From: Alcaligenaceae bacterium SAGV5
GTDB lineage: Bacteria > Pseudomonadota > Gammaproteobacteria > Burkholderiales > Burkholderiaceae_B
Length of the DNA: 64,000 nt
Direction of reading: 5' to 3'
Assembly (NCBI GenBank): GCA_009360345.1
Contig: SPDP01000004.1
Location: 310,001 to 374,000 of the forward strand
Shown here: in pieces, positions 1 to 64,000 of the stretch
Layout: each line of letters starts with the position of its first letter
Position numbering within the stretch: the stretch's first letter is position 1
Position numbers and translations under genes: made by a program
The notes under the pieces: generated by a model
Databases searched by the model: none
What the model saw: only the letters and a program-made list of their open reading frames with translations
Told to the model about the DNA's origin: nothing

Positions 1-101
1 CGCAGCGCCGCTCCGCGTTCCTGGTGGTTGCCGGTTTCGTCGCTTCCTGTTCGGGCGCGACGCAGCCGGCACTCTAGCAACTCCCTGCTGAAATATGAGA
101 G

Positions 102-142
102 TGCCTGTGTCAGGGACCGCCTGTCACAGGCATTTTCGTTTC
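102..142 (+). terminator. Hairpin upstream of pnp (terminator or RNase III-type processing stem)
   Basis: The arms at 102-114 and 120-132 pair at 12 of 13 positions around a 5-base loop, followed by TTTTCGTTTC. In many proteobacteria rpsO lies upstream of pnp, and the intergenic region holds a terminator and an RNase III stem through which PNPase autoregulates; this hairpin sits where such elements are expected. No rpsO coding sequence is recognisable in bases 1-101. A terminator and a processing stem cannot be told apart here. Confidence 0.6.
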
Positions 143-170
143 AGTAGGGCAATCGCAAAGGATGCCTGTC

Positions 171-2270
171 ATGTTCAATAAAGTCACAAAAACCTTCCAA
201 TATGGCCAGCATACCGTCACGCTCGAAACCGGCGAGGTTGCTCGCCAGGCTTCGGGCGCGGTAATGGTGTCCATCGAGGACACCGTCGTGCTGGCAACGG
301 TGGTCGCGGCCAAGAAGGCCAAGCCGGGCCAGGATTTCTTCCCGCTCACCGTCGACTACATCGAGAAGACCTACGCCGCCGGCCGTATCCCGGGCGGCTT
401 CTTCAAGCGCGAGGGCAAGCCCTCCGAGAAGGAAACGCTGACCTCGCGCCTGATCGACCGGCCGCTGCGTCCGCTGTTCCCCGAAGGTTTCTACAACGAC
501 GTGCATGTGGTCATCCACACGCTGTCGGTCAATCCCGAGATCGATCCCGACATCGCCGCGATGATCGGCTCGTCGGCCGCCCTGGCCATCTCCGGCATTC
601 CGTTCAACGGCCCGATCGGCGCCGCGCGCGTGGGTTGGATCGATGACCAGTACGTGCTGAACCCCACCGCCTCGCAGCTCAAGACGTCCAAGCTGGACCT
701 GGTGGTGGCCGGCACCGACGCCGCCGTGCTGATGGTCGAATCCGAAGCCCAGCAGCTGTCCGAAGAAGTCATGCTGGGCGGCGTGGTCTACGGCCACGAG
801 CAGATGCAGACCGTCATCAACGTCATCAACGACCTGGTGCGCGAAGCCGGCAAGCCCGAGTGGGACTGGAAGCCCGCCGCCAAGAACGAGGCCCTGATCG
901 CCTCGGTGCGTGCCGTGGCCGAAGACGGCCTGAAGGCCGCCTACCAGATCCGCTCCAAGCAGGATCGCACCACCAAGCTGCGCGAAGTCTATGCCGACGT
1001 GCACGCCAAGCTGGCCGCGCAGGCCGAAGCTTCGGGCAACGCCGTCGACAACGTCGAAGTGGACAATGTGCTGTTCGACTTCGAAGCGCAGATCGTGCGC
1101 GGCCAGATCCTGAACGGCGAGCCCCGCATCGACGGCCGCGACACCCGCACGGTGCGCCCGATCAGCATCCGCCTGGGCGTGCTGCCCCGCGCGCACGGCA
1201 GCGCGCTGTTCACCCGCGGCGAAACGCAGGCCCTGGTGATCGCCACGCTGGGCACCAAGCAGGACGAGCAGATCATCGACGCGCTGATGGGCGAGTACCG
1301 TGATCGCTTCATGCTCCACTACAACATGCCGCCGTTCGCCACCGGCGAAACCGGCCGCATCGGCGTGCCCAAGCGCCGCGAAGTCGGCCACGGCCGCCTG
1401 GCCAAGCGCGCCCTGGTGTCGCTCTTGCCCGCGCCGCAGGACTTCCAGTACACCATCCGCGTGGTGTCTGAAATCACCGAGTCGAACGGTTCGTCGTCGA
1501 TGGCGTCCGTGTGCGGCGGTTCGCTGGCCATGATGGACGCCGGCGTGCCGGTCAAGGATCACGTGGCCGGTGTGGCCATGGGCCTGATCAAGGACGGCGG
1601 CAAGTTCGCCGTGCTGACCGACATCCTGGGCGACGAAGATCACCTGGGCGACATGGACTTCAAGGTGGCCGGTACTGTCGGCGGCGTGACCGCGCTGCAG
1701 ATGGACATCAAGATCCAGGGCATCACCAAGGAGATCATGCAGGTGGCGCTGGCCCAGGCCCGCGAAGGCCGTCTGCACATCCTGGAAAAGATGCACGAAG
1801 CCCTGGAAGGTTCGCGCGGCGAGCTGTCGGCCTTCGCGCCGCGCATGCTGTCCATGAAGATCAACCCCGAGAAGATCCGCGACGTGATCGGCAAGGGCGG
1901 CGCCACCATCCGTGCGCTGACCGAGGAAACCGGCACGCAGATCGACATCTCGGACGACGGCACCATCGTCATCTCCAGCGCCGACCTGGACCGCGCCAAG
2001 GAAGCGCAGCGTCGCATCGCCGACCTGACCGCCGACGTGGAAGTGGGCCAGATCTACGAAGGCGCCGTGCTGCGCCTGCTGGATTTCGGCGCCATCGTCC
2101 AGGTGCTGCCGGGCCGCGACGGCCTGCTGCACATCTCGGAAATCGCCAACCATCGCATCGCCAACATCAACGATGTGCTGAAGGTCGGCCAGCAGGTCCG
2201 CGTCAAGGTCATCGAGGCTGATGACAAGGGCCGCCTGCGTCTGTCGATGAAGGCTATCGCTGAAGGGTAG
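171..2270 (+). CDS. pnp: Polynucleotide phosphorylase (PNPase)
   Basis: 3'-to-5' phosphorolytic exoribonuclease, normally a trimeric ring and a degradosome component in the cytoplasm. The 699-residue product has two RNase PH domains (about 1-210 and 315-550) joined by a helical segment. A KH domain with the VIGKGG loop lies near residue 571 and a C-terminal S1 domain begins near residue 625. The acidic [11 protein letters not shown] stretch near residues 487-498 matches the catalytic Asp region of the second PH domain. An in-frame ATG exists at 162, but AAGGA ends at 162, 8 bases before the ATG at 171, and the protein from there opens [12 protein letters not shown] as is usual for the family. 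The stop at 2268-2270 abuts a dispersed GC-rich repeat, and a terminator follows at 2374. Confidence 0.97.
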
Positions 2271-2346
2271 GCCCCCCCGTACGCGCTGACGCGCGCCCCC
2301 CAGGGGCGGCACCGGCGGACCGGCAAAGCCGGATCCGCTGTGCCCT
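2271..2346 (+). repeat. Dispersed GC-rich hairpin repeat, copy 1
   Basis: The repeat begins directly after the pnp stop. It contains TACGCGCTGACGCGCGC, then C-run/G-run arms, then ACCGGCAAAGCCGGAT as a second stem, ending near GTGCCCTGG. Closely related copies lie at about 19733-19884 (opposite strand), 26430-26520 (opposite strand) and 28597-28672 (same strand). It looks like a REP-type intergenic element. Its function is unknown; mRNA 3'-end protection is inference only. Confidence 0.75.
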
Positions 2347-2373
2347 GGGTTTTGGGGGGAGGGGGTAGTGCTG

Positions 2374-2404
2374 ACGGCGTCCTGTGGGGCGCCGTTTTTT
2401 ATTT
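2374..2404 (+). terminator. Rho-independent terminator of pnp
   Basis: ACGGCGTCC (2374-2382) pairs with GGGCGCCGT (2387-2395), with one wobble, around the loop TGTG, and is followed by TTTTTATTT. It lies about 100 bases past the pnp stop, beyond the repeat, so the pnp transcript should include the repeat. Confidence 0.8.
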
Positions 2405-2476
2405 GGTGGGATGTTTCCGTTCAGTGGGGAAGCGACTGCGATTTTCTTCGCAAGCCACTGGGGTCCTGCCAGGTGA

Positions 2477-2848
2477 TCAGGAGTTCGGCGGGGGTTTGAT
2501 CAGGCTTTCGGCGGGGATGCCAAGCCCTTTGTGCAGATTCCAGATCATTTGCAGCGTCAGGCCGCGCTTGCGATTCAGGATTTCGTAGACGCGGTTGCGG
2601 CGGCCGATCATGGGCTCCAGGTCTTTGGCGGTCAGGCCGGCTTGTTCCATGCGGAATTTGATCGCTTCGACAGGGTCGGGCAGGTCGATGGGAAAGTGTC
2701 TGGCTTCGTAGGCTTGCACCAGCGTAGCCAGGATGTCCAGGCGATCGCCATCCGGCGTTCCGGGTTCAGGATCGCTTTCCATGAGGCGCGAGATGTCCTT
2801 CAGGGCCATCTTGTAGTCCGCTTCGCTACGGATGGGGCGAATCTCCAT
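2477..2848 (-). CDS. higA: HigA-family antitoxin (XRE-type HTH)
   Basis: A 123-residue protein resembling HigA antitoxins of type II toxin-antitoxin modules: an N-terminal toxin-binding region of about 50 residues, then an XRE-like helix-turn-helix at about 60-115 containing AIKFRMEQAGLTAKDLEPMIG and RRNRVYEILNRKRGLT. HigA normally neutralises HigB and represses its own operon. The gene starts 3 bases after the higB stop, in the usual toxin-first order. The antitoxin reading frame is intact while the toxin carries an early amber codon, so the module may persist only as an antitoxin or regulator. Confidence 0.88.
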   Translation of the reverse strand: MEIRPIRSEADYKMALKDISRLMESDPEPGTPDGDRLDILATLVQAYEARHFPIDLPDPVEAIKFRMEQAGLTAKDLEPMIGRRNRVYEILNRKRGLTLQMIWNLHKGLGIPAESLIKPPPNS

Positions 2849-2851
2849 GTC

Positions 2852-3154
2852 TTACTCCATTTCTATGGTCTCGGCATCGATCGCGTCATATTCCCAGTGC
2901 GTCCCCACGAACTTCACATAGACGATGCGCAAGCGGTAGGCAACCGCGACGATCAATCGATAGTCATTGCCTTTGATGTTGAAAACCACGCGACGATTCT
3001 TGAGTATGCTGGCGCTGCGGTAATAAGCCTTGATATCCGAAGGTTGCGTCCACGTGGCTTGGCTTGCTTCATCCACCCAAGCCTTGAGGGGTTGCTCTGC
3101 GTCCGGATGGGTTTTCCAGAACTAGCGCAATGTGCTGACGGCAATGACCCGCAT
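2852..3154 (-). pseudogene. higB: HigB-family mRNA interferase with in-frame amber codon
   Basis: RelE-like toxin expected to cleave mRNA at the ribosome. Reading from the ATG at 3154 gives MRVIAVSTLR, then TAG at 3122-3124 (codon 11), then FWKTHPDAEQPLKAWVDEAS and on to a normal HigB C-terminus (RRVVFNIKGNDYRL, VKFVGTHWEYDAID). The whole frame would be 100 codons, the usual HigB length, so a single substitution explains the stop; AAG to TAG is a guess. Translation could restart at GTG 3076, preceded by AAGG, to give a 74-residue product lacking the first helix. Alternatives are amber suppression or a sequencing error. The family call is firm; loss of function is inferred. Confidence 0.82.
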
Positions 3155-3167
3155 GAGTTCAGATTAG

Positions 3168-3180
3168 TCCCAAATTGGGA
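3168..3180. promoter_or_regulatory. Candidate higBA operator
   Basis: TCCCAA-N-TTGGGA is a perfect 13-base inverted repeat lying 14 bases upstream of the higB ATG. HigA proteins autorepress by binding palindromes overlapping the promoter. The position and symmetry fit such a site; binding is inferred. Confidence 0.45.
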
Positions 3181-3317
3181 CTTTCGCAAGTGGTTGTTCG
3201 AAGCACCGCCGGGAGCTTCATCTATCTCTCGTGGAGGCGGGCCGTTGCGCCGACGAATGTATCAACATCCTCGCGATACGGCCGAGTGCTCTCGGACACG
3301 AATATCGCGGCGGCACC

Positions 3318-4223
3318 CTACGGCAGCGGCGGCACGCCGGCGTCGCCGGCCAGGTGGGTCAGCAGGTCCCGGACCGGGGCCGACAGGCTGGTCCAGTCGC
3401 GCAGGCACAGGCACAGGCGGCGGTGGGCCCAGCCGTCCGCCAGGGCGATGCGCTGGTAGGGATGGCGGCGGCGATGGCTCAGGGCGATGCTGTCGGGAAT
3501 GACGGCCACGCCCACGCCGTGCGAGACCATTTCGCACAGCCCGCCGAAGGTGTTCATCCTGATGCGCAGGGCCAGTGAGTGGCCGGCGCGCCGTGCGTGT
3601 TCTTCGATGTGATCCTGAAGCGCGCTGCCGGGGGCCAGCCCCACGAAGGGCTCGCGCACGATCTCGGCGAACGGGACCACGCGCCGTTGCGCCAGGGGGT
3701 GGCCGCTGGCGGTGATCAGGACGAGGTGGTCGGTGGCCACGGGGTGGAGTTGCAGCCCGGCGGCGTCGACCTGGTCCGAGGTGATGCCGGCCTCGACCAG
3801 CCCGGCGGCGACCGCCTTGACGATTTCATTGCTGGTGCGCTCGCGGATGTCCACGTTCAGGTGCGGACGGGTGGCCATCCACGGGGCCAGCTTGCGCGGC
3901 AGGAAGGCCGTCAGGGCCGCGGTGTTGGCGTGGATGCGGATGGTGCCGCGGGCGCCCGACGCGAAGTCCATCAACTCGCCCTGCATCAGTTCCCGCTGGC
4001 GCAGGATCAGGCGGGCATGGTGGGCCAGCGCCTCGCCGGCCTCGGTGGCCACCACGCCGCGATGGCGGCGCTCCAGCAGCCGCACGCCGGCATCGTCCTC
4101 GATGTTGCGCAGGCGTTCGCTGGCCGAGGCCAGCGCCAGGCTGGCGCGCGCGGCGCCCTGGGTGATGCTGCCGGCATCGACGATGGCGAGGAACAGTCGC
4201 AGGTCCGCGAGATCGAGGCGCAT
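3318..4223 (-). CDS. LysR-family transcriptional regulator
   Basis: A 301-residue regulator with an N-terminal winged helix-turn-helix (MRLDLADLRLFLAIVDAGS, then GAARASLALASASERLRNIE, about residues 1-62). A periplasmic-binding-like effector domain (about 90-295) contains the usual GMGVAVIPD-like loop as HGVGVAVIPD. An upstream in-frame ATG at 4292 exists, but the ATG at 4223 preceded by GGAG gives the standard LysR N-terminus. The neighbour on the other strand is a small exported protein, so no obvious metabolic target is adjacent. The effector is not predictable. Confidence 0.92.
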   Translation of the reverse strand: MRLDLADLRLFLAIVDAGSITQGAARASLALASASERLRNIEDDAGVRLLERRHRGVVATEAGEALAHHARLILRQRELMQGELMDFASGARGTIRIHANTAALTAFLPRKLAPWMATRPHLNVDIRERTSNEIVKAVAAGLVEAGITSDQVDAAGLQLHPVATDHLVLITASGHPLAQRRVVPFAEIVREPFVGLAPGSALQDHIEEHARRAGHSLALRIRMNTFGGLCEMVSHGVGVAVIPDSIALSHRRRHPYQRIALADGWAHRRLCLCLRDWTSLSAPVRDLLTHLAGDAGVPPLP

Positions 4224-4334
4224 GGAGGTTCTCCGTGGCGGTTTGCCTTCGGGGCAGCCGAAGGCATGAGGCATAGAACCGCATTGTGCCAAAGCGCGGC
4301 GACGGGCCCAATAGGCACGTTACAGGAGACGGCA

Positions 4335-4784
4335 GTGAAACGTTCGCGCATCTTTCCCCGTATTGGTTGTTCCCTCGGCCAGGCCTGTTCGCGCCTGGCG
4401 CCGTGGCTGGTTGCCGCGGCGGTCCTGGTGCCCGCCGCGTCGGCCGCGCCGCCGCTTTCGGAGATCGCCACGTCCGAGCAGTTCTATCAACTGGCGCTGG
4501 AGGCCCGGTCCGAGGGCAATTATGGCGTGATGCTGATGCGGCTGCGGCAGGCCGCGACGCGGGGCGAACTGGAGGCCCAGGAAATGCTGGCCTCGGTCCT
4601 GCTGGCCGGGCCGGCATTGTATGGAGCCGGCGTGAAGGCCGATCCCTGCGAGGCGATGCACTGGGCCCATCTGGCGTCGGAGCGCGGCAGCGCGACCGGG
4701 CGGCATCAATGGATGGTCCTGAACGGCTTGCGCGACGTGCCGCGAATCAGGAAGGACTGCCGGCCCCCGCCCATTTATCGATAG
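4335..4784 (+). CDS. Small exported Sel1/TPR-like protein
   Basis: A 149-residue protein with a GTG start 5 bases after AGGAGA. Residues 1-37 look like a Sec signal peptide (basic start, a hydrophobic WLVAAAVLVPAASA stretch, cleavage near Ala37). The mature part contains helical repeats of Sel1 type: one around YGVMLMRLRQAATRGELEAQ and another around ADPCEAMHWAHLASERGSAT. Such proteins usually mediate protein contacts in the periplasm. Divergent from the LysR gene with a 111-base gap. Only about two repeats are visible, so the Sel1 label is tentative and no specific function is assigned. Confidence 0.7.
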   Translation: MKRSRIFPRIGCSLGQACSRLAPWLVAAAVLVPAASAAPPLSEIATSEQFYQLALEARSEGNYGVMLMRLRQAATRGELEAQEMLASVLLAGPALYGAGVKADPCEAMHWAHLASERGSATGRHQWMVLNGLRDVPRIRKDCRPPPIYR

Positions 4785-4852
4785 CCCCGGGGGCCGGAGC
4801 GCCGGAGGGGGCGGTCTACAATGGGCGCCTCCTGTCCACCCGCTCCGTCCCC

Positions 4853-6382
4853 ATGGCCGTTCCTCGACTCGAACTGCGCGGGATCACCAAACGGTATCCC
4901 GGCATCCTCGCGAACGACGAGGTCTCGCTGGCCATCGCGCCGGGCGAGATCCATGCCGTGCTGGGCGAGAACGGGGCGGGCAAGTCGACCCTGATGAAGA
5001 TCGCCTACGGCGCGCTGGCGCCGGACGCGGGGCGGATCCTGTGGGACGGCCGGCCCGTGGCGTTGCGCGCGCCGGACGATGCGCGCGCGCTGGGCATGGG
5101 CATGGTGTTCCAGCACTTCATGTTGTTCGACACGCTGACCGTGGCGCAGAACGTGCTGCTGGGATTGCCGGCCGCGCTCGCGCGCGAGGTCTCCCGGGGG
5201 CGGCCGGCAGGTGCCTGGCTGGCGCCGCTGATCGAGCGCTATCGCCTGGACCTGGATCCCGACGCCTATGTGGGCGATCTGTCGATGGGCGAGCACCAGC
5301 GCGTCGAATTGCTGCGCGCATTGGCCGCGCGGCCGCGTCTGCTGATCCTGGATGAACCCACGTCGGTGCTGTCGCCCGAGGCCAGGACCGCGTTGTTCTC
5401 CACCTTGCGGCACCTGGCGGCCGAGGGATGCAGCGTGGCCTATATCAGCCACAAGCTGGCGGAGATCCGCGAACTGTGCGAGCGCTGCACGGTGCTGCGG
5501 GCGGGTTGTTCGGTGGCCGTGGTCGATCCGCGTGAAATGGCGCAGGACGAACTGGCCACCCTGATGCTGGGAACCGCGGTGGATGAAGTCCGGAGCACCT
5601 CGCCGCGGCCGGCGGGTGATCCGGTATTGAGCGTGAGGAATCTGTCGATGTCCGCGCCGGCCGGCCAGCGGGTGGGCTTGCACGGGATCTCGTTCGAGCT
5701 GCGGGCCGGCGAGATACTGGGCGTGGCGGGCGTGTCGGGCAACGGCCAGTCGTTGTTGTTGTCGGCGCTGTCGGGCGAGGAGGTCCGCATGCCGCACGAT
5801 GCCGTGCGCCTGATGGGCCAGCCTATCGGCCAGCTTCGGCCGGCCGCGCGGCGCGAACTGGGGCTGCGCGCGATTCCCGAGGAACGCCTGGGACGGGGAT
5901 GCGTGCCCGAAATGGGGCTGGACGAGAACATGCTGCTGACCATGGCGCCCGGGCAGGCGGCATCCGGGGGCTGGATACGGCGGCGCGGACTGGCCGAGGC
6001 CGCCGCCCGCGTGATCGCGCGCCATGGCGTGCGGGCGGTGTCGCCGCGCGCCCCGGCGCGCAGCCTGTCCGGTGGCAATCTGCAGAAGTTCATGGTGGGC
6101 CGCGAACTCGACGGCGCGCCGCGTGTGTTGTTGGCGGCCCAGCCGACCTGGGGCGTGGACATCGGCGCGGCCGCGCGCATCCACCAGGCGCTGATCGACC
6201 TGCGCGCGGCCGGCGGCGCGGCCGTGATCGTGTCCGAGGACCTGGACGAACTGCTGGGCCTGTGCGACCGACTGGCCGTGATGGCGGGGGGGCGGCTGTC
6301 GCCGGCGGTGGCGCGGGCCGAGGTCACGGCCGACATGCTGGGCCGGTGGATGGAAGGACGGTGGGGCCATGATCCAGCTTGA
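4853..6382 (+). CDS. Nucleoside/simple-sugar ABC transporter ATPase (two ABC domains)
   Basis: A 509-residue cytoplasmic ATPase that should power uptake through the two permeases encoded next. The first ABC domain has Walker A GENGAGKST (about 38-46), signature LSMGEHQRVE (about 142) and LLILDEPTSVL (about 163). The second domain has the degenerate P-loop GVSGNGQS without Lys (about 287), signature LSGGNLQKF and AAQPTWGVDIG. This asymmetric pair is typical of the RbsA/YufO/NupO class serving nucleoside importers with BPL-type permeases. The start is the ATG at 4853; a long upstream in-frame extension overlaps the preceding gene and has no family resemblance. The stop overlaps the first permease gene by 14 bases. 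Substrate assignment (nucleosides) rests on family resemblance only. Confidence 0.9.
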   Translation: MAVPRLELRGITKRYPGILANDEVSLAIAPGEIHAVLGENGAGKSTLMKIAYGALAPDAGRILWDGRPVALRAPDDARALGMGMVFQHFMLFDTLTVAQNVLLGLPAALAREVSRGRPAGAWLAPLIERYRLDLDPDAYVGDLSMGEHQRVELLRALAARPRLLILDEPTSVLSPEARTALFSTLRHLAAEGCSVAYISHKLAEIRELCERCTVLRAGCSVAVVDPREMAQDELATLMLGTAVDEVRSTSPRPAGDPVLSVRNLSMSAPAGQRVGLHGISFELRAGEILGVAGVSGNGQSLLLSALSGEEVRMPHDAVRLMGQPIGQLRPAARRELGLRAIPEERLGRGCVPEMGLDENMLLTMAPGQAASGGWIRRRGLAEAAARVIARHGVRAVSPRAPARSLSGGNLQKFMVGRELDGAPRVLLAAQPTWGVDIGAAARIHQALIDLRAAGGAAVIVSEDLDELLGLCDRLAVMAGGRLSPAVARAEVTADMLGRWMEGRWGHDPA

Positions 6383-7442
6383 GCCGCGCGCCTGTGCTTC
6401 GCTGCCGGCGGCCTGGCTGTCGCCGCTGGCCGCGCTGGCACTGACCATGCTGGGGGGCGCGGCGCTGTTCGCGATGCTGGGCATCGATCCCTGGCAGGGG
6501 CTGCGGCTGTTCCTGGTCGAGCCTTTCAATGGCCTCTACGCCTGGGGCGAACTCGCGGTCAAGGCAGTGCCGCTGGTCCTGTGCGCGGTGGGACTGTCGC
6601 TATGTTTCCGGGCCAATGTCTGGAACATCGGCGCCGAAGGGCAATTGATCGCCGGCGCCATCGCGGGCGGCGGCGTGGCCTTGCTGGCCGGGCCCGACAC
6701 ATGGCGGGGCTATGTGCTGCTGGTCATGGTCGCGGGCATGCTGGGCGGCATGCTGTGGGCCGCGCTGACGGCCTGGCTCAAGGACCGCTGCGGCGCCAAT
6801 GAAATGCTGGTCAGCCTGATGCTGACCTACGTCGCGCAGCTCCTGCTCGGCTATCTGGTCTTCGGGCCCTGGCGCGACCCCTATGGCTACAACTTTCCTC
6901 AATCCCGCGCGTTCGACGAGGCGGCCGTGCTGCCTGTGCTCTGGGCGGGGACGCGCGCCCACGCCGGGCTGTGGCTGGCGCTCGTGGCCACCGGGGCGGC
7001 CTGGCTGTTCCTGGCGCGTTCCCATCCGGGCTTCCGCCTGCGCGTGACGGGCGCCGCGCCCGCCGCGGCCCGCTATGCGGGGTACTCGCCGCGCCAGGCC
7101 TTGTGGACCTCCATGCTGGCGTGCGGCGCGCTGGCGGGCCTGGCCGGCATCGGCGAGGTCGCCGGACCGATGCAGCGGCTCACGACCTCGGTGTCGCCCG
7201 GCTATGGCTTCGCTGCGGTGATCGCGGCTTTCCTCGGGCGCCTGCATCCGGCCGGCGCGATGCTGGCGGGCGTGGCCATGGCCGCTCTCTACATCGGCGG
7301 AGAATTGGCGCAATCGCGCCTGGGGCTGCCGGCTTCCATCGTCGGCGTCTTCCAGGGGCTGGCGCTGGCGCTGTTGCTGCTGGGCGATACGCTGGTGCGC
7401 TATCGCATCCGCTGGCGCCGGCCCGCGGCCCTGGCCAGGTGA
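6369..7442 (+). CDS. ABC transporter permease, nucleoside-type (first)
   Basis: A 357-residue inner-membrane permease with about eight to ten hydrophobic segments. The conserved NIGAEGQLIAGAIAGGG stretch (about residues 91-107) is typical of the BPL_transp family of nucleoside and simple-sugar importers. NEMLVSLMLTYVA and GEVAGPMQRLT are further family landmarks. It overlaps the ATPase gene by 14 bases and is followed after 5 bases by the second permease, so the three genes form one operon. No BmpA/Med-type substrate-binding lipoprotein lies beside the operon within this window; it must be encoded elsewhere if the importer is active. Confidence 0.9.
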   Translation: MIQLEPRACASLPAAWLSPLAALALTMLGGAALFAMLGIDPWQGLRLFLVEPFNGLYAWGELAVKAVPLVLCAVGLSLCFRANVWNIGAEGQLIAGAIAGGGVALLAGPDTWRGYVLLVMVAGMLGGMLWAALTAWLKDRCGANEMLVSLMLTYVAQLLLGYLVFGPWRDPYGYNFPQSRAFDEAAVLPVLWAGTRAHAGLWLALVATGAAWLFLARSHPGFRLRVTGAAPAAARYAGYSPRQALWTSMLACGALAGLAGIGEVAGPMQRLTTSVSPGYGFAAVIAAFLGRLHPAGAMLAGVAMAALYIGGELAQSRLGLPASIVGVFQGLALALLLLGDTLVRYRIRWRRPAALAR

Positions 7443-7447
7443 CCGGC

Positions 7448-8365
7448 ATGGACAGTCTGCTGCCGCTCCTGGCCGCGACCCTGAACGCCGGCACGCCGCT
7501 GGCCCTGGCGGCGCTCGGGCTGGCCATCCACGAGCGCGCGGGCGTGATCAATCTCGGGGCCGAGGGCATGATGCTCCTGGCCGCCGCCGCCGGCTTCGCC
7601 GCGGCCTTCCACACCGGCAGCGCCGCATGGGGACTGGCGGCGGGAGCCGGGGCAGGTGCCGCGCTGGCCGCCGGGTTCGCGCTGCTGGTCGTGGTGTTCA
7701 ATGCCAGCCAGTACGGCAGCGGCCTCGCGATCATGCTGCTGGGGTCGGGGCTGTCGGCCTTCGCCGGCGTGTCCTATGCGGGCCGTTCGCTCGGGCCGGG
7801 CCAGGCCGGGCTGCCCTGGCTGCGTGACATCCCAGGGCTGGGCAGCACGGTGTTCGCGCTGCATCCGCTGGTGTACGCGACGATAGCGCTGGCCTTCCTG
7901 CTGACGGGGTTCCTGTATCGCACGCGGGCCGGCATGCTGCTGCGCGCGGTGGGCGAATCGCCCGAGTCCGCGCATGCGCTCGGCTATCCGGTGGGCGGCA
8001 TCCGCGCGCTGGCGATCCTGGCGGGCGGCCTGTGCTGCGGACTGGCTGGCGCGTATCTGTCGGTGGTCTACACGCAGTTGTGGAGCGAAGGCATGGTGGC
8101 CGGCCGGGGCTGGATGGCCCTGGCGCTGATCGCCTTCGGCATGTGGCATCCGCTGCGCATCCTGCTGGGCGCGTATCTTTTCGGCGGCCTGACCATGTTG
8201 CAGTTCCAGTTGCAAGGCATGGGCGTGCAGGTACCTTCGCAGTTCCTGGCGATGCTGCCCTATGTCTGCACCATTGCCGTGCTGGCCCTGCGGGGGGGCA
8301 ACTCCGGCTGGATGCGCCGGAACATGCCGCGCTCGCTGGGCCGGCCGTTCCTGCCCGAGCGGTAG
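7448..8365 (+). CDS. ABC transporter permease, nucleoside-type (second)
   Basis: A 305-residue inner-membrane permease with the family motif VINLGAEGMMLLAA (about residues 35-48) and several hydrophobic spans. It pairs with the preceding permease to form the heterodimeric channel of a nucleoside-type ABC importer. Landmarks include GESPESAHALGYPV and EGMVAGRGWMALALIAFG, both typical of the second permease in this class. The ATG at 7448 lies 5 bases after the previous stop. The gene ends 22 bases before the 3' end of the acylase remnant on the other strand. Confidence 0.9.
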   Translation: MDSLLPLLAATLNAGTPLALAALGLAIHERAGVINLGAEGMMLLAAAAGFAAAFHTGSAAWGLAAGAGAGAALAAGFALLVVVFNASQYGSGLAIMLLGSGLSAFAGVSYAGRSLGPGQAGLPWLRDIPGLGSTVFALHPLVYATIALAFLLTGFLYRTRAGMLLRAVGESPESAHALGYPVGGIRALAILAGGLCCGLAGAYLSVVYTQLWSEGMVAGRGWMALALIAFGMWHPLRILLGAYLFGGLTMLQFQLQGMGVQVPSQFLAMLPYVCTIAVLALRGGNSGWMRRNMPRSLGRPFLPER

Positions 8366-8387
8366 CGAACCGTCCGGGGCGGGCTCG

Positions 8388-10100
8388 TCAGCCGCCGGAC
8401 CCCGCCGGGACCAGCGTCAGCCGATGGACGTCGGGACCGGGCAGGAAGGGGGTGGCCTGGCCATCGGTCCATGCCGGATGTCCGGCCAGGAAGAAGGGCG
8501 ACAGGGGATGGCCCGAGGCGCCGCCCGGCATTTCCATCAGCCCGTGTTCTTCATGTCCCGGCGACACCACGAAGCGCTCGGACGCGCCGAACGAGGTCCC
8601 CTGGATGCGGGGCATGTGGATGTCCCCCGGCATGGGGCGCGCGGGCGCCGACAGCCAGGGCCTGACGGGAGCGGGGAGTACTTGGGCCAGGGGATGGGCC
8701 ATGGCGAGGCGGTTGCGGTCGCCCCAGTGGATGTCGTCCAGGGGGCGGCCGTTGGCGGCCACGGAGACGATGGCCGCGTCGATGCGTTCGAGCATGAAGG
8801 CGCGCCAGTCCGTTGCATAGGCAGGCTTCCAGGCCCGGGCGCGTACCAGGCTTTCCATGGTGGCCAGCACGCGCGACGAGGCGCGGCGCATCGACAGTGC
8901 GCCGTCGATGGCGGCCAGCCTCTCGTCCAGCGCGCCGAACCACGCGTCGTACAACGCGTCGTGATAGGCGCGCAGCAGCGCGTAGCCGGCGCTGCCGGTG
9001 CCGGCGCGTCCGTCCCAGGATTGCAGGATGCGCCGGAAGGCAGCCCGCCGTGGATGGCCGGCGATGGCCGCCTCGTCCAGTGCGTCCAGGGCCTGCGCGC
9101 GCAGGAAGGCGACCCAGGATGCCCGGTCGTCCAATTGGATGGCGAGCAGGTCCCGTTCGCTGAAGCGTTCGCTGGCGAACAGCGCATCGCGTATCTGCGT
9201 CCCGCGGGCACCGACGTCGGCGCCACCGTCCCCGATCCTGCGCTGCGCGCCTTCGTCCGCAAGCTGCGTGCTGTTGGCCGTCCAGAGCCGTCCATAGGCC
9301 GGCGCGACGATCGCGGGATAGTCCGCGGGCGCCAGACGGGCGAGTGCCGTCGCGGGATGGTCCGCCCCGACCGGAAAGCTCAGGGGATCGAGCGTGGCGG
9401 TGGGCAATGGACCGGCCAGCGTCCAGCCTATGTCGCCGCGGCGATCCGCCACCACCAGATTCTGCGTGGGAATCCCAGCCGTCTGGGCGACGTGCATCGC
9501 CTGCCGGACGTCGCGCGCCTCTTCCATGTCGGCCAGCCTCACGTTGGCGGCGTCCGGCAGGTAGGCGATCCAGCGTATCGCGTAGACCTTGCCGTTGGTC
9601 TGCCGCAGCGGACCCCACGGGGTCTCGCGCACGGGCAGCATGACGGGCTCGGCCCCTTTCACGTCGATGCGCTCCATCGTTTCCGGCGGGGTTTCCCATG
9701 TGCCCGCCGGGCCCCGGTAGCGCGACGGATCGGCCGCATCGGGCTCCAGCCGCACCAGGTCGATGAAATGGCCGTAGCTGTTGGTGAAGCCCCAGGCGAC
9801 GTCGCCGTTGCTGCCCGCCACCACGATGGGGGCGCCGGGCAGGCTGACGCCGCTGATGCGCCGTGGGCCCGAGGCCGAGGGAAACTCCAGCGTCAGCCGG
9901 TACCAGACGTTGGGCAGGCGCAGGCCCAGGTGCATGTCGTTGGCCACCAGCGCGCGGCCGTCGGCGCCATGGCGCGCGTCCACCGCCCAGCCGTTGCTGC
10001 CCAGCGCCGACGAGGTGGCGCCGGCATCCACCATCAGCTCGGCGGGGATGGCGCCGCGCGTGCTCGGGGGGCGGGGAGTGTCGATCCAGTCAGGGTGGGC
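8388..10100 (-). pseudogene. Penicillin-acylase-family gene lacking its 5' part (alpha-chain region missing)
   Basis: Ntn-hydrolase of the penicillin amidase family, normally a periplasmic precursor of about 750-800 residues that self-cleaves into alpha and beta chains. Here the whole beta chain is present: it begins at the nucleophile Ser in GSNGWAV (codon 9996-9998), continues ALVANDMHLGLRLP, has the oxyanion-type Asn in RLWTANSTQL, and ends at 8388, about 535 residues. The roughly 200-residue alpha chain and signal peptide are absent. Rightward of about 10100 the DNA instead encodes, on the plus strand, the C-terminus of MalQ. An open frame continues to an ATG at 10286, but those residues are antisense to malQ and are not acylase-like. 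The right boundary is approximate (10050-10130). Confidence 0.8.
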
Positions 10101-10129
10101 TTCGACCGGCCTGGCGGGCGTGGGCGATT

Positions 10130-10371
10130 CGGCGCCGCCGGAGACGCCGCTGACGGCGGTGCTCGATTTCGTGGCCGAGACGCCGGCGCCGCTGCTGGTC
10201 GTGCCGCTGGAGGACATGCTGGGCCTGGAAGACCAGCCCAACCTGCCGGGCACGATCGATACCCATCCGAACTGGCGCCGCCGCATGCCGCGGCCGGTGG
10301 AGTCGTTGTTCGAGGAGCCCGGCGCGGCCGGCCGCGCCGACTTGCTGGCCCGCGCGAGAGGGCGGGCATGA
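10130..10371 (+). pseudogene. malQ: 3' remnant of malQ (4-alpha-glucanotransferase)
   Basis: About 80 codons read FVAETPAPLLVVPLEDMLGL, then EDQPNLPGTIDTHPNWRRRM, then a short Ala/Arg-rich tail and TGA at 10369-10371. PNLPGT-D-HPNWRRR is the characteristic C-terminus of amylomaltase MalQ, normally about 500-700 residues. Everything upstream, including the catalytic barrel, is missing and is replaced by the acylase remnant on the opposite strand. This is the other half of the same deletion scar. The left edge of homology is approximate. Confidence 0.82.
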
Positions 10372-10502
10372 GCGTATCCGCCGTCCCGGCCGCCGGTCCT
10401 GGCGTTCGCTCGCGCGCCTGGTTCCGCGTTGGCCCGGGACTACCCGCCAGGCTGGGAGAACCTCTACACTTGCGCTGCTCCATGTGGGCAAAATCACAAT
10501 AA
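10368..10502 (+). other. 44-codon open frame overlapping the malQ stop (possible 5' stub of the next gene)
   Basis: ATGA at 10368-10371 couples a new ATG to the malQ stop, a common arrangement in operons. The frame reads MSVSAVPAAGPGVRSRAWF and on to a TAA at 10500-10502. I do not recognise the product. It may be the start of a gene that once followed malQ (often a trehalose or glycogen gene) or may not be coding; it ends just before the permease ribosome-binding site. Confidence 0.25.
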
Positions 10503-10519
10503 AGCGAGGGAGTGTATCT

Positions 10520-11818
10520 ATGGCGGGTTCTTACTTTCCGGCCTGGCGCGAACAGCCGGGCAGTCTGGAGGCGGGGCGCGTCATCGCGCCAGACGAGCGT
10601 CTGCCGTGGCCGCAGATGCTGGCCATGGGTGTGCAGCACGTGGTCGCCATGTTCGGCTCCACGGTGCTGGCGCCGCTCCTGATGGGCTTCGATCCCAACC
10701 TGGCGATCTTCATGTCCGGCATCGGGACGCTGCTGTTCTTCCTGGTGGTCGGGGGCAGGGTGCCCAGCTACCTGGGGTCGAGCTTCGCGTTCATCGGGCT
10801 CGTGATCGCGGTGACCGGATACGGGGGGGCCGGGTTGAACGGCAACATCGCCGTGGCGCTGGGGGGCATCATCGCCTGCGGCATCGTCTATGCGCTGATC
10901 GGACTGGTGGTGATGGCGTCCGGCTCGGGCTGGATCGAGCGCTTCATGCCGCCCGTGGTCACGGGGGCGGTGGTGGCGGTCATCGGCCTGAACCTGGCGC
11001 CGATCGCGGTCAAGGGCGTCTCCGCCCAGACCTTCGATGCCTGGATGGCGCTGGCGACGGTGCTGTGCGTGGGCGTCGTCGCGGTCTTCACGCGCGGCAT
11101 GCTGCAGCGCCTGCTGATCCTGGTCGGCCTGCTGCTTGCCTATGTGCTCTACGCGGTGCTGACCAACGGCATGGGACTGGGCAAGCCCATCGATTTCACG
11201 CCGGTCGCGCAGGCCGCGTGGTTCGGGCTGCCCAACTTCACCGCGCCGGTGTTCAAGCTGGACGCCATCATCCTGATCGCGCCGGTGGCGGTGATCCTGG
11301 TGGCCGAGAACCTGGGGCACTTGAAGGCGGTGAGCGCCATGACGGGCTACAACATGGACCGCTACGTGGGCCGCGCCTTCGTCGGCGACGGCGTGGCGAC
11401 CATGCTGTCGGGCAGCGTGGGCGGCACCGGCCTGACCACCTACGCCGAGAACATCGGTGTCATGGCGGTCACCCGCATCTATTCGACGCTGGTGTTCGTG
11501 ATCGCCGCGCTGATCGCCGTCCTGCTGGGATTCTCGCCCAAGTTCGGCGCGATCATCCAGACCATCCCGGGGCCGGTGCTGGGCGGCGTGTCCATCGTGG
11601 TGTTCGGCCTGATCGCCATCGCCGGCGCGCGGATCTGGGTCGAGAACCGGGTCGATTTCTCCGACAACCGCAACCTCATCGTGGCCGCGGTCACGCTGGT
11701 GCTGGGCACGGGAGATTTCACCCTGCATTTCGGCGGCTTCGCGCTGGGCGGCATCGGTACCGCCACCTTCGGCGCCATCCTGCTCAACGCCCTGCTGGCG
11801 GGGACCCGCAAGCGCTGA
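10520..11818 (+). CDS. NCS2-family uracil/xanthine permease
   Basis: A 432-residue inner-membrane nucleobase:proton symporter with about 14 hydrophobic segments in the UraA fold. Family landmarks are GVQHVVAMFGSTVLAPLL near the N-terminus, VAENLGHLKAVS (Glu262 and His266) and TTYAENIGVMAVT (Glu308), matching the substrate- and proton-site residues of UraA, and IPGPVLGGVSIVVFGLIA. The ATG at 10520 follows GAGGGAG by about 8 bases; the in-frame ATG 36 bases earlier gives a poorer N-terminus. With the nucleoside importer at 4.85-8.4 kb it suggests purine/pyrimidine salvage. Whether the substrate is uracil or a purine cannot be decided here. Confidence 0.92.
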   Translation: MAGSYFPAWREQPGSLEAGRVIAPDERLPWPQMLAMGVQHVVAMFGSTVLAPLLMGFDPNLAIFMSGIGTLLFFLVVGGRVPSYLGSSFAFIGLVIAVTGYGGAGLNGNIAVALGGIIACGIVYALIGLVVMASGSGWIERFMPPVVTGAVVAVIGLNLAPIAVKGVSAQTFDAWMALATVLCVGVVAVFTRGMLQRLLILVGLLLAYVLYAVLTNGMGLGKPIDFTPVAQAAWFGLPNFTAPVFKLDAIILIAPVAVILVAENLGHLKAVSAMTGYNMDRYVGRAFVGDGVATMLSGSVGGTGLTTYAENIGVMAVTRIYSTLVFVIAALIAVLLGFSPKFGAIIQTIPGPVLGGVSIVVFGLIAIAGARIWVENRVDFSDNRNLIVAAVTLVLGTGDFTLHFGGFALGGIGTATFGAILLNALLAGTRKR

Positions 11819-11826
11819 ATGCAAAC

Positions 11827-11857
11827 ACGGCCGGCGCGCGCAAGGCGTGCCGGCCGT
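11827..11857. terminator. Hairpin between convergent genes
   Basis: ACGGCCGGC (11827-11835) pairs perfectly with GCCGGCCGT (11849-11857), just after the permease stop and before the convergent gene's stop. There is no clear T-run on either side, so termination efficiency is uncertain. Confidence 0.5.
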
Positions 11858-11883
11858 TGCGGACCGCTATCCGGCCAGCGCCG

Positions 11884-12297
11884 TCACGAGGCCGGGAGCC
11901 GGGCCTCCCAGCGGCCTCCCTGCTGGTAGAACTCGTAGCGGTGGGTGCCCTCGCGGCGATTGCCCTTGACGTCGGCGCTGGTCGTGACGTCGCAGGTCAC
12001 GCTTTGCGCGCTCGACGCGCTGCAATTGTCCAGGGCCTTGACCTCCAGCGAGCGCGTCATGCTGGTCGCCGAGGGGCCGTCGAAGCCCTGCTGGTTGTTC
12101 ATGGACTGGATTTCCCTTTGCATGGCGTTCTGCAAGGCCTGGGTGGCCTGGTCCCGCGTCGGGGCCTGCTGGGCGTAGGCCGCGGCGCAGCAGCCGGCCA
12201 ATCCGATGGCCAGGACGAAATGTTTCACCCCGGGGCCGCCCTGGGAAGGAATGCGGCCCCCGTGGGGGGGCGGCGCCGCATGATCGGTATGCTTCAT
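11884..12297 (-). CDS. Small exported protein of unknown function
   Basis: A 137-residue product. The ATG at 12297 has a strong GAGGAG 7 bases upstream, but its first 23 residues are Pro/Gly-rich, followed by a typical signal sequence VKHFVLAIGLAGCCAAAYAQ. A GTG at 12228 would start exactly at that signal sequence. The mature part has a Gln/Asn-rich helix (ATQALQNAMQREIQSMNNQQ) and a C-terminal stretch with two Cys (LDNCSASS, VTCDVTT), probably a periplasmic disulphide. The DNA encoding the 23-residue extension is a GC-rich palindromic segment resembling the intergenic repeats. No family is recognised. Confidence 0.65.
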   Translation of the reverse strand: MKHTDHAAPPPHGGRIPSQGGPGVKHFVLAIGLAGCCAAAYAQQAPTRDQATQALQNAMQREIQSMNNQQGFDGPSATSMTRSLEVKALDNCSASSAQSVTCDVTTSADVKGNRREGTHRYEFYQQGGRWEARLPAS

Positions 12298-12408
12298 CGC
12301 GTGCTCCTCGTAGATCGAAAACTCCACATCTTTCAATCTAGTCGGCTTCGCGGCCACGCTGTGTAAGGTTTTACGTGGAATCTTGTCCGTTGGTAATCGG
12401 CGCTGCCT

Positions 12409-14022
12409 CTACCATGACGCCACGGAGCCGTCGCTGCGCGGGTCGGCGCCGCCTTCCAGCGTGCCGTCGGCATGCCGCAGGATCGCGCCGGCATGGCCCA
12501 TGGTCTCGTCGTAGGGGCGCAGGATCTCGACCTCGTGCCCGCGGGCCCGCAGGGCCTCGGCCGTGGCGGCATCGAAGCGCGACTCCAGCTTCAGGGTGTC
12601 CGACGACTGGCCCCAGGTCCGGCCGAGCAGCCAGCGGGGCGCATCCACCGCGGCCTGGGGATTCATGCCGAAGTGCACGATGCGGGTGAAGACGGCGCTT
12701 TGGGACTGGGGCTGGCCGTCGCCGCCCATGTTGCCGTAGACCAGCGTGCGGCCGTCGGCCAGGTGGGCCATGGCGGGATTCAGCGTGTGGAAGGGCTTGC
12801 GGCCGGGCATCAGCGGATTGCGCGCGCGCGGGTCGAGCGAGAAGCTGCATCCCCGGTTCTGCCAGTTGACGCCCGATCCGGGCAGCACGACGCCGCTGCC
12901 GAACTCGTGGTAGATGCTCTGGATGAAGCTGACCGCGACACCCTGGGCATCGACCGCGCCCATCCATATCGTGTCGGCCGGCCCCTTGCCCTTGCCCCAC
13001 GGAGCGGCCTGCTCCGTGGAGATCCGCGCGGCCATGGCGTCGAGCTCCCGGGGAGCCAGCAGCGACTGGGGATCGACGTCCATGTACGCCGGATCGGTGA
13101 TGTGGGCATCGCGCACGCCGAAGGCCAGCTTGGTGGTCTCGACGCAAAGATGGACGTAGTCCGCGCCGGCGGGGTCCAGTTCCCGGGGCAGGCGGCGGTC
13201 CAACTGGCCCAGGATCAGCAGCGACACCAGGCCCTGGGTGGGCGGCGGTACGTTATAGACCTTGCCCAGGCTGTGTTCCAGCACCAGGGCCGTCTTCCAG
13301 ACGGGCTGGTGCGCGGCCAGGTCGGCCGCGGCAAGCGGGCTGCCGACGGCGGCCAGGTCGCGGGCCATGGTCTCGGCCACCGCGCCCCGGTAGAAATCGT
13401 CCAGGCCGCTGCGCGCCAGGTGTTCCAGGGTATCGGCCAGCCGGGGCTGGCGGAACAGCGAGCCCGTCGCCGGGACCTGCCCGCCGGGAAGAAAGGTATC
13501 GGCGAACCCGGGAATGGACGACAACTCCTCGCGCTTGGCCTGGGTGCAGGCGGCCTGACTGGCCGTGACCGGCATGCCCTGGCGGGCATAGCCGGCGGCA
13601 TCGGCCAGCAGGCGCGCCAGCGGCAGGCGGCCGCCGAGTTCGCGGCGCGACCATTCGTAGGCGGCGTTCCAGCCCGACACCGTGCCGGCCACGGTATTGG
13701 CCGCCAGGCCGCCGCGGAAGGGGATCGTGTCCAGGCCGCGGTCGCGGTACGAGGCGATGTCCGCGGCGGCTGCCGCCGCGCCGCAGGCTTCCAGTGCCAG
13801 CGGGGGCTGGCCGGGGCGGCTGATCAGCCAGAATCCGTCCCCGCCCATGCTGTTCATGTGCGGGTAGACCACCGCGATGGTGGCGGCCGCCGCGATCATC
13901 GCCTCGACGGCATTGCCGCCTTCGCGCATGACGGCCAACGCGCTTTGCGAGGCCAGCGCGTGCGGAGCGACGGCCATGGCGTGGCTGCCGCGTACGGGAT
14001 TGGGGCTGAACGAGAGCGGCAT
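12409..14022 (-). CDS. ggt: Gamma-glutamyltransferase
   Basis: N-terminal-nucleophile hydrolase that cleaves or transfers the gamma-glutamyl group of glutathione; the 537-residue precursor normally self-cleaves into large and small subunits. Family features are MREGGNAVEAMIAAAATIAVVYP near the N-terminus, MGGDGFW, and the small-subunit start at Thr351 in ADTIWMGAVDAQGVAVSF, followed by FGSGVVLPGSGVNWQNRG and the substrate loop GNMGGDGQPQSQ. I place the start at the ATG at 14022 from family fit; the Shine-Dalgarno is weak and no clear signal peptide is seen, so the enzyme may be cytoplasmic. It is divergent from gshA with a 277-base gap, joining glutathione breakdown and synthesis at one locus. 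Confidence 0.9.
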   Translation of the reverse strand: MPLSFSPNPVRGSHAMAVAPHALASQSALAVMREGGNAVEAMIAAAATIAVVYPHMNSMGGDGFWLISRPGQPPLALEACGAAAAAADIASYRDRGLDTIPFRGGLAANTVAGTVSGWNAAYEWSRRELGGRLPLARLLADAAGYARQGMPVTASQAACTQAKREELSSIPGFADTFLPGGQVPATGSLFRQPRLADTLEHLARSGLDDFYRGAVAETMARDLAAVGSPLAAADLAAHQPVWKTALVLEHSLGKVYNVPPPTQGLVSLLILGQLDRRLPRELDPAGADYVHLCVETTKLAFGVRDAHITDPAYMDVDPQSLLAPRELDAMAARISTEQAAPWGKGKGPADTIWMGAVDAQGVAVSFIQSIYHEFGSGVVLPGSGVNWQNRGCSFSLDPRARNPLMPGRKPFHTLNPAMAHLADGRTLVYGNMGGDGQPQSQSAVFTRIVHFGMNPQAAVDAPRWLLGRTWGQSSDTLKLESRFDAATAEALRARGHEVEILRPYDETMGHAGAILRHADGTLEGGADPRSDGSVASW

Positions 14023-14299
14023 CGACGCATTCCCATAGGCTGTGGAAAGCGTGATTGTGGCCCAGACCGCGGGCGTGCGGGGCATTTTCGCGGGGAGAAC
14101 GGGGCAGGGGAGCGGCCGGAGTATGCTTGGCTCGGGCGAGTCCCGAAAAGAACGCAAGCCCGTAAGGGAATTCCAGGAGCATCCGGCCCCACACCTATAA
14201 TGTGCCGCCCTGCCGCGTAGGCGCGTGGGCGGCAATTGGGATATAAACACGCCCATGCCGGCCGCGGCCATGCGAGACCGTACGAATTCAAGGACTTCC

Positions 14300-15883
14300 G
14301 TGAGTGATCTGCTAGACCGCCGCCTGGCGTTGCTGGACCAGCCCGCGCATCGCGCCGTGCTGGCCCGCAGGCTTCATGGCATCGAACGAGAAAGCCTGCG
14401 GGTCGATCCCCAGGGACACCTGGCGATGACCCCGCATCCGGTTGCCCTGGGCGCGGCGCTGACGCATCCCAGCATCACCACGGACTATTCGGAAGCCCTG
14501 ATCGAGCTGATCACGGGTACCCATGCCGGCCACGAATCGCTGCTGGGCGAGCTGCGCGACATCCATCGTTTCGTCTACGGCGAACTGGATGGCGAACTGC
14601 TGTGGAACCAGTCCATGCCGTGCGGGTTGCCGCCCGAGAAGGACATTCCCATCGCGTGGTTCGGAACGTCCAACATCGGCATGCTCAAGCACGTGTACCG
14701 GCGCGGCCTGGCCTATCGCTACGGCAAGGCCATGCAGTGCATCGCCGGCATCCACTTCAATTTCTCGTTCTCCGAGGAACTCTGGCCGCTGCTGGCCGAT
14801 GCCGGCGAACCCGCCGGCATCTCGGACAAGGACCGCCAGTCGGCCCGCTACGTCGGGCTGATACGCAACTTCAACCGCTACAGCTGGCTGCTGATGTACT
14901 TGTTCGGCGCCTCGCCCGCGCTGTCGGTCGATTTCCTGCAGGGCCGGCCGCACCGGCTCGAACAACTGGACGAGCACACGCTCTACCTGCCCCACGCCAC
15001 CAGCCTGCGCATGAGCGACCTGGGCTACCAGAACAAGGCCCAGGCCGGCCTGAAACCCTGCTACAACGATCTGTCGACCTACGTCGCGCGCCTGTACGAA
15101 GCGGTCAGCACGCCCTGGCCCGAGTACGAGAAGATCGGCACGGTCCGCGACGGCGAATGGGTGCAGCTCAACACCAACATCCTGCAGATCGAGAACGAAT
15201 ACTATTCGAGCATCCGGCCCAAGCGCGTCGCCCGCAGCGGCGAGCGGCCCCTGCGGGCGCTGGCCGAGCGCGGCGTGCAGTACGTCGAGGTGCGCTGCAT
15301 GGATATCGATCCGTTCCTGCCCGTGGGCATGGACGAGACCACCAGCCGGTTCCTGGACGCCTTCCTGCTGTATTGCACGCTGCAGGAAAGTCCGCTGTTC
15401 GGCGATGGCGGCCATTGCCGGCTCAGCGCCAACAACTTCCTGACCGTGGTCAAGCAGGGCCGCCAGCCCGGCCTGATCCTGAACCGCGACGGCAAGGAGA
15501 TCGGCCTGCGCGCATGGGCCGACGAACTGCTCGATCGCATCGCCGCCTGTGCCGACCTGCTCGATCGGGTCCATGGCGAGACCGGCTATGCCGCTTCGGT
15601 GGCCGCGCAGCGCGCCAAGGTCGAGGCGCCCGAGCTGACGCCGTCGGCCCGCGTGCTCGACGCCTTGCGCGCCAGCGGGATGACGTTCCAGGCCTTCATG
15701 CTGGAAACCAGCCGGCAGCACGCGGCGCACTTCCGCGCCCAGCCCTGCACGGGCGAGCAGCTCGATCGCTTCCGCGGGCTGGCCGACCGCTCCCTGGCCG
15801 AACAGCGCGAGCTGGAACGCGCGCAGACGGGCGACTTCGGCGAATTCGTGGCGGCCTACCAGGCCGGTTTGCTGGGCAAGTAA
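14300..15883 (+). CDS. gshA: Glutamate-cysteine ligase
   Basis: ATP-dependent first step of glutathione synthesis in the cytoplasm: L-glutamate plus L-cysteine to gamma-glutamylcysteine. The 527-residue product is close to the proteobacterial class-1 length (E. coli 518). Landmarks are [29 protein letters not shown], and the internal [20 protein letters not shown] and [17 protein letters not shown] stretches. I choose GTG at 14300, preceded by AAGGA with 5 bases spacing, giving the start [14 protein letters not shown]; an earlier in-frame ATG would add a tail unlike the family. Confidence 0.93.
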
Positions 15884-15958
15884 CCGGGATAGGGGCCGGG
15901 CCCGCTCTGGTTTGGTGGTAGGCTTGACGACGGTTTTTCCTCGCCGGGCCGCGTTTCC

Positions 15959-17623
15959 ATGCAAATCGTCTTTACCGTATTGATGCTGCTGCTGGCAGTG
16001 GCGATGTCGGGGGTGGTGTCCAGGCTTTCTCCGATACGCCTGCCGTTGCCCTTGTTCCAGATCGCCATCGGCGCGCTGCTGGCGGCGCCGGCCTTCGGCC
16101 TGAAGGTGAGGTTCGACCCCGAGCTGTTCCTGCTGCTCTTCATTCCGCCGCTGCTGTTCGTCGATGGCTGGCGTATTCCCAAGCGCCAGCTGTACCAGTT
16201 GCGCGGCCCCATCCTCGCCCTGGCGCTGGGCCTGGTGATTTTCACCGTGGTCGGCGTGGGCTATTTCATCCACTGGCTGATACCCGCGATCTCGCTGCCC
16301 GTCGCCTTCGCGCTGGGCGCGGTGCTGTCGCCCACCGATGCGGTGGCGGTATCGGCCATCGTCGGCAAGAACCGGCTGCCCACCCGGCTGCAGCACGTGC
16401 TGGAAGGCGAGAGCCTGATGAACGATGCGTCGGGCCTGGTGGCCTTCAAGTTCGCCATCGCGGCGGTCCTGACCGGATCGTTCTCGCTGTGGCAGGCCAG
16501 CCTGAGCTTCCTCGTCATCGCGCTGGGCGGCCTGGCCGTGGGCGGTGCCCTGGCGTGGCTGCTGAGCCTGGGGCGCCGGATGGTGGCGCGCTGGACCGAC
16601 GACGAGCCGGCCATCCAGGTCGTGCTGTTGATGCTGACGCCGTTCGCGGCCTATCTGGTGGCCGAGCATTTCGGCGTGTCGGGCATCCTGTCGGCCGTGG
16701 CGGCGGGCATCGCCATGACCTATACCGAATCCGGGCAGGGGTCGTCGGCCATGCGGCTGCAAAGCAACAGCGTCTGGTCCATGCTGGAATTCGTGTTCAA
16801 CGGCATGACCTTCATCCTGCTGGGATTGCAACTGCCCAGCGTGATCGGGCTCGCGCACGCCGACGCGAGGGAGGCGGGCAACGTGCCGGTCTGGCACCTG
16901 TTCGCCTATGTGGTGGCGATCACGGTGGCGTTGATCGCGCTGCGCTTCATGTGGGTCTGGATCACCTATCACCTCAAGAGCTTCCGCATGCTGTTGCAGG
17001 GCTCGCCGGTGCGCCGGGTCAATACCTGGGTGATCCTGACCACCTCGCTGTCCGGGGTGCGCGGCTCCATCACGATGGCGGGCGTGCTGACGGTGCCGCT
17101 GGAAATCTCCACCGGTATCCCGTTCCCCGGGCGGGATCTGTTGATCTTCCTGGCGACCGGCGTGATCCTTTGCTCGCTGCTGCTGGGCAGTTCATTGCTG
17201 CCGCTGGTGCTGCCCAGGGTTCCCACTCCGGCCGAGACCATGAAGGAAAAGGAAGAGCGCGAGGCGCGGCTCCGCCTGGCGCTGGCCGCGCAGGCCGGCC
17301 TGGAGCAGGCGCAGGTCCGCATGGACAAGGAACTGGCCGATGACGACGCGAAGGCCATGCTGGCCGACATCGCCGCCACGCTGGCCCAGATCTACCGCAA
17401 CCGCATCGATGCCGAGAGCGACACGGCCGAGATCGCCCAGCGGGCCAACCAGCACCGCAATTTCGAACGCGACCTGCGCATGGCCGCGATCTACGCCCAG
17501 CGTACCGAACTGTACCGGCTGCGCGATGCGCGCCTGATCGACGACGACGTGTTCGCCGTCCTGCTGCGCGACGTGGACCTGGCGGAGAACTGGTTGTCGG
17601 GGCCGCTGGTCAGCAAGCACTGA
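15959..17623 (+). CDS. CPA1-family Na+/H+ antiporter
   Basis: A 554-residue inner-membrane cation:proton antiporter of the NhaP/YjcE type. About 12-13 hydrophobic spans occupy residues 1-425, with the family motifs FIPPLLFVDGWR, GAVLSPTDAVAVSAI and the ion-site EGESLMNDASGLV. GVRGSITMAGVL lies in a late span. Residues about 425-554 form a hydrophilic, charged cytoplasmic tail likely to be coiled-coil (MKEKEEREARLRLALAAQAG). The gene stands alone downstream of gshA, 75 bases away. Ion specificity is not predictable. Confidence 0.92.
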   Translation: MQIVFTVLMLLLAVAMSGVVSRLSPIRLPLPLFQIAIGALLAAPAFGLKVRFDPELFLLLFIPPLLFVDGWRIPKRQLYQLRGPILALALGLVIFTVVGVGYFIHWLIPAISLPVAFALGAVLSPTDAVAVSAIVGKNRLPTRLQHVLEGESLMNDASGLVAFKFAIAAVLTGSFSLWQASLSFLVIALGGLAVGGALAWLLSLGRRMVARWTDDEPAIQVVLLMLTPFAAYLVAEHFGVSGILSAVAAGIAMTYTESGQGSSAMRLQSNSVWSMLEFVFNGMTFILLGLQLPSVIGLAHADAREAGNVPVWHLFAYVVAITVALIALRFMWVWITYHLKSFRMLLQGSPVRRVNTWVILTTSLSGVRGSITMAGVLTVPLEISTGIPFPGRDLLIFLATGVILCSLLLGSSLLPLVLPRVPTPAETMKEKEEREARLRLALAAQAGLEQAQVRMDKELADDDAKAMLADIAATLAQIYRNRIDAESDTAEIAQRANQHRNFERDLRMAAIYAQRTELYRLRDARLIDDDVFAVLLRDVDLAENWLSGPLVSKH

Positions 17624-17636
17624 GCGGCGGCGGGGC

Positions 17637-19076
17637 CTACAGCATGGGCGAGAACAGCCGCGCCGAGGCGTCGAACAGGCGGCGGACGAAGGTCGAGTGC
17701 CTGTCCTTGGGGACGCGGGCCGCATGGCGCAGGTCGAGTTCGAACTGCCGGCCCAGCTGGCGGGCCATGTCCTCGCCGTAGACCAGGGCGGTGACCTCGA
17801 AATTCAGCTCGAAGCTGCGGTTGTCGAAGTTGGCGGTGCCGATGAATGAATAGGTGTCGTCCACCAGCAGGGTCTTGGAGTGCAGCATCCGGTCCCGGTA
17901 CTCCCAGACCTTGACGCCCGCGTCCAGCAGCTCGTCGAAATACGAACGCGAGGCCGCGGTCACCACCAGCGAGTCGCTGCGCCGCGGGACCAGCAGGCGC
18001 ACGTCCACGCCCTTGCGCGCGGCGTTGGTCAGGCTCATCAGCGCCGCCTCGCTGGGAACGAAATAGGCCGTCGTCAGCCACGCGCGCTCGGTCGCCGCGT
18101 TGATGGCCGCCACCAGGGCGCGATGGATGGACTGGCGGGGGTCGTCGGGGCCGGAGGTCAGGATCTGCAATTGAGGCCGGCCACCCGGCATGTCGGGCAG
18201 CAACGCGTCGAGCTCGCAGTCGTCCGTGCGTTGTCCGGTGGTATAGGCCCAGTCCTCCAGGAACACCATCTGCAACCAGCGCACGGCCCCGCCCTCCAGG
18301 CGCAGATGCACGTCATGGTAGGCGTCGGGACGCACGCGTTCGTCCTCGTCGTCCGTGACGTTGAGTCCGCCGGTGAAGCCTATCCTGCCGTCGCAGATCA
18401 GGATCTTGCGGTGATTGCGGTAGTTCGTGACGGGCCGCCAGCGGCGGCCGATCCGGACATTGTGGAAGAAATCCACTTGTGCGCCGGCCTCGCGCAGCGG
18501 CGCCAGGAAGCGGCGCCCCAGGCGGTCGGAGCCCAGCGCGTCCACCAGCAGGCGCACCGTGATGCCCTGGCGCGCCTTCTCGGCCAGCAGGTCGCGCATC
18601 GCGGTGCCGATGCGGTCGGGCTTGAAGATGTAGAACTCGAGATGGACGTGGTGGCGCGCTTGGGCGATGGCCTCCATGAAGGCGCCGTAGGTCTGTTCGC
18701 CTCCCACCAGGAGGCGGACGTCGGTGGCCGAGGACAGCGGGATGTCGCTGGTGGCGCGGGCCAGCGCCGCCATGCGTGCCACCGGGGGCGGGGTCTGGTG
18801 TTCGTGTTCGCGCAGCAGCGCGCGTTCGGTCTGGCTGGAGATCAGCAGGCGGCTGCGCAGCCTTTTCAGGCGCCGCCGTTTCAGGCGCTGGGGACCGAAG
18901 AAGTAGTAGACGGCATAGCCGATGTAGGGCAGTTGCGCCAGCACCAGTATCCACAGCACGGTGGACAGCGGCGGGCGCTTCTGCAGCACGATCCACACCG
19001 TGACGCTGGCGAGATAGAGGGCCCAGCCCACGGACCATGCATTGATCAGGTGGTGCTGCAGGTCGGCTTGGGGCAT
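17637..19076 (-). CDS. cls: Cardiolipin synthase
   Basis: Inner-membrane phospholipase-D-superfamily enzyme that joins two phosphatidylglycerols (ClsA type) to give cardiolipin and glycerol. The 479-residue length equals that of the E. coli ClsA class. Two hydrophobic segments lie near the N-terminus (about 15-35 and 40-62). Two HKD motifs follow, HRKILICDGRIGFTGG near residue 222 and HSKTLLVDDTYSFIGTANFD near residue 398, at nearly the spacing of E. coli ClsA. The start ATG at 19076 lies 9 bases downstream of the ribA stop on the same strand, so it is probably cotranscribed with ribA. Confidence 0.94.
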   Translation of the reverse strand: MPQADLQHHLINAWSVGWALYLASVTVWIVLQKRPPLSTVLWILVLAQLPYIGYAVYYFFGPQRLKRRRLKRLRSRLLISSQTERALLREHEHQTPPPVARMAALARATSDIPLSSATDVRLLVGGEQTYGAFMEAIAQARHHVHLEFYIFKPDRIGTAMRDLLAEKARQGITVRLLVDALGSDRLGRRFLAPLREAGAQVDFFHNVRIGRRWRPVTNYRNHRKILICDGRIGFTGGLNVTDDEDERVRPDAYHDVHLRLEGGAVRWLQMVFLEDWAYTTGQRTDDCELDALLPDMPGGRPQLQILTSGPDDPRQSIHRALVAAINAATERAWLTTAYFVPSEAALMSLTNAARKGVDVRLLVPRRSDSLVVTAASRSYFDELLDAGVKVWEYRDRMLHSKTLLVDDTYSFIGTANFDNRSFELNFEVTALVYGEDMARQLGRQFELDLRHAARVPKDRHSTFVRRLFDASARLFSPML

Positions 19077-19085
19077 GGCACCTGC

Positions 19086-19691
19086 CTACAGGGGAATGGT
19101 GTGTTGCTTGTGGCGGACCTTGGCTTCGAGGTAGCGGCGGTTGTTGGGGTTCAGGTAGACCCCGGTGGGAATGATGCTTTCGATGTCGATGTCGTGCTCT
19201 TCGAGCTGGCTGGCCTTGTCCGGGTTGTTGGTCAGCAGCCGGATGCGAGCCACGCCAAGGGCCTGGAGCATCTGTGCCGCGGGCTCGAAGCTGCGGGCAT
19301 CTTCAGGCAGGTTCAGGTGCCGGTTGGCCTCGAACGTGTCCAGGCCTTTCTTTTGCAGGGCGTAGGCGGACAGTTTGGCATACAGCCCGATGCCGCGCCC
19401 TTCCTGCCGCAGGTACAGCAGGATCCCGCCCTCGCGCGAGAAGCACGACAGCGCCTCGTGCAACTGCGGACCGCAATCGCACAGCTGCGACCCGAACACG
19501 TCGCCCGTCAGGCACTCCGAATGCACGCGCACCAGCGGCGGCGTGCCGCCCGGCTTGAGCTGCGGGAACACGATGGCCACATGTTCTTCCGTGAACCCGT
19601 TGAAAGTAATGAATTCCGGCGGAATCCCCCCCTCTTCGAGGGGAACGACAACCCGGTTCTTGATGGTCACCATACCGTTACTGTATTCCAT
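19086..19691 (-). CDS. ribA: GTP cyclohydrolase II
   Basis: First committed riboflavin step: GTP to 2,5-diamino-6-ribosylamino-pyrimidinone phosphate, formate and pyrophosphate. Zinc ligands are Cys60, Cys71 and Cys73 in [18 protein letters not shown], and RQEGRGIGL (about 98-106) carries the catalytic Arg region. The start at 19691 ([16 protein letters not shown]) gives 201 residues, near the usual 196; an ATG at 19715 would add 8 residues. A longer frame to 19799 is read out of an intergenic repeat and is not real. A separate ribB with an FMN riboswitch lies 20 kb away, while no riboswitch is visible before ribA. Confidence 0.95.
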
Positions 19692-19732
19692 GACAAGCGC
19701 CTTGCCCCGAGACATCGTCCGAGGACCCTGGA

Positions 19733-19884
19733 TGCGGTGGATCCGGCTTTGCCGGTCCACCCGCATCGCCCCCCGGGACCCGGCGCCGGGCCGCCCCAAG
19801 GCGGAGTCCCGGCCCCCTTGGGGGGCTGCCGCGTAGCGGCTGGGGGTCCACCATTCGGGGCGCGCGTCAGCGCGTAGGGGGGAT
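19733..19884 (-). repeat. Dispersed GC-rich hairpin repeat, copy 2 (long form)
   Basis: Read on the minus strand it begins at the uppP stop with CCCCCTACGCGCTGACGCGC and ends with GTGGACCGGCAAAGCCGGAT followed by CCACCGCATC, the same ends as copies 1 and 4. It contains about 75 extra bases in the middle, including CTTGGGGCGGCCCGGCG, a segment also found at 41387-41411. It lies between uppP and ribA, which share a strand. Confidence 0.75.
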
Positions 19885-20696
19885 CAGAGCATCATCCAGA
19901 GGACGATGACCGTTCCAAGGGCAATACGATACCAGCCGAATACCCGGTACGAGTGGTTGGCGACGAAGCGCATCAGCGCCCGCACCACGACCAGCGCGGC
20001 GGCGAAGGCCGCCAGGAAGCCGATGCCGATGGCGGTGACGTCGTTGTTGGTCAGCGATTCGTGGTTCTTCCAGGCGTCGTAGACCGAGGCGGCCAGCATC
20101 GTGGGCATGGCCAGGAAGAACGAGAATTCGGTGGCGGTGGTGCGTTTGAGCCCGGCGGCCATGCCGCCGATGATGGTGGCGCCCGAGCGCGACGTGCCCG
20201 GGATCATGGCCAGGCACTGCGCCAGGCCCACCATCAGCGCCTGGAAGCTGGTGATTTCGCTGATGTTCTGGGTCTTGACCTCGCCCTGGGGCTTGCGCTC
20301 GACGAACAGGATGATGAAGCCGCCGATGATCAGGGTCGTCGCGACCACCCCGGGGGTGAACAGCACCGTCTTGATTTCCTTGATGAAGGTCACGCCGACG
20401 ATGGCGGCGGGCAGGAAGGCGATGATGATGTTGCGCGCGAACTTCAGCGAGAACTTGTCGCCGGTAAAAATGCCCGCCAGGATGTGCGCGACCTTTTCGC
20501 GGAAGATCCAGATGACCGCCAGGATGGCGCCGAACTGGATGACGACTTCGAATACCTTGGCGTCCCCGGAGAAGAAGTGGATCCAGTCGCCCACCAGGAT
20601 CAGGTGGCCGGTGCTGGATACGGGCAAGAACTCGGTCAGGCCCTCGATGATGCCGAGGAAAAAGGCTTTGATCAGGTAAAGCGTGTTTTCGGTCAT
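19884..20696 (-). CDS. uppP: Undecaprenyl-diphosphatase
   Basis: Integral membrane BacA/UppP phosphatase that recycles undecaprenyl pyrophosphate to the lipid carrier for peptidoglycan and other wall polymers. The 270-residue product has about eight membrane spans. The first conserved block is [19 protein letters not shown] (about residues 19-37), and the second, with the catalytic Arg and Ser, is [13 protein letters not shown]. The ATG at 20696 gives [19 protein letters not shown]; a longer in-frame start at 20747 adds a proline-rich tail unlike the family. The stop lies at the edge of a dispersed repeat. Confidence 0.95.
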
Positions 20697-20790
20697 GAGT
20701 GTCGGCGTCCGCGGGCGGACGAGGTGGATGGGCGCGGGTGGCGGCAAGGGGGCCGGGCTGGCCGTGGGGCCGGCCCGGTGGGGGCTGTTG

Positions 20791-21606
20791 TCAGCCCCTT
20801 GCTTCCTTGAGAGGTTCCAGGAGGGACAAAAGCTGAGGGAAGACCTTGGGCGTGGCCGCGACGACCTCGCCGTTCCGCATCCAGCCTTGTTCGCCGTCGA
20901 AATCGCCGATCAGGCCGCCGGCCTCGAGGATGAGCAGGCTGCCCGCGGCCAGGTCCCAGGGCTTCAGGCCGCAGCCATAGTAGCCGTCGAGCCGGCCGGC
21001 GGCGACATTGGCCAGGTCCAGGACGGACGACCCCTGGCGGCGCACCCCCGAGGTGGTGGCCGATATCTGGCCGAAGGTCTTGGTCCACAGGGCCAGCCGC
21101 TTGCCGCTGGGGTCCGGGGCGAAACTCGTGCCGATCAGGGTCTCGGGCATGCGGGTGCGGCGCGAGACGCGGATGCGCCGGTCGTTCAGGAAGGCCCCGG
21201 CGCCGCGTGAGGCGGTGAACAACTCGTTGCGGGACGGATCGAAGATGCAGGCCTGGGTGACCTGGCCGCGTTGCATCAGCGCGATCGAGACCGCGTAGAC
21301 CGGCATGCCATGGATGAAGTTGGTCGTGCCATCCAGCGGATCGATGATCCAGAGGTTTTCCTGCTGTCCGCTGGCATCGGCGGCGCCCAGGGCTTCACCG
21401 GACTCTTCGGCTAGAATTCCGTGGTCGGGGTAGGCCGTCTTCAAAATCTCAACAATGGCCGCTTCCGCAGCTTTGTCGACTTCGGTGACGAAATCGCCCG
21501 GTCCCTTCTGAGACACCTTGACCAGATCCAGGTCCAGGCTAGCGCGATTGATGATGGCGCCGGCGCGCCTGGCCGCCTTGACGGCGGTGTTGAGCATGGG
21601 ATGCAT
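20791..21606 (-). CDS. suhB: Inositol-1-monophosphatase family protein (SuhB)
   Basis: Mg2+-dependent, Li+-sensitive sugar-phosphate phosphatase; in enterics SuhB also acts in rRNA transcription and ribosome assembly. The 271-residue protein shows the metal-site motifs EESGE (near 71), [12 protein letters not shown] (near 89) and KPWDLAAG toward the C-terminus, with [20 protein letters not shown]. The start [16 protein letters not shown] at 21606 is the usual one, although no clear Shine-Dalgarno is visible. Divergent from trmJ with only 54 bases between them. Confidence 0.93.
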
Positions 21607-21660
21607 AAGAGAGCCGATAAGGGCTGGGAATTGGTGAAACCCCTCTAGTTTAAAGGACAC

Positions 21661-22431
21661 ATGCTTTCCCGAGTCAGTTTCGTCATGGTCGAGCCCAGCC
21701 ACCCCGGAAATGTGGGGTCCGCGGCACGGGCGATCAAGACCATGGGGTTCTCCCGCCTGGTGCTGGTCAACCCGAAAATTCCCGATACGCCGGCGCATCC
21801 GGAGGCGGTCGCGCTGGCCAGCGGCGCCACCGACGTGCTGGCGGCCGCGCGCGTCTGCGACTCCCTGGAGGAGGCCCTGGCCCCCGTCACCATGGCGTTC
21901 GCGATGACCGCCCGCCACCGCGACCTCGGCCCGCCGGCCTGTGACATGCGGCAGGCCGCGGAATTGGTGCGGGAGCACCTGGCCGGCGGCCTGGACGGGC
22001 AGGGCGGGGTCCAGGCGGCCGTCGTGCTGGGTACCGAGCGGTCGGGCCTGACCAACGAGCAGGTGGGAATGTGCCACCGGATCTGCCATATCCCGGCCAA
22101 TCCCGAGTATTCGTCGCTCAACGTGGCGCAGGCGCTGCAACTGGCCGCCTACGAGCTGCGCTACGCGCTGCTGGGCGCCGAGGCGCTGGCGGTGGCCGGC
22201 CCGCGGGCCGAGCCGGCCTCGGGCGAGGCGGTCGAGGCCCTGCTGGTCCACTGGGAGCAGGCCCTGACCGCGGTCGGCTATCTGGATCCCAGGCACCCCA
22301 AGAAGCTGATGCCGCGGATGCGGCATCTTTTCGCCCGTGCCGGCCTGAGCCGCGAGGAAACCGACCTGTTGCGGGGGGTATGTACCGCAATGATCGCGCA
22401 ATCCCGAAAGATTTCCCATGGCAGTTCTTAA
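21661..22431 (+). CDS. trmJ: tRNA (cytidine/uridine-32-2'-O)-methyltransferase TrmJ
   Basis: SPOUT-class (TrmH family) SAM-dependent methyltransferase expected to methylate the 2'-hydroxyl of nucleotide 32 in certain tRNAs. The 256-residue protein opens with [20 protein letters not shown] and has the knot motifs [15 protein letters not shown] and [22 protein letters not shown]. The C-terminal extension (about 190-256, with [18 protein letters not shown]) is the TrmJ-specific dimer and RNA-binding tail. The suhB-trmJ divergent pair is common in proteobacteria. Its end overlaps the next gene by 14 bases. Confidence 0.92.
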
Positions 22432-23572
22432 GATTCCCGCCGTCTACATGCGCGGGGGAACCAGCAAGGGCGTGTTTTTCAATGCCCGGGACCTGCCCCG
22501 CGACCCCGAGCGGCGCGACCGCGTGCTGCTGCGCGTGCTGGGCAGCCCCGATCCCTATTCCCGCCAGACCGACGGCATGGGCGGGGCCAGCCCGTCCACC
22601 AGCAGGGTCGTGGTCGTGGATGCGTCCAGCCGCGATGATTGCGATGTGGAATACCGCTGCGGACAGGTCGCCATCGACCGTCCGGTCATCGATTGGTCCA
22701 CCCGTGGCGGCAGCCTGGCCGTGGCGGTGGGGCCGTATGCCGTGCAGCAGGGGCTGGTCGCGGCGCGCGAGGGCACGACGGTGGTACGTATCTGGCAGCC
22801 GCATCCCGGGCGATGGCTGGCGGCCCATGTCGAGGTCCGCGGCGGGGAGGTGCTCGAAGACGGTGTCTTCACCGAGGATGGCGTGCCGTTTCCGGCCGCC
22901 GAGGTACGGCTGGACTTCATCGACGATGGCGCGTCCAGCCTGCTTCCCACGGGGCGCGTGCAGGACGTGCTGGACGTCGAGGGCATGGCGCCGTTGCCGG
23001 TCAGCCTGGTCCGGACCGACGCCGATGAGGCGACCATCTTCGCGCGCGCCTCGGACCTGGGGCTCAATGGCCGCGAGAAGCCCGATACCTTCAACCGCGA
23101 CGCCAGGACGCTGGCCCGCCTGGAGTCCGTGCGGATAGCCGGGGCCGTGGCCATGGGCCGGTTGTCCCGCGCACGCGCGGAGAAACCGGGCGTGGCGCTG
23201 CCCAGGCTGATCTGGGTGGCGCCACCCATGTCGTACAAGAGCGCGGGGGGTGGCGACATCCCTCGCGACAGCATCGACGTGCTGGCTCGGAGCATGGCGG
23301 ACGGGCGCATGCAGCGCGGCTTCGGGACCCGCAGCGCGATTTCGCTGGCGGTGGCCGCCGCCGTGCCCGGGTCGGTGGTGTCGCAGGTGGCGCGCACGCT
23401 GCCCGGCGTGGCGACCCGGATCGGCCATGCCAGCGGCGTGCAGGCCGCCTGGGCGACGGTGGTCAGCAACGGCAGCGGCTGGGGGCTGGAGCGGGCCACG
23501 GTATCCCGCACGGCGCGCTGCCTGATGAGCGGCTGGGTGCACGTGCCCGCGGGTCCGGGCCACCTGTTCTGA
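22418..23572 (+). CDS. PrpF-family isomerase
   Basis: A 384-residue protein of the PrpF/DapF-fold family, which includes 2-methylaconitate cis-trans isomerase and 4-oxalomesaconate tautomerase. Landmarks are [13 protein letters not shown] at the N-terminus, [16 protein letters not shown], the central [11 protein letters not shown] and the late [20 protein letters not shown]. No prpB, prpC or acn gene is adjacent, so the substrate is unclear; a protocatechuate/gallate tautomerase or another tricarboxylate isomerase is equally possible. It overlaps trmJ by 14 bases and so may be translationally coupled to it. Confidence 0.85.
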
Positions 23573-23632
23573 CTGGATGCCGAGCCCCCGGGGAGGGGGC
23601 CGGGGAGGCAGGGCGCGGCATGCGCCCCGGTC

Positions 23633-24442
23633 TCAGTCGTCCAGCGCGATGTCGTGGTAGACCGGGCCGTCCTGGTCGATCGCCAGCCAGCCGCCGCGCG
23701 GATCGGCGGTATCGTCCAGGTCCCAGTCCTGCAGCACCCAGCGTTCGCAGCGCCGGCCGTTCATGTCGAACACCCGCCGGCCGGGCCGGTGCGTGTGGCC
23801 ATGGATCATGCGGGTGACGCCGTGGGCGCGCAGCGCGGTTTCCACCGCCTGGGGGTTCACGTCCATGATGTCGGCCGCCTTGCGGCTTTTCTCTGCCATG
23901 CTGCGTTCGCGCATCTGGCGCGCGATGGCCTGGCGGGCCGCCAGCGGCTGGGCCAGGAACTGCGCCTGCCATTGCGGGTTGCGCACCATGGCGCGGAATT
24001 GCTGGTATTCCACGTCGTCGGTGCAGAGCTCGTCGCCGTGCGACAGCAGGAATTCGCCGCCGTCGGTGCGCAGCACGACCGGTTCGGGCAGCAAGCGGGT
24101 GCCCGTGGCCTCGGCCAGGCGTTTGCCCATCAGGAAGTCGCGGTTGCCGGGGCCGAGGTGGACCGGGATCCGCGCGGACGCGGCCCGCAGTCCGTCCAGG
24201 ACCGCTTGCAGCCATGGCGCGGGCGTGTCGATCTCGTCATCGCCCACCCAGGCGTCGAAGATGTCGCCGGGCAACAGCAGGGCGCAGGCGCTGCCGGCCG
24301 CGGCCTGCAGGAAGGCCAGGAAGGCTTCGTGCGTGGCGGGCCCGTCGGGGCCCAGGTGCATGTCGGACGCCAGCCAGACGGGGCCGGCGAAAGTCAGGAC
24401 GGAATGGGAAGCGGATGTCCCGGGAAGAGGGGAGCCGGTCAC
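23633..24442 (-). CDS. lpxH: UDP-2,3-diacylglucosamine diphosphatase
   Basis: Peripheral-membrane metallophosphoesterase of lipid A synthesis: UDP-2,3-diacylglucosamine to lipid X plus UMP. The 269-residue protein carries the calcineurin-like signature: ASDMHLGPDGPATH, LPGDIFDAWVGDDE, GPGNRDFLMG, LLSHGDEL and HGHTHRPGRR. The N-terminus before VWLASDMHLG is about 20 residues longer than typical, and the start I use is GTG at 24442; a later start is possible. It is the last gene of a four-gene operon (TPR protein, two cyclophilins, lpxH), but a large hairpin lies in the 84-base gap before it. Confidence 0.93.
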   Translation of the reverse strand: MTGSPLPGTSASHSVLTFAGPVWLASDMHLGPDGPATHEAFLAFLQAAAGSACALLLPGDIFDAWVGDDEIDTPAPWLQAVLDGLRAASARIPVHLGPGNRDFLMGKRLAEATGTRLLPEPVVLRTDGGEFLLSHGDELCTDDVEYQQFRAMVRNPQWQAQFLAQPLAARQAIARQMRERSMAEKSRKAADIMDVNPQAVETALRAHGVTRMIHGHTHRPGRRVFDMNGRRCERWVLQDWDLDDTADPRGGWLAIDQDGPVYHDIALDD

Positions 24443-24461
24443 GGAAACTCTCGATGGGGCG

Positions 24462-24520
24462 GGGCCGGCAGCCGGCCGGCGCGGGAAGCGGGCGCTTCGC
24501 CACCGGCCGGCTGCCGGCCC
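24462..24520 (-). other. Large nested hairpin between ppiB and lpxH
   Basis: Arms 24462-24479 and 24503-24520 are perfect 18-base inverted repeats (GGGCCGGCAGCCGGCCGG). The 23-base loop holds a second palindrome, GAAGCG-GG-CGCTTC. On the coding strand it starts 6 bases after the ppiB stop and is not followed by a U-run, so it is more likely an mRNA-stability or attenuation element than a classical terminator. Confidence 0.6.
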
Positions 24521-24526
24521 GGGGCG

Positions 24527-25030
24527 TTATTGGACGACTTCAGCCTTGGTGACGATGACGTCCTCGACGGGCACGTCCTGGTGGCCGGCGCGGCTGCCGG
24601 TCTTCACGCCTTTGATCTTCTCGATCACATCGGCGCCTTCGACGACCTTGCCGAACACCGCATATCCCCAACCTTGGGGCGTGGGCGAGCTGAAGTTCAG
24701 GAAGTCGTTGTTGGCGACGTTGATGAAGAACTGCGCCGAGGCCGAGTGCGGGGCGTTGGTGCGCGCCATCGCGACGGTGTAGCGGTCGTTCTTCAGGCCG
24801 TTGGCGGCCTCGTTCTCGATCGGGGCCTGGGTGGGTTTCTGCGACATGCCGGGCTCGAAGCCGCCGCCCTGGATCATGAAGCCATTGATCACGCGGTGGA
24901 AGATCGTGTTGTCGTAGTGGCCGCTGTTGACGTAGGCCACGAAGTTCTCGACGGTCTTGGGGGCCTTCTCGGCGTCCAGTTCCAGGCCGATCAGGCCGTG
25001 ATTGGTATGCAGGTTGACGCGGGTAGTCAT
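24527..25030 (-). CDS. ppiB: Cytoplasmic cyclophilin-type peptidyl-prolyl isomerase
   Basis: A 167-residue cyclophilin that accelerates cis-trans isomerisation of Xaa-Pro bonds. It starts [20 protein letters not shown] after MTTR and has no signal peptide, so it should be cytoplasmic (PpiB type). The core is [19 protein letters not shown] (Arg and Gln of the active site), [20 protein letters not shown] and [14 protein letters not shown]. Its start overlaps the stop of the periplasmic paralogue by 4 bases (ATGA), so the two are translationally coupled and probably arose by tandem duplication. Confidence 0.95.
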
Positions 25031-25593
25031 TTGTTCAGGACCTCAGCTTTTTGGATCACGATGGGTTGGAGCGGGACGCCTTCGTTCTGGCCCCGCGTGG
25101 CGGTGGGTACGGCCTTGATCTTGTCGACCACTTCCTTGCCCTGTACCACCTTGCCGAACACCGCGTAGCCCCAGCCTCGGGTGGTGGGCTCGCGGTAGTT
25201 CAGGAAGTCGTTGTCGGCGACGTTGATGAAGAATTGCGCCGAGGCCGAGTGCGGGTCGGGCGTACGGGCCATGCTCACGGTGTAGGCGGTATTTTTCAAG
25301 CCATTTGAGGCTTCGTTACGTATGCCGGGGCGCGTGGGTTTTTCCTTCATGTCGGCGGTCATGCCGCCGCCCTGGATCATGAAGCCGTTGATCACGCGAT
25401 GGAAGACCGTGCCGTCGTAGTGGCCCTCGCGCACGTACTGCAGGAAGTTGGCGACGGTGCCGGGGGCGCGCGCGTCGTCCAGTTCGAGGACGATGCGGCC
25501 CATGGAGGTCTGCAGCGCGACCTGCGGCGCGGCCAGGGCGGCCGGGGAGGCCAGCGCGGCAGCCAGCGCCAGGCTGGAGAAAAGCAGTTTCAT
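25027..25593 (-). CDS. ppiA: Periplasmic cyclophilin-type peptidyl-prolyl isomerase
   Basis: A 188-residue cyclophilin with a clear Sec signal peptide ([20 protein letters not shown], cleavage after ALA near residue 22), hence periplasmic. The catalytic core [39 protein letters not shown] and [15 protein letters not shown] closely resembles the next gene's. Start and stop both form 4-base ATGA overlaps with neighbours (TPR gene upstream, ppiB downstream), showing a tightly coupled operon. It may assist folding of envelope proteins. Confidence 0.94.
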
Positions 25594-26324
25594 CGGGGTG
25601 TCCGGGGTAGGTGATCGGAAGACGCCGGTGCGCCCAGCAGTTTCCGGGTTTCGGTTTCCTTCTGGCTCGCGCTGGCGTCGCGCGGATTCAACTTGGTGGC
25701 CGTGCCATACGAGCGCGCCGCCAGCATGATATACAAATCGCCCAGGTTCTCGCGCGCGACGGCGTAGTCCGGAGCGGTCCGGATGGCCATGTCCAGGGCC
25801 ACCTTGGCCTGGTCCAGCTGGCCGTCGGCCGCTTCCAGCGCGGCCAGGTTGTTCCATGGCTCGGGCAGTTCGGGGAAGCGCTCGGTCATGTCGCGGTAGA
25901 CCGCCTTGGCCTCGTCGCGGCGGCCCAGCTGGCTGAGCGCGCGGCCTTTCAGGAAGAGCAGCTGGGCGTTGGTGGCGTCGGGCGATTTCTGCTTGTCGGC
26001 GGCCAGGCGCTCGTCGATCTCGGCCAGGGTCTGGCCGGCCTTGCCCGCGTCCAATTGGTGTTCCAGCCGCTGCGCCAGGGCGCGTGTCGATTCGGGCAGG
26101 CTGGTGTCGACGCCGGGCTTGAGGGCTTCGAGCAGATTGCTGAGCCAGGGGATGGCCTTGTCGCCATCGGCGGAGGGCGCCAGCACCGGCGGCGTGGCCG
26201 TGGTGGTCTGGGCTGGAAGCGGGGCCGGCGCCAGCGCGGCGCCCAGCGCCAGCACGCCCGCCAGGACCGCCGCGCGGCCCGCGCCTGCGCGTGGGCGGAG
26301 GAAAGGTACGTGATTCGTGGTCAA
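25590..26324 (-). CDS. Exported TPR-repeat protein
   Basis: A 244-residue protein starting at TTG (26324) with an N-terminal hydrophobic segment AAVLAGVLALGAALAPAPLPA that looks like a signal peptide ending near residue 39. Residues about 80-200 form tetratricopeptide-like helices (AQLLFLKGRALSQLGRRDEA, PEPWNNLAALEAADGQLDQA, AVARENLGDLYIMLAA). It heads the operon with two cyclophilins and lpxH, which hints at a scaffold role in envelope protein folding; this is inference. The TTG start is weakly supported (only GGGCAG upstream). Confidence 0.8.
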   Translation of the reverse strand: MTTNHVPFLRPRAGAGRAAVLAGVLALGAALAPAPLPAQTTTATPPVLAPSADGDKAIPWLSNLLEALKPGVDTSLPESTRALAQRLEHQLDAGKAGQTLAEIDERLAADKQKSPDATNAQLLFLKGRALSQLGRRDEAKAVYRDMTERFPELPEPWNNLAALEAADGQLDQAKVALDMAIRTAPDYAVARENLGDLYIMLAARSYGTATKLNPRDASASQKETETRKLLGAPASSDHLPRTPR

Positions 26325-26344
26325 ACGATTCTGCCCGCAGATGG

Positions 26345-26380
26345 GGAGCGGCCAGGGCCGCTCCGTCCAGTTGATATAAT
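26345..26380. promoter_or_regulatory. Divergent promoter region with hairpin and TATAAT box
   Basis: GGAGCGGCC (26345-26353) and GGCCGCTCC (26356-26364) form a perfect inverted repeat, followed by a consensus TATAAT at 26375-26380. The region lies between the divergent TPR operon and cysS. The TATAAT could serve cysS; no good -35 box is visible 17 bases upstream, so assignment is tentative. Confidence 0.35.
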
Positions 26381-26429
26381 CGTCATTCTAATAGCCCACA
26401 GCGCAACGCGCCCCTGTACCCCCACGCAC

Positions 26430-26520
26430 CAGCCAGGGCACAGTGGATCCGGCTCCGCCGGTCCACCAGTGCCGCCCCCTCGAGGGGGCGCGCGAAGCGC
26501 GTAGGGGGTGGTCTCCCCCC
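26430..26520 (-). repeat. Dispersed GC-rich hairpin repeat, copy 3
   Basis: Read on the minus strand: CCCCCTACGCGCTTCGCGCG, then CCCCCTCGAGGGGG, then GTGGACCGGCGGAGCCGGAT and CCACTGTGCCCTGG. It matches copies 1 and 4 in order and arms. Unlike them it lies upstream of a gene (cysS) in the divergent intergenic region, ending 1 base before the cysS ATG, so it occupies the place where a ribosome-binding site would be. Confidence 0.75.
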
Positions 26521-26521
26521 C

Positions 26522-27904
<1,383 letters not shown>

Positions 27905-27928
27905 GTGCCGCGAACCGCTGAACACCAG

Positions 27929-28615
27929 ATGTTGAACATGAAGCTCCATGCCACGGCCGAGCCGGGCGGGTCCGAGCCCGCCGCTTCGTTTGCCGGCACC
28001 GACAAGCCCCCGTACTGGGACGCCGCGGTCGCGCACCTGCTCAAGCGCGACCGCATCCTGAAAAAACTGATCCCCCAGCATCCCGAGGTCCACCTGGCGG
28101 CCCAGGGCGAGCCCTTCCTGACGCTGGCCCGCGCCATCATCGGCCAGCAGATCTCGACCAAGGCCGCCGATGCCGCGTGGGAGCGCTGCCTGGCCGCCTG
28201 CGGCCGCCGCGTCACCCCCGGGGTGGTCGGCAAGCTGGGCCTGGCCGGCCTGCGTGAGGCCGGCCTGTCGCAGCGCAAGGCCGAATACCTGCTGGATCTG
28301 GCCGCGCATTTCCAGCAGCGCCTGGTGCATCCCGACCTGTGGACGGAGATGGACGACGAGGCGGTCATCGCCGAACTGACCGCGATTCGGGGCATTGGCC
28401 GCTGGACAGCGGATATGTTCCTGATTTTTAATCTGCGGCGGCCGGATATTCTGCCGCTGGATGATCCGGGGTTGCTGCGCGCCATTTCGCTGCACTATTT
28501 CAGCGGCGAACCGGTCTCGCGTTTCGAGGCGCGGGAAGTCGCCCAGGCCTGGAAGCCGTGGTGTACCGTGGCGACGTGGTATCTCTGGAAGAGCTTGCCC
28601 CCCCCTACGCGCTGA
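27929..28615 (+). CDS. DNA-3-methyladenine glycosylase II (AlkA-type, HhH-GPD)
   Basis: Base-excision repair enzyme removing alkylated purines. The 228-residue product has the FLTLARAIIGQQISTKAADA helix, a helix-hairpin-helix LTAIRGIGRWTADMFLIF (about 150-168), and the catalytic Asp region DILPLDDPGLLRAIS. ATG at 27929 is used; a GTG at 27905, directly after the cysS stop, would add 8 residues. The last codons (SLPPPTR) and the TGA at 28613-28615 are read from the dispersed repeat CCCCCCCTACGCGCTGACG, so the natural C-terminus has probably been replaced or extended by the repeat. Shorter than E. coli AlkA; it lacks the N-terminal domain, as do many homologues. Confidence 0.88.
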   Translation: MLNMKLHATAEPGGSEPAASFAGTDKPPYWDAAVAHLLKRDRILKKLIPQHPEVHLAAQGEPFLTLARAIIGQQISTKAADAAWERCLAACGRRVTPGVVGKLGLAGLREAGLSQRKAEYLLDLAAHFQQRLVHPDLWTEMDDEAVIAELTAIRGIGRWTADMFLIFNLRRPDILPLDDPGLLRAISLHYFSGEPVSRFEAREVAQAWKPWCTVATWYLWKSLPPPTR

Positions 28616-28672
28616 CGCGCGCCCCCCAGGGGGCGATGCGGGTGGACCGGCGGAGCCGGATCCACCGCATCC
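28597..28672 (+). repeat. Dispersed GC-rich hairpin repeat, copy 4
   Basis: It reads CCCCCTACGCGCTGACGCGC, then CCCCCCAGGGGGCG, then GTGGACCGGCGGAGCCGGAT and CCACCGCATC. It overlaps the last codons and supplies the stop codon of the upstream glycosylase gene. Same orientation relative to the upstream gene as copies 1 and 2. Confidence 0.78.
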
Positions 28673-28769
28673 TGGATCTGGGGCGGGGTGTGATGAGGGT
28701 TTGGAGTGATTGAGTTGTTGATGAACGAAGTTGGACGCCTGGGCGTCCGCTGCCCCTTGGGAGGGCCTG

Positions 28770-29738
28770 ATGCGCAACGCATTTCTTGAATTCGAACAAC
28801 CGCTGGCCGAGCTGGAGGGCAAGATCGAGGAACTGCGCTTCGTGCAGGCCGATTCCGCCGTCGATATCTCCGAGGAGATCAGCCGGCTGCAGCAGAAAAG
28901 CCAGGCGCTGGCCAAGGATATCTATTCCAAGCTGACGCCGTGGCAGACCGCCCTGGTGGCGCGTCATCCGCAGCGTCCGTATACGCTGGACTACGTGCGG
29001 GACATCTTCACCGATTTCCACGAGCTGCACGGCGACCGCATGTTCGCCGACGACCGTTCCATCGTGGGCGGCATGGCGCGGTTCAATGGCATGCCCTGCA
29101 TGGTCATCGGCCACCAGAAGGGCCGGGACACGAAGGAACGCGCGGCGCGCAACTTCGGCATGCCCAGGCCCGAGGGGTATCGCAAGGCCCTGCGCCTGAT
29201 GCGCCTGGCCGAGAAGTTCAGCCTGCCGGTCTTCACCTTCGTCGACACCCCGGGCGCCTATCCCGGCATCGACGCCGAGGCCCGCGGGCAGTCCGAGGCC
29301 ATTGGCCACAACCTGTATGCGATGGCCGAACTGCAGGTTCCCATCATCACCACCATCATCGGCGAAGGCGGCTCGGGCGGGGCGCTGGCCATCGCCGTGG
29401 CGGACTGCGTACTGATGCTGCAATACGCCACCTACTCGGTCATCTCGCCCGAAGGCTGCGCGTCCATCCTGTGGCGCAGCCAGGAGAAAGCCTCCGAGGC
29501 CGCCGAGGTGCTGGGCATCACGGCGCATCGCCTGAAGGCCCTGGGCCTGATCGACAAGATCATCAGCGAACCCGTCGGCGGCGCTCATCGCGATCCCAAG
29601 CACATGGCCCAGTTGCTGCGGCGTGGCCTGTCCGATGCGCTGCGCCAATTCCAGGGCGTCAAGGCAGGCGACCTGGTCACCACGCGCCTCGAACGGATCA
29701 TGGCCTATGGCCGCTTCAAGGAAACCGTCCAGTCTTGA
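28770..29738 (+). CDS. accA: Acetyl-CoA carboxylase carboxyltransferase subunit alpha
   Basis: Alpha half of the carboxyltransferase that moves the carboxyl group from biotin to acetyl-CoA, the committed step of fatty-acid synthesis. The 322-residue product matches the family (E. coli 319). It has the N-terminal [29 protein letters not shown]-like core [31 protein letters not shown], and the oxyanion region [20 protein letters not shown] and [11 protein letters not shown]. The ATG at 28770 follows GGGAGG by 5 bases. It overlaps tilS by about 32 bases. Confidence 0.97.
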
Positions 29739-31143
29739 CGCCGGCACGGACGTAGCGGCCCTGCACGCGTCCGTGCTGCTGGATCGGGCGCTGGAGGGCA
29801 TGCCCCCGGTTGCCGGGCGATTCGCCGTCGCCCTGAGCGCCGGCCCCGATTCGGCCGCGCTGGCCGTGGCGGCCGCCGCATGGGCCGCGCGGCGGGGCCT
29901 GGAAATGAGGTTGTTCCACGTCCATCACGGCCTGCATCCCGACGCGGATGCCTGGGCCGGGCGGGCGGCCGACCTGGCCGGGCGCCTGGGGCTGCCGCTG
30001 GACGTGCGCCGGGTGCGGGTGGACCCCGCCGATTCCGCCGGCACCGAGGCCGCGGCGCGCGAAGCCCGCTACCGGGCCCTGGCGGGGATGGCGGCCGAGG
30101 CCGGCATCGATACCATTCTTCTTGCCCATCACCTGGACGACCAGGCCGAGACCGTGCTGCTGCGGCTGCTGCGGGGAGCGGGCACCGATGGCATGGGCGC
30201 GATGGCGGCGGAGACGCTCAAGGAGGGGATTCGTTACCTTCGGCCCTGGCTCGCCGTGCCCAGAAGTCGGATACTGGCGTACATGCACGCCTACTCGGCG
30301 CGCACCGGTTATGAGGCGGTCCAGGATCCGAGCAACCTCGATGCCCGCTATGCCCGGGGCATCCTGCGCACGGAGGTGCTGCCCGCCATCGAGCGCCACT
30401 GGCCGGGGTACCGCGCGACCCTGGACCGCTATGCGCGCCGGTCCGCCGAGGCAGCGGCTTTGCTGCGGGAAGTGGCGCAATCCGACCTGGACGGGGTCCA
30501 GGAGTTGCGTCCTCCCTACGGCAGCGCGCTGCGCCTGTCGGGGCTGAACCGGCTGGCGCCCGCGCGCAGGGCAATGGTGCTGCGGCTCTGGCTGGCCGGC
30601 CACGACATGGCCGCTCCGCCGGAAGCCCGCTTGCGGGAAATGGCCAGGCAATTGCAGGACGCGGCGCACGACAGGCAACTGTTGCTGCGCCATGGCGACA
30701 GGCAGGTGCGCCGTTATCGGGATCATGTCATCGTGGACAGCAGGGAGAAAGCGTCGTCGGGGGGGCTGGCGGCCGGAGTCGAGTTCAGGTGGGCCGGTGA
30801 ACCCTCGATCCGGCTCGAGGCCATGGGCGGCACGCTGGTGTTCGCCGCGGAGGAGTCGGGCATCGACCCGGACTGGTTGCGCAACACGGCCTTGACCATG
30901 CGTTGGCGCCGAGGCCGGGAACGGCTCAGGGTCACCCCCCAGAGTCCGAGCCGCAGCCTGAAGAACCTCTACCAGGAGCGGGGCATTCCCACCTGGGAAC
31001 GCGAGCGGCTGCCGCTCCTGTACCGTGGCGAAATGATGATTTTCGCCGCCGGACTGGGCGCCGACGCGCGGCTGCCGCAGGCCGCGCCGGGCATGCGCCT
31101 GGAGTGGGTGCCCGATCATCCCGGCGCCACCGTGACCTCCTGA
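29707..31143 (+). CDS. tilS: tRNA(Ile)-lysidine synthase
   Basis: ATP-dependent N-type PP-loop enzyme that changes C34 of tRNA-Ile(CAU) to lysidine, so the tRNA reads AUA. The PP-loop reads [14 protein letters not shown]: the usual SGGxDS appears here as SAGPDS. Further landmarks are [43 protein letters not shown] and a C-terminal domain with [20 protein letters not shown] and [13 protein letters not shown]. The start is uncertain: ATG 29707 (478 residues) overlaps accA, and an ATG near 29799 would begin just before the PP-loop. The accA-tilS order is common in beta-proteobacteria. Confidence 0.92.
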
Positions 31144-31208
31144 CGGCCGGAACCCGGCCCCCGGGAGCATGGCCCTATCCCGCTGTTTTGCGGAATTATC
31201 GTAGCTGG

Positions 31209-31232
31209 GCTACCATTTATGGTTAGCTTTTT
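31209..31232 (+). terminator. Possible terminator after tilS
   Basis: GCTACCAT-TT-ATGGTTAGC forms an imperfect stem of about 8 pairs with one bulge, followed by five Ts (31228-31232). It lies 66 bases past tilS and 73 bases before lysC. The stem is AT-rich and weak, and the same near-palindrome could instead be an operator for lysC. Confidence 0.4.
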
Positions 31233-31304
31233 CCCGGCCAACCGGCTTGGCAGGCCATGCCGCACGGCATCCAGGCTCAAGCATGCGTTAAGCGATACAA
31301 GACA

Positions 31305-32564
31305 ATGGCACTAATCGTTCACAAGTATGGCGGTACGTCGATGGGCTCGGTCGAGCGCATCAAGAACGTGGCTCGGCGCGTGGCCAAATGGCACGCGGCC
31401 GGGCACCAGGTCGTGGTGGTCCCCTCGGCCATGTCGGGCGAGACCAACCGGCTCATCGGCCTGGCCAAGGAAATCCAGGAACAACCCGATCCGCGCGAAC
31501 TCGACATGATCGCCGCCACCGGCGAGCAGGTCAGCGTGGGGCTCCTGGCCATGGCGCTGAAGGCGCAGGGCGTGGACGCCCGCAGCTACGCCGGCTGGCA
31601 GGTCCCCGTGCGCACCGATTCTTCCTACACCAAGGCCCGCATTTCCTCCATCGACGATACCCGCGTCCGTGCCGACCTCGATGCCGGCCGGGTGGTCATC
31701 GTCACCGGGTTCCAGGGCGTGGACGACGCCGGCAACATCACCACCCTGGGCCGGGGCGGCTCGGACACGTCGGCCGTGGCCGTCGCTGCCGCGCTCAAGG
31801 CCGCGGAGTGCCTGATCTACACCGATGTCGACGGCGTCTACACCACCGATCCGCGCGTCGTGCCCGAGGCCCGGCGCCTGAACGTCGTGTCCTTCGAGGA
31901 AATGCTGGAGATGGCCTCGCTGGGCTCCAAGGTCCTGCAGATCCGCTCGGTCGAGTTCGCCGGCAAGTACCGCGTGCCCACCCGCGTGCTGTCGTCGCTG
32001 ACCGATCCGATGATTTCGCTCGACGAAGAAATGAAGTCGGGCACCCTGATTACTTTTGAGGAAGACGAGAAAATGGAAGCCGCCGTTGTATCCGGCATCG
32101 CATTCAGCCGGGACGAAGCCAAGATCACGGTCGTGGCCGTGCCGGACAAGCCCGGCATCGCCTTCTCCATCCTGGGCCCCATCGCCGACGCCAACATCGA
32201 CGTCGACATGATCGTCCAGAACCAGTCCGTCGCCGGCACCACCGACTTTTCCTTCACCGTCAATCGCGGCGAGTTCAAGAAGGCGCTGGACGTCCTGAAC
32301 GGCAAGGTGGTCCAGGCCATCGGCGCGCGCGAAGTCGTGTCCGACGACAAGGTCTGCAAGGTCTCCATCGTCGGCATCGGCATGCGTTCGCATGCCGGCA
32401 TCGCCAGCCTGATGTTCCGGACCTTGTCGGAAGAGGGCATCAACATCCAGATGATCAGCACCAGCGAGATCAAGACCTCGGTGGTCATCGAAGACAAGTA
32501 CATGGAACTGGCCGTGCGTGCGCTGCACAAGGCGTTCGGCCTGGACCAGGTCGCCGCGCAATAA
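31305..32564 (+). CDS. lysC: Aspartate kinase
   Basis: First step of the aspartate pathway (lysine, threonine, methionine): phosphorylates L-aspartate. The 419-residue monofunctional enzyme has the N-terminal signature VHKYGGTSMGSVERI, GRGGSDTSAVAVAAAL (about 155-170) and IYTDVDGVYTTDPRVV. Two C-terminal ACT domains follow from about 265 (VVAVPDKPGIAFSILGPIAD and VSIVGIGMRSHAGIASLMF), where lysine and threonine normally bind for feedback inhibition. The ATG at 31305 gives the standard MALIVHKYGG start. It is monocistronic, with tRNA-Ser about 100 bases downstream. Confidence 0.96.
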   Translation: MALIVHKYGGTSMGSVERIKNVARRVAKWHAAGHQVVVVPSAMSGETNRLIGLAKEIQEQPDPRELDMIAATGEQVSVGLLAMALKAQGVDARSYAGWQVPVRTDSSYTKARISSIDDTRVRADLDAGRVVIVTGFQGVDDAGNITTLGRGGSDTSAVAVAAALKAAECLIYTDVDGVYTTDPRVVPEARRLNVVSFEEMLEMASLGSKVLQIRSVEFAGKYRVPTRVLSSLTDPMISLDEEMKSGTLITFEEDEKMEAAVVSGIAFSRDEAKITVVAVPDKPGIAFSILGPIADANIDVDMIVQNQSVAGTTDFSFTVNRGEFKKALDVLNGKVVQAIGAREVVSDDKVCKVSIVGIGMRSHAGIASLMFRTLSEEGINIQMISTSEIKTSVVIEDKYMELAVRALHKAFGLDQVAAQ

Positions 32565-32666
32565 TCGCGGCGCCGCGGCGCGCCCGGCACCGAGGGAAAA
32601 CTGCAAATTTTTCAGCCGTCCGCGGCTGGATCCCTCCTCGGGCCGTGGTACACTGCCGGCTCTTTC

Positions 32667-32758
32667 GGAAGCGTGCCCGAGTGGCCGAAGGGGCTCCCCT
32701 GCTAAGGGAGTATGCGGCTAAAACTGCATCGTGGGTTCGAATCCCACCGCTTCCGCCA
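32667..32758 (+). tRNA. tRNA-Ser (anticodon GCU)
   Basis: A 92-nucleotide class II tRNA with encoded CCA. The acceptor stem GGAAGCG pairs with CGCTTCC, and the discriminator is G. The anticodon arm CTCCC-CTGCTAA-GGGAG has anticodon GCT, which reads AGC/AGU. A long variable arm (TATGCGGCTAAAACTGCATC) and the T-loop GTTCGAATC fit serine identity. A TACACT box at 32649-32654 is a plausible -10 element. A strong terminator follows at 32768. Confidence 0.97.
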
Positions 32759-32767
32759 GCTTCATCG

Positions 32768-32799
32768 AAAAACCCCTTGAGAAATCAAGGGGTTTTTTG
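32768..32799 (+). terminator. Rho-independent terminator after tRNA-Ser
   Basis: AACCCCTTGA (32771-32780), loop GAAA, TCAAGGGGTT (32785-32794): a perfect 10-base stem with a GNRA tetraloop, followed by four further Ts and preceded by As. Confidence 0.92.
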
Positions 32800-33195
32800 T
32801 TTGTGCTGTCTCCTTCATCTCAGGGATGGACGGTTGCCGCGAGTCGCTACCGGTGGCGCCGGCTGGTCGTTCAGCGAGGTCCCGCCGTCCTTTCTCAAGG
32901 CGAAGCAGCCCCCCGACCGCACGAGACCGTTTGATGGCAATGCCGGGCCGCATCACCGGCGCCGCGCTACGGGCGAAGCGACGGCAAGTGTCGGTTGGCG
33001 CTCGATATCGTTGCCGTCAGGACTAACCCTATTCGCGTAATTCTCAGTTATATGTAAGGTATTTTTATATCAATATTCTTTACAAAGGTCGCTGGCTGGA
33101 TGCAGTGGGGCCGCATCCGTGGCGCTGGCCCATGCCAGGCGCGCCTTCACATAACAACGGCCAATGCCGTAGACACCAATGAAGGGGACAGCACT
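32800..33195. other. Non-coding gap after tRNA-Ser
   Basis: About 400 bases with no convincing gene. Bases 32830-33030 can be read as short basic open frames, but none resembles a known family or an integrase. Bases 33030-33090 are conspicuously AT-rich (TTATATGTAAGGTATTTTTA and on) and probably hold the promoter of the downstream esterase gene. A tRNA 3' end is a usual integration site, but no att-like duplication of the tRNA end was seen. Confidence 0.5.
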
Positions 33196-34932
33196 GTGCA
33201 TGCATCAGGTAAATGTCTGGCGGTGGGGTGGGGCGCCGGAGGGTTGGCGGCGATTCTGGCGGTTGCCGGTTGCGGAGGGTCGGGCGCGGTGCCTGAACCC
33301 CAGGCGCTGACCGGGGAGGCGGCCTGTGCGGCCGTCAAGGGTTTCAGCGGCACGGAGCACAAGGGTGTCATCACCGGCGCTACGTGGGTGCCGGCTGGCA
33401 CGGAGAAATCCGCACCGACCGCGACCGCGTTTCTACCCGCTCACTGTGTGGTCAAAGGTTCCCTTGAACCCCGGACAGGTGTCGACGGCAAGAGCTACGC
33501 GACAAAGTTCGAACTTCGTCTGCCTCTCGATTGGAACCAGCGCTTCTTCTTTCAGGGTGGCAGCGGACTGGAGGGTACCCTGGCTCCCGCGTATGGCCCG
33601 ACAGGTGGATCGAAGACGGCTCTGGAGCAAGGCTTCGCGGTGGTTTCCCAGAACGGCGGCCACGATAATGCCGATCTGCCGGCGCCCGAGGCCTTCGGCT
33701 TGGATCCCCAGGCGAGGGTGGACTTCGGCTACGGATCCATCATCAAGACCTCGAAGGCCGCCAAGAGCCTGATCGCCAACTACTATGGCGACGCGGCCGA
33801 GCGATCCTATTTCGACGGATGCTCCACCGGGGGGCGGCAGGGCATGACTTTTGCACAGCGTTTCCCGGACGAATTCGACGGCATCGTCGCGGGCGCTCCG
33901 GTATTCGACTTCGGCCGGGTCGTGGCAGCCCGGATCTGGGGCTGGCAGCAGGCCGCAGCGGTGGTGTCTCGAGAGCCGACCGGCATGCCCCGTTTTCACG
34001 AGGCGATGCCCCAGGCGGATCGCCAGTTGTTCCAGGGCGCGCTTCTGGCTGCCTGCGATGCGCAGGACGGAGTGGTCGATGGCATGATGAGCAACGTGGC
34101 CGCATGTACTTTCCGTCCCAAGGAGCTGCTTTGCGCCGGAGAAAAGACCTCGGAATGCCTGTCGGCCGATCAGGTGCGCATCTGGGACGCCGTGCTGGAT
34201 GGGCCGGTCGATTCCGCCGGCGCGGTATTCAAGGTGCCGGGCTATCGATCGCCCGGAGAGGTGCCGGTCCGCGGATACCGCATCGACGCCGCGTGGATGA
34301 CGTCCGCCGGTCAGGCGGCCCGCATCACGGGGCAGGGACCGATTCTGGATATTCAATGGAAGCTGAATATCGACCCGACACCCATCCTGTTCATGACCCC
34401 GCCCCAGCCAGGATTCCAGCCTCTCGATGATATCAATTGGGATACCTGGGGCAACTCGATGACCGTCAATGCGCCGTGGCTGGCGTCGGACCCGGATCTG
34501 GGGCGCTACCGTGACGGAGGGGGCAAGATGATCTTCTATCACGGCACGGGAGACAGCGGACCGAACGCCGTCGACACGATCGACTATTACGAATCCGTCG
34601 TGGCACGCAATGCGAGTCGCGAGCAGACGGGCAAGTTCGCCAGGCTTTTCCTGGTGCCGGGCATGGGCCATTGCCGAGGGGGGCCCAGCACCGACACCTT
34701 CGATCGCCTGGCACCGATCATGGATTGGGTTGAGCGCGGCAAGGCGCCCGATTTCATCGTTGCGCAGGCAACGCCGGGGAACGCCGACCTCGCCGCGGTG
34801 ACACCTGCGATTCCGGCCAACCGGACACGTCCGCTTTGCCCGTATCCCTCGTACGCACGTTACAACGGAACCGGGTCGATAGATGACGCCGCCAACTTCA
34901 AGTGCGCGCCACCTGCCGCCGACCCGGCCTGA
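33196..34932 (+). CDS. Tannase/feruloyl-esterase family lipoprotein
   Basis: A 578-residue alpha/beta hydrolase of the tannase family, which includes tannases, feruloyl esterases and MHETase. The start is GTG at 33196, 8 bases after AAGGGG. An N-terminal hydrophobic stretch GGLAAILAVAGC ends in a lipobox-type Cys, so it is probably a lipoprotein. The nucleophile Ser lies in the pentapeptide motif GCSTGGRQG; the acid is probably the Asp in GTGDSGPNAVDT and the base the His in PGMGHCRGG. The paired Cys next to the Ser and His (DGCSTGG and HCRGG) match the disulphide that bridges the active site in this family. It likely hydrolyses aromatic or polyphenolic esters outside the inner membrane. It stands alone; the substrate is unknown. 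Confidence 0.87.
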   Translation: MHASGKCLAVGWGAGGLAAILAVAGCGGSGAVPEPQALTGEAACAAVKGFSGTEHKGVITGATWVPAGTEKSAPTATAFLPAHCVVKGSLEPRTGVDGKSYATKFELRLPLDWNQRFFFQGGSGLEGTLAPAYGPTGGSKTALEQGFAVVSQNGGHDNADLPAPEAFGLDPQARVDFGYGSIIKTSKAAKSLIANYYGDAAERSYFDGCSTGGRQGMTFAQRFPDEFDGIVAGAPVFDFGRVVAARIWGWQQAAAVVSREPTGMPRFHEAMPQADRQLFQGALLAACDAQDGVVDGMMSNVAACTFRPKELLCAGEKTSECLSADQVRIWDAVLDGPVDSAGAVFKVPGYRSPGEVPVRGYRIDAAWMTSAGQAARITGQGPILDIQWKLNIDPTPILFMTPPQPGFQPLDDINWDTWGNSMTVNAPWLASDPDLGRYRDGGGKMIFYHGTGDSGPNAVDTIDYYESVVARNASREQTGKFARLFLVPGMGHCRGGPSTDTFDRLAPIMDWVERGKAPDFIVAQATPGNADLAAVTPAIPANRTRPLCPYPSYARYNGTGSIDDAANFKCAPPAADPA

Positions 34933-34995
34933 ACCATGCACGAGCCGGCGGGGACGCCTTCGCGCTTGCCCCGCCGCGCCGGTCGTGGTTTTTCC

Positions 34996-35415
34996 TCAGA
35001 TCCCCATCTCCGCGAACACTTCCAGCATCACCCGCTGGCTGTCCAGCGCCGCGGGCACGCCGCAGTAGATGGCGGCCTGCAGGAAAACTTCGTTGATCTC
35101 TTCCTTGGTCAGGCCGTTGTTGATCGCGCCGCGCACGTGCAGCCGTAGCTCGTGCGGGCGGTTCAGCGCCGTGATCATGGCCAGGTTCAGGAAGCTGCGG
35201 GTGCGGCGGTCCAGTCCCGGACGGTTCCAGACATCGCCCCAGCAGTGCTGCGTGACCAGTTGCTGGAGCTCCATGCGCAACGGATCTTCGGCGGCCTTGG
35301 CCAACGAGGCGTCGACGTACTCGCGGCCGAGCACCTCGCGGCGGGTGGCCAGTCCTTGTTCGAACAGGGCTTCGTTGTAGCTGCCGCCGAGCGCGGTGCG
35401 GTTCGATTGGGTCAT
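34996..35415 (-). CDS. Carboxymuconolactone decarboxylase family protein
   Basis: A 139-residue AhpD-like protein resembling PcaC, 4-carboxymuconolactone decarboxylase of the protocatechuate branch of the beta-ketoadipate pathway. Landmarks are RREVLGREYVDASLAKA, LQQLVTQHCWGDVWNRPGLD and RSFLNLAMITALNRPHELRL with NNGLTKEEINEVFLQAAIYCGVPA. It is the last gene of a four-gene operon with a Bug-type receptor, a polysaccharide deacetylase-like enzyme and a fumarylacetoacetate-hydrolase-like enzyme. No other pca genes are nearby, so the actual substrate may differ from carboxymuconolactone. Confidence 0.88.
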   Translation of the reverse strand: MTQSNRTALGGSYNEALFEQGLATRREVLGREYVDASLAKAAEDPLRMELQQLVTQHCWGDVWNRPGLDRRTRSFLNLAMITALNRPHELRLHVRGAINNGLTKEEINEVFLQAAIYCGVPAALDSQRVMLEVFAEMGI

Positions 35416-35475
35416 GCTCGTCTCCTGGATCGGTACTGCGCGAGCATAACCCTTCCTTTTGCCGCGGACCGTTGG

Positions 35476-36447
35476 TCAGTTCACCTGGGCGCCGGTTTCC
35501 TTCACGACCTTGGCCCACTTGGCCAATTCGTCGTGCAGGTACTTCCTGGCTTCGGGCAGCGTGCCGCCCAACGGCTCGAATCCGGTGGCGGCCAGTTTCG
35601 CCTGGAAGTCGGGGTCGCGCTGGATGCGCGCGACTTCCTCATTCAGCCGCAGGAGCACCGCGTCGGGCGTCTTGGCAGGCGCGAACACGCCTACCCAGGT
35701 GACGTCCGCGAAGCCGGGGAAGCCGGACTCGGCCACGGTGGGCACGTCGGGCAGCGCCGCCGAGCGCTTGCTGCCGGTCACGACCAGGCCGCGCACCTTG
35801 CCGGCCTTGACCAGCTCCACCGCCGCCGGCAGGGCCACGCTGGCGAGCTGGGTCTGCCCGGCCGCGGCCGCGGTCAGGGCGGGACCCGCGCCCTGGTAGG
35901 GGATGTGGGTGACGGGCGTGCGGGCCAGCACCTTGAACAGGTACTCGGCGGTCAGGTGCGGCGTGGTGCCGGCTCCGGCCGTGCCGTAGTTGTAGTCGCC
36001 GGACTTCGCCGCGGCGATGACGTCCTGCAGTGTCTTGGCCTTCAGGTTCGGCGCGGTCACGATCAGGTTGGGGCTCGAGGCCACCAGCGCCGCCAGCGTC
36101 AGGTCCTTCTCGGCGTCGAAGCCGAGATTGCGCTGCATGGCCGGATTGACGGCATAGGAGCTGGTGTTGATCAGCAGGGTATAGCCGTCGGGATCGGCGC
36201 GCGCCACGGCCGCCGAGGCCACTGAGCCGCCGGCGCCCGGGCGGTTTTCCACCACGATGCTTTGCCCCAGGACTTCACCCAGTCGATGTCCCAGCAGGCG
36301 GGCGATGATGTCGGCCGGGCCGGCGGGCGCGAACGCGACGACGAAGCGGATGGGCTTGGCCGGCCAGGCGGCTTCGGCCAGCGCCAGGGTGGGGGATGCC
36401 AGGCCGCAGGCGGCCAGCGCGGCCGCGGCCACGCGTAGGGATGTCAT
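35476..36447 (-). CDS. Bug/TctC-family periplasmic solute-binding protein
   Basis: A 323-residue tripartite-tricarboxylate-transporter receptor of the type greatly expanded in Bordetella and relatives. A Sec signal peptide covers about residues 1-24 (LRVAAAALAACGLASPTLALA). The mature protein begins WPAKPIRFVVAFAPAGPADI and has the family's VVENRPGAGGSVASAAVARA and DGYTLLINTSSYAVNP. ATG at 36447 follows AGGAGGAGACAAC, an excellent Shine-Dalgarno. No TctA/TctB membrane genes are adjacent, as is usual for such receptors. It probably delivers the carboxylated substrate of this operon. Confidence 0.93.
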   Translation of the reverse strand: MTSLRVAAAALAACGLASPTLALAEAAWPAKPIRFVVAFAPAGPADIIARLLGHRLGEVLGQSIVVENRPGAGGSVASAAVARADPDGYTLLINTSSYAVNPAMQRNLGFDAEKDLTLAALVASSPNLIVTAPNLKAKTLQDVIAAAKSGDYNYGTAGAGTTPHLTAEYLFKVLARTPVTHIPYQGAGPALTAAAAGQTQLASVALPAAVELVKAGKVRGLVVTGSKRSAALPDVPTVAESGFPGFADVTWVGVFAPAKTPDAVLLRLNEEVARIQRDPDFQAKLAATGFEPLGGTLPEARKYLHDELAKWAKVVKETGAQVN

Positions 36448-36475
36448 GTTGTCTCCTCCTTGCGCGATGCGCTGT

Positions 36476-37351
36476 TCAGATCGTGTCGAGGACGTGGCGG
36501 GCCATCTCCTGCCGCGTGCAGATCCAGACGTCGCCGGTCTTGGCCACGCGGCCCATGATTTCGTCGTAGACCCAGGCACCCGAGGGGCGGCCCATGACGT
36601 GCGTGTGGGCGGTGACGTCCAGCATCAAGGGGGCGGTTTCGCGTTCCCTGAAGGCCGCGAAGCAGTCCTCGAAAGTCTCCAGCATGTGCCGCGGCCCCTG
36701 GCCGTAGCGGATGCAGGTGGGCAGGTCGTTGACGTCCATGGTGAGCGGAATGGCGACGATGCGGTGCTGGCCGAAGCCCATGACATAGGGCCGGTCGTCG
36801 TCGTTCATGTCGCCGTGGTGCAGATAGCCGGCCTCGGCCAGCAGCCGCGAACTGATGAGGCTGCCGGTGCCGCGCGGACTGATCCAGCCGGTGGGGGCGG
36901 TGCCGGCCGTGCTGGCCAGCAGCTCGTGGTTGCGGTGCAGGTTCGCGCGTTCGGCTGCCTCGTCCAGGTAGACCGGGATGACGTCCATGCCCCAGGAGTG
37001 GTTGACGATCTCGTGGCCCGATTCAGCGATGCGGCGCACGGTGGCGGGATCGCGTTCGCAGATGACGCCGTTGACCATGACGCTGGTCTTCACGCCGTGC
37101 TTCTCGGCGATGCCGATCAGGCGGTGGATGCCGCGGTTGACGCCGAACGAGGCCCATGAGTGCGCGTTGGTGTCGAAGTAGCCTGGTTTGAGCACGTTGC
37201 CCATGGGGCCGATGCCCGGCGCCTGGCCGTCCGACCAGGCCTCGAACGCGATGTTGAAGACCACGGCGATGCGTTTGCCGCCCGGCCAGCGGAAATCGTC
37301 GGGCAGGCGGGTGATGCGCGGGCTGTCCGCCTTGGCTGCGGTGTCGGTCAT
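36476..37351 (-). CDS. Polysaccharide-deacetylase (NodB/PuuE-like) family protein
   Basis: A 291-residue carbohydrate-esterase-4-fold protein. RIAVVFNIAFEAWSDG, GVNRGIHRLIGIAEKHGVKT and ESGHEIVNHSWGMDVIP correspond to the fold's first metal and substrate strands, with HTHVMGRPSGAWVYDEIM near the end. In this subgroup, which includes the allantoinase-like PuuE and other C-N hydrolases, many members act on small catabolic substrates rather than polysaccharides. It overlaps the upstream hydrolase gene by 4 bases (ATGA) and precedes the Bug receptor by 28 bases, so a small-molecule catabolic role is inferred. Confidence 0.85.
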   Translation of the reverse strand: MTDTAAKADSPRITRLPDDFRWPGGKRIAVVFNIAFEAWSDGQAPGIGPMGNVLKPGYFDTNAHSWASFGVNRGIHRLIGIAEKHGVKTSVMVNGVICERDPATVRRIAESGHEIVNHSWGMDVIPVYLDEAAERANLHRNHELLASTAGTAPTGWISPRGTGSLISSRLLAEAGYLHHGDMNDDDRPYVMGFGQHRIVAIPLTMDVNDLPTCIRYGQGPRHMLETFEDCFAAFRERETAPLMLDVTAHTHVMGRPSGAWVYDEIMGRVAKTGDVWICTRQEMARHVLDTI

Positions 37352-38223
37352 GCGTCGTCCTTGATGGTGTTGGCGAGGATGCCCAGGCCTTCGATCTCGA
37401 TCTCGATGCGGTCGCCGGGTTGCATCCAGACCGGCGGCTTGCGCGCGTAGCCGACGCCGGCGGGGGTGCCCATCGCGATGACGTCGCCGGGCTCCAGCGT
37501 CAGCGCCTCGGTCAAGAGGCACAGGGTCTCGGCCACCGGGAACAGCATGTTGGAGGTGTTGTCGCTCTGCATGACGCGGCCGTTCAGGCGCGATTCGATC
37601 TTCAGGCCCGCGGCGCCGGGGGGCACGGCGTCGGCCGGGACCAGCCAGGGTCCGAAGGCGCCGGTGCCGTCGAAGTTCTTGCCTATGGTCCATTGCGCGG
37701 TGCGGCGCTGATAGTCGCGCAGGGTCGCGTCGTTGAAGCATGCGTAGCCCGCCACCGCCGACAGGGCGTCGTCCGGGGTGAGGTGCCGCGCGCGCCTGCC
37801 GATGACCACCGCCAGTTCGGCTTCGAAGTCCAGCTTGTCCGATGCCCGCGGACGCAGCAGCGGTGCGCCATGGGCGATGAGCGAGGTGGCGCCGCGCATG
37901 AAGAAGCTCGGGTACGAAGGCTTGGCGTTGCCGCCTTCGGCGGCATGGTCCGCATAGTTCAGGCCCAGGCAGATGATCTTGCCGGGTTGCGGTATGGGCG
38001 GCAGCAGGCGGACTTCGGCCAACGGGACGCGTTTGGCGCCCGCCAGGGCGCGGTCGGCCGCTTCCCGCATGGCTTGCGGGCCTTGCGCGGCCAGCGCCGC
38101 CAGGGCTCCGGGCATGAACGGATGGCCGGGATCCGCGATTTCGGCGACGCTGTTGTCCGCGACCACGCCGATGCGGACCGTGTCTTGGCCTGGGAGTATG
38201 AAAGAAACGAAAGGATGAGCCAT
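37348..38223 (-). CDS. Fumarylacetoacetate hydrolase family protein
   Basis: A 291-residue FAH-fold enzyme. The metal site is visible as KLDFEAELAVVIG (family E-x-E pattern), preceded by KIICLGLNYADHAAE, followed by FNDATLRDYQRRTAQWTIGK and FDGTGAFGPWLV. GDVIAMGTPAGVGYARKPP is the usual C-terminal landmark. Members include acylpyruvases, 2-oxo-hept-3-ene-dioate hydratases and fumarylpyruvate hydrolases, so the product could be pyruvate or oxaloacetate plus an acid. It is the first gene of the operon; its ATG (38221-38223) lies inside a palindromic operator-like region shared with the divergent GntR gene. Confidence 0.9.
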   Translation of the reverse strand: MAHPFVSFILPGQDTVRIGVVADNSVAEIADPGHPFMPGALAALAAQGPQAMREAADRALAGAKRVPLAEVRLLPPIPQPGKIICLGLNYADHAAEGGNAKPSYPSFFMRGATSLIAHGAPLLRPRASDKLDFEAELAVVIGRRARHLTPDDALSAVAGYACFNDATLRDYQRRTAQWTIGKNFDGTGAFGPWLVPADAVPPGAAGLKIESRLNGRVMQSDNTSNMLFPVAETLCLLTEALTLEPGDVIAMGTPAGVGYARKPPVWMQPGDRIEIEIEGLGILANTIKDDA

Positions 38224-38290
38224 TGTCGATAAAACTCCATATGGAGAAAAATATCGACAAAATTCTATCGAGCTAAAATAATGTCGGTAA
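38222..38290. promoter_or_regulatory. Candidate GntR operator between divergent genes
   Basis: TTGTCGATA (38223-38231) and TATCGACAA (38252-38260) are perfect inverted repeats flanking the palindrome CTCCATATGGAG (38235-38246). Related half-sites TATCGAG (38266) and ATGTCGGTA (about 38281) follow. The left arm touches the start codon of the hydrolase gene. The region is AT-rich against its surroundings. The adjacent GntR regulator is the likely ligand; this is inference. Confidence 0.55.
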
Positions 38291-38308
38291 CCTGAGGAAA
38301 ACCCCTGC

Positions 38309-38974
38309 ATGCTAGATGCCGATATCGCTCCCAGCATGACCGTTCAGATCTACGAACGCCTGCGCGCCGATCTGCTCGACGGTCTGTGGCCCCCTGGGCA
38401 GAAGCTGCTGATGCATCGCCTGAGGCAGCACTACGCCATAGGCGCGAGTCCCTTGCGGGAGGCGCTCAGCCGCCTCGTGGCCGAGGGCCTGGCCGTCCAC
38501 AACGACCAGCGGGGATTCGCGGCCGCGGCGGTGTCGGCGGACGAACTGGAGGACATCCTGCGCAACCGCGTGGCGCTGGAATCGCTGGCGTTGGAGCAGG
38601 GGCTGGCCAGGCGCGGCCCGCAATGGGAGGAAGCGCTGCTGATCGCCTTCCACCGTCTGTCGCGCACGCCGCGCTCGGTGGACGAGGACAGCTATGAAGA
38701 AAATCCGGTCTGGGAACGGCAGCATCGCGCGTTTCACTTCGCGCTGTTGTCCGCCTGCGAATCGCCGACCCTGATGGGGTTCTGCGAGCAGCTCTATGAC
38801 CGCGCCTACCGGTATCGGCAACTGGCGGCGCGCAAGGCCTACAAGCGGCGCAACGAACTGGATGAGCACCGGGCCATTTTCGAGGCCGTGATGGCGGGAG
38901 ACCTGGAGTCGGCCAAGGGGCTGCTGGCCCGGCACTACGAGCGGACCGCCACGTTGTCGGGCCAGCAGGGGTAG
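38309..38974 (+). CDS. GntR-family (FadR/VanR-type) transcriptional regulator
   Basis: A 221-residue regulator: an N-terminal winged HTH (VQIYERLRADLLDGLWPPGQ, GASPLREALSRLVAEGLAV, about residues 10-75) and a C-terminal FCD effector domain (about 85-215) with HRAFHFALLSACES and DEHRAIFEAVMAGDLESAK, which carries the metal-binding His/Asp residues of this domain. It is divergent from the four-gene catabolic operon, so it most likely represses it until the substrate or an intermediate binds. The operator-like palindromes between them support this. Confidence 0.92.
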   Translation: MLDADIAPSMTVQIYERLRADLLDGLWPPGQKLLMHRLRQHYAIGASPLREALSRLVAEGLAVHNDQRGFAAAAVSADELEDILRNRVALESLALEQGLARRGPQWEEALLIAFHRLSRTPRSVDEDSYEENPVWERQHRAFHFALLSACESPTLMGFCEQLYDRAYRYRQLAARKAYKRRNELDEHRAIFEAVMAGDLESAKGLLARHYERTATLSGQQG

Positions 38975-39003
38975 GGGACTGGCGGCGGGTCCGGCCTGCC
39001 AGA

Positions 39004-39029
39004 TGCCCTCGCACCAGGGGGCGAGGGCA
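39004..39029. terminator. Bidirectional hairpin between GntR gene and ribB
   Basis: TGCCCTCGC (39004-39012) pairs with GCGAGGGCA (39021-39029), a perfect 9-base stem between the two convergent genes' stops. T-runs are short, so strength is uncertain. Confidence 0.55.
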
Positions 39030-39034
39030 TTGCC

Positions 39035-39700
39035 TCAGGCCGCGATGGCTTCTTCGGCCGGCAGGTCGGCGCGCGAGCGCCAGGCGACGATGTCCTCGAT
39101 CGTCAGCAGCGGCCAGCCGTGCTCGCGGGCATAGGCCAGCGCCGCGTCGCCGCGCATCATGCTGCCGTCTTCGTGCATCAGCTCGCACAGCAGCGCGGCG
39201 GGCGCGAGGCCGGCCAGCGCCGCCAGGTCCACCGATCCCTCGGTATGGCCGCGGCGGCCCAGCACGCCGCGCGGGTCGGCGCGCAGCGGGAACATGTGGC
39301 CGGGGCTGACCAGGGCCGCGGGGTCGCCCGTCAGCGCGGCGCGCACCGTGGTGATCCGGTCCGCCGCCGATACGCCCGTGCTGACGCCGTCGCGGGCTTC
39401 GATGCTGACCGTGAAGGCGGTGCCGTTGCGGCTGTGGTTGCGCGAAGTCATCTGCGGCAATCCGAGCGCTTCCACGCTGTCAGGCGTCAGGCACAGGCAG
39501 ACGATGCCGCTGCAATCGCGGATCATGCGCGCCATGATGGGTTCGGTGATGGATTCGGCGGCGATGATGAGGTCCGCTTCGTTCTCGCGATCCTCGTCGT
39601 CCAGCAGCACGGCAGGCTGGCCGAGCTTTAGCGCGGCCAGGGCCGCGAGCAGCCGCTGTTCGGCGGTGGTGGCTTCGAAGTACTGTTGCAGGGACTGCAT
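39035..39700 (-). CDS. ribB: 3,4-dihydroxy-2-butanone-4-phosphate synthase
   Basis: Makes the four-carbon unit of riboflavin from ribulose 5-phosphate, releasing formate. The 221-residue monofunctional enzyme (E. coli 217) has the acidic metal loop [18 protein letters not shown] (about 33-50), the central [20 protein letters not shown] and [13 protein letters not shown], and [20 protein letters not shown] with the catalytic His/Glu. ATG at 39700 has GGAG 8 bases upstream. It is controlled by the FMN riboswitch in its 5' leader; ribA is encoded separately at 19.1 kb. Confidence 0.95.
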
Positions 39701-39738
39701 GAAAACGCTCCGTAGGAAACAGGAAGCGTTCAGGGCAT

Positions 39739-39756
39739 GGCGCTCGCGCGAGCGCC
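39739..39756 (-). promoter_or_regulatory. 18-base palindrome in the ribB leader (candidate expression platform)
   Basis: GGCGCTCGCGCGAGCGCC is perfectly self-complementary and lies between the FMN aptamer and the ribB ribosome-binding site (about 40 bases before the ATG). It may be part of the riboswitch switching hairpin or a dimerisable stem; no T-run follows, suggesting translational rather than transcriptional control. Confidence 0.4.
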
Positions 39757-39818
39757 GTAGGAGCGCGCCGCCCGTGGCCGCGCGGACGCAGGCCGGTACA
39801 TGGCGCGTGTTCCCGTCT

Positions 39819-39956
39819 TCTTTCATCCGGACTATGACCGTCGGCTCCGGCATCGAACCGGATCTGCTGACCTTGCCGGGAAACCGGCAAGCGCTCGCGG
39901 GCTCGGCGCCCGAGGGCACCCTACCGCCGGTGGGGATTTCCACCCCGCCCTGAAGA
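39819..39956 (-). ncRNA. FMN riboswitch (RFN element)
   Basis: On the minus strand the conserved RFN blocks appear in order: TTCAGGGCGGGGTGGAAATC, CCCCACCGGCGGTAGG, AGCCCGCGAGCG, GGTCAGCAGATCCGGT, GATGCCGGAGCCGACGGTCA and TAGTCCGGATGAAAGA. FMN binding should lower ribB expression. The downstream 118-base leader holds a strong palindrome and then the ribB start. Confidence 0.96.
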
Positions 39957-40065
39957 CGCACCGCCCAGACAGGCGGCGAGGCTATCGTAGCAGAAGTGGC
40001 GCGCCGGCCTGCCGGAACGCCCTCACGCCGCCTCGGGTATTCTTGCCGTTCGAGGAGACCGGTCT

Positions 40066-41310
40066 TTGCCCATGCACAGCGATAACGATACGCGGCCGCC
40101 CCAGATTGGCGGACGGCAGTCCTTGTTGATCTTCGCCTGTTTCGCCGCAGCCTATTTCTTTTCCTACGGACTGCGCTCGGTCAATGCCGCGCTGGCGCCT
40201 TTCATCACGCAGGACCTGTCGCTCGGCAAAGCGCAGCTCGGCTGGCTGTCGTCGGCGTTCTTCGTTTCCCTGGCGGCCATGCAGGCGCCGCTGGGCGTCT
40301 GGCTGGACCGGTACGGCGCGCGGCGGGTGGAGGCCTGTTTGCTGGCGGTCGCCGCCCTGGGGTCTTTCGTCATGGTCTGGGCCGGCAGCTTCGCGGTCAC
40401 GTCGGTAGGGCGCATTCTCATCGGTGCCGGTGTGGCGGCCAGCCTGATGGCGCCGTTCTCGTATTTCCGGCGCTGCTATCCGGTCGAGCGGCAGGCGCAA
40501 CTGGGATTGTGGCTGCTGGTCGCCGGAACCGGCGGCGCCGTGTTCTTCACCTCGCCGGCGGCCGCGCTGGCGGGGCATTTCGGTTGGCGCAGCGTGCACT
40601 TGTTGTCGGGGCTGTCGCTGGCGGTGGTTGCCGTCCTGCTCTGGCGCGTCGTCCCTGATCACGACGTGAGCGTGCTGGGCACGGGCCGCCCCGGCGCATC
40701 GCCGGTTTCGCTGTGGGGGCTGCTCAGGCATCCGGAAATCCTGCGCGTGATGCCGCTGTCGGCCATCGGGCAGGGCGGCATCATCGCCTTGCAGACGCTG
40801 TGGGCCGGCCCGTGGATGACGGATGTGCTGGGCATGAGCCCCGCTGGCAGCGCTTCGATGCTGCTGGCCATGATGGTGGTGATGACGCTGGGCTATGTGG
40901 CGATGGGTTTCGCCAGTCCGCCGTTGCAGCGGCGCTTCGGCCTGCTGAACGTCGCGTTGGCGGGCTACCTGTGCTGCTTCGTCGTGATCTTCCTGCTGGC
41001 CTTCGTCGGCGGACCGCTGGCCTGGCTGCTCTGGCTGGTGATGGCGGCGGGCGTGGCCCCCATCATGCTGATGCAACCCTATCTGTCGACGCAGTTTCCC
41101 CGCGAGGCGGCGGGGCGGCTCGTGACGCTCTACAACATGTTCGTGTTCGTCGGCGCGTTCGTCATCCAGTGGGGCATAGGCCTGGTCGTCGACGGACTGG
41201 CGCAGGCCGGCCTGGGCCGCGGTGCATCGTTCGCGGTGTCGTTCGCCGGCCTCGGGGTGTTGCAGATGGCGTCGTTGGGGTGGTTCGTCCGCGGCCGCAA
41301 GCGCGGCTGA
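40066..41310 (+). CDS. MFS-family permease
   Basis: A 414-residue major facilitator with about 12 hydrophobic spans. The loop between spans 2 and 3 has the family motif [17 protein letters not shown], and the N-half reads [20 protein letters not shown]. The TTG at 40066 stands 7 bases after GAGGAGA, while an ATG at 40072 has 13 bases spacing; I favour the TTG. It resembles anion or aromatic-acid-type MFS carriers only loosely, so the substrate is unassigned. No regulator or enzyme is clearly linked; ribB on the other side is divergent. Confidence 0.85.
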
Positions 41311-41311
41311 G

Positions 41312-41411
41312 TGCCCTGGAGCGGCCCGGCGATAAATGGTACCCCCACGCTTGCCGCCGCGCGGCGCTGCCCCCCGGGGGCCTTTTTGCCTTGGGGCGGC
41401 CCGGCGATAAA
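41312..41411. repeat. Two direct copies of a 25-base GC-rich repeat
   Basis: TGCCCTGGAGCGGCCCGGCGATAAA (41312-41336, shown here in summary as the unit TGCC-TGG-GCGGCCCGGCGATAAA) and a second copy at 41387-41411 differ at two positions. The core GGGGCGGCCCGGCG is shared with repeat copy 2 near 19.8 kb. The interval also has a CCCCCCGGGGGC stem. It appears to be a mosaic of the intergenic repeat family. Confidence 0.6.
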
Positions 41412-41430
41412 AAAACCCGCTTGCGCGGGT
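41409..41430 (-). terminator. Rho-independent terminator of the MarR gene
   Basis: On the minus strand: ACCCGC, loop GCAA, GCGGGT, then a run of seven Ts. The stem is at 41415-41420 and 41425-41430. It lies 29 bases past the MarR stop and would end the TpsB-lipoprotein-MarR transcript. Confidence 0.85.
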
Positions 41431-41458
41431 AGATGGAGATGTTGATGAAGTCGGGAGA

Positions 41459-42058
41459 TCAGCCTCGTCGTTTGTCGTCCGCGGCGTGGCGGCGTCCTTC
41501 CAGATGGGGGCCGTTACCGCCTTCTCCCAGCATGCCCAGGGCTTCGGTTTTCAGCGCATGCACGCATTGCGCGAGAAAACCGTGGACCGCGGACAATTGC
41601 TCGCGTTCGTAGCGGGCGCCGATGTGCGCGACATCTTCGGCCACGGCGCGCATATGGCGTTCGATTTCCGCGCACTTTTCGCGCACCGGCCGGATGACGA
41701 CGATGCGCCGGTCCAACGGATGTTTGTCGCGGATCACGAAGCCGGTGGCCTCCAGTCTGTCGATCACCGCAGTCGTTCCGCCAGAGCTGATGCCGGCCAG
41801 GCAGGCCAACTGGCCGGTCGTGATGGGCTCGAACTCGATGACGAGTTCGAGCGCCTTCACGTCGACCATGCCCAGCCCGAGTCGTTCGGCCAATGCTGTC
41901 TGGTATAGCGAGGTGTAGACCGTCAGGCGGCGGCCGAGCATCGTGACGATGCCGTTGAGCATCTCCTGGCTGTCGCTGTCCGTCTCTTCGGGTTCCCGGG
42001 GTATCGATCCGTGGACCGAATGGCTCGAGGAACTCATTACGTTCTCCCAGTGAAGCAT
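41459..42058 (-). CDS. MarR-family transcriptional regulator
   Basis: A 199-residue winged-helix regulator. The core is MLNGIVTMLGRRLTVYTSLY, GMVDVKALELVIEFEPITTG, QLACLAGISSGGTTAVIDRL and EATGFVIRDKHPLDRRIVVI, a clear MarR HTH plus wing (about residues 60-135). N- and C-terminal tails are longer than usual. The ATG at 42058 has AAAGGAG 5 bases upstream, overlapping the end of the lipoprotein gene (11-base gap), so it should be cotranscribed with it. Autoregulation of the secretion unit is a reasonable inference; the ligand is unknown. Confidence 0.88.
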   Translation of the reverse strand: MLHWENVMSSSSHSVHGSIPREPEETDSDSQEMLNGIVTMLGRRLTVYTSLYQTALAERLGLGMVDVKALELVIEFEPITTGQLACLAGISSGGTTAVIDRLEATGFVIRDKHPLDRRIVVIRPVREKCAEIERHMRAVAEDVAHIGARYEREQLSAVHGFLAQCVHALKTEALGMLGEGGNGPHLEGRRHAADDKRRG

Positions 42059-42069
42059 GGCCTCTCCTT

Positions 42070-44445
42070 TCAATGCTTGCCCAAGCCGCCAAGCAACCCG
42101 CCCAGCAGCCCGGTAACCGGGTTCAGCAGGCCGCCGTTGCCTTCGCCACCTCCCGTACCGCCGCCCAGGCCGGTACCCTGTCCGACGCCGGCGGTCAGGC
42201 TGTTGACGGCGCCGGTCAGGTTGGTCAGGACGTTGCCGACGGGATTGGTGTTCTCAGGCGTGGCATGCACCAGGCCACCCACGCTCGAGACGGTCTGGCC
42301 CAGGCCATTCACCAGGCCGCCGAGGCCCGTGCCGACCCCGGGCACGCTGCCGCCCAGGCCGGTACCGACGCCACTCAGGCTGCCGCCCAGCGAGGTCAGG
42401 AGACCGTTGACCGGTTCGCCCAGGCCCGTGGCCGCGCCCACCGTCTGGGTCGTGCCCGATACCAGGTTCGCCACCGGGGTGACGACCGGGTCGAGCGCCG
42501 TGCCGACGTTGCCCAGTGTCGTCTGGGCGTTGAGCGGCACGAGGTTGTCGACCGCGCTGCCGGTGTTGGCCAGGGAAGGATGGAGAATGGGTTTGGTGTC
42601 GCTGCCGATGCCGCCCAGGAGACCGCTGGTGATCGGAGCGAGGAGCCCGTTGCTGCCGCCCAGCAGGCCTTCGAGGTTGCCGGACAGGATGGGCTGCAGC
42701 AGGCCGCCGCCTTCGCCGCCCGTGCCGCCGGTCAGGCCGCCGAGCAGGCCGGTGACGGGAGCCAGGATGCCGCCTTCGCCGCCGGTGGCGCCGTTCAGCA
42801 GGTTGGTGACGGGAGCCAGGAGACCGCCTTCGCCGCCGGTCACGCCGCCGAGCAGGCCGGTGACGGGAGCCAGGATGCCACCTTCGCCGCCGGTGGCGCC
42901 GTTCAGCAGGTTGGTGACGGGAGCCAGGAGACCGCCTTCGCCGCCGGTCACGCCGCCGAGCAGGCCGGTGACGGGGGCCAGGATGCCACCTTCGCCGCCG
43001 GTGGCGCCGTTCAGCAGGTTGGTGACGGGAGCCAGGAGACCGCCCTCGCCGCCGGTCACGCCGCCGAGCAGGCCGGTGACGGGAGCCAGGATGCCGCCTT
43101 CGCCGCCGGTAGCGCCGTTCAACAGATTGGTGACCGGCGCGAGCACGCCGCCATCACCGCCCGTGACGCCGCCAAGCAGGCCGGTGACGGGGGATAGCAG
43201 TCCGCCGCTGGCGGCCGACGGGGCCGCGGTCGCGCCTGCCTTGTCGACCAGTCCGCCTTCCACGCTCAGCCCCAGGCCGGCGGTCAGGCTGTCTACCGAG
43301 CCAGTCAGGTTGCTCAGCACGTTGCCGACCGGGTTCTTGTTGGCGTCGGAAGCGTGCAGCAGGCCGCCGGCGCTGGCGACCGTCGCCCCGAGTCCGGATA
43401 CCAGTCCGCTCACGCCGGTGCCGGCGACGGGAAGGTTGCCGCCCAGGCTCGTACCCAGGTTGGAAACGGCGCCGCCTACCGAGACCAGGAGGTCGTTCAC
43501 CGGTGCGCCGAGTCCGGTCTTGTCGCCCACCTGCTGGGTGAGCTGCGTGGCCGTCCCGACGATGGGGCTGACCGCCGGATCCAGGCCCGCGCCGACCTGG
43601 CCCAGCGTCTGGCCGAGCTTGAGGTCCACGAGATTGTCGACGGCATTGCCGGTGTTGGTCAGTGCCGGCTGCAGAACCGGGTTCTGGACGGTGCCGCCTT
43701 CACCCAGGCCGTTGAGCAGTTGCGCAACGGGGCTGAGCAGGCCGTCGTCGGAGGCCAGCGTGCCGGTCAGGGTGGAGACCGTGCCGGTCAGGTTGTTCAG
43801 CACATTGCCCAGCGGATTGGGATTGCTCTCGGATGCGTTCAGCAGGCCGCCTGCGCTGGCGACCGTATCGCCCAGGCCCGCGACCACGCCGCCCAGGCCC
43901 AGCTTGATGGGCAGGCCGGTGTCGTCCAGCGATTGACCCAGGTCCTTCACCGTGCCACCGACCGAGGTCAGCAGGTTGTCGACGGGAGCACCCAGGCCGG
44001 TGGCGGCGCCCACTTGCTGCGTGAGGCCCGTGACCGTGTTGCCCACCGGCGCGACCACGCCGTCGAGCTTGGTGCCGACGTTGTGCAGCGTACCGGCCAG
44101 TCCGGTATCCACGAGGTTGTCGACGGCTTGGCCGGTGTTGCCCAGCGCGGGTGCCAGCACGCCGGTGACAGGAGTGCCGCCCGGGTTGCCGGGATTGCCC
44201 GGGTCGCCAGGATTCCCGGGATTGCCAGGGTTACCGGGGTTGCCAGGATTTCCGGGATTGCCAGGGTTGCCAGGGTTGTTGGGGTCGCCCGGATTATTGG
44301 GATTGTTGGGGTTGGTGGGGTCTGAGCCTCCTCCCAATCCGGAAGTGATCGCACCGGATCCGGAGCAACCGGCCAATGTCGAGAGTGCGAGCACCAACGC
44401 GGCGACCAGGACACGAGGGCCCGGCTTCGTTTGTTCTTTATGCAT
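42070..44445 (-). CDS. Repetitive collagen-like surface lipoprotein
   Basis: A 791-residue protein rich in Gly, Leu, Val, Thr and Asn. Residues 1-26 are a lipoprotein signal ending LSTLAGC (Cys27). Residues 43-90 are (Gly-Asn-Pro)n triplets of collagen-like Gly-X-Y type. Three homologous modules of about 130 residues follow (about 98-230, 257-395 and 625-755), each with NTG-AVDNLV, TLG-VGT-LDPVV, QQVG--TGLGAPV-(N/D)-LL and a GGLL-A-(S/P)-N-NP-GNVL-NLTG end. Between modules 2 and 3 lie nine 18-residue repeats, alternating [18 protein letters not shown] and [18 protein letters not shown] (414-578). No TPS secretion domain is visible. ATG at 44445 follows AAGGGGA by 6 bases. It lies downstream of a TpsB transporter and may be its passenger (inference). 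Confidence 0.82.
42712..43206 (-). repeat. Coding tandem repeats, nine 54-base units (108-base higher-order period)
   Basis: Two alternating 54-base units encode the GLLGGV and NLLNGA versions of the 18-residue repeat. The DNA of successive 108-base pairs is almost identical, including synonymous positions, which indicates recent expansion or gene conversion. Confidence 0.9.
44176..44319 (-). repeat. Coding Gly-Asn-Pro tandem repeats (9-base unit)
   Basis: The plus strand shows repeated CCAGGGTTG/CCGGGATTG-type 9-mers, encoding about a dozen Gly-Asn-Pro triplets with occasional Asp or Asn-Asn variants, directly after the lipoprotein N-terminus. Copy number is likely variable by slippage. Confidence 0.85.
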
Positions 44446-44672
44446 GATTGTTCCCCTTATCGCTGAAGCGGCGACACTGCCTGCTGCGCCTATTGAGCAA
44501 AAGCTGTGCCAATGTGCGGCGAGCGGTGCGCAGGAGAGCAGGAGGGGCACCCGGCAACACCCGGAAAACCTTGCAAACAGGGGATAAATCGAAAACTCAG
44601 GGAATTCGTGCGGCTGAGACGATGCGCTGAAATACCCTGGGATGCAGGGCGAAAAGACGGGGGAAGAGGGGT

Positions 44673-44710
44673 TTCGTTACGTAGCAGGGAACCCCCTGTT
44701 ACGTAACGAA
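44673..44710. other. 17-base inverted repeat between TpsB and lipoprotein genes
   Basis: TTCGTTACGTAGCAGGG (44673-44689) and CCCTGTTACGTAACGAA (44694-44710) pair at 16 of 17 positions around the loop AACC. It begins 13 bases after the TpsB stop on the minus strand. No T-run follows, so it is not a standard terminator; it may attenuate, protect the 3' end, or bind a protein. Confidence 0.7.
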
Positions 44711-44723
44711 GACCGCGTGCGGA

Positions 44724-46418
44724 TCAGTCGAACCGCAGCGAGTAGTTGGCGTTCAGGCGCAGCGGCCGGCTGCTGCTGTTGACCGGCTTGTCGCCGACGG
44801 GCTTGGCCAGGTTCACGTCGAATGCGTAGTGGCGCTGGTCGGTGACGCGCAGGCCCAGGGCCAGCGACGTGAGCGTGTCCGTCGCCAGTGTGAAGTTCTT
44901 GTTGTTCAGGCTGACGTGCGCGTAATCGGCCAGCACGTAGGGCGTCACGCTTTGCAGATAGGGCAGGCCAACCGTGAAGCGCCGGTTCACCTCGATCGAG
45001 GCGCCGTAGCCCTTGTCTCCGCCCAGTTCGCCGGCGGGATAGCCGCGACCGAAGCGCTGTCCGCCGAACGTGGCCTGTTCGGAGGTGGGCAAGGAGTCGG
45101 AGCTGTACTGGCCCAGCGCCGCCAGCGACAGGCCGAACTGGTAGGGCAGCGCCACGTTCTGGCTGGCCGCCAGCGTATAGCGAGTGAAGCCGAGGTCGTA
45201 GCTGCTGTTCGCGCTCTGTTCCGCGCCCAGTCCGTCCACGCCCTTGTAGATCGCCGCGGTGATGCGCCGCGATTGCTTGTCGGTGGCCTGGACATAGGCC
45301 AGCTCGCCGCGCAGTACCCGCAGGTGGTTGCTGAGCGTGACCTGGTTGCCTGTGATCCGGCTGCTGTAGGTGTCGTTATTGCGCGAGGCATAGAAGCCCG
45401 CCGTGCCCATCAGCGATTCCCGGTTGGCCAGCAGGAAGGGATAGCTCACACTGAGCCCGGCCCGCTGGTTGCGGACCCGGCGGTCGATGTTCTGAGCGTT
45501 CAGGCTGTCGTTCTCGGGATTGGCGGCATAGCTGTAGGCTTCCGCGCGCACGGTCATGCCGTCGCTGCCTACGGGCACGGACACATTGGCGGCGTAGTAC
45601 TCCAGATGATCGCTGCCGCGCGGCACCGCCGTCGTGACCTGGATCTGTTCGGCCAGCGGCGTCAGGCTGTTGGCCGTCGCGGTCAGCATGGCATGGACGC
45701 CGGTGCCGAGGTTGCCGATGCCGGCATCCAGGCGGAAGGCCTTGTGCTCCATGTTCACGACCAGTTCCGTGGAGCCGTCGGCGCGTTTGGGCAGCGAGAG
45801 TTCGGGCTTGATCGTGGCGCCGGCCACCGTGGTCATCAGGTTCAGGTAGCGCTCCAGCGTGGCCCGGGTCAGGGGCCGCTCGGCCTCGATGCGCGCGGCA
45901 TAGTCGCGGATCTTGGCGGCGGCATTGCCGGCATCGCCTTCGATGCGGGTGCTGCCCACATAACCCTCGACCACCGTCACCTTGACCAATCCGTCGCGGA
46001 AATCCTGCGACTGGATCAACGCGAACGACAGCGCGTAGCCGGCGTCGCGATAGAGCTGGGTAATGGCATCGGTGCGCTGGATCAGCTCGGCGACGGTGAT
46101 CTCCTGGCCCGCCAGCGGTTCCAGCAACTCGACCACTTTCTGGAAATCGAGCGCGGTAACGCCCGAGACGTCGAACTGTTTCGGCACCAGGCGATGCGCC
46201 AGCAAAGCCTGGATCGCTTCATTCTGCGCGGGTACCGGTATGGACACCGACGGGGCCGGCGGCGGCGCCGGCACGGATACCGGCGGCAACGACTCCGCAG
46301 GGTTTCCCCGCAGTGGACTATCGGCCGCCTGCGCCGCTAATGCAGAGGTGGCTCCTGCGACGAGCAGGGCCAGACGAAGAGCGCGGAATTCGGGTTTTCC
46401 CGATGAAAACGAGGTCAT
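44724..46418 (-). CDS. TpsB-type outer-membrane transporter (ShlB/FhaC/HecB family)
   Basis: A 564-residue outer-membrane beta-barrel of two-partner secretion. A signal peptide covers about 1-32. A proline-rich linker (residues about 44-63, PPVSVPAPPPAPSVSIPVPA) leads to POTRA domains: FDVSGVTALDFQKVVELLEP and VTVVEGYVGSTRIEGD. The 16-strand-type barrel follows and has the conserved loop motif FGRGYPAGEL near residue 457, the VRGY-type L6 tip that plugs the pore, and ends in Phe-Asp. The usual neighbour is a large TpsA with a filamentous haemagglutinin-type domain; here the same-strand neighbour, 278 bases downstream, is the repetitive lipoprotein. An AT-rich intergenic region lies upstream. 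Confidence 0.9.
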   Translation of the reverse strand: MTSFSSGKPEFRALRLALLVAGATSALAAQAADSPLRGNPAESLPPVSVPAPPPAPSVSIPVPAQNEAIQALLAHRLVPKQFDVSGVTALDFQKVVELLEPLAGQEITVAELIQRTDAITQLYRDAGYALSFALIQSQDFRDGLVKVTVVEGYVGSTRIEGDAGNAAAKIRDYAARIEAERPLTRATLERYLNLMTTVAGATIKPELSLPKRADGSTELVVNMEHKAFRLDAGIGNLGTGVHAMLTATANSLTPLAEQIQVTTAVPRGSDHLEYYAANVSVPVGSDGMTVRAEAYSYAANPENDSLNAQNIDRRVRNQRAGLSVSYPFLLANRESLMGTAGFYASRNNDTYSSRITGNQVTLSNHLRVLRGELAYVQATDKQSRRITAAIYKGVDGLGAEQSANSSYDLGFTRYTLAASQNVALPYQFGLSLAALGQYSSDSLPTSEQATFGGQRFGRGYPAGELGGDKGYGASIEVNRRFTVGLPYLQSVTPYVLADYAHVSLNNKNFTLATDTLTSLALGLRVTDQRHYAFDVNLAKPVGDKPVNSSSRPLRLNANYSLRFD

Positions 46419-46783
46419 TGGGGAATATGGGCCAAATAAACGTAAACGAGCGTCATCGCGCGCAGTGTGCCATACGAATACTGTCCTAGGGTGCGTCGGC
46501 CAGGGGTAGGGAAGGGTTTTGAGAGGATTTTTCGCAGTGGGACGTTTGTAGGACGTTACCGGAAGATACTAAAACTCTTTTAATCGATCGGTTTTCGGCT
46601 GAAAAAAATATTCGCAAGTTTGAGATTATCCGGCGATTAACCAGGATGCTAGGCCATCAAAGCGATTTCCTGGCTCTTGCCGTCATCGGATTAATAGAAA
46701 CTCTTGAGAAAGCAGATATTGACAAGCTCGGAGCGATGCCTGTACGGTGTGCGTAACCGAGCGTTACATGATGAGAGCCTGCA
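46419..46783. other. AT-rich intergenic region between TpsB and MHYT genes
   Basis: 365 bases without a gene, markedly richer in A/T than its surroundings and with several short A- and T-runs, so likely holding two divergent promoters. A TTGACA at 46719-46724 could be a -35 box for the MHYT gene (17-base spacing to GTACGG, a poor -10). No further assignment is supported. Confidence 0.45.
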
Positions 46784-47581
46784 ATGCAGCCTGGAGATAT
46801 TCTCCCTCTGAGGTTTGACGCCAGCTTGGTCGCGCTGTCCTTTGTGATTTCGGCATTGGGCGCGTATGTGGCGTTACTGGCTGCCAGTCGTATTCGAACG
46901 CTGGATGGCGGCGTGCACGTGGGATACGCCATCGTTGCCGGTGTCGCGCTCGGCGGCGTGGGTATATGGAGCATGCATTTCATCGGCATGCTCGCCCAGA
47001 TCATTCCGTTGGGGGTGGCGTACGGGCTCTGGCTCAATCTGCTCAGTCTGCTGGTGGCGGTGTTATTCGCCGGCGCCGCGCTCTGGTACGTGGGCAGCGC
47101 CCGATTTTCCCTGGACCGCTGCCTGACGGCGGGCGTGCTGGCGGGATTCGGCGTGGCCGGCATGCACTACATCGGCATGAGCTCCATGCGCATGGATGCC
47201 TTCTTCGACTGGAATATCGGCCTGGTGCTGCTTTCCGTCGCGATCGCCATGGCCGCCGCCACCGCGGCCATCTGGCTGGCGTTCAACCTGACCAACGAAC
47301 TGCAGCGCGTCTGTGCCGCCCTGGTCATGGCGTTGGCCGTCTGCGGCATGCATTACACGGGCGTCGCCGCCGGCATCATCATCTGTTCGACCCCCAGGAC
47401 TTTCACCGGCTGGCAGCTGGACGGCAGCGTGCTGCCCTACGCCGTATTCCTGATTTCCATCGTGACTCTGGTCGTCATGCGCATCGAACTGCACCGCAGT
47501 TCCGAGGAAGTGCGGGCCAACGCCGCCAGCCGGGTCGACCACGTCATTTATTCACGCCAGCGGCCGGAAAATCGCAAATAA
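46784..47581 (+). CDS. Stand-alone MHYT-domain membrane sensor
   Basis: A 265-residue inner-membrane protein with about seven hydrophobic spans and three MHYT-type motifs: WSMHFIGM, GMHYIGMSSMRMD and GMHYTGVAAG. The MHYT domain is thought to bind a metal (probably copper) near the outer face and sense a diatomic gas such as O2, CO or NO. It usually precedes GGDEF/EAL, kinase or CRP-type domains. Here only a short hydrophilic tail (about 240-265) follows the last span, so no output domain is present in the same protein. Its position 137 bases before flp, same strand, suggests a role in pilus control; this is inference. Confidence 0.88.
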   Translation: MQPGDILPLRFDASLVALSFVISALGAYVALLAASRIRTLDGGVHVGYAIVAGVALGGVGIWSMHFIGMLAQIIPLGVAYGLWLNLLSLLVAVLFAGAALWYVGSARFSLDRCLTAGVLAGFGVAGMHYIGMSSMRMDAFFDWNIGLVLLSVAIAMAAATAAIWLAFNLTNELQRVCAALVMALAVCGMHYTGVAAGIIICSTPRTFTGWQLDGSVLPYAVFLISIVTLVVMRIELHRSSEEVRANAASRVDHVIYSRQRPENRK

Positions 47582-47606
47582 CCGCCTGTAGAGATATTCG
47601 TTTTTC

Positions 47607-47622
47607 TGGCATTTTCTTTGAG
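47607..47622 (+). promoter_or_regulatory. Candidate sigma-54 promoter of the flp/tad locus
   Basis: TGGCAT-TTTCT-TTGAG matches the -24 element fully and the -12 element except for the C of the GC (consensus TGGCAC-N5-TTGCA). It lies 96 bases before the flp ATG. A sigma-54 activator is encoded at the end of the locus, which makes the site plausible. Confidence 0.35.
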
Positions 47623-47717
47623 GAGGTGTCATCGAAAATATAGGAATGCAGTCGTGGGTAAATCGGCTGATAATGCCGAGGTAAATGTTTCCTTTTTTTT
47701 CAGAGATGGAGATTAGA

Positions 47718-47897
47718 ATGAATCAAGTGATGAAATTCCTGAAGGAAGACGATGGCGCCACCGCTATCGAGTATGGCTTGATCGCGGGCCTGATCGCCGT
47801 GGTGATCATTGGCGTGCTTACCCTGCTCGGTACCGGGCTCAGGGATATGTTTCAGAAAGTGGTCGACAAGCTGCCGACCACGCCTACGACCCCTTGA
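47718..47897 (+). CDS. flp: Flp-type major pilin (type IVb)
   Basis: A 59-residue prepilin. The leader (MNQVMKFLKEDDG) is cut before Ala in G|ATAIEYGLIAGLIAVVII. Glu5 and Tyr6 after the cleavage site are the Flp signature, followed by a single hydrophobic helix and a short threonine/proline-rich tail (KLPTTPTTP). Assembled Flp subunits form bundled pili for surface adherence and biofilm. ATG at 47718 follows GGAG by 6 bases. It is first in the locus, as in most tad operons. Confidence 0.96.
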   Translation: MNQVMKFLKEDDGATAIEYGLIAGLIAVVIIGVLTLLGTGLRDMFQKVVDKLPTTPTTP

Positions 47898-47954
47898 TGG
47901 TGGCGGGTTGAAAGCTCACCCCGGGTCTATATGGCCCGGGGGAGCGGAAAATAT

Positions 47955-48500
47955 ATGGTTAATAGCAGCCAGGCTCTCGCGTTTCTCGTTTTCTGTACCT
48001 TGGTCATAGGCAGCGACCTGCTCTTTCGCCGTGTTTTCAATTGGCTGATTCTGGCGGGATTGTTGCTCAAGCTGGGTTGGCTGGTCCTGGGCGGAACGGC
48101 GCAGGAAGGATTTACCAGCCAGTGGACGAGTGCCGGCATGGGGGTGCTGCTGGCGTTGCTCTTCCTCGTGCCGCTCTACGTATTCAGGGCGATGGGGGCG
48201 GGGGATGTGAAGTTTTTCGCGGTATTGGGTTTCTGGCTGGAGCCGACGCCTTTGCTCGTTGCCTGGCTGTTGGGCAGTGGAATGGCCGGTCTCCATGCCG
48301 TGGTTTCGATGGTTCACCGGAACCATCCGTTGGGCACCTGGGCGGCGCTGCAATTGGCGGGCGTGCAGGAAAGGATCAACAGTCCCGGCGTGGTGCAGCG
48401 GATGGCGTCCTGGGTGGCCGGGGTCCGGGCGGGCCGTGTCGGGATTCCCTATGCGGCCTATCTCGCCCTGGGGGCGATCTGGGCCTTGTATTCGACATAG
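47955..48500 (+). CDS. tadV: Prepilin peptidase TadV/CpaA
   Basis: A 181-residue inner-membrane aspartyl protease that removes leaders of Flp and the TadE/F pseudopilins. About five hydrophobic segments; the catalytic Asp pair is probably the Asp in VIGSDLLFRRVFNWLI and that in MGAGDVKFFAVLG (the GxGD motif). ATG at 47955 is chosen because GGAG lies upstream and the protein begins at its first span; an earlier ATG at 47931 lacks a ribosome-binding site. It lacks the N-terminal methylase domain of PilD, as expected for TadV. Confidence 0.92.
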   Translation: MVNSSQALAFLVFCTLVIGSDLLFRRVFNWLILAGLLLKLGWLVLGGTAQEGFTSQWTSAGMGVLLALLFLVPLYVFRAMGAGDVKFFAVLGFWLEPTPLLVAWLLGSGMAGLHAVVSMVHRNHPLGTWAALQLAGVQERINSPGVVQRMASWVAGVRAGRVGIPYAAYLALGAIWALYST

Positions 48501-49151
48501 ATGGCGGAATTCGAGGAAATGGTGAAAAGCGCTGACATACGCACCGTGGCGAAGGATCGATGGCATGGCGCCACTTCGCAGCAAGGCGCCTATGCGACCG
48601 AGTTCGCCCTGATCTTCCCCATTTTTTTCCTGGTTTTCTATGGCGTGTTGAGCTTCGGCCTGATCTTCACGACCCAGCAATCGCTGACGCTGGCGGTCGA
48701 GGAAGGAGCTCGTGCGAGCCTGAGGTACTACCTTCCTTCCGCGGCGGGTTCCGGCTTCATGGCACAGATGCAGGGGCGTCTCGCACATGGCTGCGAAGTG
48801 GCGAAACTGCGCGCGGCCTGGTTGGGAGAGGTCGGAGGCGGAACCATCACGCCGACCTGCACCGCTTCGATCAAGGGGCCGTGCGTCAAGGCGGACGGCA
48901 CCATGGATACGGCGTCGTCATGCACGACGACGCTGGGCGCGGCGTCCGCCGGCTCGTCGGTGGCCTGCGGCTATCGGCAGGAAGAGATGTGCTTTGCGAC
49001 GCTGAACGTGAGCTACGCCTACAGCGCGAATCCGCTCGTGCCGTCGCTGCCCGGCACGTTTCTCGTCATTCCCGATGTGTTGAGCGCCACGGCCAGGGTG
49101 GCGCTGGATCCGGGCGCGCTGCAACTGGGTTCGTCCGGGGGGGGAGCATGA
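48501..49151 (+). CDS. tadE: TadE-like pseudopilin (first)
   Basis: A 216-residue minor pilin-like protein. After a hydrophilic leader, QQG|AYATEFALIFPIFFLVF shows a TadV-type cleavage site with Glu at position 5, then one hydrophobic helix. The C-terminal exported domain contains four Cys (HGCEVAK, TPTCTAS, KGPCVKA, SSCTTT) plus two more further on. Its start directly follows the tadV stop and its end overlaps the next gene by 4 bases. Confidence 0.88.
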   Translation: MAEFEEMVKSADIRTVAKDRWHGATSQQGAYATEFALIFPIFFLVFYGVLSFGLIFTTQQSLTLAVEEGARASLRYYLPSAAGSGFMAQMQGRLAHGCEVAKLRAAWLGEVGGGTITPTCTASIKGPCVKADGTMDTASSCTTTLGAASAGSSVACGYRQEEMCFATLNVSYAYSANPLVPSLPGTFLVIPDVLSATARVALDPGALQLGSSGGGA

Positions 49152-49678
49152 GCGCTGCCCTGTTCGAGGCCGTCCGCATGGGCCGAGCGCAGCGCGGTGT
49201 CGCGGCGCTCGAGTTCTCGCTGGTCTGCGTGCTGTTTCTCGTCATCCTGTTCGGGATCATCAGCTACGGCTGCATCTTCGTCGCCCAGCAATCGCTGTCG
49301 CGAGCGGCGGAGGAAGGCGCGCGCGTGGCCTTGCAGTCGACCCTGGCGGGATTGAAGGAGGGCGCATCGCTGCAGGCCGAGGCATGCGGGGCGGTGGCGC
49401 AGTCGGTCGACTGGCTGACCCGGCGCCGCGCGTCGATGGGGCAGGCGCCCGTGGCCTGCGAGCTCAGGGCGTCCCAGGCGTGTACCTATGCCGCGGGCCT
49501 GCGCTGCGCCTCGCTGGTCGTGACCTATATCGATTACCGGAAGTATCCGCTGATACCGGAACTGTTGCCGCTGGGCAATTGGCTGCAGTCCTTGTTCGGC
49601 GAAAACACGGCCTGGATCCCGCGGGACCTGTCGGCCGTGGCGACTGTGCAATTGGGACGGAATACGTCGGGCTCGTGA
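49148..49678 (+). CDS. TadE/TadF-like pseudopilin (second)
   Basis: A 176-residue protein overlapping the previous gene by 4 bases (ATGA). ALEFSLVCVLFLVILFGIIS follows QRG|VA, again placing Glu at position 5 after a predicted TadV site, then EEGARVALQSTLAG, a TadE-family landmark. The C-terminal domain has paired Cys (EACGAVA, ACELRAS, QACTYAAGLRC). It could be the TadF of this locus; TadE and TadF are hard to tell apart by eye. Confidence 0.85.
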   Translation: MSAALFEAVRMGRAQRGVAALEFSLVCVLFLVILFGIISYGCIFVAQQSLSRAAEEGARVALQSTLAGLKEGASLQAEACGAVAQSVDWLTRRRASMGQAPVACELRASQACTYAAGLRCASLVVTYIDYRKYPLIPELLPLGNWLQSLFGENTAWIPRDLSAVATVQLGRNTSGS

Positions 49679-49726
49679 CAGGACCCGGCGCGTGAAGATT
49701 TTTTCGAGTATCGAGGCGACAAGCTG

Positions 49727-50689
49727 ATGAACAACGTAACCAAGATCGTCGCGGCCATGCTGGTGTTGCTGGCGGTGCTGCTGGGGGGCTATGCCTTCGT
49801 GCTGGCGACCAAGCCCGCTCCGGTCGCCAAGCCGGCGGCCGCACCTGCGCCATTGTCCGAGAACCGGATCCCGGTGGTCGTGGCGGACAAACTGCTTCCC
49901 GGCGGGGTGCCCATCGATACGGGCGCGCTCAAGGTCGTGGAGCTGCCCATCGATCCGGCCGGTGCCTATCGGGCAACCAGCGATCTCGCGGGCAAGATCC
50001 CCAAGTTCGATATCGGTCCCGGCACGCCGGTCACCGAAAGCATTCTGGTCAAGGGGCTCACGCTGCTGCTGAACGATGGCGAGCGGGCCGTGGCGGTGCC
50101 GGTCGACGAGGTCGTCGGCACGGGCAACCGCGTTTCGCCGGGGGATTTCGTGGACGTGTTCTTTACGCTCAGGCAAGGCCAGGACGTGACCAGGACGCAG
50201 GCGAGGTTGCTGTTGTCGCGTCTGCGCGTGCTGACATACGGCAGTGCGTCGGCCGCCGGCGATGCGCCGTCGGACGATGGGGCGACGGTGGTGCGGAGCA
50301 ATAATCCGCCCCCGCCGGCCCGTACCGCGGTGCTGGCCGTGCCGACCGCCGACGTCAACCGCCTGTTGCTGGCCACGCAGAACGGCAAGCTGCAATTGGT
50401 GCTGCGCAATCCCACGGACGCGACCGCGCCCGATGCCAGCCTGTTCCCGGAACCGCCGCCAGTGCTGGCGGGCAAGAACGGATTGACCAAGGAGCAGCGC
50501 GAAGCGCTCGAACAGGCCGACAACCAGGCCTATGCCGGCCTGGAGTTGACCGGATTGTCGGGCGGCGCGGCCAAGCGGCCCGCGCCGGTGGTGCAGGCCC
50601 GTCCGCGGCAGCCCGCCGCCGCGCCCAAGGTCGAGGGCAATACGGTGGAAGTGGTGCGCGGCACCAAGCGTGAAGTCGTCGGGTTTTAA
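49727..50689 (+). CDS. rcpC: Pilus assembly protein RcpC/CpaB
   Basis: A 320-residue periplasmic protein anchored by an N-terminal span (IVAAMLVLLAVLLGGYAFVL). A SAF-like domain follows (IPVVVADKLLPGGVPIDTGA, KVVELPIDPAGAY), then the RcpC/CpaB core GDFVDVFFTLRQGQD. CpaB works with the secretin at the outer membrane. The C-terminal part (about 240-320) is Ala/Pro-rich and ends NTVEVVRGTKREVVGF, a pattern often seen in CpaB proteins. It lies 15 bases before the secretin gene. Confidence 0.92.
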   Translation: MNNVTKIVAAMLVLLAVLLGGYAFVLATKPAPVAKPAAAPAPLSENRIPVVVADKLLPGGVPIDTGALKVVELPIDPAGAYRATSDLAGKIPKFDIGPGTPVTESILVKGLTLLLNDGERAVAVPVDEVVGTGNRVSPGDFVDVFFTLRQGQDVTRTQARLLLSRLRVLTYGSASAAGDAPSDDGATVVRSNNPPPPARTAVLAVPTADVNRLLLATQNGKLQLVLRNPTDATAPDASLFPEPPPVLAGKNGLTKEQREALEQADNQAYAGLELTGLSGGAAKRPAPVVQARPRQPAAAPKVEGNTVEVVRGTKREVVGF

Positions 50690-50703
50690 CGGGTAGAACC
50701 TCA

Positions 50704-52023
50704 ATGAAAATCAGCAATCAGGCTTTCGTGCGGCGTCTGGCACCCCTGGCCATGGCATTGACGCTGTCCTTCGCCGTGCCGGCCGGCGCGGCCGACGAAG
50801 GCGGTCCGCGCCAGATATCGGTGGCGGTGCGCGATCAATACCAGCTCAGCATTCCGGGCAACCTGGAGCGTGTGTCGGTAGTCGATCCCGATGTGGCCGA
50901 CGTCGTGATCCAGAAGGGCAGCGGCAACCGCAAGGGCGGGGTGCTGGTGGTGGGCAAGAAGCCGGGCACCACCATGGTATCCGTCTGGCCGCGGGGCGCC
51001 GCGGCACCCCAGGCCTACCTGGTCCGCGTGACGGGCGACCTGGCCACCTTGCTGGGCGAGGGGGACGGCGCGAAGGCCCAGGTCTATGGGGAGGCAGCCG
51101 TGCTGAGCGGGCAGTCGCCATCGTTGCTCTCGCATCACCGCGCCGTCTCGGCGGCCAGCGACGCGGTGGGGGCGGAAAACGTATTCGACGCCTCCACCAT
51201 CGAAACCGGTGGCGTGGTCCAGGTGGAAGTGAAAGTCGTGGAGTTCAGCAAGCAGGTGCTGAAAGAGGCCGGCTTCAATTTTTCCGCCTCCGACCGGCGC
51301 GGCAGTTTCAGCTTCGGCCTGGCCAGCGATCTGGCGCCGACCGGCAAGGCGTTCGACCTGACCATGGGGCTGAATCGCGGCAACTTCCTGCTCAATACCA
51401 ATCTGCGCCTTCTGGAAACCAACGGCCTGGCGCGGGTGCTGGCCGAGCCTACGCTGGTCGCGCTGTCCGGCCAGAGCGCCAAGTTCCTGGCGGGGGGCGA
51501 GCTGCCGGTGCCGCAGGCCGGTGGCCTGGGTACCACCACGGTCATGTACAAGCCGTTCGGCATCGGACTGACGCTGACGCCCACGGTGCTGGCCAAGGAC
51601 AGGATCGCGCTCAAGGTCGCTCCCGAGGCCAGCGACCTGGACTGGACCAACGGCATCACCCTCAACAATATCCAGATTCCGGCCATCATCACCCGCCGGG
51701 CCGATACCACGGTCGAACTCGGCGACGGCGAAAGCTTCGTCATCGGCGGACTGGTGTCGCGCTCGACCACCTCGAATCTGGACAAGCTGCCGTTCCTGGG
51801 CGATCTGCCCATCATCGGCTCCTTCTTCCGGAACATGAAATATTCCCAAAAGGAAAAGGAACTGCTGATCGTCGTGACGCCGCATCTGGTCAAGCCCTTG
51901 GCCAAGGGCGTCAAACCGCCCATGCCCGGGGCGAACGAGAAGCGTGACTCCGCGACCAACGCCTGGGGGCATTTCCTGCTGGGCATTGCGAGCAATGATG
52001 AACTGCCGGGCTTTTCCAAGTAG
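50704..52023 (+). CDS. rcpA: Type II/IVb secretin RcpA/CpaC
   Basis: Outer-membrane secretin through which the Flp pilus exits. The 439-residue protein has a signal peptide (about 1-29, ending AVPAGAAD). An N-terminal domain with YQLSIPGNLERVSVVDPDVA and KPGTTMVSVWP is of the CpaC BON-like type. The secretin core begins near VQVEVKVVEFSKQVLKEAG and ends VELGDGESFVIGGLVS, LPFLGDLPIIGSFFRN and KELLIVVTPHLVKP, the classic C-terminal signature. No separate RcpB pilotin-like gene is visible next to it. Confidence 0.94.
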   Translation: MKISNQAFVRRLAPLAMALTLSFAVPAGAADEGGPRQISVAVRDQYQLSIPGNLERVSVVDPDVADVVIQKGSGNRKGGVLVVGKKPGTTMVSVWPRGAAAPQAYLVRVTGDLATLLGEGDGAKAQVYGEAAVLSGQSPSLLSHHRAVSAASDAVGAENVFDASTIETGGVVQVEVKVVEFSKQVLKEAGFNFSASDRRGSFSFGLASDLAPTGKAFDLTMGLNRGNFLLNTNLRLLETNGLARVLAEPTLVALSGQSAKFLAGGELPVPQAGGLGTTTVMYKPFGIGLTLTPTVLAKDRIALKVAPEASDLDWTNGITLNNIQIPAIITRRADTTVELGDGESFVIGGLVSRSTTSNLDKLPFLGDLPIIGSFFRNMKYSQKEKELLIVVTPHLVKPLAKGVKPPMPGANEKRDSATNAWGHFLLGIASNDELPGFSK

Positions 52024-52056
52024 CCGGTTGGTGCCAAGTATTTGTAGGAGTCGTAT

Positions 52057-53340
52057 ATGAACGCCCCGAGCAAGGAGTTGGCGAGCCTGTTGGATACTCG
52101 TCGTTTCCTGTTCTTCACCGGCGATAGTTCATCGGCGCAGCGGTTGGCCGCGGTGCTGAGGCATGATGGCGTGGTTGTGCAGGAGGATGTGGTGCCGGAC
52201 CGGCTGTCGGCGCGCCTGGCCGAGCTTGGGCCGCAGATGGTGTTGCTGGATTTCGGCGCCGACGACCACGAGCCCGGCAAGCTGCTGCATGCCAGCGACC
52301 TGGCGAAGACGCTGGCACGCGTCGCGCCCGCGTTGCCGGTGGTCGCCGTGGGCAGCATGACGCGGCCGCAGGGGGCCGTGGCCGCCCTGCGGGCCGGCGT
52401 GCGTGATTTCATCGATCCGGCGGACGAAAACGAGGTGCGGGATGTCGTCCGGCGCGTGTTGCAGTCCCATGCGGCAAGCGGTGTGCCGGGGCGCGGCCAG
52501 ATGGTGGTGTTGCTGGGTGTGCGGGCGGGGCTGGGTACGACCACGCTGGCCGCGCACCTGACCACCATGGCGCAATTGCAGGGCGAAGGCGGGCACATCG
52601 CGGAAGGCCAGCCGTCCGGCAGCCTGCGCGGTCCCGCGGCGCTGTTGGATCTGGGCTTGCCCGCGGCCGACGGCCAGCTTTACTTGAACGTGTCCGGCAA
52701 TTTCCATTTCGCCGAGGCGGTACGTAATCTGCGTCGTTTCGACGAGACCCTGGTCAATACCGCGCTCACGCGCAGCGCCAGCGGGGTGGCGGTGATCTCG
52801 CTGCCGCGCGACCTAGCCGAGATGCGCACGGTATCGCATGCGGATTCGCTGGGCCTTCTGGACCGGTTGCGCCAGCATTTTGGCCTGCTGGTGGCCGACG
52901 TGGGCGGATTTTCCAATGCGGATTTCGTCGCCAGCATGGTGCGGGCCGCCGACCAGACATGGATCGTGACCGACCAGTCGGTGGGGGCCTTGGTATCGCT
53001 GGCGGACGTCTTGCGAGACCTGGACGGGCGCGACGTGGATCGGGCCCGGATGCGGCTGGTGGTGAATCGCTATGACGAGCGCTATGGCATGACCGCCGAT
53101 CAGATCGCCCAGCGCTTCGATGTGCAGTTGTTGGGCACGTTGCCCGATCGCGCGTTGGCACTGATGAACAGCACCAACCAGGGCCGGTTGCTGCACGAGG
53201 TGGCGGATCGGGACCCTTATGTCCGGGCGGCGCAGGCGTTGGTGGACTCGCTCGGGGCGTACGACCAGGCCATGCCGCCGGGAGCGAAATGGCTGTCGCG
53301 GTGGCTGCCCAATCTGCACAGGCATCTGGTGACGCGATGA
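52057..53340 (+). CDS. tadZ: Pilus assembly localisation ATPase TadZ/CpaE
   Basis: A 427-residue MinD/ParA-like protein that places the Tad machine, usually at a pole. Residues about 15-135 form a receiver-like domain (FLFFTGDSSSAQRLAAVLRH, MVLLDFGADDHEPGKLL), probably without phosphorylation. The ATPase domain has the deviant Walker A VLLGVRAGLGTTTLAAHL, where the first Lys of MinD-type KGG-GKT is replaced, as is common in CpaE. VADVGGFSNADFVASMVRAA and DQTWIVTDQSVGALVSLAD are the Walker-B-side strands. The gene follows rcpA by 33 bases and precedes tadA by 49. Confidence 0.92.
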   Translation: MNAPSKELASLLDTRRFLFFTGDSSSAQRLAAVLRHDGVVVQEDVVPDRLSARLAELGPQMVLLDFGADDHEPGKLLHASDLAKTLARVAPALPVVAVGSMTRPQGAVAALRAGVRDFIDPADENEVRDVVRRVLQSHAASGVPGRGQMVVLLGVRAGLGTTTLAAHLTTMAQLQGEGGHIAEGQPSGSLRGPAALLDLGLPAADGQLYLNVSGNFHFAEAVRNLRRFDETLVNTALTRSASGVAVISLPRDLAEMRTVSHADSLGLLDRLRQHFGLLVADVGGFSNADFVASMVRAADQTWIVTDQSVGALVSLADVLRDLDGRDVDRARMRLVVNRYDERYGMTADQIAQRFDVQLLGTLPDRALALMNSTNQGRLLHEVADRDPYVRAAQALVDSLGAYDQAMPPGAKWLSRWLPNLHRHLVTR

Positions 53341-53389
53341 AGAAAGACACGGATTTGAAGCGCGCAAACATGCAGCGGAGAGTGTGATC

Positions 53390-54739
53390 ATGACGGCATC
53401 GATCGAGTTTGCCGACGATAGTCCGGCGTTTGCCAACACCCAGCGCTTCCAGGACGTCAAGGCCGCGGCGCACGAACACCTGCTGTCGCGTATCGAAGAA
53501 CTGGGCGCGGAGTTCGGGCGCTGGTCCCGGACCGCGATCCAGCAGTTCGTCGACCTGGAGGTCGACAGTTTCGTGCGCCTGCGGCGGGTTCCCATCAACG
53601 AAGCCGAACTCCGGCAGGTCGCGGCCTCGCTGACGAAGGAACTCGCCGGACTGGGGCCGCTGGAAGACCTGCTGGCCGATGCGGCCGTCGAGGATATCCT
53701 GATCAACGGCCACGACAATGTGTTCGTGTCGCGACGCGGGGTGTTGCAAAGGGAAGTCCTGCGCTTCAGCGACAACCAGCACCTGCTGCGTATCGTGCGC
53801 CGCATCCTCGCGCCGCTGGGCCGGCGGCTGGATGAGTCCAGCCCCATGGTGGACGCGCGCTTGCCGGATGGCGGCCGCCTGAACGTGGTCATCGAGCCGC
53901 TGGCGGTGGACGGGCCCATGGTGTCCATCCGGAAATTCCGCCAGGATCCGCTCAAGCCGGCCGACCTGCTGGCGCTGGGCACCTTCAACGAGGAAATCCA
54001 CCGCCTGCTGAGCCTGGCGGTGCGGGAACGCTGCAACATCCTGGTCTCGGGCGGGACGAGTTCCGGCAAGACCTCGCTGCTCAATGCGCTGGCGTTCTTC
54101 GTTCCCGAGACCGAGCGCGTGGTCACGGTCGAGGATACGGCGGAACTGTCGCTGAACCACCCCCATGTGGTCAGGCTGGAATCCCGCCAGGGCGGCTTCG
54201 ATGGCGCGGGCCACATCAGCATCCGCGATCTGATACGCAACAGCCTCCGGATGCGGCCGGACCGCGTGGTCGTCGGCGAAGTCCGGGGGCCCGAGGTCAT
54301 GGACATGCTGCAGGCCATGAATACCGGCCACGAAGGGTCGATGGCGACCATACACGCGAACTCCCCGCGCGAATGCCTGTACCGGATGGAGATGCTGGCG
54401 GGGTTCGCTGGCTTCCAGGGCAGCGAGGACAGCCTGCGCCGACAGATCGCCAGCGCGCTGGACTTCATCGTGCAGATCGCCCGCCTGTCCAACGGCCGCC
54501 GGCGCATCGTGTCGATCTCGGAAGTCACCGGCATGGGTGACAACGTGATCTCGACGCAGGAACTCTATCGCCACGAGAGTTTCGTCGGCCCCGATGGCGA
54601 AGAGAAAGACCGCTGGGTGTCGCTTGGCATCCATCCGCACACGCCCAAGCTGGCCAAGTACCGTGACCAACTGCGCGTGACGATGGCCCCGGAGCCGCCC
54701 CAGGGCGGCGGGGGCGGTTTCTGGTCCAGGGGGCGATGA
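53390..54739 (+). CDS. tadA: Pilus assembly ATPase TadA/CpaF
   Basis: Cytoplasmic hexameric motor for Flp secretion and retraction. The 449-residue protein has the N-terminal all-alpha domain (about 1-110), VEDILINGHDNVFVSRRGVL, Walker A ILVSGGTSSGKTSLLNAL (about 217-233), the Asp box VVTVEDTAELSLNHPHVVRL, Walker B MRPDRVVVGEVRGPEVMDML and the His box HEGSMATIHANSPRECLYRM. ATG at 53390 is chosen (GGAGAG 7 bases upstream) over GTG at 53384. Its stop overlaps the tadB start by 4 bases. Confidence 0.96.
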   Translation: MTASIEFADDSPAFANTQRFQDVKAAAHEHLLSRIEELGAEFGRWSRTAIQQFVDLEVDSFVRLRRVPINEAELRQVAASLTKELAGLGPLEDLLADAAVEDILINGHDNVFVSRRGVLQREVLRFSDNQHLLRIVRRILAPLGRRLDESSPMVDARLPDGGRLNVVIEPLAVDGPMVSIRKFRQDPLKPADLLALGTFNEEIHRLLSLAVRERCNILVSGGTSSGKTSLLNALAFFVPETERVVTVEDTAELSLNHPHVVRLESRQGGFDGAGHISIRDLIRNSLRMRPDRVVVGEVRGPEVMDMLQAMNTGHEGSMATIHANSPRECLYRMEMLAGFAGFQGSEDSLRRQIASALDFIVQIARLSNGRRRIVSISEVTGMGDNVISTQELYRHESFVGPDGEEKDRWVSLGIHPHTPKLAKYRDQLRVTMAPEPPQGGGGGFWSRGR

Positions 54740-55677
54740 TGTCGGCCCTGCTTCTTTCGGTCTTGTGCATCGCGCTGCTGCTGGTGGCGGCGGGACTGTG
54801 GCTGTGGCAGAGCGCGAGCGAGCGGGGACGCCGGCAGGCGACCAGCGCCTTCGTCGAGGAACAGCTCAGCCGGTCCTTCGACCCCACCCGCGCGGTGGTG
54901 GCCGCGGCCCAGCAGCTCTACCCGCCCGTGCGCCCTCGGGGCGTGCGCGGGCGATTCCAGAACATGCTGCTTCGTGCCGGCGTCGAGCCCGGCCCCGCTT
55001 TCTACGGCCCCTGGCTCGCGGCGCTGGTGGCCATGCCTGTATTGGCCCTGCTGTTCAGCGGTGGTCTGGCTGCGATGGTGATGCTCGTCCTGGTGGTGCT
55101 GGCGGTCCTGTTCCAGCTCTGGTGGCGGGCGGACAAGCGCCGGCAGAAAATGGTGCGGCAGTTGCCGGGTTTCATCGATGCCCTGGTGCGGCTCATCACC
55201 ATCGGCAACAGCCTGGGATCGGCTTTCCAGACCGCGGTTTCCTCGGTCGATGCGCCCTTGTTCGAGGTGCTCGAGCGGGCCAATCAATTGAACCGGGCGG
55301 GCATGGAACTGGATGCTTCACTGGTGCATGCCGCCAGGCTCTATCGTTCCTATGAACTGGAACTGGTCGCCGCCGTGATCGGCGTGGCACTGCGTTTCGG
55401 TGGCCGCAGCGATGTGGTGCTGGAACGCATGGCGTCTTTCATGCGCGACTTGCAGCAAGCGCGAGAGGAGTTGCACGCGCTCTCCGCCGAAGTCCGGTTG
55501 TCGGCCTGGATCCTGGGGCTGCTGCCGATTTTCGTCGCCGGGTTCATCGTCATCTTCAACAACGCCATGTTCGTGGGCATGTGGACCGACCCGGTTGGCC
55601 AGAAGATGCTGATGGGCGCTTTCGCTCTGCAACTGGTCGGCTCTTTCTGGCTGTACCGCATGGCCAAATCGGTTTGA
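54736..55677 (+). CDS. tadB: Pilus assembly platform protein TadB
   Basis: A 313-residue inner-membrane protein with a T2SSF-type domain (about 145-270) containing RQLPGFIDALVRLITIGNSLG, FQTAVSSV and VIGVALRFGGRSDVVLERMAS. Hydrophobic spans lie at the N-terminus, at about 90-130 in two segments, and at the end. With TadC it forms the inner-membrane platform that TadA drives. ATGATG at 54736 gives two possible starts; the first overlaps the tadA stop. Confidence 0.94.
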   Translation: MMSALLLSVLCIALLLVAAGLWLWQSASERGRRQATSAFVEEQLSRSFDPTRAVVAAAQQLYPPVRPRGVRGRFQNMLLRAGVEPGPAFYGPWLAALVAMPVLALLFSGGLAAMVMLVLVVLAVLFQLWWRADKRRQKMVRQLPGFIDALVRLITIGNSLGSAFQTAVSSVDAPLFEVLERANQLNRAGMELDASLVHAARLYRSYELELVAAVIGVALRFGGRSDVVLERMASFMRDLQQAREELHALSAEVRLSAWILGLLPIFVAGFIVIFNNAMFVGMWTDPVGQKMLMGAFALQLVGSFWLYRMAKSV

Positions 55678-55681
55678 AGCT

Positions 55682-56650
55682 ATGTCTACACAATTATTGA
55701 CCGTTGCTTCCCTGGTTCTGTTCGCCGCCGCCGCGTTGCTGGTGGGCGTGGCGGTCTTGATCCGCGGCTCGCGGCAGAGTCGAAGCCGCCTGGTCGTGGA
55801 CAGCGCCATCACCGCGCGGACCAATCCCGTGCTGGAGGACGCCCTTGCCAATGTGGCGTCGCCTGTCCGGCGAGGCCGGGTGAGCGCCATGTTCGATGGC
55901 GCGGCGCAATTGGGCGAGAAATGGGAACGGGGGCGGCTGGGCAACTATCTGCTCGAGGCCGAGGACCGGCAGTTGATCGATCGCTGCGGCTTCGGCGACC
56001 AGGGACGGGCGCGCTCGCTGTTCATCTTCGCGCGTGTCGTGCTGGCCATCGTCGTGCCTGTCCTGGCTTGGACGCTCGGCGGCGGCGGTGCATTCGGCAC
56101 GATGCTTTCCCTGTTCCTGGGGTTCGCGCTCGGCTACATGGTGCCAAAGTGGGCGCTTCGCCGGGTGGCCGCTTCGCGTGGCCGCAGGGCCAAGGAAGAA
56201 CTGCCGTTGTTGATCGATTTGCTGCGCTTGCTGCAAGGCGTGGGCTTGTCGATCGACCAGAGCCTGCATGTGATCGTCACCGAGTTCCGCATGGTGTTGC
56301 CGGTACTGGCAGTCGAACTGGAGATCGCCGTCAACCAGCATGCCCGGGGCCTGTCCCGCGAGCAGTCGTTGCAGCGGTTGGCCACCGGCTTCGGCAACGA
56401 GGATCTGGCGGCCGTGGCGCGGCTGATCGTCCAGGTGGACCGGCACGGCGGCGCGGTCCAGGAGCCCCTCAAGCAGTTTTCCGAGCGTGTGCGCGAGCAG
56501 CGGCGGATGGAGTTGAAGGAGCGCGTCGGCAAGCTGACGGTCAAGATGACCGGCGTGATGGTGCTGACGCTGCTGCCCGCCCTCATCATCGTTACGGGTG
56601 GGGCGGGTTTCCTGGCCGTTTTCCGCGGTCTGGCGAGAATGGGAGGCTGA
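55682..56650 (+). CDS. tadC: Pilus assembly platform protein TadC
   Basis: A 322-residue inner-membrane protein with the second T2SSF domain (about 170-290): RAKEELPLLIDLLRLLQGVG and LSIDQSLHVIVTEFRMVLPV, then GNEDLAAVARLIVQVDRHGG and FSERVREQRRMELKERVGKL. A hydrophobic span VMVLTLLPALIIVTGGAGFL closes the protein. It starts 4 bases after the tadB stop, and the next gene starts 1 base after its own stop, so coupling is tight. Confidence 0.94.
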   Translation: MSTQLLTVASLVLFAAAALLVGVAVLIRGSRQSRSRLVVDSAITARTNPVLEDALANVASPVRRGRVSAMFDGAAQLGEKWERGRLGNYLLEAEDRQLIDRCGFGDQGRARSLFIFARVVLAIVVPVLAWTLGGGGAFGTMLSLFLGFALGYMVPKWALRRVAASRGRRAKEELPLLIDLLRLLQGVGLSIDQSLHVIVTEFRMVLPVLAVELEIAVNQHARGLSREQSLQRLATGFGNEDLAAVARLIVQVDRHGGAVQEPLKQFSERVREQRRMELKERVGKLTVKMTGVMVLTLLPALIIVTGGAGFLAVFRGLARMGG

Positions 56651-56651
56651 T

Positions 56652-57680
56652 ATGACCGGGTCGATTCATTGCCCGGCGCGCGTGGCCGGGTTGCTCGGGG
56701 TTGCGCTGCTGGCGGCGGGGTGCAGTTCCACCGCGCCCTCGGGCTACGGCGTGTCGGCGCCCAAGTTCAACGATGAAGCCATGATGCGCCAACAGGTCGC
56801 GAACGACGAACCCACGGTGGACAGCCGTGGCATGTATCTGTCGCTGATCAAGGAGATGCAGGCCAAGGGGTTGTACTTCGCGTCGCTGGCCCACATCGAT
56901 GCGTTCGAGCAGCGCCACGGAGTCGCGCCGGACGTCGAGCTGCTGCGGGCCCATGCGCTGCGCGAGGCCGGGCAGTCCGAGGAAAGCGCGGTGGTCTATC
57001 GCCGCTTGCAGAAGACGGACGTCGGCGCGGCCGCATCGCAGGGATTGGGGCTGTTGGCGGGAGCGCGAGGCGATTTCGCCGCCGCGGTGGTGTCGCTGCG
57101 CGAGGCGGCACGCCTCGATCCCACCAACGCGCTGATCGTCAGTGACCTGGGCTATGCCTTGCTGCGCAATGGGGAGACCGCCGCCGCCCGTCTGCCCATG
57201 GCACAGGCCGCCGAACTGGCGCCGGAGAATTCCAGGATCCTGGCCAATCTGGCCCTGCTGCTGCTGGTGTCGGGCGATGCAGGGCGCGCGGGAACCGTCA
57301 TGGACAAGGCGGGCCTGTCGCCCGATGCGCGCGCATCGGTGCGCAAGCTGGCCGACGATATCGTCCAGCGGGCGCCCCGGTCGTCCCGCCCGGTCGCGGT
57401 GGTCAAGGCCGATCCCGCGCCGGCCACGGCTCAGGTTCCGCCGCCGGTGGCCAGCCCGTTCCCGGTCTCGTCGGTCGCGCCTGAAATGTCCCGGGTGCCG
57501 GCGGCGGAGCGGGCCCCGGCACCGCCGAGGGCTTCCCTGGTCCGGACCGCCACGCAGCATGCGGTGGCCGCGGACACCGCGCGCGAACCCGTGGTGCGGC
57601 CGGTCGCCGCCCCGATCCTGCAGCCGGTACGTGCCCCCATGCAGTCCATGATGGACCGGTTCAACTCGGCCATTCCCTGA
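56652..57680 (+). CDS. tadD: TPR lipoprotein TadD
   Basis: A 342-residue outer-membrane lipoprotein with a signal ending LLAAGC (Cys24). Residues about 85-230 are tetratricopeptide repeats (ASQGLGLLAGARGDFAAAVV, ALIVSDLGYALLRNGETAAA, NSRILANLALLLLVSGDAGR) ending DKAGLSPDARASVRKLADDI, typical of TadD. The last 100 residues are an Ala/Pro/Arg-rich, probably disordered tail, longer than in most TadD proteins. TadD acts as a pilotin-like partner for the secretin. Confidence 0.91.
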   Translation: MTGSIHCPARVAGLLGVALLAAGCSSTAPSGYGVSAPKFNDEAMMRQQVANDEPTVDSRGMYLSLIKEMQAKGLYFASLAHIDAFEQRHGVAPDVELLRAHALREAGQSEESAVVYRRLQKTDVGAAASQGLGLLAGARGDFAAAVVSLREAARLDPTNALIVSDLGYALLRNGETAAARLPMAQAAELAPENSRILANLALLLLVSGDAGRAGTVMDKAGLSPDARASVRKLADDIVQRAPRSSRPVAVVKADPAPATAQVPPPVASPFPVSSVAPEMSRVPAAERAPAPPRASLVRTATQHAVAADTAREPVVRPVAAPILQPVRAPMQSMMDRFNSAIP

Positions 57681-57746
57681 CGCCGGCCCGCCGATACGAC
57701 CGGATCTTCTTCAACGATGACGAATACAAGTGGAATCAAGGCGATC

Positions 57747-58541
57747 ATGAAATCTACCAGCCATTGCCCGCACGGACAGTTCGCTTCCCGGCGCGCCAGC
57801 CGCTATCTGGTATGGGCCGCGCTGCTGGCGGCGCCGATGGCGCAGGCCCAGAACAATACCCCGGTGACAGGCTCCATGCTGCAAGAGACGCCCGAGCAAC
57901 GGGCGCGCATGGAACAGGCCGCGCGCCAGGCCCAGGCGGACGAGCAGGCCCGCCGCGCGGCGGCCGCGCAGCAGCAAGCCGCACAGCAGCAAGCCGCACA
58001 GCAGCAAGCCGCACAGCAGCAAGCCGCACAGGCTCAACGCGAGGCACAGTTGCGCGCCGCCCAGCAAAAGGCCGCATCGACATCGGCGGCCCCGGCCGCC
58101 GCGCGGCCCGCTTCGTCGGTCGTACGGCAGGTGCCCGGGCCGAGCCAGGCGCCGGCTGCCGCGGCCCAGGCGGCGCCTGTGGCGCCCGTGGCGCGCCCCC
58201 AGGTGGTGCAAGCGCCTGAGCAACGCGTGACCACCGTGGTCACGCCGCAAGCGGCCGCGCCCGCCCAGCCCGCGCCGGCCGTCGTGGCGCCCGCCGCCAC
58301 CGCGGCTGCGCCTCGGGCGACCCCCGTCGTGGATACGGCATCCGTTGCGCCGCAGGGCAAGAGCCGGCCCAACGGCGATGTGACGAGCGAAGTGCTGCGC
58401 ATGCAGGCCGAAGGGCGCCAGGCTGGCCAGGCGCTGCCCATGCTGGGCGCGACCGCGTCCCCCAGCTGGAAGCGCTACATCGAAAGCTATTCGCATGCCA
58501 TTCCCCAGTACTACGAGACGACCTCGCAGCCGAAGCAATAG
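57747..58541 (+). CDS. Gln/Ala-rich exported DUF3613-like protein of the tad locus
   Basis: A 264-residue protein from ATG 57747 (AAGG upstream); an ATG at 57717 would add 10 residues. A signal peptide ends near LLAAPMAQAQ. Residues about 60-100 are a charged Gln/Ala-rich coiled coil with four QQQAA repeats, then a Pro/Ala-rich linker of about 100 residues. The C-terminal GDVTSEVLRMQAEGRQAGQA and SWKRYIESYSH resemble the DUF3613 domain, found beside tadG in other beta- and gamma-proteobacterial tad loci. Function unknown; a periplasmic assembly factor is likely. Confidence 0.78.
   Translation: MKSTSHCPHGQFASRRASRYLVWAALLAAPMAQAQNNTPVTGSMLQETPEQRARMEQAARQAQADEQARRAAAAQQQAAQQQAAQQQAAQQQAAQAQREAQLRAAQQKAASTSAAPAAARPASSVVRQVPGPSQAPAAAAQAAPVAPVARPQVVQAPEQRVTTVVTPQAAAPAQPAPAVVAPAATAAAPRATPVVDTASVAPQGKSRPNGDVTSEVLRMQAEGRQAGQALPMLGATASPSWKRYIESYSHAIPQYYETTSQPKQ
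57969..58028 (+). repeat. Four tandem 15-base units in the DUF3613-like gene
   Basis: CAGCAGCAAGCCGCA is repeated four times without a mismatch, encoding (QQAAQ)-type repeats in frame. Because the unit is a multiple of three, slippage would change coiled-coil length without a frameshift. Confidence 0.9.
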
Positions 58542-58551
58542 GCAGGTTTTC

Positions 58552-60699
58552 ATGACACCGCATCGCCGTATCTCCTCGTTCGTTTCCGTTTCCCGGGCGC
58601 CTCTGGCGCGTCAGCGGGGATCGGTGCTGATCGCGGCCGCGGCGGCGATGCTGGTATCGGTCACCCTGCTGGCTTCGGCGGACCTGGGCTATCTCTTCTA
58701 CATGAAGCGGGAGCTCCAGAAGACCGCCGACCTGGCCGCGCTGGCGGGGGCCCAGCAACTGGAGCGCGACAGCTGCGTCGCCGCGGCGGCGGCCGCGCGC
58801 GGCAACGCCAACCTGAACCTGCAACGCTTCGCGCTGTCGATGGCATCGTCGCCCGCACCGGTGTGCGGCCGGTGGGATCCGAATCCGGACTCGTCCAAGA
58901 ACACCGTGCAGACCATGGAGGCTCCTTCCGAGGCCTACAGCGGCGACGGTGGCAAGAAGTATTTCGGTACGCCCAAGTCCTCGGTCGGCTTCAATGCGAT
59001 CAAGGTCGCGATCTCCCAGCAGGTCCCCATGGTGCTGCCGTTCCTGGGCAACCGCGCGCTTTATGCTGAAGCCATCGCCGTCCAGGAAGCGCCGGTCGCC
59101 TCCTTCTGGGTCGGCTCGAAGCTGGCGACCACGAACTCGCAGACCGCGCCGCTGTGCGTGCTGCTCCGGGTCGTGGGGGCGAACCTTTGCGAGGATCTCA
59201 GCATCGGGACCTATGCGGGGCTGGCTGGCGTGAAGATCACGCCCAGTGGGTTGCTCAAGCAACTGGGCATCCCGGTGGGCGCGGACCTGAGCGTGGGCGA
59301 GTTGAACAGCCTGCTGGCCGCCCGCAAGGTCGAACTCGGGCAGTTGCTGAACGCCATCGTCAGCCTGGCGAACCAGAACAGCCTCCTGGGCCTGAACGCC
59401 TCGCTGCTGAACTCGCTGACCGCCAAGCTGGGCGTCGATAAACTGTTGGTCCAACTGGGATCCAACAGCGTCGCGAATGGATTGTTCGCGATGATCCAGG
59501 CCCCCAGCGCCGGATCGGCGCTGAACGTGGACCTGGACGCGCTGGGCCTGTTGACCGCCGCGGTCGGCGTCGGCGTGTCCAATCATGCGGTGACCGTCAA
59601 CCTCGGGCTGCCGGCGGCAGTCAGTTCCGCCGTCGGGCTCAAGACCAACGTGCGCGCCAGCATCATCGAGCCGCCGTCGGTCGGCATAGGCGGTCTGGGG
59701 ACCAAGGCCTATACCGCCCAGATCCGCACCTTCGTCGACATCGCGACCGACGGCGGACTGGTCGGGGGGCTGCTGGGCCTGCTCGGCACGCAGATCAAGC
59801 TGCCCATCGTGCTGGACGTGGTCAGTTCACAGGGCACGCTCACGGGCATGAGCTGCACGGCGCCGGCCACGGCCACCATCAAGGTCGATTCGTCCATCGC
59901 CAAGCTGTGCATGGGCAAGATCAACGAGTCCACGCTGTGGTCCACGCATGACGTCTGCGCGACCGGCCTGCAGGACGAGACCTTCGTCAAGTTGCTGGGC
60001 ATCAATCTGCTGCACGGGCAGGTCAAGCCCGACATCCTGGCACAGGACCCGGTCTACACCACCCTGAAGGTGGACGAGACCAAGACGGTGGGCAGGAACG
60101 ACCTGCGCCTGGGCGACACCGTGCAGGACCTGATCAATCAACTGCTGGCCCTGCTGCTGGCCCAGTCCTCCGCGGGCGAGGGCGCCAAGCTCGAAGCCTT
60201 CCCGGCCGATACGGCCACGCAGGTGGCGGACAAGTACCTGAACCAATATGGCTACAACCCAAGCCTGATCGAACAGAAACTGCTCGGCGACGGCATCACC
60301 TGGCCCCGGCCATGCGGCCTGCTGGGCCTGGGAACCTGCCCCATGCCGACGCTCTGGCGCCAGACCGTCACGCCGCTGCTGGGGTCCTGCAACCAGGCCT
60401 GCATGCGGACCGAGCTGATCAAGTCCCTGCAGACGACCGCGACCAACGGCCTGCTGGGCGGCCTGCTCAACGCCGTGGGCGACCTGTTGGGAAGTTTGCT
60501 GGGAGGCGGGGGCGGCGGGCAGTCGCAGAACCTGCTGCAGGCCATCCTGAGTCCGCTGGTCGGCCTGCTCAAACCCCTTCTGAACGAGGTGGGCAAACTG
60601 CTGGCCGATCTGCTGGATGGCTTGGTGGGCATCAAGATCGGACAGACCGACGTGCATCTCATGTCATTGGAATGCGACAACGTCCGCCTCGTCTATTGA
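58552..60699 (+). CDS. tadG: TadG-like pilus-assembly membrane protein
   Basis: A 715-residue protein with one N-terminal span (VLIAAAAAMLVSVTLLASAD) following ARQRGS, and LGYLFYMKRELQKTADLAAL just after it, the TadG/TadE-family landmark. The large exported part (about 60-715) contains many Leu/Gly-rich stretches (LLGLLGTQIK, LLGGLLNAVGDLLGSLLG) and several Cys. No clear von Willebrand A domain is seen, although TadG proteins often carry one. It is the last structural gene of the locus. Confidence 0.85.
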   Translation: MTPHRRISSFVSVSRAPLARQRGSVLIAAAAAMLVSVTLLASADLGYLFYMKRELQKTADLAALAGAQQLERDSCVAAAAAARGNANLNLQRFALSMASSPAPVCGRWDPNPDSSKNTVQTMEAPSEAYSGDGGKKYFGTPKSSVGFNAIKVAISQQVPMVLPFLGNRALYAEAIAVQEAPVASFWVGSKLATTNSQTAPLCVLLRVVGANLCEDLSIGTYAGLAGVKITPSGLLKQLGIPVGADLSVGELNSLLAARKVELGQLLNAIVSLANQNSLLGLNASLLNSLTAKLGVDKLLVQLGSNSVANGLFAMIQAPSAGSALNVDLDALGLLTAAVGVGVSNHAVTVNLGLPAAVSSAVGLKTNVRASIIEPPSVGIGGLGTKAYTAQIRTFVDIATDGGLVGGLLGLLGTQIKLPIVLDVVSSQGTLTGMSCTAPATATIKVDSSIAKLCMGKINESTLWSTHDVCATGLQDETFVKLLGINLLHGQVKPDILAQDPVYTTLKVDETKTVGRNDLRLGDTVQDLINQLLALLLAQSSAGEGAKLEAFPADTATQVADKYLNQYGYNPSLIEQKLLGDGITWPRPCGLLGLGTCPMPTLWRQTVTPLLGSCNQACMRTELIKSLQTTATNGLLGGLLNAVGDLLGSLLGGGGGGQSQNLLQAILSPLVGLLKPLLNEVGKLLADLLDGLVGIKIGQTDVHLMSLECDNVRLVY

Positions 60700-60714
60700 G
60701 CGCGGGCGGCAACG

Positions 60715-62097
60715 ATGGAGGGCAACAGGCGTAGCGCCATGAAGACACGACCTTCACAAGATGATCTCGACGTTTACGTCTGGGAAGGCAAATCGGATAT
60801 CGCCGACCGCGTCGCACGGGCGCTGGCCAATTTCGACATGGACGTGATCCGCGCGGACAACATCGCCGTGTCACGCGATGTCACGAGCGTGCGCATGTCG
60901 GTGGCGATCATTTCGGTAACGGTGATCGACCGGCCGAGTTTCAGCATCAGCGACTGGCAGGCCGGGCATGGCATGCCGGTGGTCTGGGTGGCGGCCGAGG
61001 CCCGCAACTGCGACCCGCGCACCTATCCGCCCGAGTATTCCAACGTCCTGACGGCCGATTTCACCGCCGCCGAACTGCGCACGCTGGTGTTCAAGGTGGC
61101 GGGAGTGGTGCGGGAGCAGGGCTCGCGCGCCAAGGCGGCCGAGCCGCTCATCGCCACCTCCGCCTGCATGCGGGTCTTTCTGTCGGAGGTGGAGGCTTTC
61201 GCCGACTGCGATTCGACGGTGCTGATCCGGGGCGAGACGGGGGTGGGCAAGGAGCGGGTGGCCAGGCTGCTGCACGAGGGCCATCGCAGCTACGGGAAAG
61301 GCCCCTTCGTGGCGGTGAACTGCGGCGCGATTCCCGATGGACTGTTCGAGTCCCATTTCTTCGGCCACGCCAAGGGTGCATTCACGGGTGCGACCTTCGC
61401 ACACAAGGGATATTTCGAGCAGGCGCACGAGGGTACGCTTTTCCTGGACGAGATCGGCGACCTGCCGCTCTACCAGCAAGTCAAATTGTTGCGTGTCCTG
61501 GAACAGAGCAGCGTGACCCGGCTGGGCTCCACGGTCGAACTCCCGGTCGATTTCCGCCTGGTGGCCGCGACCAACCGCGACCTGCGTGAACTGGTGCGCC
61601 AGGAACTGTTCCGGGCCGACCTGTATTACCGCCTGGCGGTGATCGAACTACAGGTTCCGAACCTGGAAGAGCGCGGGGCCGTGGACAAGATCGCCATCTT
61701 CAAGGCTTTGCTGGGGCAGATCCTGCCCGAGCAGGAGGACGAGGTGCCGGATTGGCTGGCGGCCCTGGTCACGCGTACGCGCTTTCCGGGAAACGTGCGG
61801 GAACTGCGCAACGTGGCCGAGCGGGTGGGGGTGATGGTCAGGCAGTTCCGGGCCTGGGACAGGGAGCGGATCGGCCGCATTTTTGCCTCGCTGGCCGAAG
61901 GCGTGATACCGGCCAACGAGCGCAGCCCGCAGGAATTGGCCGAGCGCAACCGGATCGTCGGCGCGCTGGACGCCCACGGCTGGCGGCGCCAGGATACCGC
62001 CAGTTTCCTGGGAATCAGCCGCAAGGTGCTGTGGGAGAAGATGCGCAAGTACCAGATCGTCGGCCAGGACGCGGAAGTGGCGGGCGAATTGGACTGA
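60715..62097 (+). CDS. Sigma-54-dependent transcriptional activator
   Basis: A 460-residue bacterial enhancer-binding protein. An N-terminal domain (about 1-125) resembles a response-regulator fold but lacks an obvious phosphoacceptor Asp pattern. The AAA+ domain has Walker [10 protein letters not shown] (about 172), the sigma-54 contact loop GAFTGA (about 221), Walker [13 protein letters not shown] and arginine-finger region [20 protein letters not shown]-type HTH ends the protein ([20 protein letters not shown]). The start may instead be the ATG at 60739. Its place directly after tadG suggests it controls the tad locus through a sigma-54 promoter. Confidence 0.92.
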
Positions 62098-62208
62098 TTC
62101 CGGCAAAAAAGAGCTCAATAAAGAGCCCACGACGCCGTACTTTCATTAAAATCGGACACGCTTTGTTACGGCCTGTCCGACGAACTCGATATGACCAAGG
62201 AAGCTGGA

Positions 62209-62931
62209 ATGAAAATGAGGACATGCAGAATGTTCCGACAAGTGGGGATCGTACTGTTGTTTTCCGCGGCGTCCGTGGGGGCCTCTGCCCAGGTGGTCCA
62301 GAACACGACCGCACGGCCGTCGGCCGCCCAGGCCCAGACCCCGGCCCAGGCCGCGCAGGCCCGGCCTGTCGATGGCGGCCAGTCGGCTTCCAACAACAGC
62401 ACGATGGCGGAACTGCAGCAACTCATACAGAACCGCACGTTGAACGAACTGCGCACCACCTATAACGGCAACTACGGGGCGAGCCTGCTGTTCAAGGCGG
62501 ACGACCTGACGTATTACGTGGCGATGTTCCAGCAGAAGAATTTCTGGCGCGTGGTCAAGACCACGTCGGAGTCGCAGGCCGAGCAGACCTACAAGGCTTT
62601 CGTCGAGCAGACGGTGCAATTGGCCGATGTGGACATCCGCCGCATCAAGCTCGACGCCGAGCGTGCCGTGACCGAAAAACAGATCAGCGCCAACGAAACG
62701 CGCCTGAACGCGCTGCAGAACGACCTGAGCATGCAGCGCCAGCAGGAGCAGCAGGTGGCGGCCCGCCAGGAGCAGGCCCGCCAGGAGGCCGCCGCGCTGG
62801 CCAACGAGCGGCAGGCCGCGCGCGAGCAGCTCAATACCCTTCAGCGCCAGATCCGCGTGCTGGAGGAACAGCAGACCAAGCTGGATGGCTCCTCCGGCGT
62901 GACGAGCCAGGACGTCCGGCGCGGCCGCTGA
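62209..62931 (+). CDS. Exported coiled-coil protein (DUF2968-like)
   Basis: A 240-residue protein from ATG 62209, preceded by AAGGAAG. The signal peptide ends near ASVGASAQ. A central block LQQLIQNRTLNELRTTYNGN and YGASLLFKADDLTYYVAMFQ, then KNFWRVVKT, matches the DUF2968 family of beta-proteobacteria. Residues about 150-225 form a long Gln/Arg-rich coiled coil (LNALQNDLSMQRQQEQQVAA and on). Function unknown. Its position after the sigma-54 activator suggests association with the pilus locus; this is inference. Confidence 0.8.
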   Translation: MKMRTCRMFRQVGIVLLFSAASVGASAQVVQNTTARPSAAQAQTPAQAAQARPVDGGQSASNNSTMAELQQLIQNRTLNELRTTYNGNYGASLLFKADDLTYYVAMFQQKNFWRVVKTTSESQAEQTYKAFVEQTVQLADVDIRRIKLDAERAVTEKQISANETRLNALQNDLSMQRQQEQQVAARQEQARQEAAALANERQAAREQLNTLQRQIRVLEEQQTKLDGSSGVTSQDVRRGR

Positions 62932-62955
62932 GTCTGGACCGCCGCGCAGTGCCGG

Positions 62956-62979
62956 AACCGGGGCCCCAGGGCCCCGGTT
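62956..62979. terminator. Hairpin between convergent genes
   Basis: AACCGGGGCC (62956-62965), loop CCAG, GGCCCCGGTT (62970-62979): a perfect 10-base stem between the stop of the DUF2968-like gene and the stop of the convergent permease gene. It can serve both strands. Confidence 0.7.
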
Positions 62980-62980
62980 G

Positions 62981-64000
62981 TCATTTCGGGGTGCCAGGAA
63001 CCAGCAAGGCCGCCAGTCCCAGCGCCGCGCCGGTCGCGCATATCGCCTGCCACTGGCCCAGGCTCCATGCCACGCCGGCCAGGGCGGATCCGGCCGCGCC
63101 GCCAAGAAAGAACAGACCGACGAACAGCGCGTTGACGCGGCTGCGGGCCGCGGGGTCCAGCAGATTGACGGCGCGCCGTCCCAGGGTCTGGTCGCCGGTG
63201 ACGCCGGCATCCAGGACGATGGCCGCCAGGCCCATGGCGATCCAGGCCGCATGGCCACCGTGCCAGGCGCTTCCGGCCCAGGCCGCCAAGGCAAAGGCGC
63301 CGACCATGCCGAGATGGGAGATCGCCGTCACCGGCCGCGTCCAGCCCCGGTCGCCGGCCCGGCCCACCCAGGGCGTGATGAAGGCGGCGGCCGCGCCCAC
63401 CAGCGCGAACACGGCGATGCCGCGCTGTCCCACGGAGTAGGGCGGCTGTGCGAGGCGCAGCGCGACGGCGGTCCAGAACAGGCTGAAGGCCGCCATGCTG
63501 AGGGCGGCGCTGGCCGCGCGCCGGCGCAGGACCGGTTCGCGGCGCAGCAGCGATCCCAGCGACACGATCAGATCGAGGTAGCGCGGACCGGGCGGCGGCA
63601 GCCGGTCGGGAATGCCGCGCACCAGCGTCAGGCCGAGCGCCAGCGACGCCACGGCGCTGGCGGCATAGAACGCGCGCCAGCCCAGCGTGTCGGCCAGCAG
63701 GCTGGCCAACGGCCGGGACAGCAGAACGCCCACCATCAGGCCGCCCATGATGTCGCCGATCACCCGCCCCCTGATATCGGGGCCCACCATGGCGGCGGCG
63801 ATGGGCACCAGCACCTGGATGACGGAACTGGCCGCGCCCAGGACGAACAAGGCCGCCAGCAGCAGCGCGGCGGAGGGGCTGCACGCGGCGGTTGCCGCGG
63901 CCGCCGCGGCAACCGCCAGCATCGCGCGCACCAGGCGGCGGTGGGGCGCCACGTCCGCCAGGGGGACGAGCAGGAACAGCCCGGCCGCATAGCCCAGCAG
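62981..64000 (-). CDS. MFS-family permease (5' end beyond the window)
   Basis: 340 codons of a major facilitator are present; the frame stays open to the right edge (reading LLGYAAGLFLLVPLADVAPH at the edge), so the first roughly 50-70 residues lie outside the window. Motifs include PLADVAPHRRLVRAMLAVAA (loop 2-3 type), GRVIGDIMGGLMVGVLLSRP and LGWRAFYAASAVASLAL. About ten hydrophobic spans are visible. It resembles drug-efflux or arabinose-efflux-type carriers (YjiJ/AraJ-like); the substrate is unknown. Confidence 0.85.
   Translation of the reverse strand: MLGYAAGLFLLVPLADVAPHRRLVRAMLAVAAAAAATAACSPSAALLLAALFVLGAASSVIQVLVPIAAAMVGPDIRGRVIGDIMGGLMVGVLLSRPLASLLADTLGWRAFYAASAVASLALGLTLVRGIPDRLPPPGPRYLDLIVSLGSLLRREPVLRRRAASAALSMAAFSLFWTAVALRLAQPPYSVGQRGIAVFALVGAAAAFITPWVGRAGDRGWTRPVTAISHLGMVGAFALAAWAGSAWHGGHAAWIAMGLAAIVLDAGVTGDQTLGRRAVNLLDPAARSRVNALFVGLFFLGGAAGSALAGVAWSLGQWQAICATGAALGLAALLVPGTPK

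What the first reader, a model, noticed from the sequence alone, without database searches (positions are those of the whole stretch)
41459..46418. Candidate unusual secretion unit: TpsB transporter, collagen-like repeat lipoprotein, MarR regulator
Three same-strand genes end at one strong terminator (41409-41430): a TpsB-type outer-membrane transporter, a 791-residue repetitive lipoprotein with no TPS domain, and a MarR regulator starting 11 bases after the lipoprotein. Classical two-partner systems pair TpsB with a filamentous TpsA. A lipidated, collagen-like, modular passenger would be a different substrate class. The gene order is seen directly; the partnership is inference.
Basis: partly seen in the sequence, partly recalled or inferred. 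Interest (0 to 1): 0.7.

Follow-up and report, generated by a model that had tools for sequence, protein, structure and literature searches.

The report
Dedicated exporter for sticky surface lipoproteins
A bacterial outer-membrane transporter of a type known for exporting one class of large proteins is here kept together with a different kind of partner, a fat-anchored repeat protein, which suggests an undescribed way of putting sticky proteins on the cell surface.

Summary
In detail: TpsB (44724-46418), a 791-residue lipoprotein (42070-44445) and MarR (41459-42058), minus strand. The passenger carries Pfam Collagen_mid (PF15984) and no TPS domain. The suggested partnership is strongly supported. 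In 200 genomes of one Burkholderiales family, Collagen_mid and this TpsB occur together in 108, one alone in 2, neither in 90. In 74 of the 75 genomes with both positions listed they are adjacent; in Pandoraea they are unlinked. Two genomes of other orders also carry the adjacent pair. Lipoprotein-linked TpsBs form one clade (100/100) apart from TPS-type TpsBs. The one Pandoraea genome (of 15) lacking the lipoproteins has a TpsB interrupted by a stop, though two other genomes have stops and keep the domain. New here: in Burkholderiales the module usually sits beside a Tad/Flp pilus locus. The passengers are published as 'Bcc-CLPs' (BCAL1523/1524, beside flp); their neighbour BCAL1522, probably this TpsB, is labelled heme utilization-related, and ten library searches listed no paper naming it their exporter. 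Export is not shown. Most likely: a non-canonical two-partner system displaying lipidated adhesins.

The parts
44724..46418 (-). TpsB-type outer-membrane transporter (POTRA_2 + ShlB; two POTRA-like folds and 16 strands in a weak model)
42070..44445 (-). Passenger: lipoprotein with three Collagen_mid modules, no TPS domain
44365..44445 (-). Lipoprotein signal peptide with lipobox LAGC, Cys27
   Evidence: invariant in 6 Pigmentiphaga-type sequences
44178..44295 (-). Gly-X-Y (GNP/GDP) repeat stretch
42724..43191 (-). 108-bp tandem array, 4.3 copies, 94% matches; length differs between Pigmentiphaga-type loci
42070..42165 (-). C-terminal hydrophobic [15 protein letters not shown] tail ending in basic residues; candidate sorting signal (inference)
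41459..42058 (-). MarR-family regulator, 11 bp after the lipoprotein
41415..41430 (-). Terminator-like stem-loop plus T tract
44670..44714 (-). Conserved inverted repeat/hairpin with two GTTACGTAAC-type palindromes upstream of the lipoprotein; operator or RNA element (inference)
46784..47581 (+). Divergent membrane protein with MHYT-type repeats (name recalled), between the module and the Tad locus
47685..47897 (+). Flp-type pilin, 70 aa (name recalled)
47931..56650 (+). Tad locus: CpaA, TadE, RcpC, RcpA, TadZ, TadA, TadB, TadC (names recalled except RcpC)
   Evidence: RcpC PF16976 at window 50054-50407

Best explanation
The TpsB is the dedicated outer-membrane exporter of the repeat lipoprotein(s) encoded with it: a non-canonical two-partner system whose passenger is lipidated and has no TPS domain. 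Proposed working: the lipoprotein is made with a lipobox, lipidated at Cys27 and sent to the outer membrane; a segment other than a classical TPS domain (Collagen_mid, or the conserved C-terminal LLGG tail) is held by the TpsB POTRA domains; the chain passes out through the barrel, probably C-terminus or hairpin first because the N-terminus is fixed by its lipid; the modules then stand on the cell surface as an adhesin or aggregation factor alongside the Tad/Flp pilus encoded next door. MarR, where present, probably controls lipoprotein expression through the palindromic element upstream. Shown: domains, conserved pairing, dedicated TpsB clade, Tad linkage. Inferred: transport, direction, signal, adhesion, regulation.
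For: Co-occurrence: in the order sample Collagen_mid was over cut-off in 5 of 200 genomes and TpsB at E <= 1e-120 in exactly those 5 of the same 200 (sameness of the samples read from handle numbers); in one family 109 of 200 and 109 of 200, overlap 108. Prediction confirmed: 5 of 5 further strong-TpsB genomes had the domain beside TpsB, 0 of 6 TpsB-less genomes of the window's family had it. Adjacency in 74 of 75 genomes with both positions listed, lipoprotein upstream on the same strand; reversed order in Pigmentiphaga, G227 and G257. Other orders: both genomes over cut-off, G765 and G966, have TpsB next to the lipoprotein. One TpsB clade, 100/100. Pandoraea horticolens, the only one of 15 Pandoraea genomes without Collagen_mid, has an in-frame stop in its unlinked TpsB; the other 14 are open. 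Lipobox found in 29 of 31 passenger-like ORFs. The own genome's TPS-domain matches lie on other contigs. Published: BCAL1524 in outer-membrane vesicles and needed for normal autoaggregation (PMC10303873 passages).
Against: No export assay exists. Pandoraea TpsB is unlinked from the lipoproteins. The P. horticolens case is one genome, also appears to have lost the lipoprotein-linked Tad copy, and two other genomes, G574 and G586, have a TpsB match with an internal stop yet keep Collagen_mid matches, so TpsB decay does not track passenger loss strictly. G584 has a Collagen_mid protein without TpsB. Some genomes have extra Collagen_mid genes with no TpsB beside them (L037, L042). Four weaker TpsB relatives (32-35%) lack PF15984: three have another repeat lipoprotein adjacent, the fourth (G166) a lipoprotein-like ORF 2.4 kb away in the opposite orientation. 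Co-occurrence counts are not phylogenetically independent. Structure models are weak (TpsB mean pLDDT 50.6, lipoprotein 40.4).
Confidence: 0.73

Rival explanations
1. TpsB serves the Tad/Flp pilus (for example exporting a pilus-associated factor) and the lipoproteins are Tad accessories; TpsB and lipoprotein co-occur only because both belong to the Tad island.
For: At least three Tad genes lie near the passengers in 28 of 37 passenger-bearing regions; P. horticolens seems to have lost the Tad copy and the lipoproteins together (from scores); in B. cenocepacia BCAL1520, 1523, 1524 and flp genes are induced together (PMC7970998 passages) and several genes of both operons fall in a cepR mutant (PMC2753556 passages).
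Against: TpsB stays with a lipoprotein where Tad is absent or unlinked: G765 has no RcpC match, G966, G025, G072 and G191 have it elsewhere. In Pandoraea the TpsB has no Tad genes near it. 142 of 200 family genomes have RcpC but only 109 have TpsB. RcpA is already the Tad outer-membrane channel (established knowledge).
Confidence: 0.13
2. Ordinary two-partner secretion: this TpsB exports a classical TpsA encoded elsewhere, and the lipoprotein neighbour is incidental.
For: The own genome has 7 TPS-domain matches; Pandoraea shows that this TpsB can lie apart from its presumed partner.
Against: The 7 matches lie on C1, C5, C8 and C14 and four other ShlB matches on C1, C8 and C14, none on C11; no obvious TpsA-sized gene beside the relatives whose ORFs I listed, though their flanking ORFs were not scanned for PF05860; separate clade from TPS-type TpsBs; co-occurrence with Collagen_mid in 108 of 200.
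Confidence: 0.05
3. TpsB and lipoprotein work together without export of the lipoprotein: the lipoprotein stays on the periplasmic side as a scaffold or plug for TpsB, or TpsB is a porin-like channel (the BCAL1522 label 'heme utilization-related').
For: The N-terminal lipid would hold the protein at the membrane; PMC10224339 Table 1 gives BCAL1522 that label.
Against: BCAL1524 was found in outer-membrane vesicles and affects autoaggregation (PMC10303873 passages), which fits surface exposure but does not prove it; long repeat arrays of variable length are typical of surface proteins (recalled).
Confidence: 0.09

Closest known systems
Two-partner secretion (type Vb): FhaC/FHA, CdiB/CdiA
   Same: TpsB with ShlB-type POTRA and ShlB barrel; best PDB fold matches FhaC 4ql0 and CdiB 6wim; transporter and passenger encoded together.
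   Different: Passenger is a lipoprotein without TPS domain, drawn mostly helical in a weak model; TpsBs form a separate clade; one to three passengers beside one TpsB; usually beside a Tad locus in Burkholderiales.
Bcc-CLPs: Collagen_mid lipoproteins of the Burkholderia cepacia complex (BCAL1523, BCAL1524; PMC10224339)
   Same: PF15984, lipobox, repeats, beside the flp operon; BCAL1520-1524 has the order seen in G305 (L115), where TpsB is 1686 bp like BCAL1522.
   Different: Table 1 calls the neighbour BCAL1522 'Putative Exported Heme Utilization-Related Protein', and no exporter is proposed in the parts I read; the window protein has three partial Collagen_mid modules and lies downstream of TpsB, followed by MarR.
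Slam / surface lipoprotein assembly modulators (recalled)
   Same: Also a dedicated outer-membrane barrel for particular surface lipoproteins.
   Different: Different barrel family; only POTRA_2 and ShlB were found here.
BcpAIOB / CDI systems of Burkholderia (PMC3415462 seen in a listing; PMC5422565 passages)
   Same: TpsB-type transporter; a lipoprotein (BcpO) can be part of the locus.
   Different: BcpO is an accessory to a TPS-domain toxin; here the passenger has no TPS domain and the next gene is MarR.

Membership tests
Two-partner secretion (type Vb) | TpsB with POTRA_2 + ShlB domains | tested here: met
   Pfam over curated cut-offs; fold match FhaC/CdiB
Two-partner secretion (type Vb) | Two POTRA domains and a 16-strand barrel | tested here: inconclusive
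   The model shows both by my count of its elements but mean pLDDT is 50.6; Pfam finds one POTRA_2
Two-partner secretion (type Vb) | Passenger with N-terminal TPS domain (PF05860) | tested here: not met
   0 of 19 passengers scanned
Two-partner secretion (type Vb) | Beta-helical filamentous passenger | tested here: inconclusive
   Model mostly helical; 18-residue repeats drawn as regular strands at pLDDT about 50-54
Two-partner secretion (type Vb) | Passenger secretion depends on TpsB | not testable with these tools
   needs deletion and a surface assay
Collagen_mid lipoproteins (Bcc-CLPs) | PF15984 over cut-off | tested here: met
   141.3 bits against cut-off 31.1
Collagen_mid lipoproteins (Bcc-CLPs) | Lipobox signal peptide | tested here: met
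   LAGC, Cys27, invariant in 6 sequences
Collagen triple-helix proteins | Pfam Collagen PF01391 in the window protein | tested here: not met
   not listed at E up to 1; 11 Gly-X-Y triplets only
Slam-type lipoprotein translocon | Slam domains in the transporter | tested here: not met
   only POTRA_2 and ShlB found
Contact-dependent inhibition (CdiBAI/BcpAIOB) | TPS-domain toxin plus immunity gene | tested here: not met
   no TPS domain in the passenger; next gene is MarR

The most novel reading that the evidence does not exclude
A distinct branch of type V secretion: a TpsB clade that has given up TPS-domain substrates and exports N-terminally lipidated repeat adhesins, reading a non-TPS signal (Collagen_mid or the C-terminal LLGG tail) and moving the chain with its N-terminus tethered, so opposite in polarity to FHA-type secretion; one transporter can serve several passengers, even unlinked ones as in Pandoraea.
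Probability: 0.5. Interest if true: 0.8.

Novelty: new variant of a known kind. Interest (0 to 1): 0.66.

Why it matters
TpsB transporters are described as dedicated to a single, characteristically haemagglutinin-like partner (PMC4104836 passage), recognised through its TPS domain (PMC5422565 passages). A TpsB clade tied to lipidated, TPS-less passengers would widen the substrate range of type V secretion and give a concrete, testable answer to how some Gram-negative bacteria bring lipoproteins to the surface. It also offers a likely exporter for the Bcc-CLP adhesins, for which the papers seen name none, and links them with the Tad pilus locus as one surface-attachment island across several Burkholderiales families.

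Tried and rejected
Three-gene operon as the conserved unit: rejected, MarR is found (E <= 1e-8) in 16 of 37 passenger-bearing regions: Pigmentiphaga, G113-type loci of the window's family (G227, G257) and Pandoraea. Tad as the real client of TpsB: kept as a rival but weakened by G765 and G966. Collagen as the defining feature: rejected, longest Gly-X-Y runs range from 0 to 39 triplets over 31 passenger-like ORFs. The Pandoraea neighbourhood at first looked contrary, until the genome-wide search found the lipoproteins elsewhere beside a Tad locus. AF2 of the lipoprotein was too poor for a fold search, so none was run; its solved-structure hits were weak, among them collagen peptides. The C-terminal motif count was chosen after seeing the tails: LLGG-like 28 of 31 tails against 164 of 384 body windows, LxPVT-like 21 of 31 against 113 of 384, a basic residue in the last three positions 25 of 31 against 160 of 4565 body triplets; the proteins are related, so these are not independent. 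Gene calls in fetched loci come from a simple ORF picker (longest or GC3-ranked) that sometimes chose the wrong strand; no gene finder was used. In the class sample two matches below the cut-off (G648, G744) and in the order sample one (G058; opened as L013/L043, not a recognisable member) were not counted.
Full report
Observation. Pfam gives POTRA_2 and ShlB for the first, three stretches of Collagen_mid (PF15984, 4.3e-41) for the second and MarR for the third. No TPS domain is seen in the passenger. The passenger has a lipobox (LAGC, Cys27), a run of 11 Gly-X-Y triplets, and a 108-bp tandem array whose length differs between Pigmentiphaga-type loci. So 'collagen-like' describes a small part of it.

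Whose genome. The nearest relatives of the TpsB (80-94% identity) are four Pigmentiphaga records and one unnamed Burkholderiales MAG; the window is therefore Pigmentiphaga-like (inference). All five loci keep TpsB, lipoprotein and MarR in order. The own genome has four other ShlB matches on contigs C1, C8 and C14 and seven TPS-domain matches on C1, C5, C8 and C14, none on C11.

Is the pairing real? The first sign was mixed: the 15 Pandoraea TpsB relatives (42-44%) had no match to the window lipoprotein within about 8 kb (15 of 15), and the ORFs of the 4 loci listed show none (4 of 15). But 14 of the 15 Pandoraea genomes carry 2-4 Collagen_mid matches elsewhere (one of the four in G205 is below the cut-off). 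In the 8 of these 14 genomes whose region I fetched, the lipoproteins sit with a MarR gene beside a Tad locus. The exception, P. horticolens (L033; identical coordinates show that G524 and G211 are the same genome), has no Collagen_mid, and its TpsB is interrupted by an in-frame stop. The other 14 are open (for L023 one search covered 404 codons and one search shows the open frame). Its only RcpC match scores 9.1e-33, whereas 16 of the 22 genomes of that genus label (g109) have a best match between 6e-25 and 4e-22; I read this as loss of the lipoprotein-linked Tad copy, from scores only. Against a strict rule, two other genomes of the family sample, G574 and G586, have TpsB matches with one internal stop and still have Collagen_mid matches; I did not follow them.

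Independent samples. Across the order, Collagen_mid passed its cut-off in 5 of 200 genomes. TpsB at E <= 1e-60 was found in 14 of 399 genomes, 10 of them at E <= 1e-120; by handle numbering the 399 include the first 200, where 9 have TpsB at E <= 1e-60 and the strong ones are exactly the five Collagen_mid genomes. The five other strong TpsB genomes were then tested: 5 of 5 have Collagen_mid beside TpsB; 0 of 4 weaker ones and 0 of 6 TpsB-less genomes of the window's family do. The rest of the 199 added genomes were not tested for Collagen_mid. In the family of G158, 109 of 200 genomes have Collagen_mid, 109 of 200 have TpsB, 108 both, 90 neither; the two singles are G584 and P. horticolens (Fisher p 2e-55, not corrected for relatedness). 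For the 75 genomes with listed positions of both, 74 have them under 6 kb apart, lipoprotein upstream on the same strand, median gap 776 bp from domain to TpsB match; the remaining one has them on different contigs.

Outside Burkholderiales. In the class sample 5 of 369 genomes matched at E <= 0.001 and 3 were over the cut-off: the window's genome and two from other orders, G765 and G966 (class Gammaproteobacteria in GTDB, recalled). Both have the lipoprotein directly followed by a TpsB of 29-30% identity on the same strand, confirmed by Pfam. Neither has Tad genes in the 19 kb fetched; G765 has no RcpC match, G966 has one about 35 kb off.

The divergent Burkholderiales relatives (32-35%) G072, G025 and G191 have a repeat lipoprotein without Collagen_mid next to TpsB; that of G191 carries a Pfam Collagen domain. 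G166 has a lipoprotein-like ORF 2.4 kb away in the opposite orientation. A maximum-likelihood tree of 38 TpsBs puts the 27 window-like ones, including these and the two from other orders, in one group with 100/100 support, apart from 11 that I labelled TPS-type, three from the own genome and eight from plasmids. Rows were chosen for similarity or linkage, and several outer branches are long. Among plasmid records, identity falls from 39.6% to 28.7% with nothing between in the 40 rows listed of 135. Of the 8 lower-identity plasmid hits opened, 6 lie beside or within two genes of a filamentous-haemagglutinin-type or other very large protein, one has a beta-helix protein as second gene downstream and one has no recognisable partner.

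Passengers. Of 31 passenger-like ORFs gathered, a lipobox was found in 29; G765 may have a weak one that the pattern missed, and one small G121 protein has none. None of 19 scanned has a TPS domain. Their C-termini share a hydrophobic LLGG-type tail ending in basic residues (25 of 31 have K, R or H in the last three positions), a candidate export or sorting signal picked after the fact.

Tad pilus. Of 37 passenger-bearing regions, 28 have at least three Tad genes, 1.0-3.8 kb from the passenger in nearest BLAST hits; 5 of the 28 are Pigmentiphaga-type and 8 Pandoraea, and some queries came from these same regions. The nine without are L021 (contig ends there), L037 and L042 (extra passengers without TpsB), L119-L122, L139 and L140. 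In the window the module is divergent from an Flp-type pilin (47685-47897) and the Tad genes. Named cases are Cupriavidus metallidurans CH34, C. campinensis (TpsB match in two frames) and Caballeronia insecticola. Thus the TpsB-lipoprotein pair looks like the core and Tad linkage a Burkholderiales addition.

Structure. The TpsB model has two POTRA-like folds and 16 strands by my count, but mean pLDDT 50.6; its best PDB fold matches are FhaC 4ql0 (6.5e-16) and CdiB 6wim (2.2e-14), then BamA; by sequence the best solved chain is the TpsB4 POTRA 2mhj (1.9e-11). The lipoprotein model is poor (40.4): helices for Collagen_mid, regular strands every 18 residues in the tandem array.

Regulation. Between TpsB and the lipoprotein lies an inverted repeat holding two GTTACGTAAC-type palindromes, the only two within one mismatch in the window (0.18 expected). 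Its arms are unchanged in six Pigmentiphaga-type loci while the loop varies, and it folds at z -4.7. MarR operator or RNA hairpin: not decided.

Literature. PMC10224339 (passages, sections 10 and 11, part of Table 1) describes PF15984 lipoproteins as Bcc-CLPs and lists bcal1520, 1522 ('Putative Exported Heme Utilization-Related Protein', 1686 bp), 1523 and 1524 beside the flp pilin bcal1525; 'two-partner' and 'shlb' have 0 occurrences in its main text. The same layout and TpsB length are seen in G305. I did not have the BCAL1522 sequence, so its identity with this TpsB rests on position, length and label. PMC7970998 (passages): BCAL1520, 1523, 1524 and flp genes induced on contact with host-membrane vesicles; BCAL1522 is not named in the passages. 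PMC2753556 (passages): two putative operons BCAL1524-1520 and BCAL1525-1537, several genes lower in cepR mutants. PMC10303873 (abstract and passages): BCAL1524 in outer-membrane vesicles by 2D gel; its deletion lowers autoaggregation and virulence in larvae. PMC4565658 (passages): other Burkholderia collagen-like proteins, 0 occurrences of hemolysin or Flp. PMC5422565, PMC4104836, PMC7474880 and PMC12724388 were seen as passages. In ten library searches none of the titles and abstract starts listed joins a TpsB to these lipoproteins; lists were capped, and the library lacks most subscription journals.

Verdict. The pairing of a dedicated TpsB clade with lipidated, TPS-less passengers is well supported; that TpsB exports them is the best explanation but untested.

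Noticed in passing
window 44670-44714: Inverted repeat with two GTTACGTAAC-type palindromes, arms identical in six Pigmentiphaga-type loci, loop variable; possible MarR operator or RNA hairpin.
   Followed up: partly
L033 (Pandoraea horticolens): TpsB interrupted by an in-frame stop in the one Pandoraea genome of 15 that lacks Collagen_mid lipoproteins.
   Followed up: partly
G574 and G586 (rows): TpsB matches with one internal stop in genomes that still have Collagen_mid matches.
   Followed up: no
L150 (Cupriavidus campinensis): TpsB match comes as two pieces in different frames; sequencing error or decay not decided.
   Followed up: no
L121 (G191) 5412-7127: TpsB-linked lipoprotein with a long collagen-type stretch (Pfam Collagen) and no Collagen_mid: passenger swap within the same TpsB clade.
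   Followed up: partly
L118 (G121) 5672-6508: Small protein between lipoprotein and TpsB with a signal peptide but no lipobox found and an LLAPVTGL motif; possible non-lipidated passenger.
   Followed up: no
L139 (G765) 5442-6419: Secreted-looking 325-aa protein directly after TpsB.
   Followed up: no
window 42724-43191: 108-bp tandem array of variable length between relatives; drawn as 18-residue strand repeats in a low-confidence model.
   Followed up: partly
window 46784-47581; L151 13237-15306: A protein with MHYT-type repeats lies near the module in the window, and a relative (39%) near it in Caballeronia insecticola.
   Followed up: no
L039 10799-11272, L115 7361-7876, L117 7465-8007: A small exported protein (DUF2147-like, recalled) is encoded after TpsB, at the position of bcal1520; L041 and L149 have another small exported protein there. 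Role unknown.
   Followed up: no
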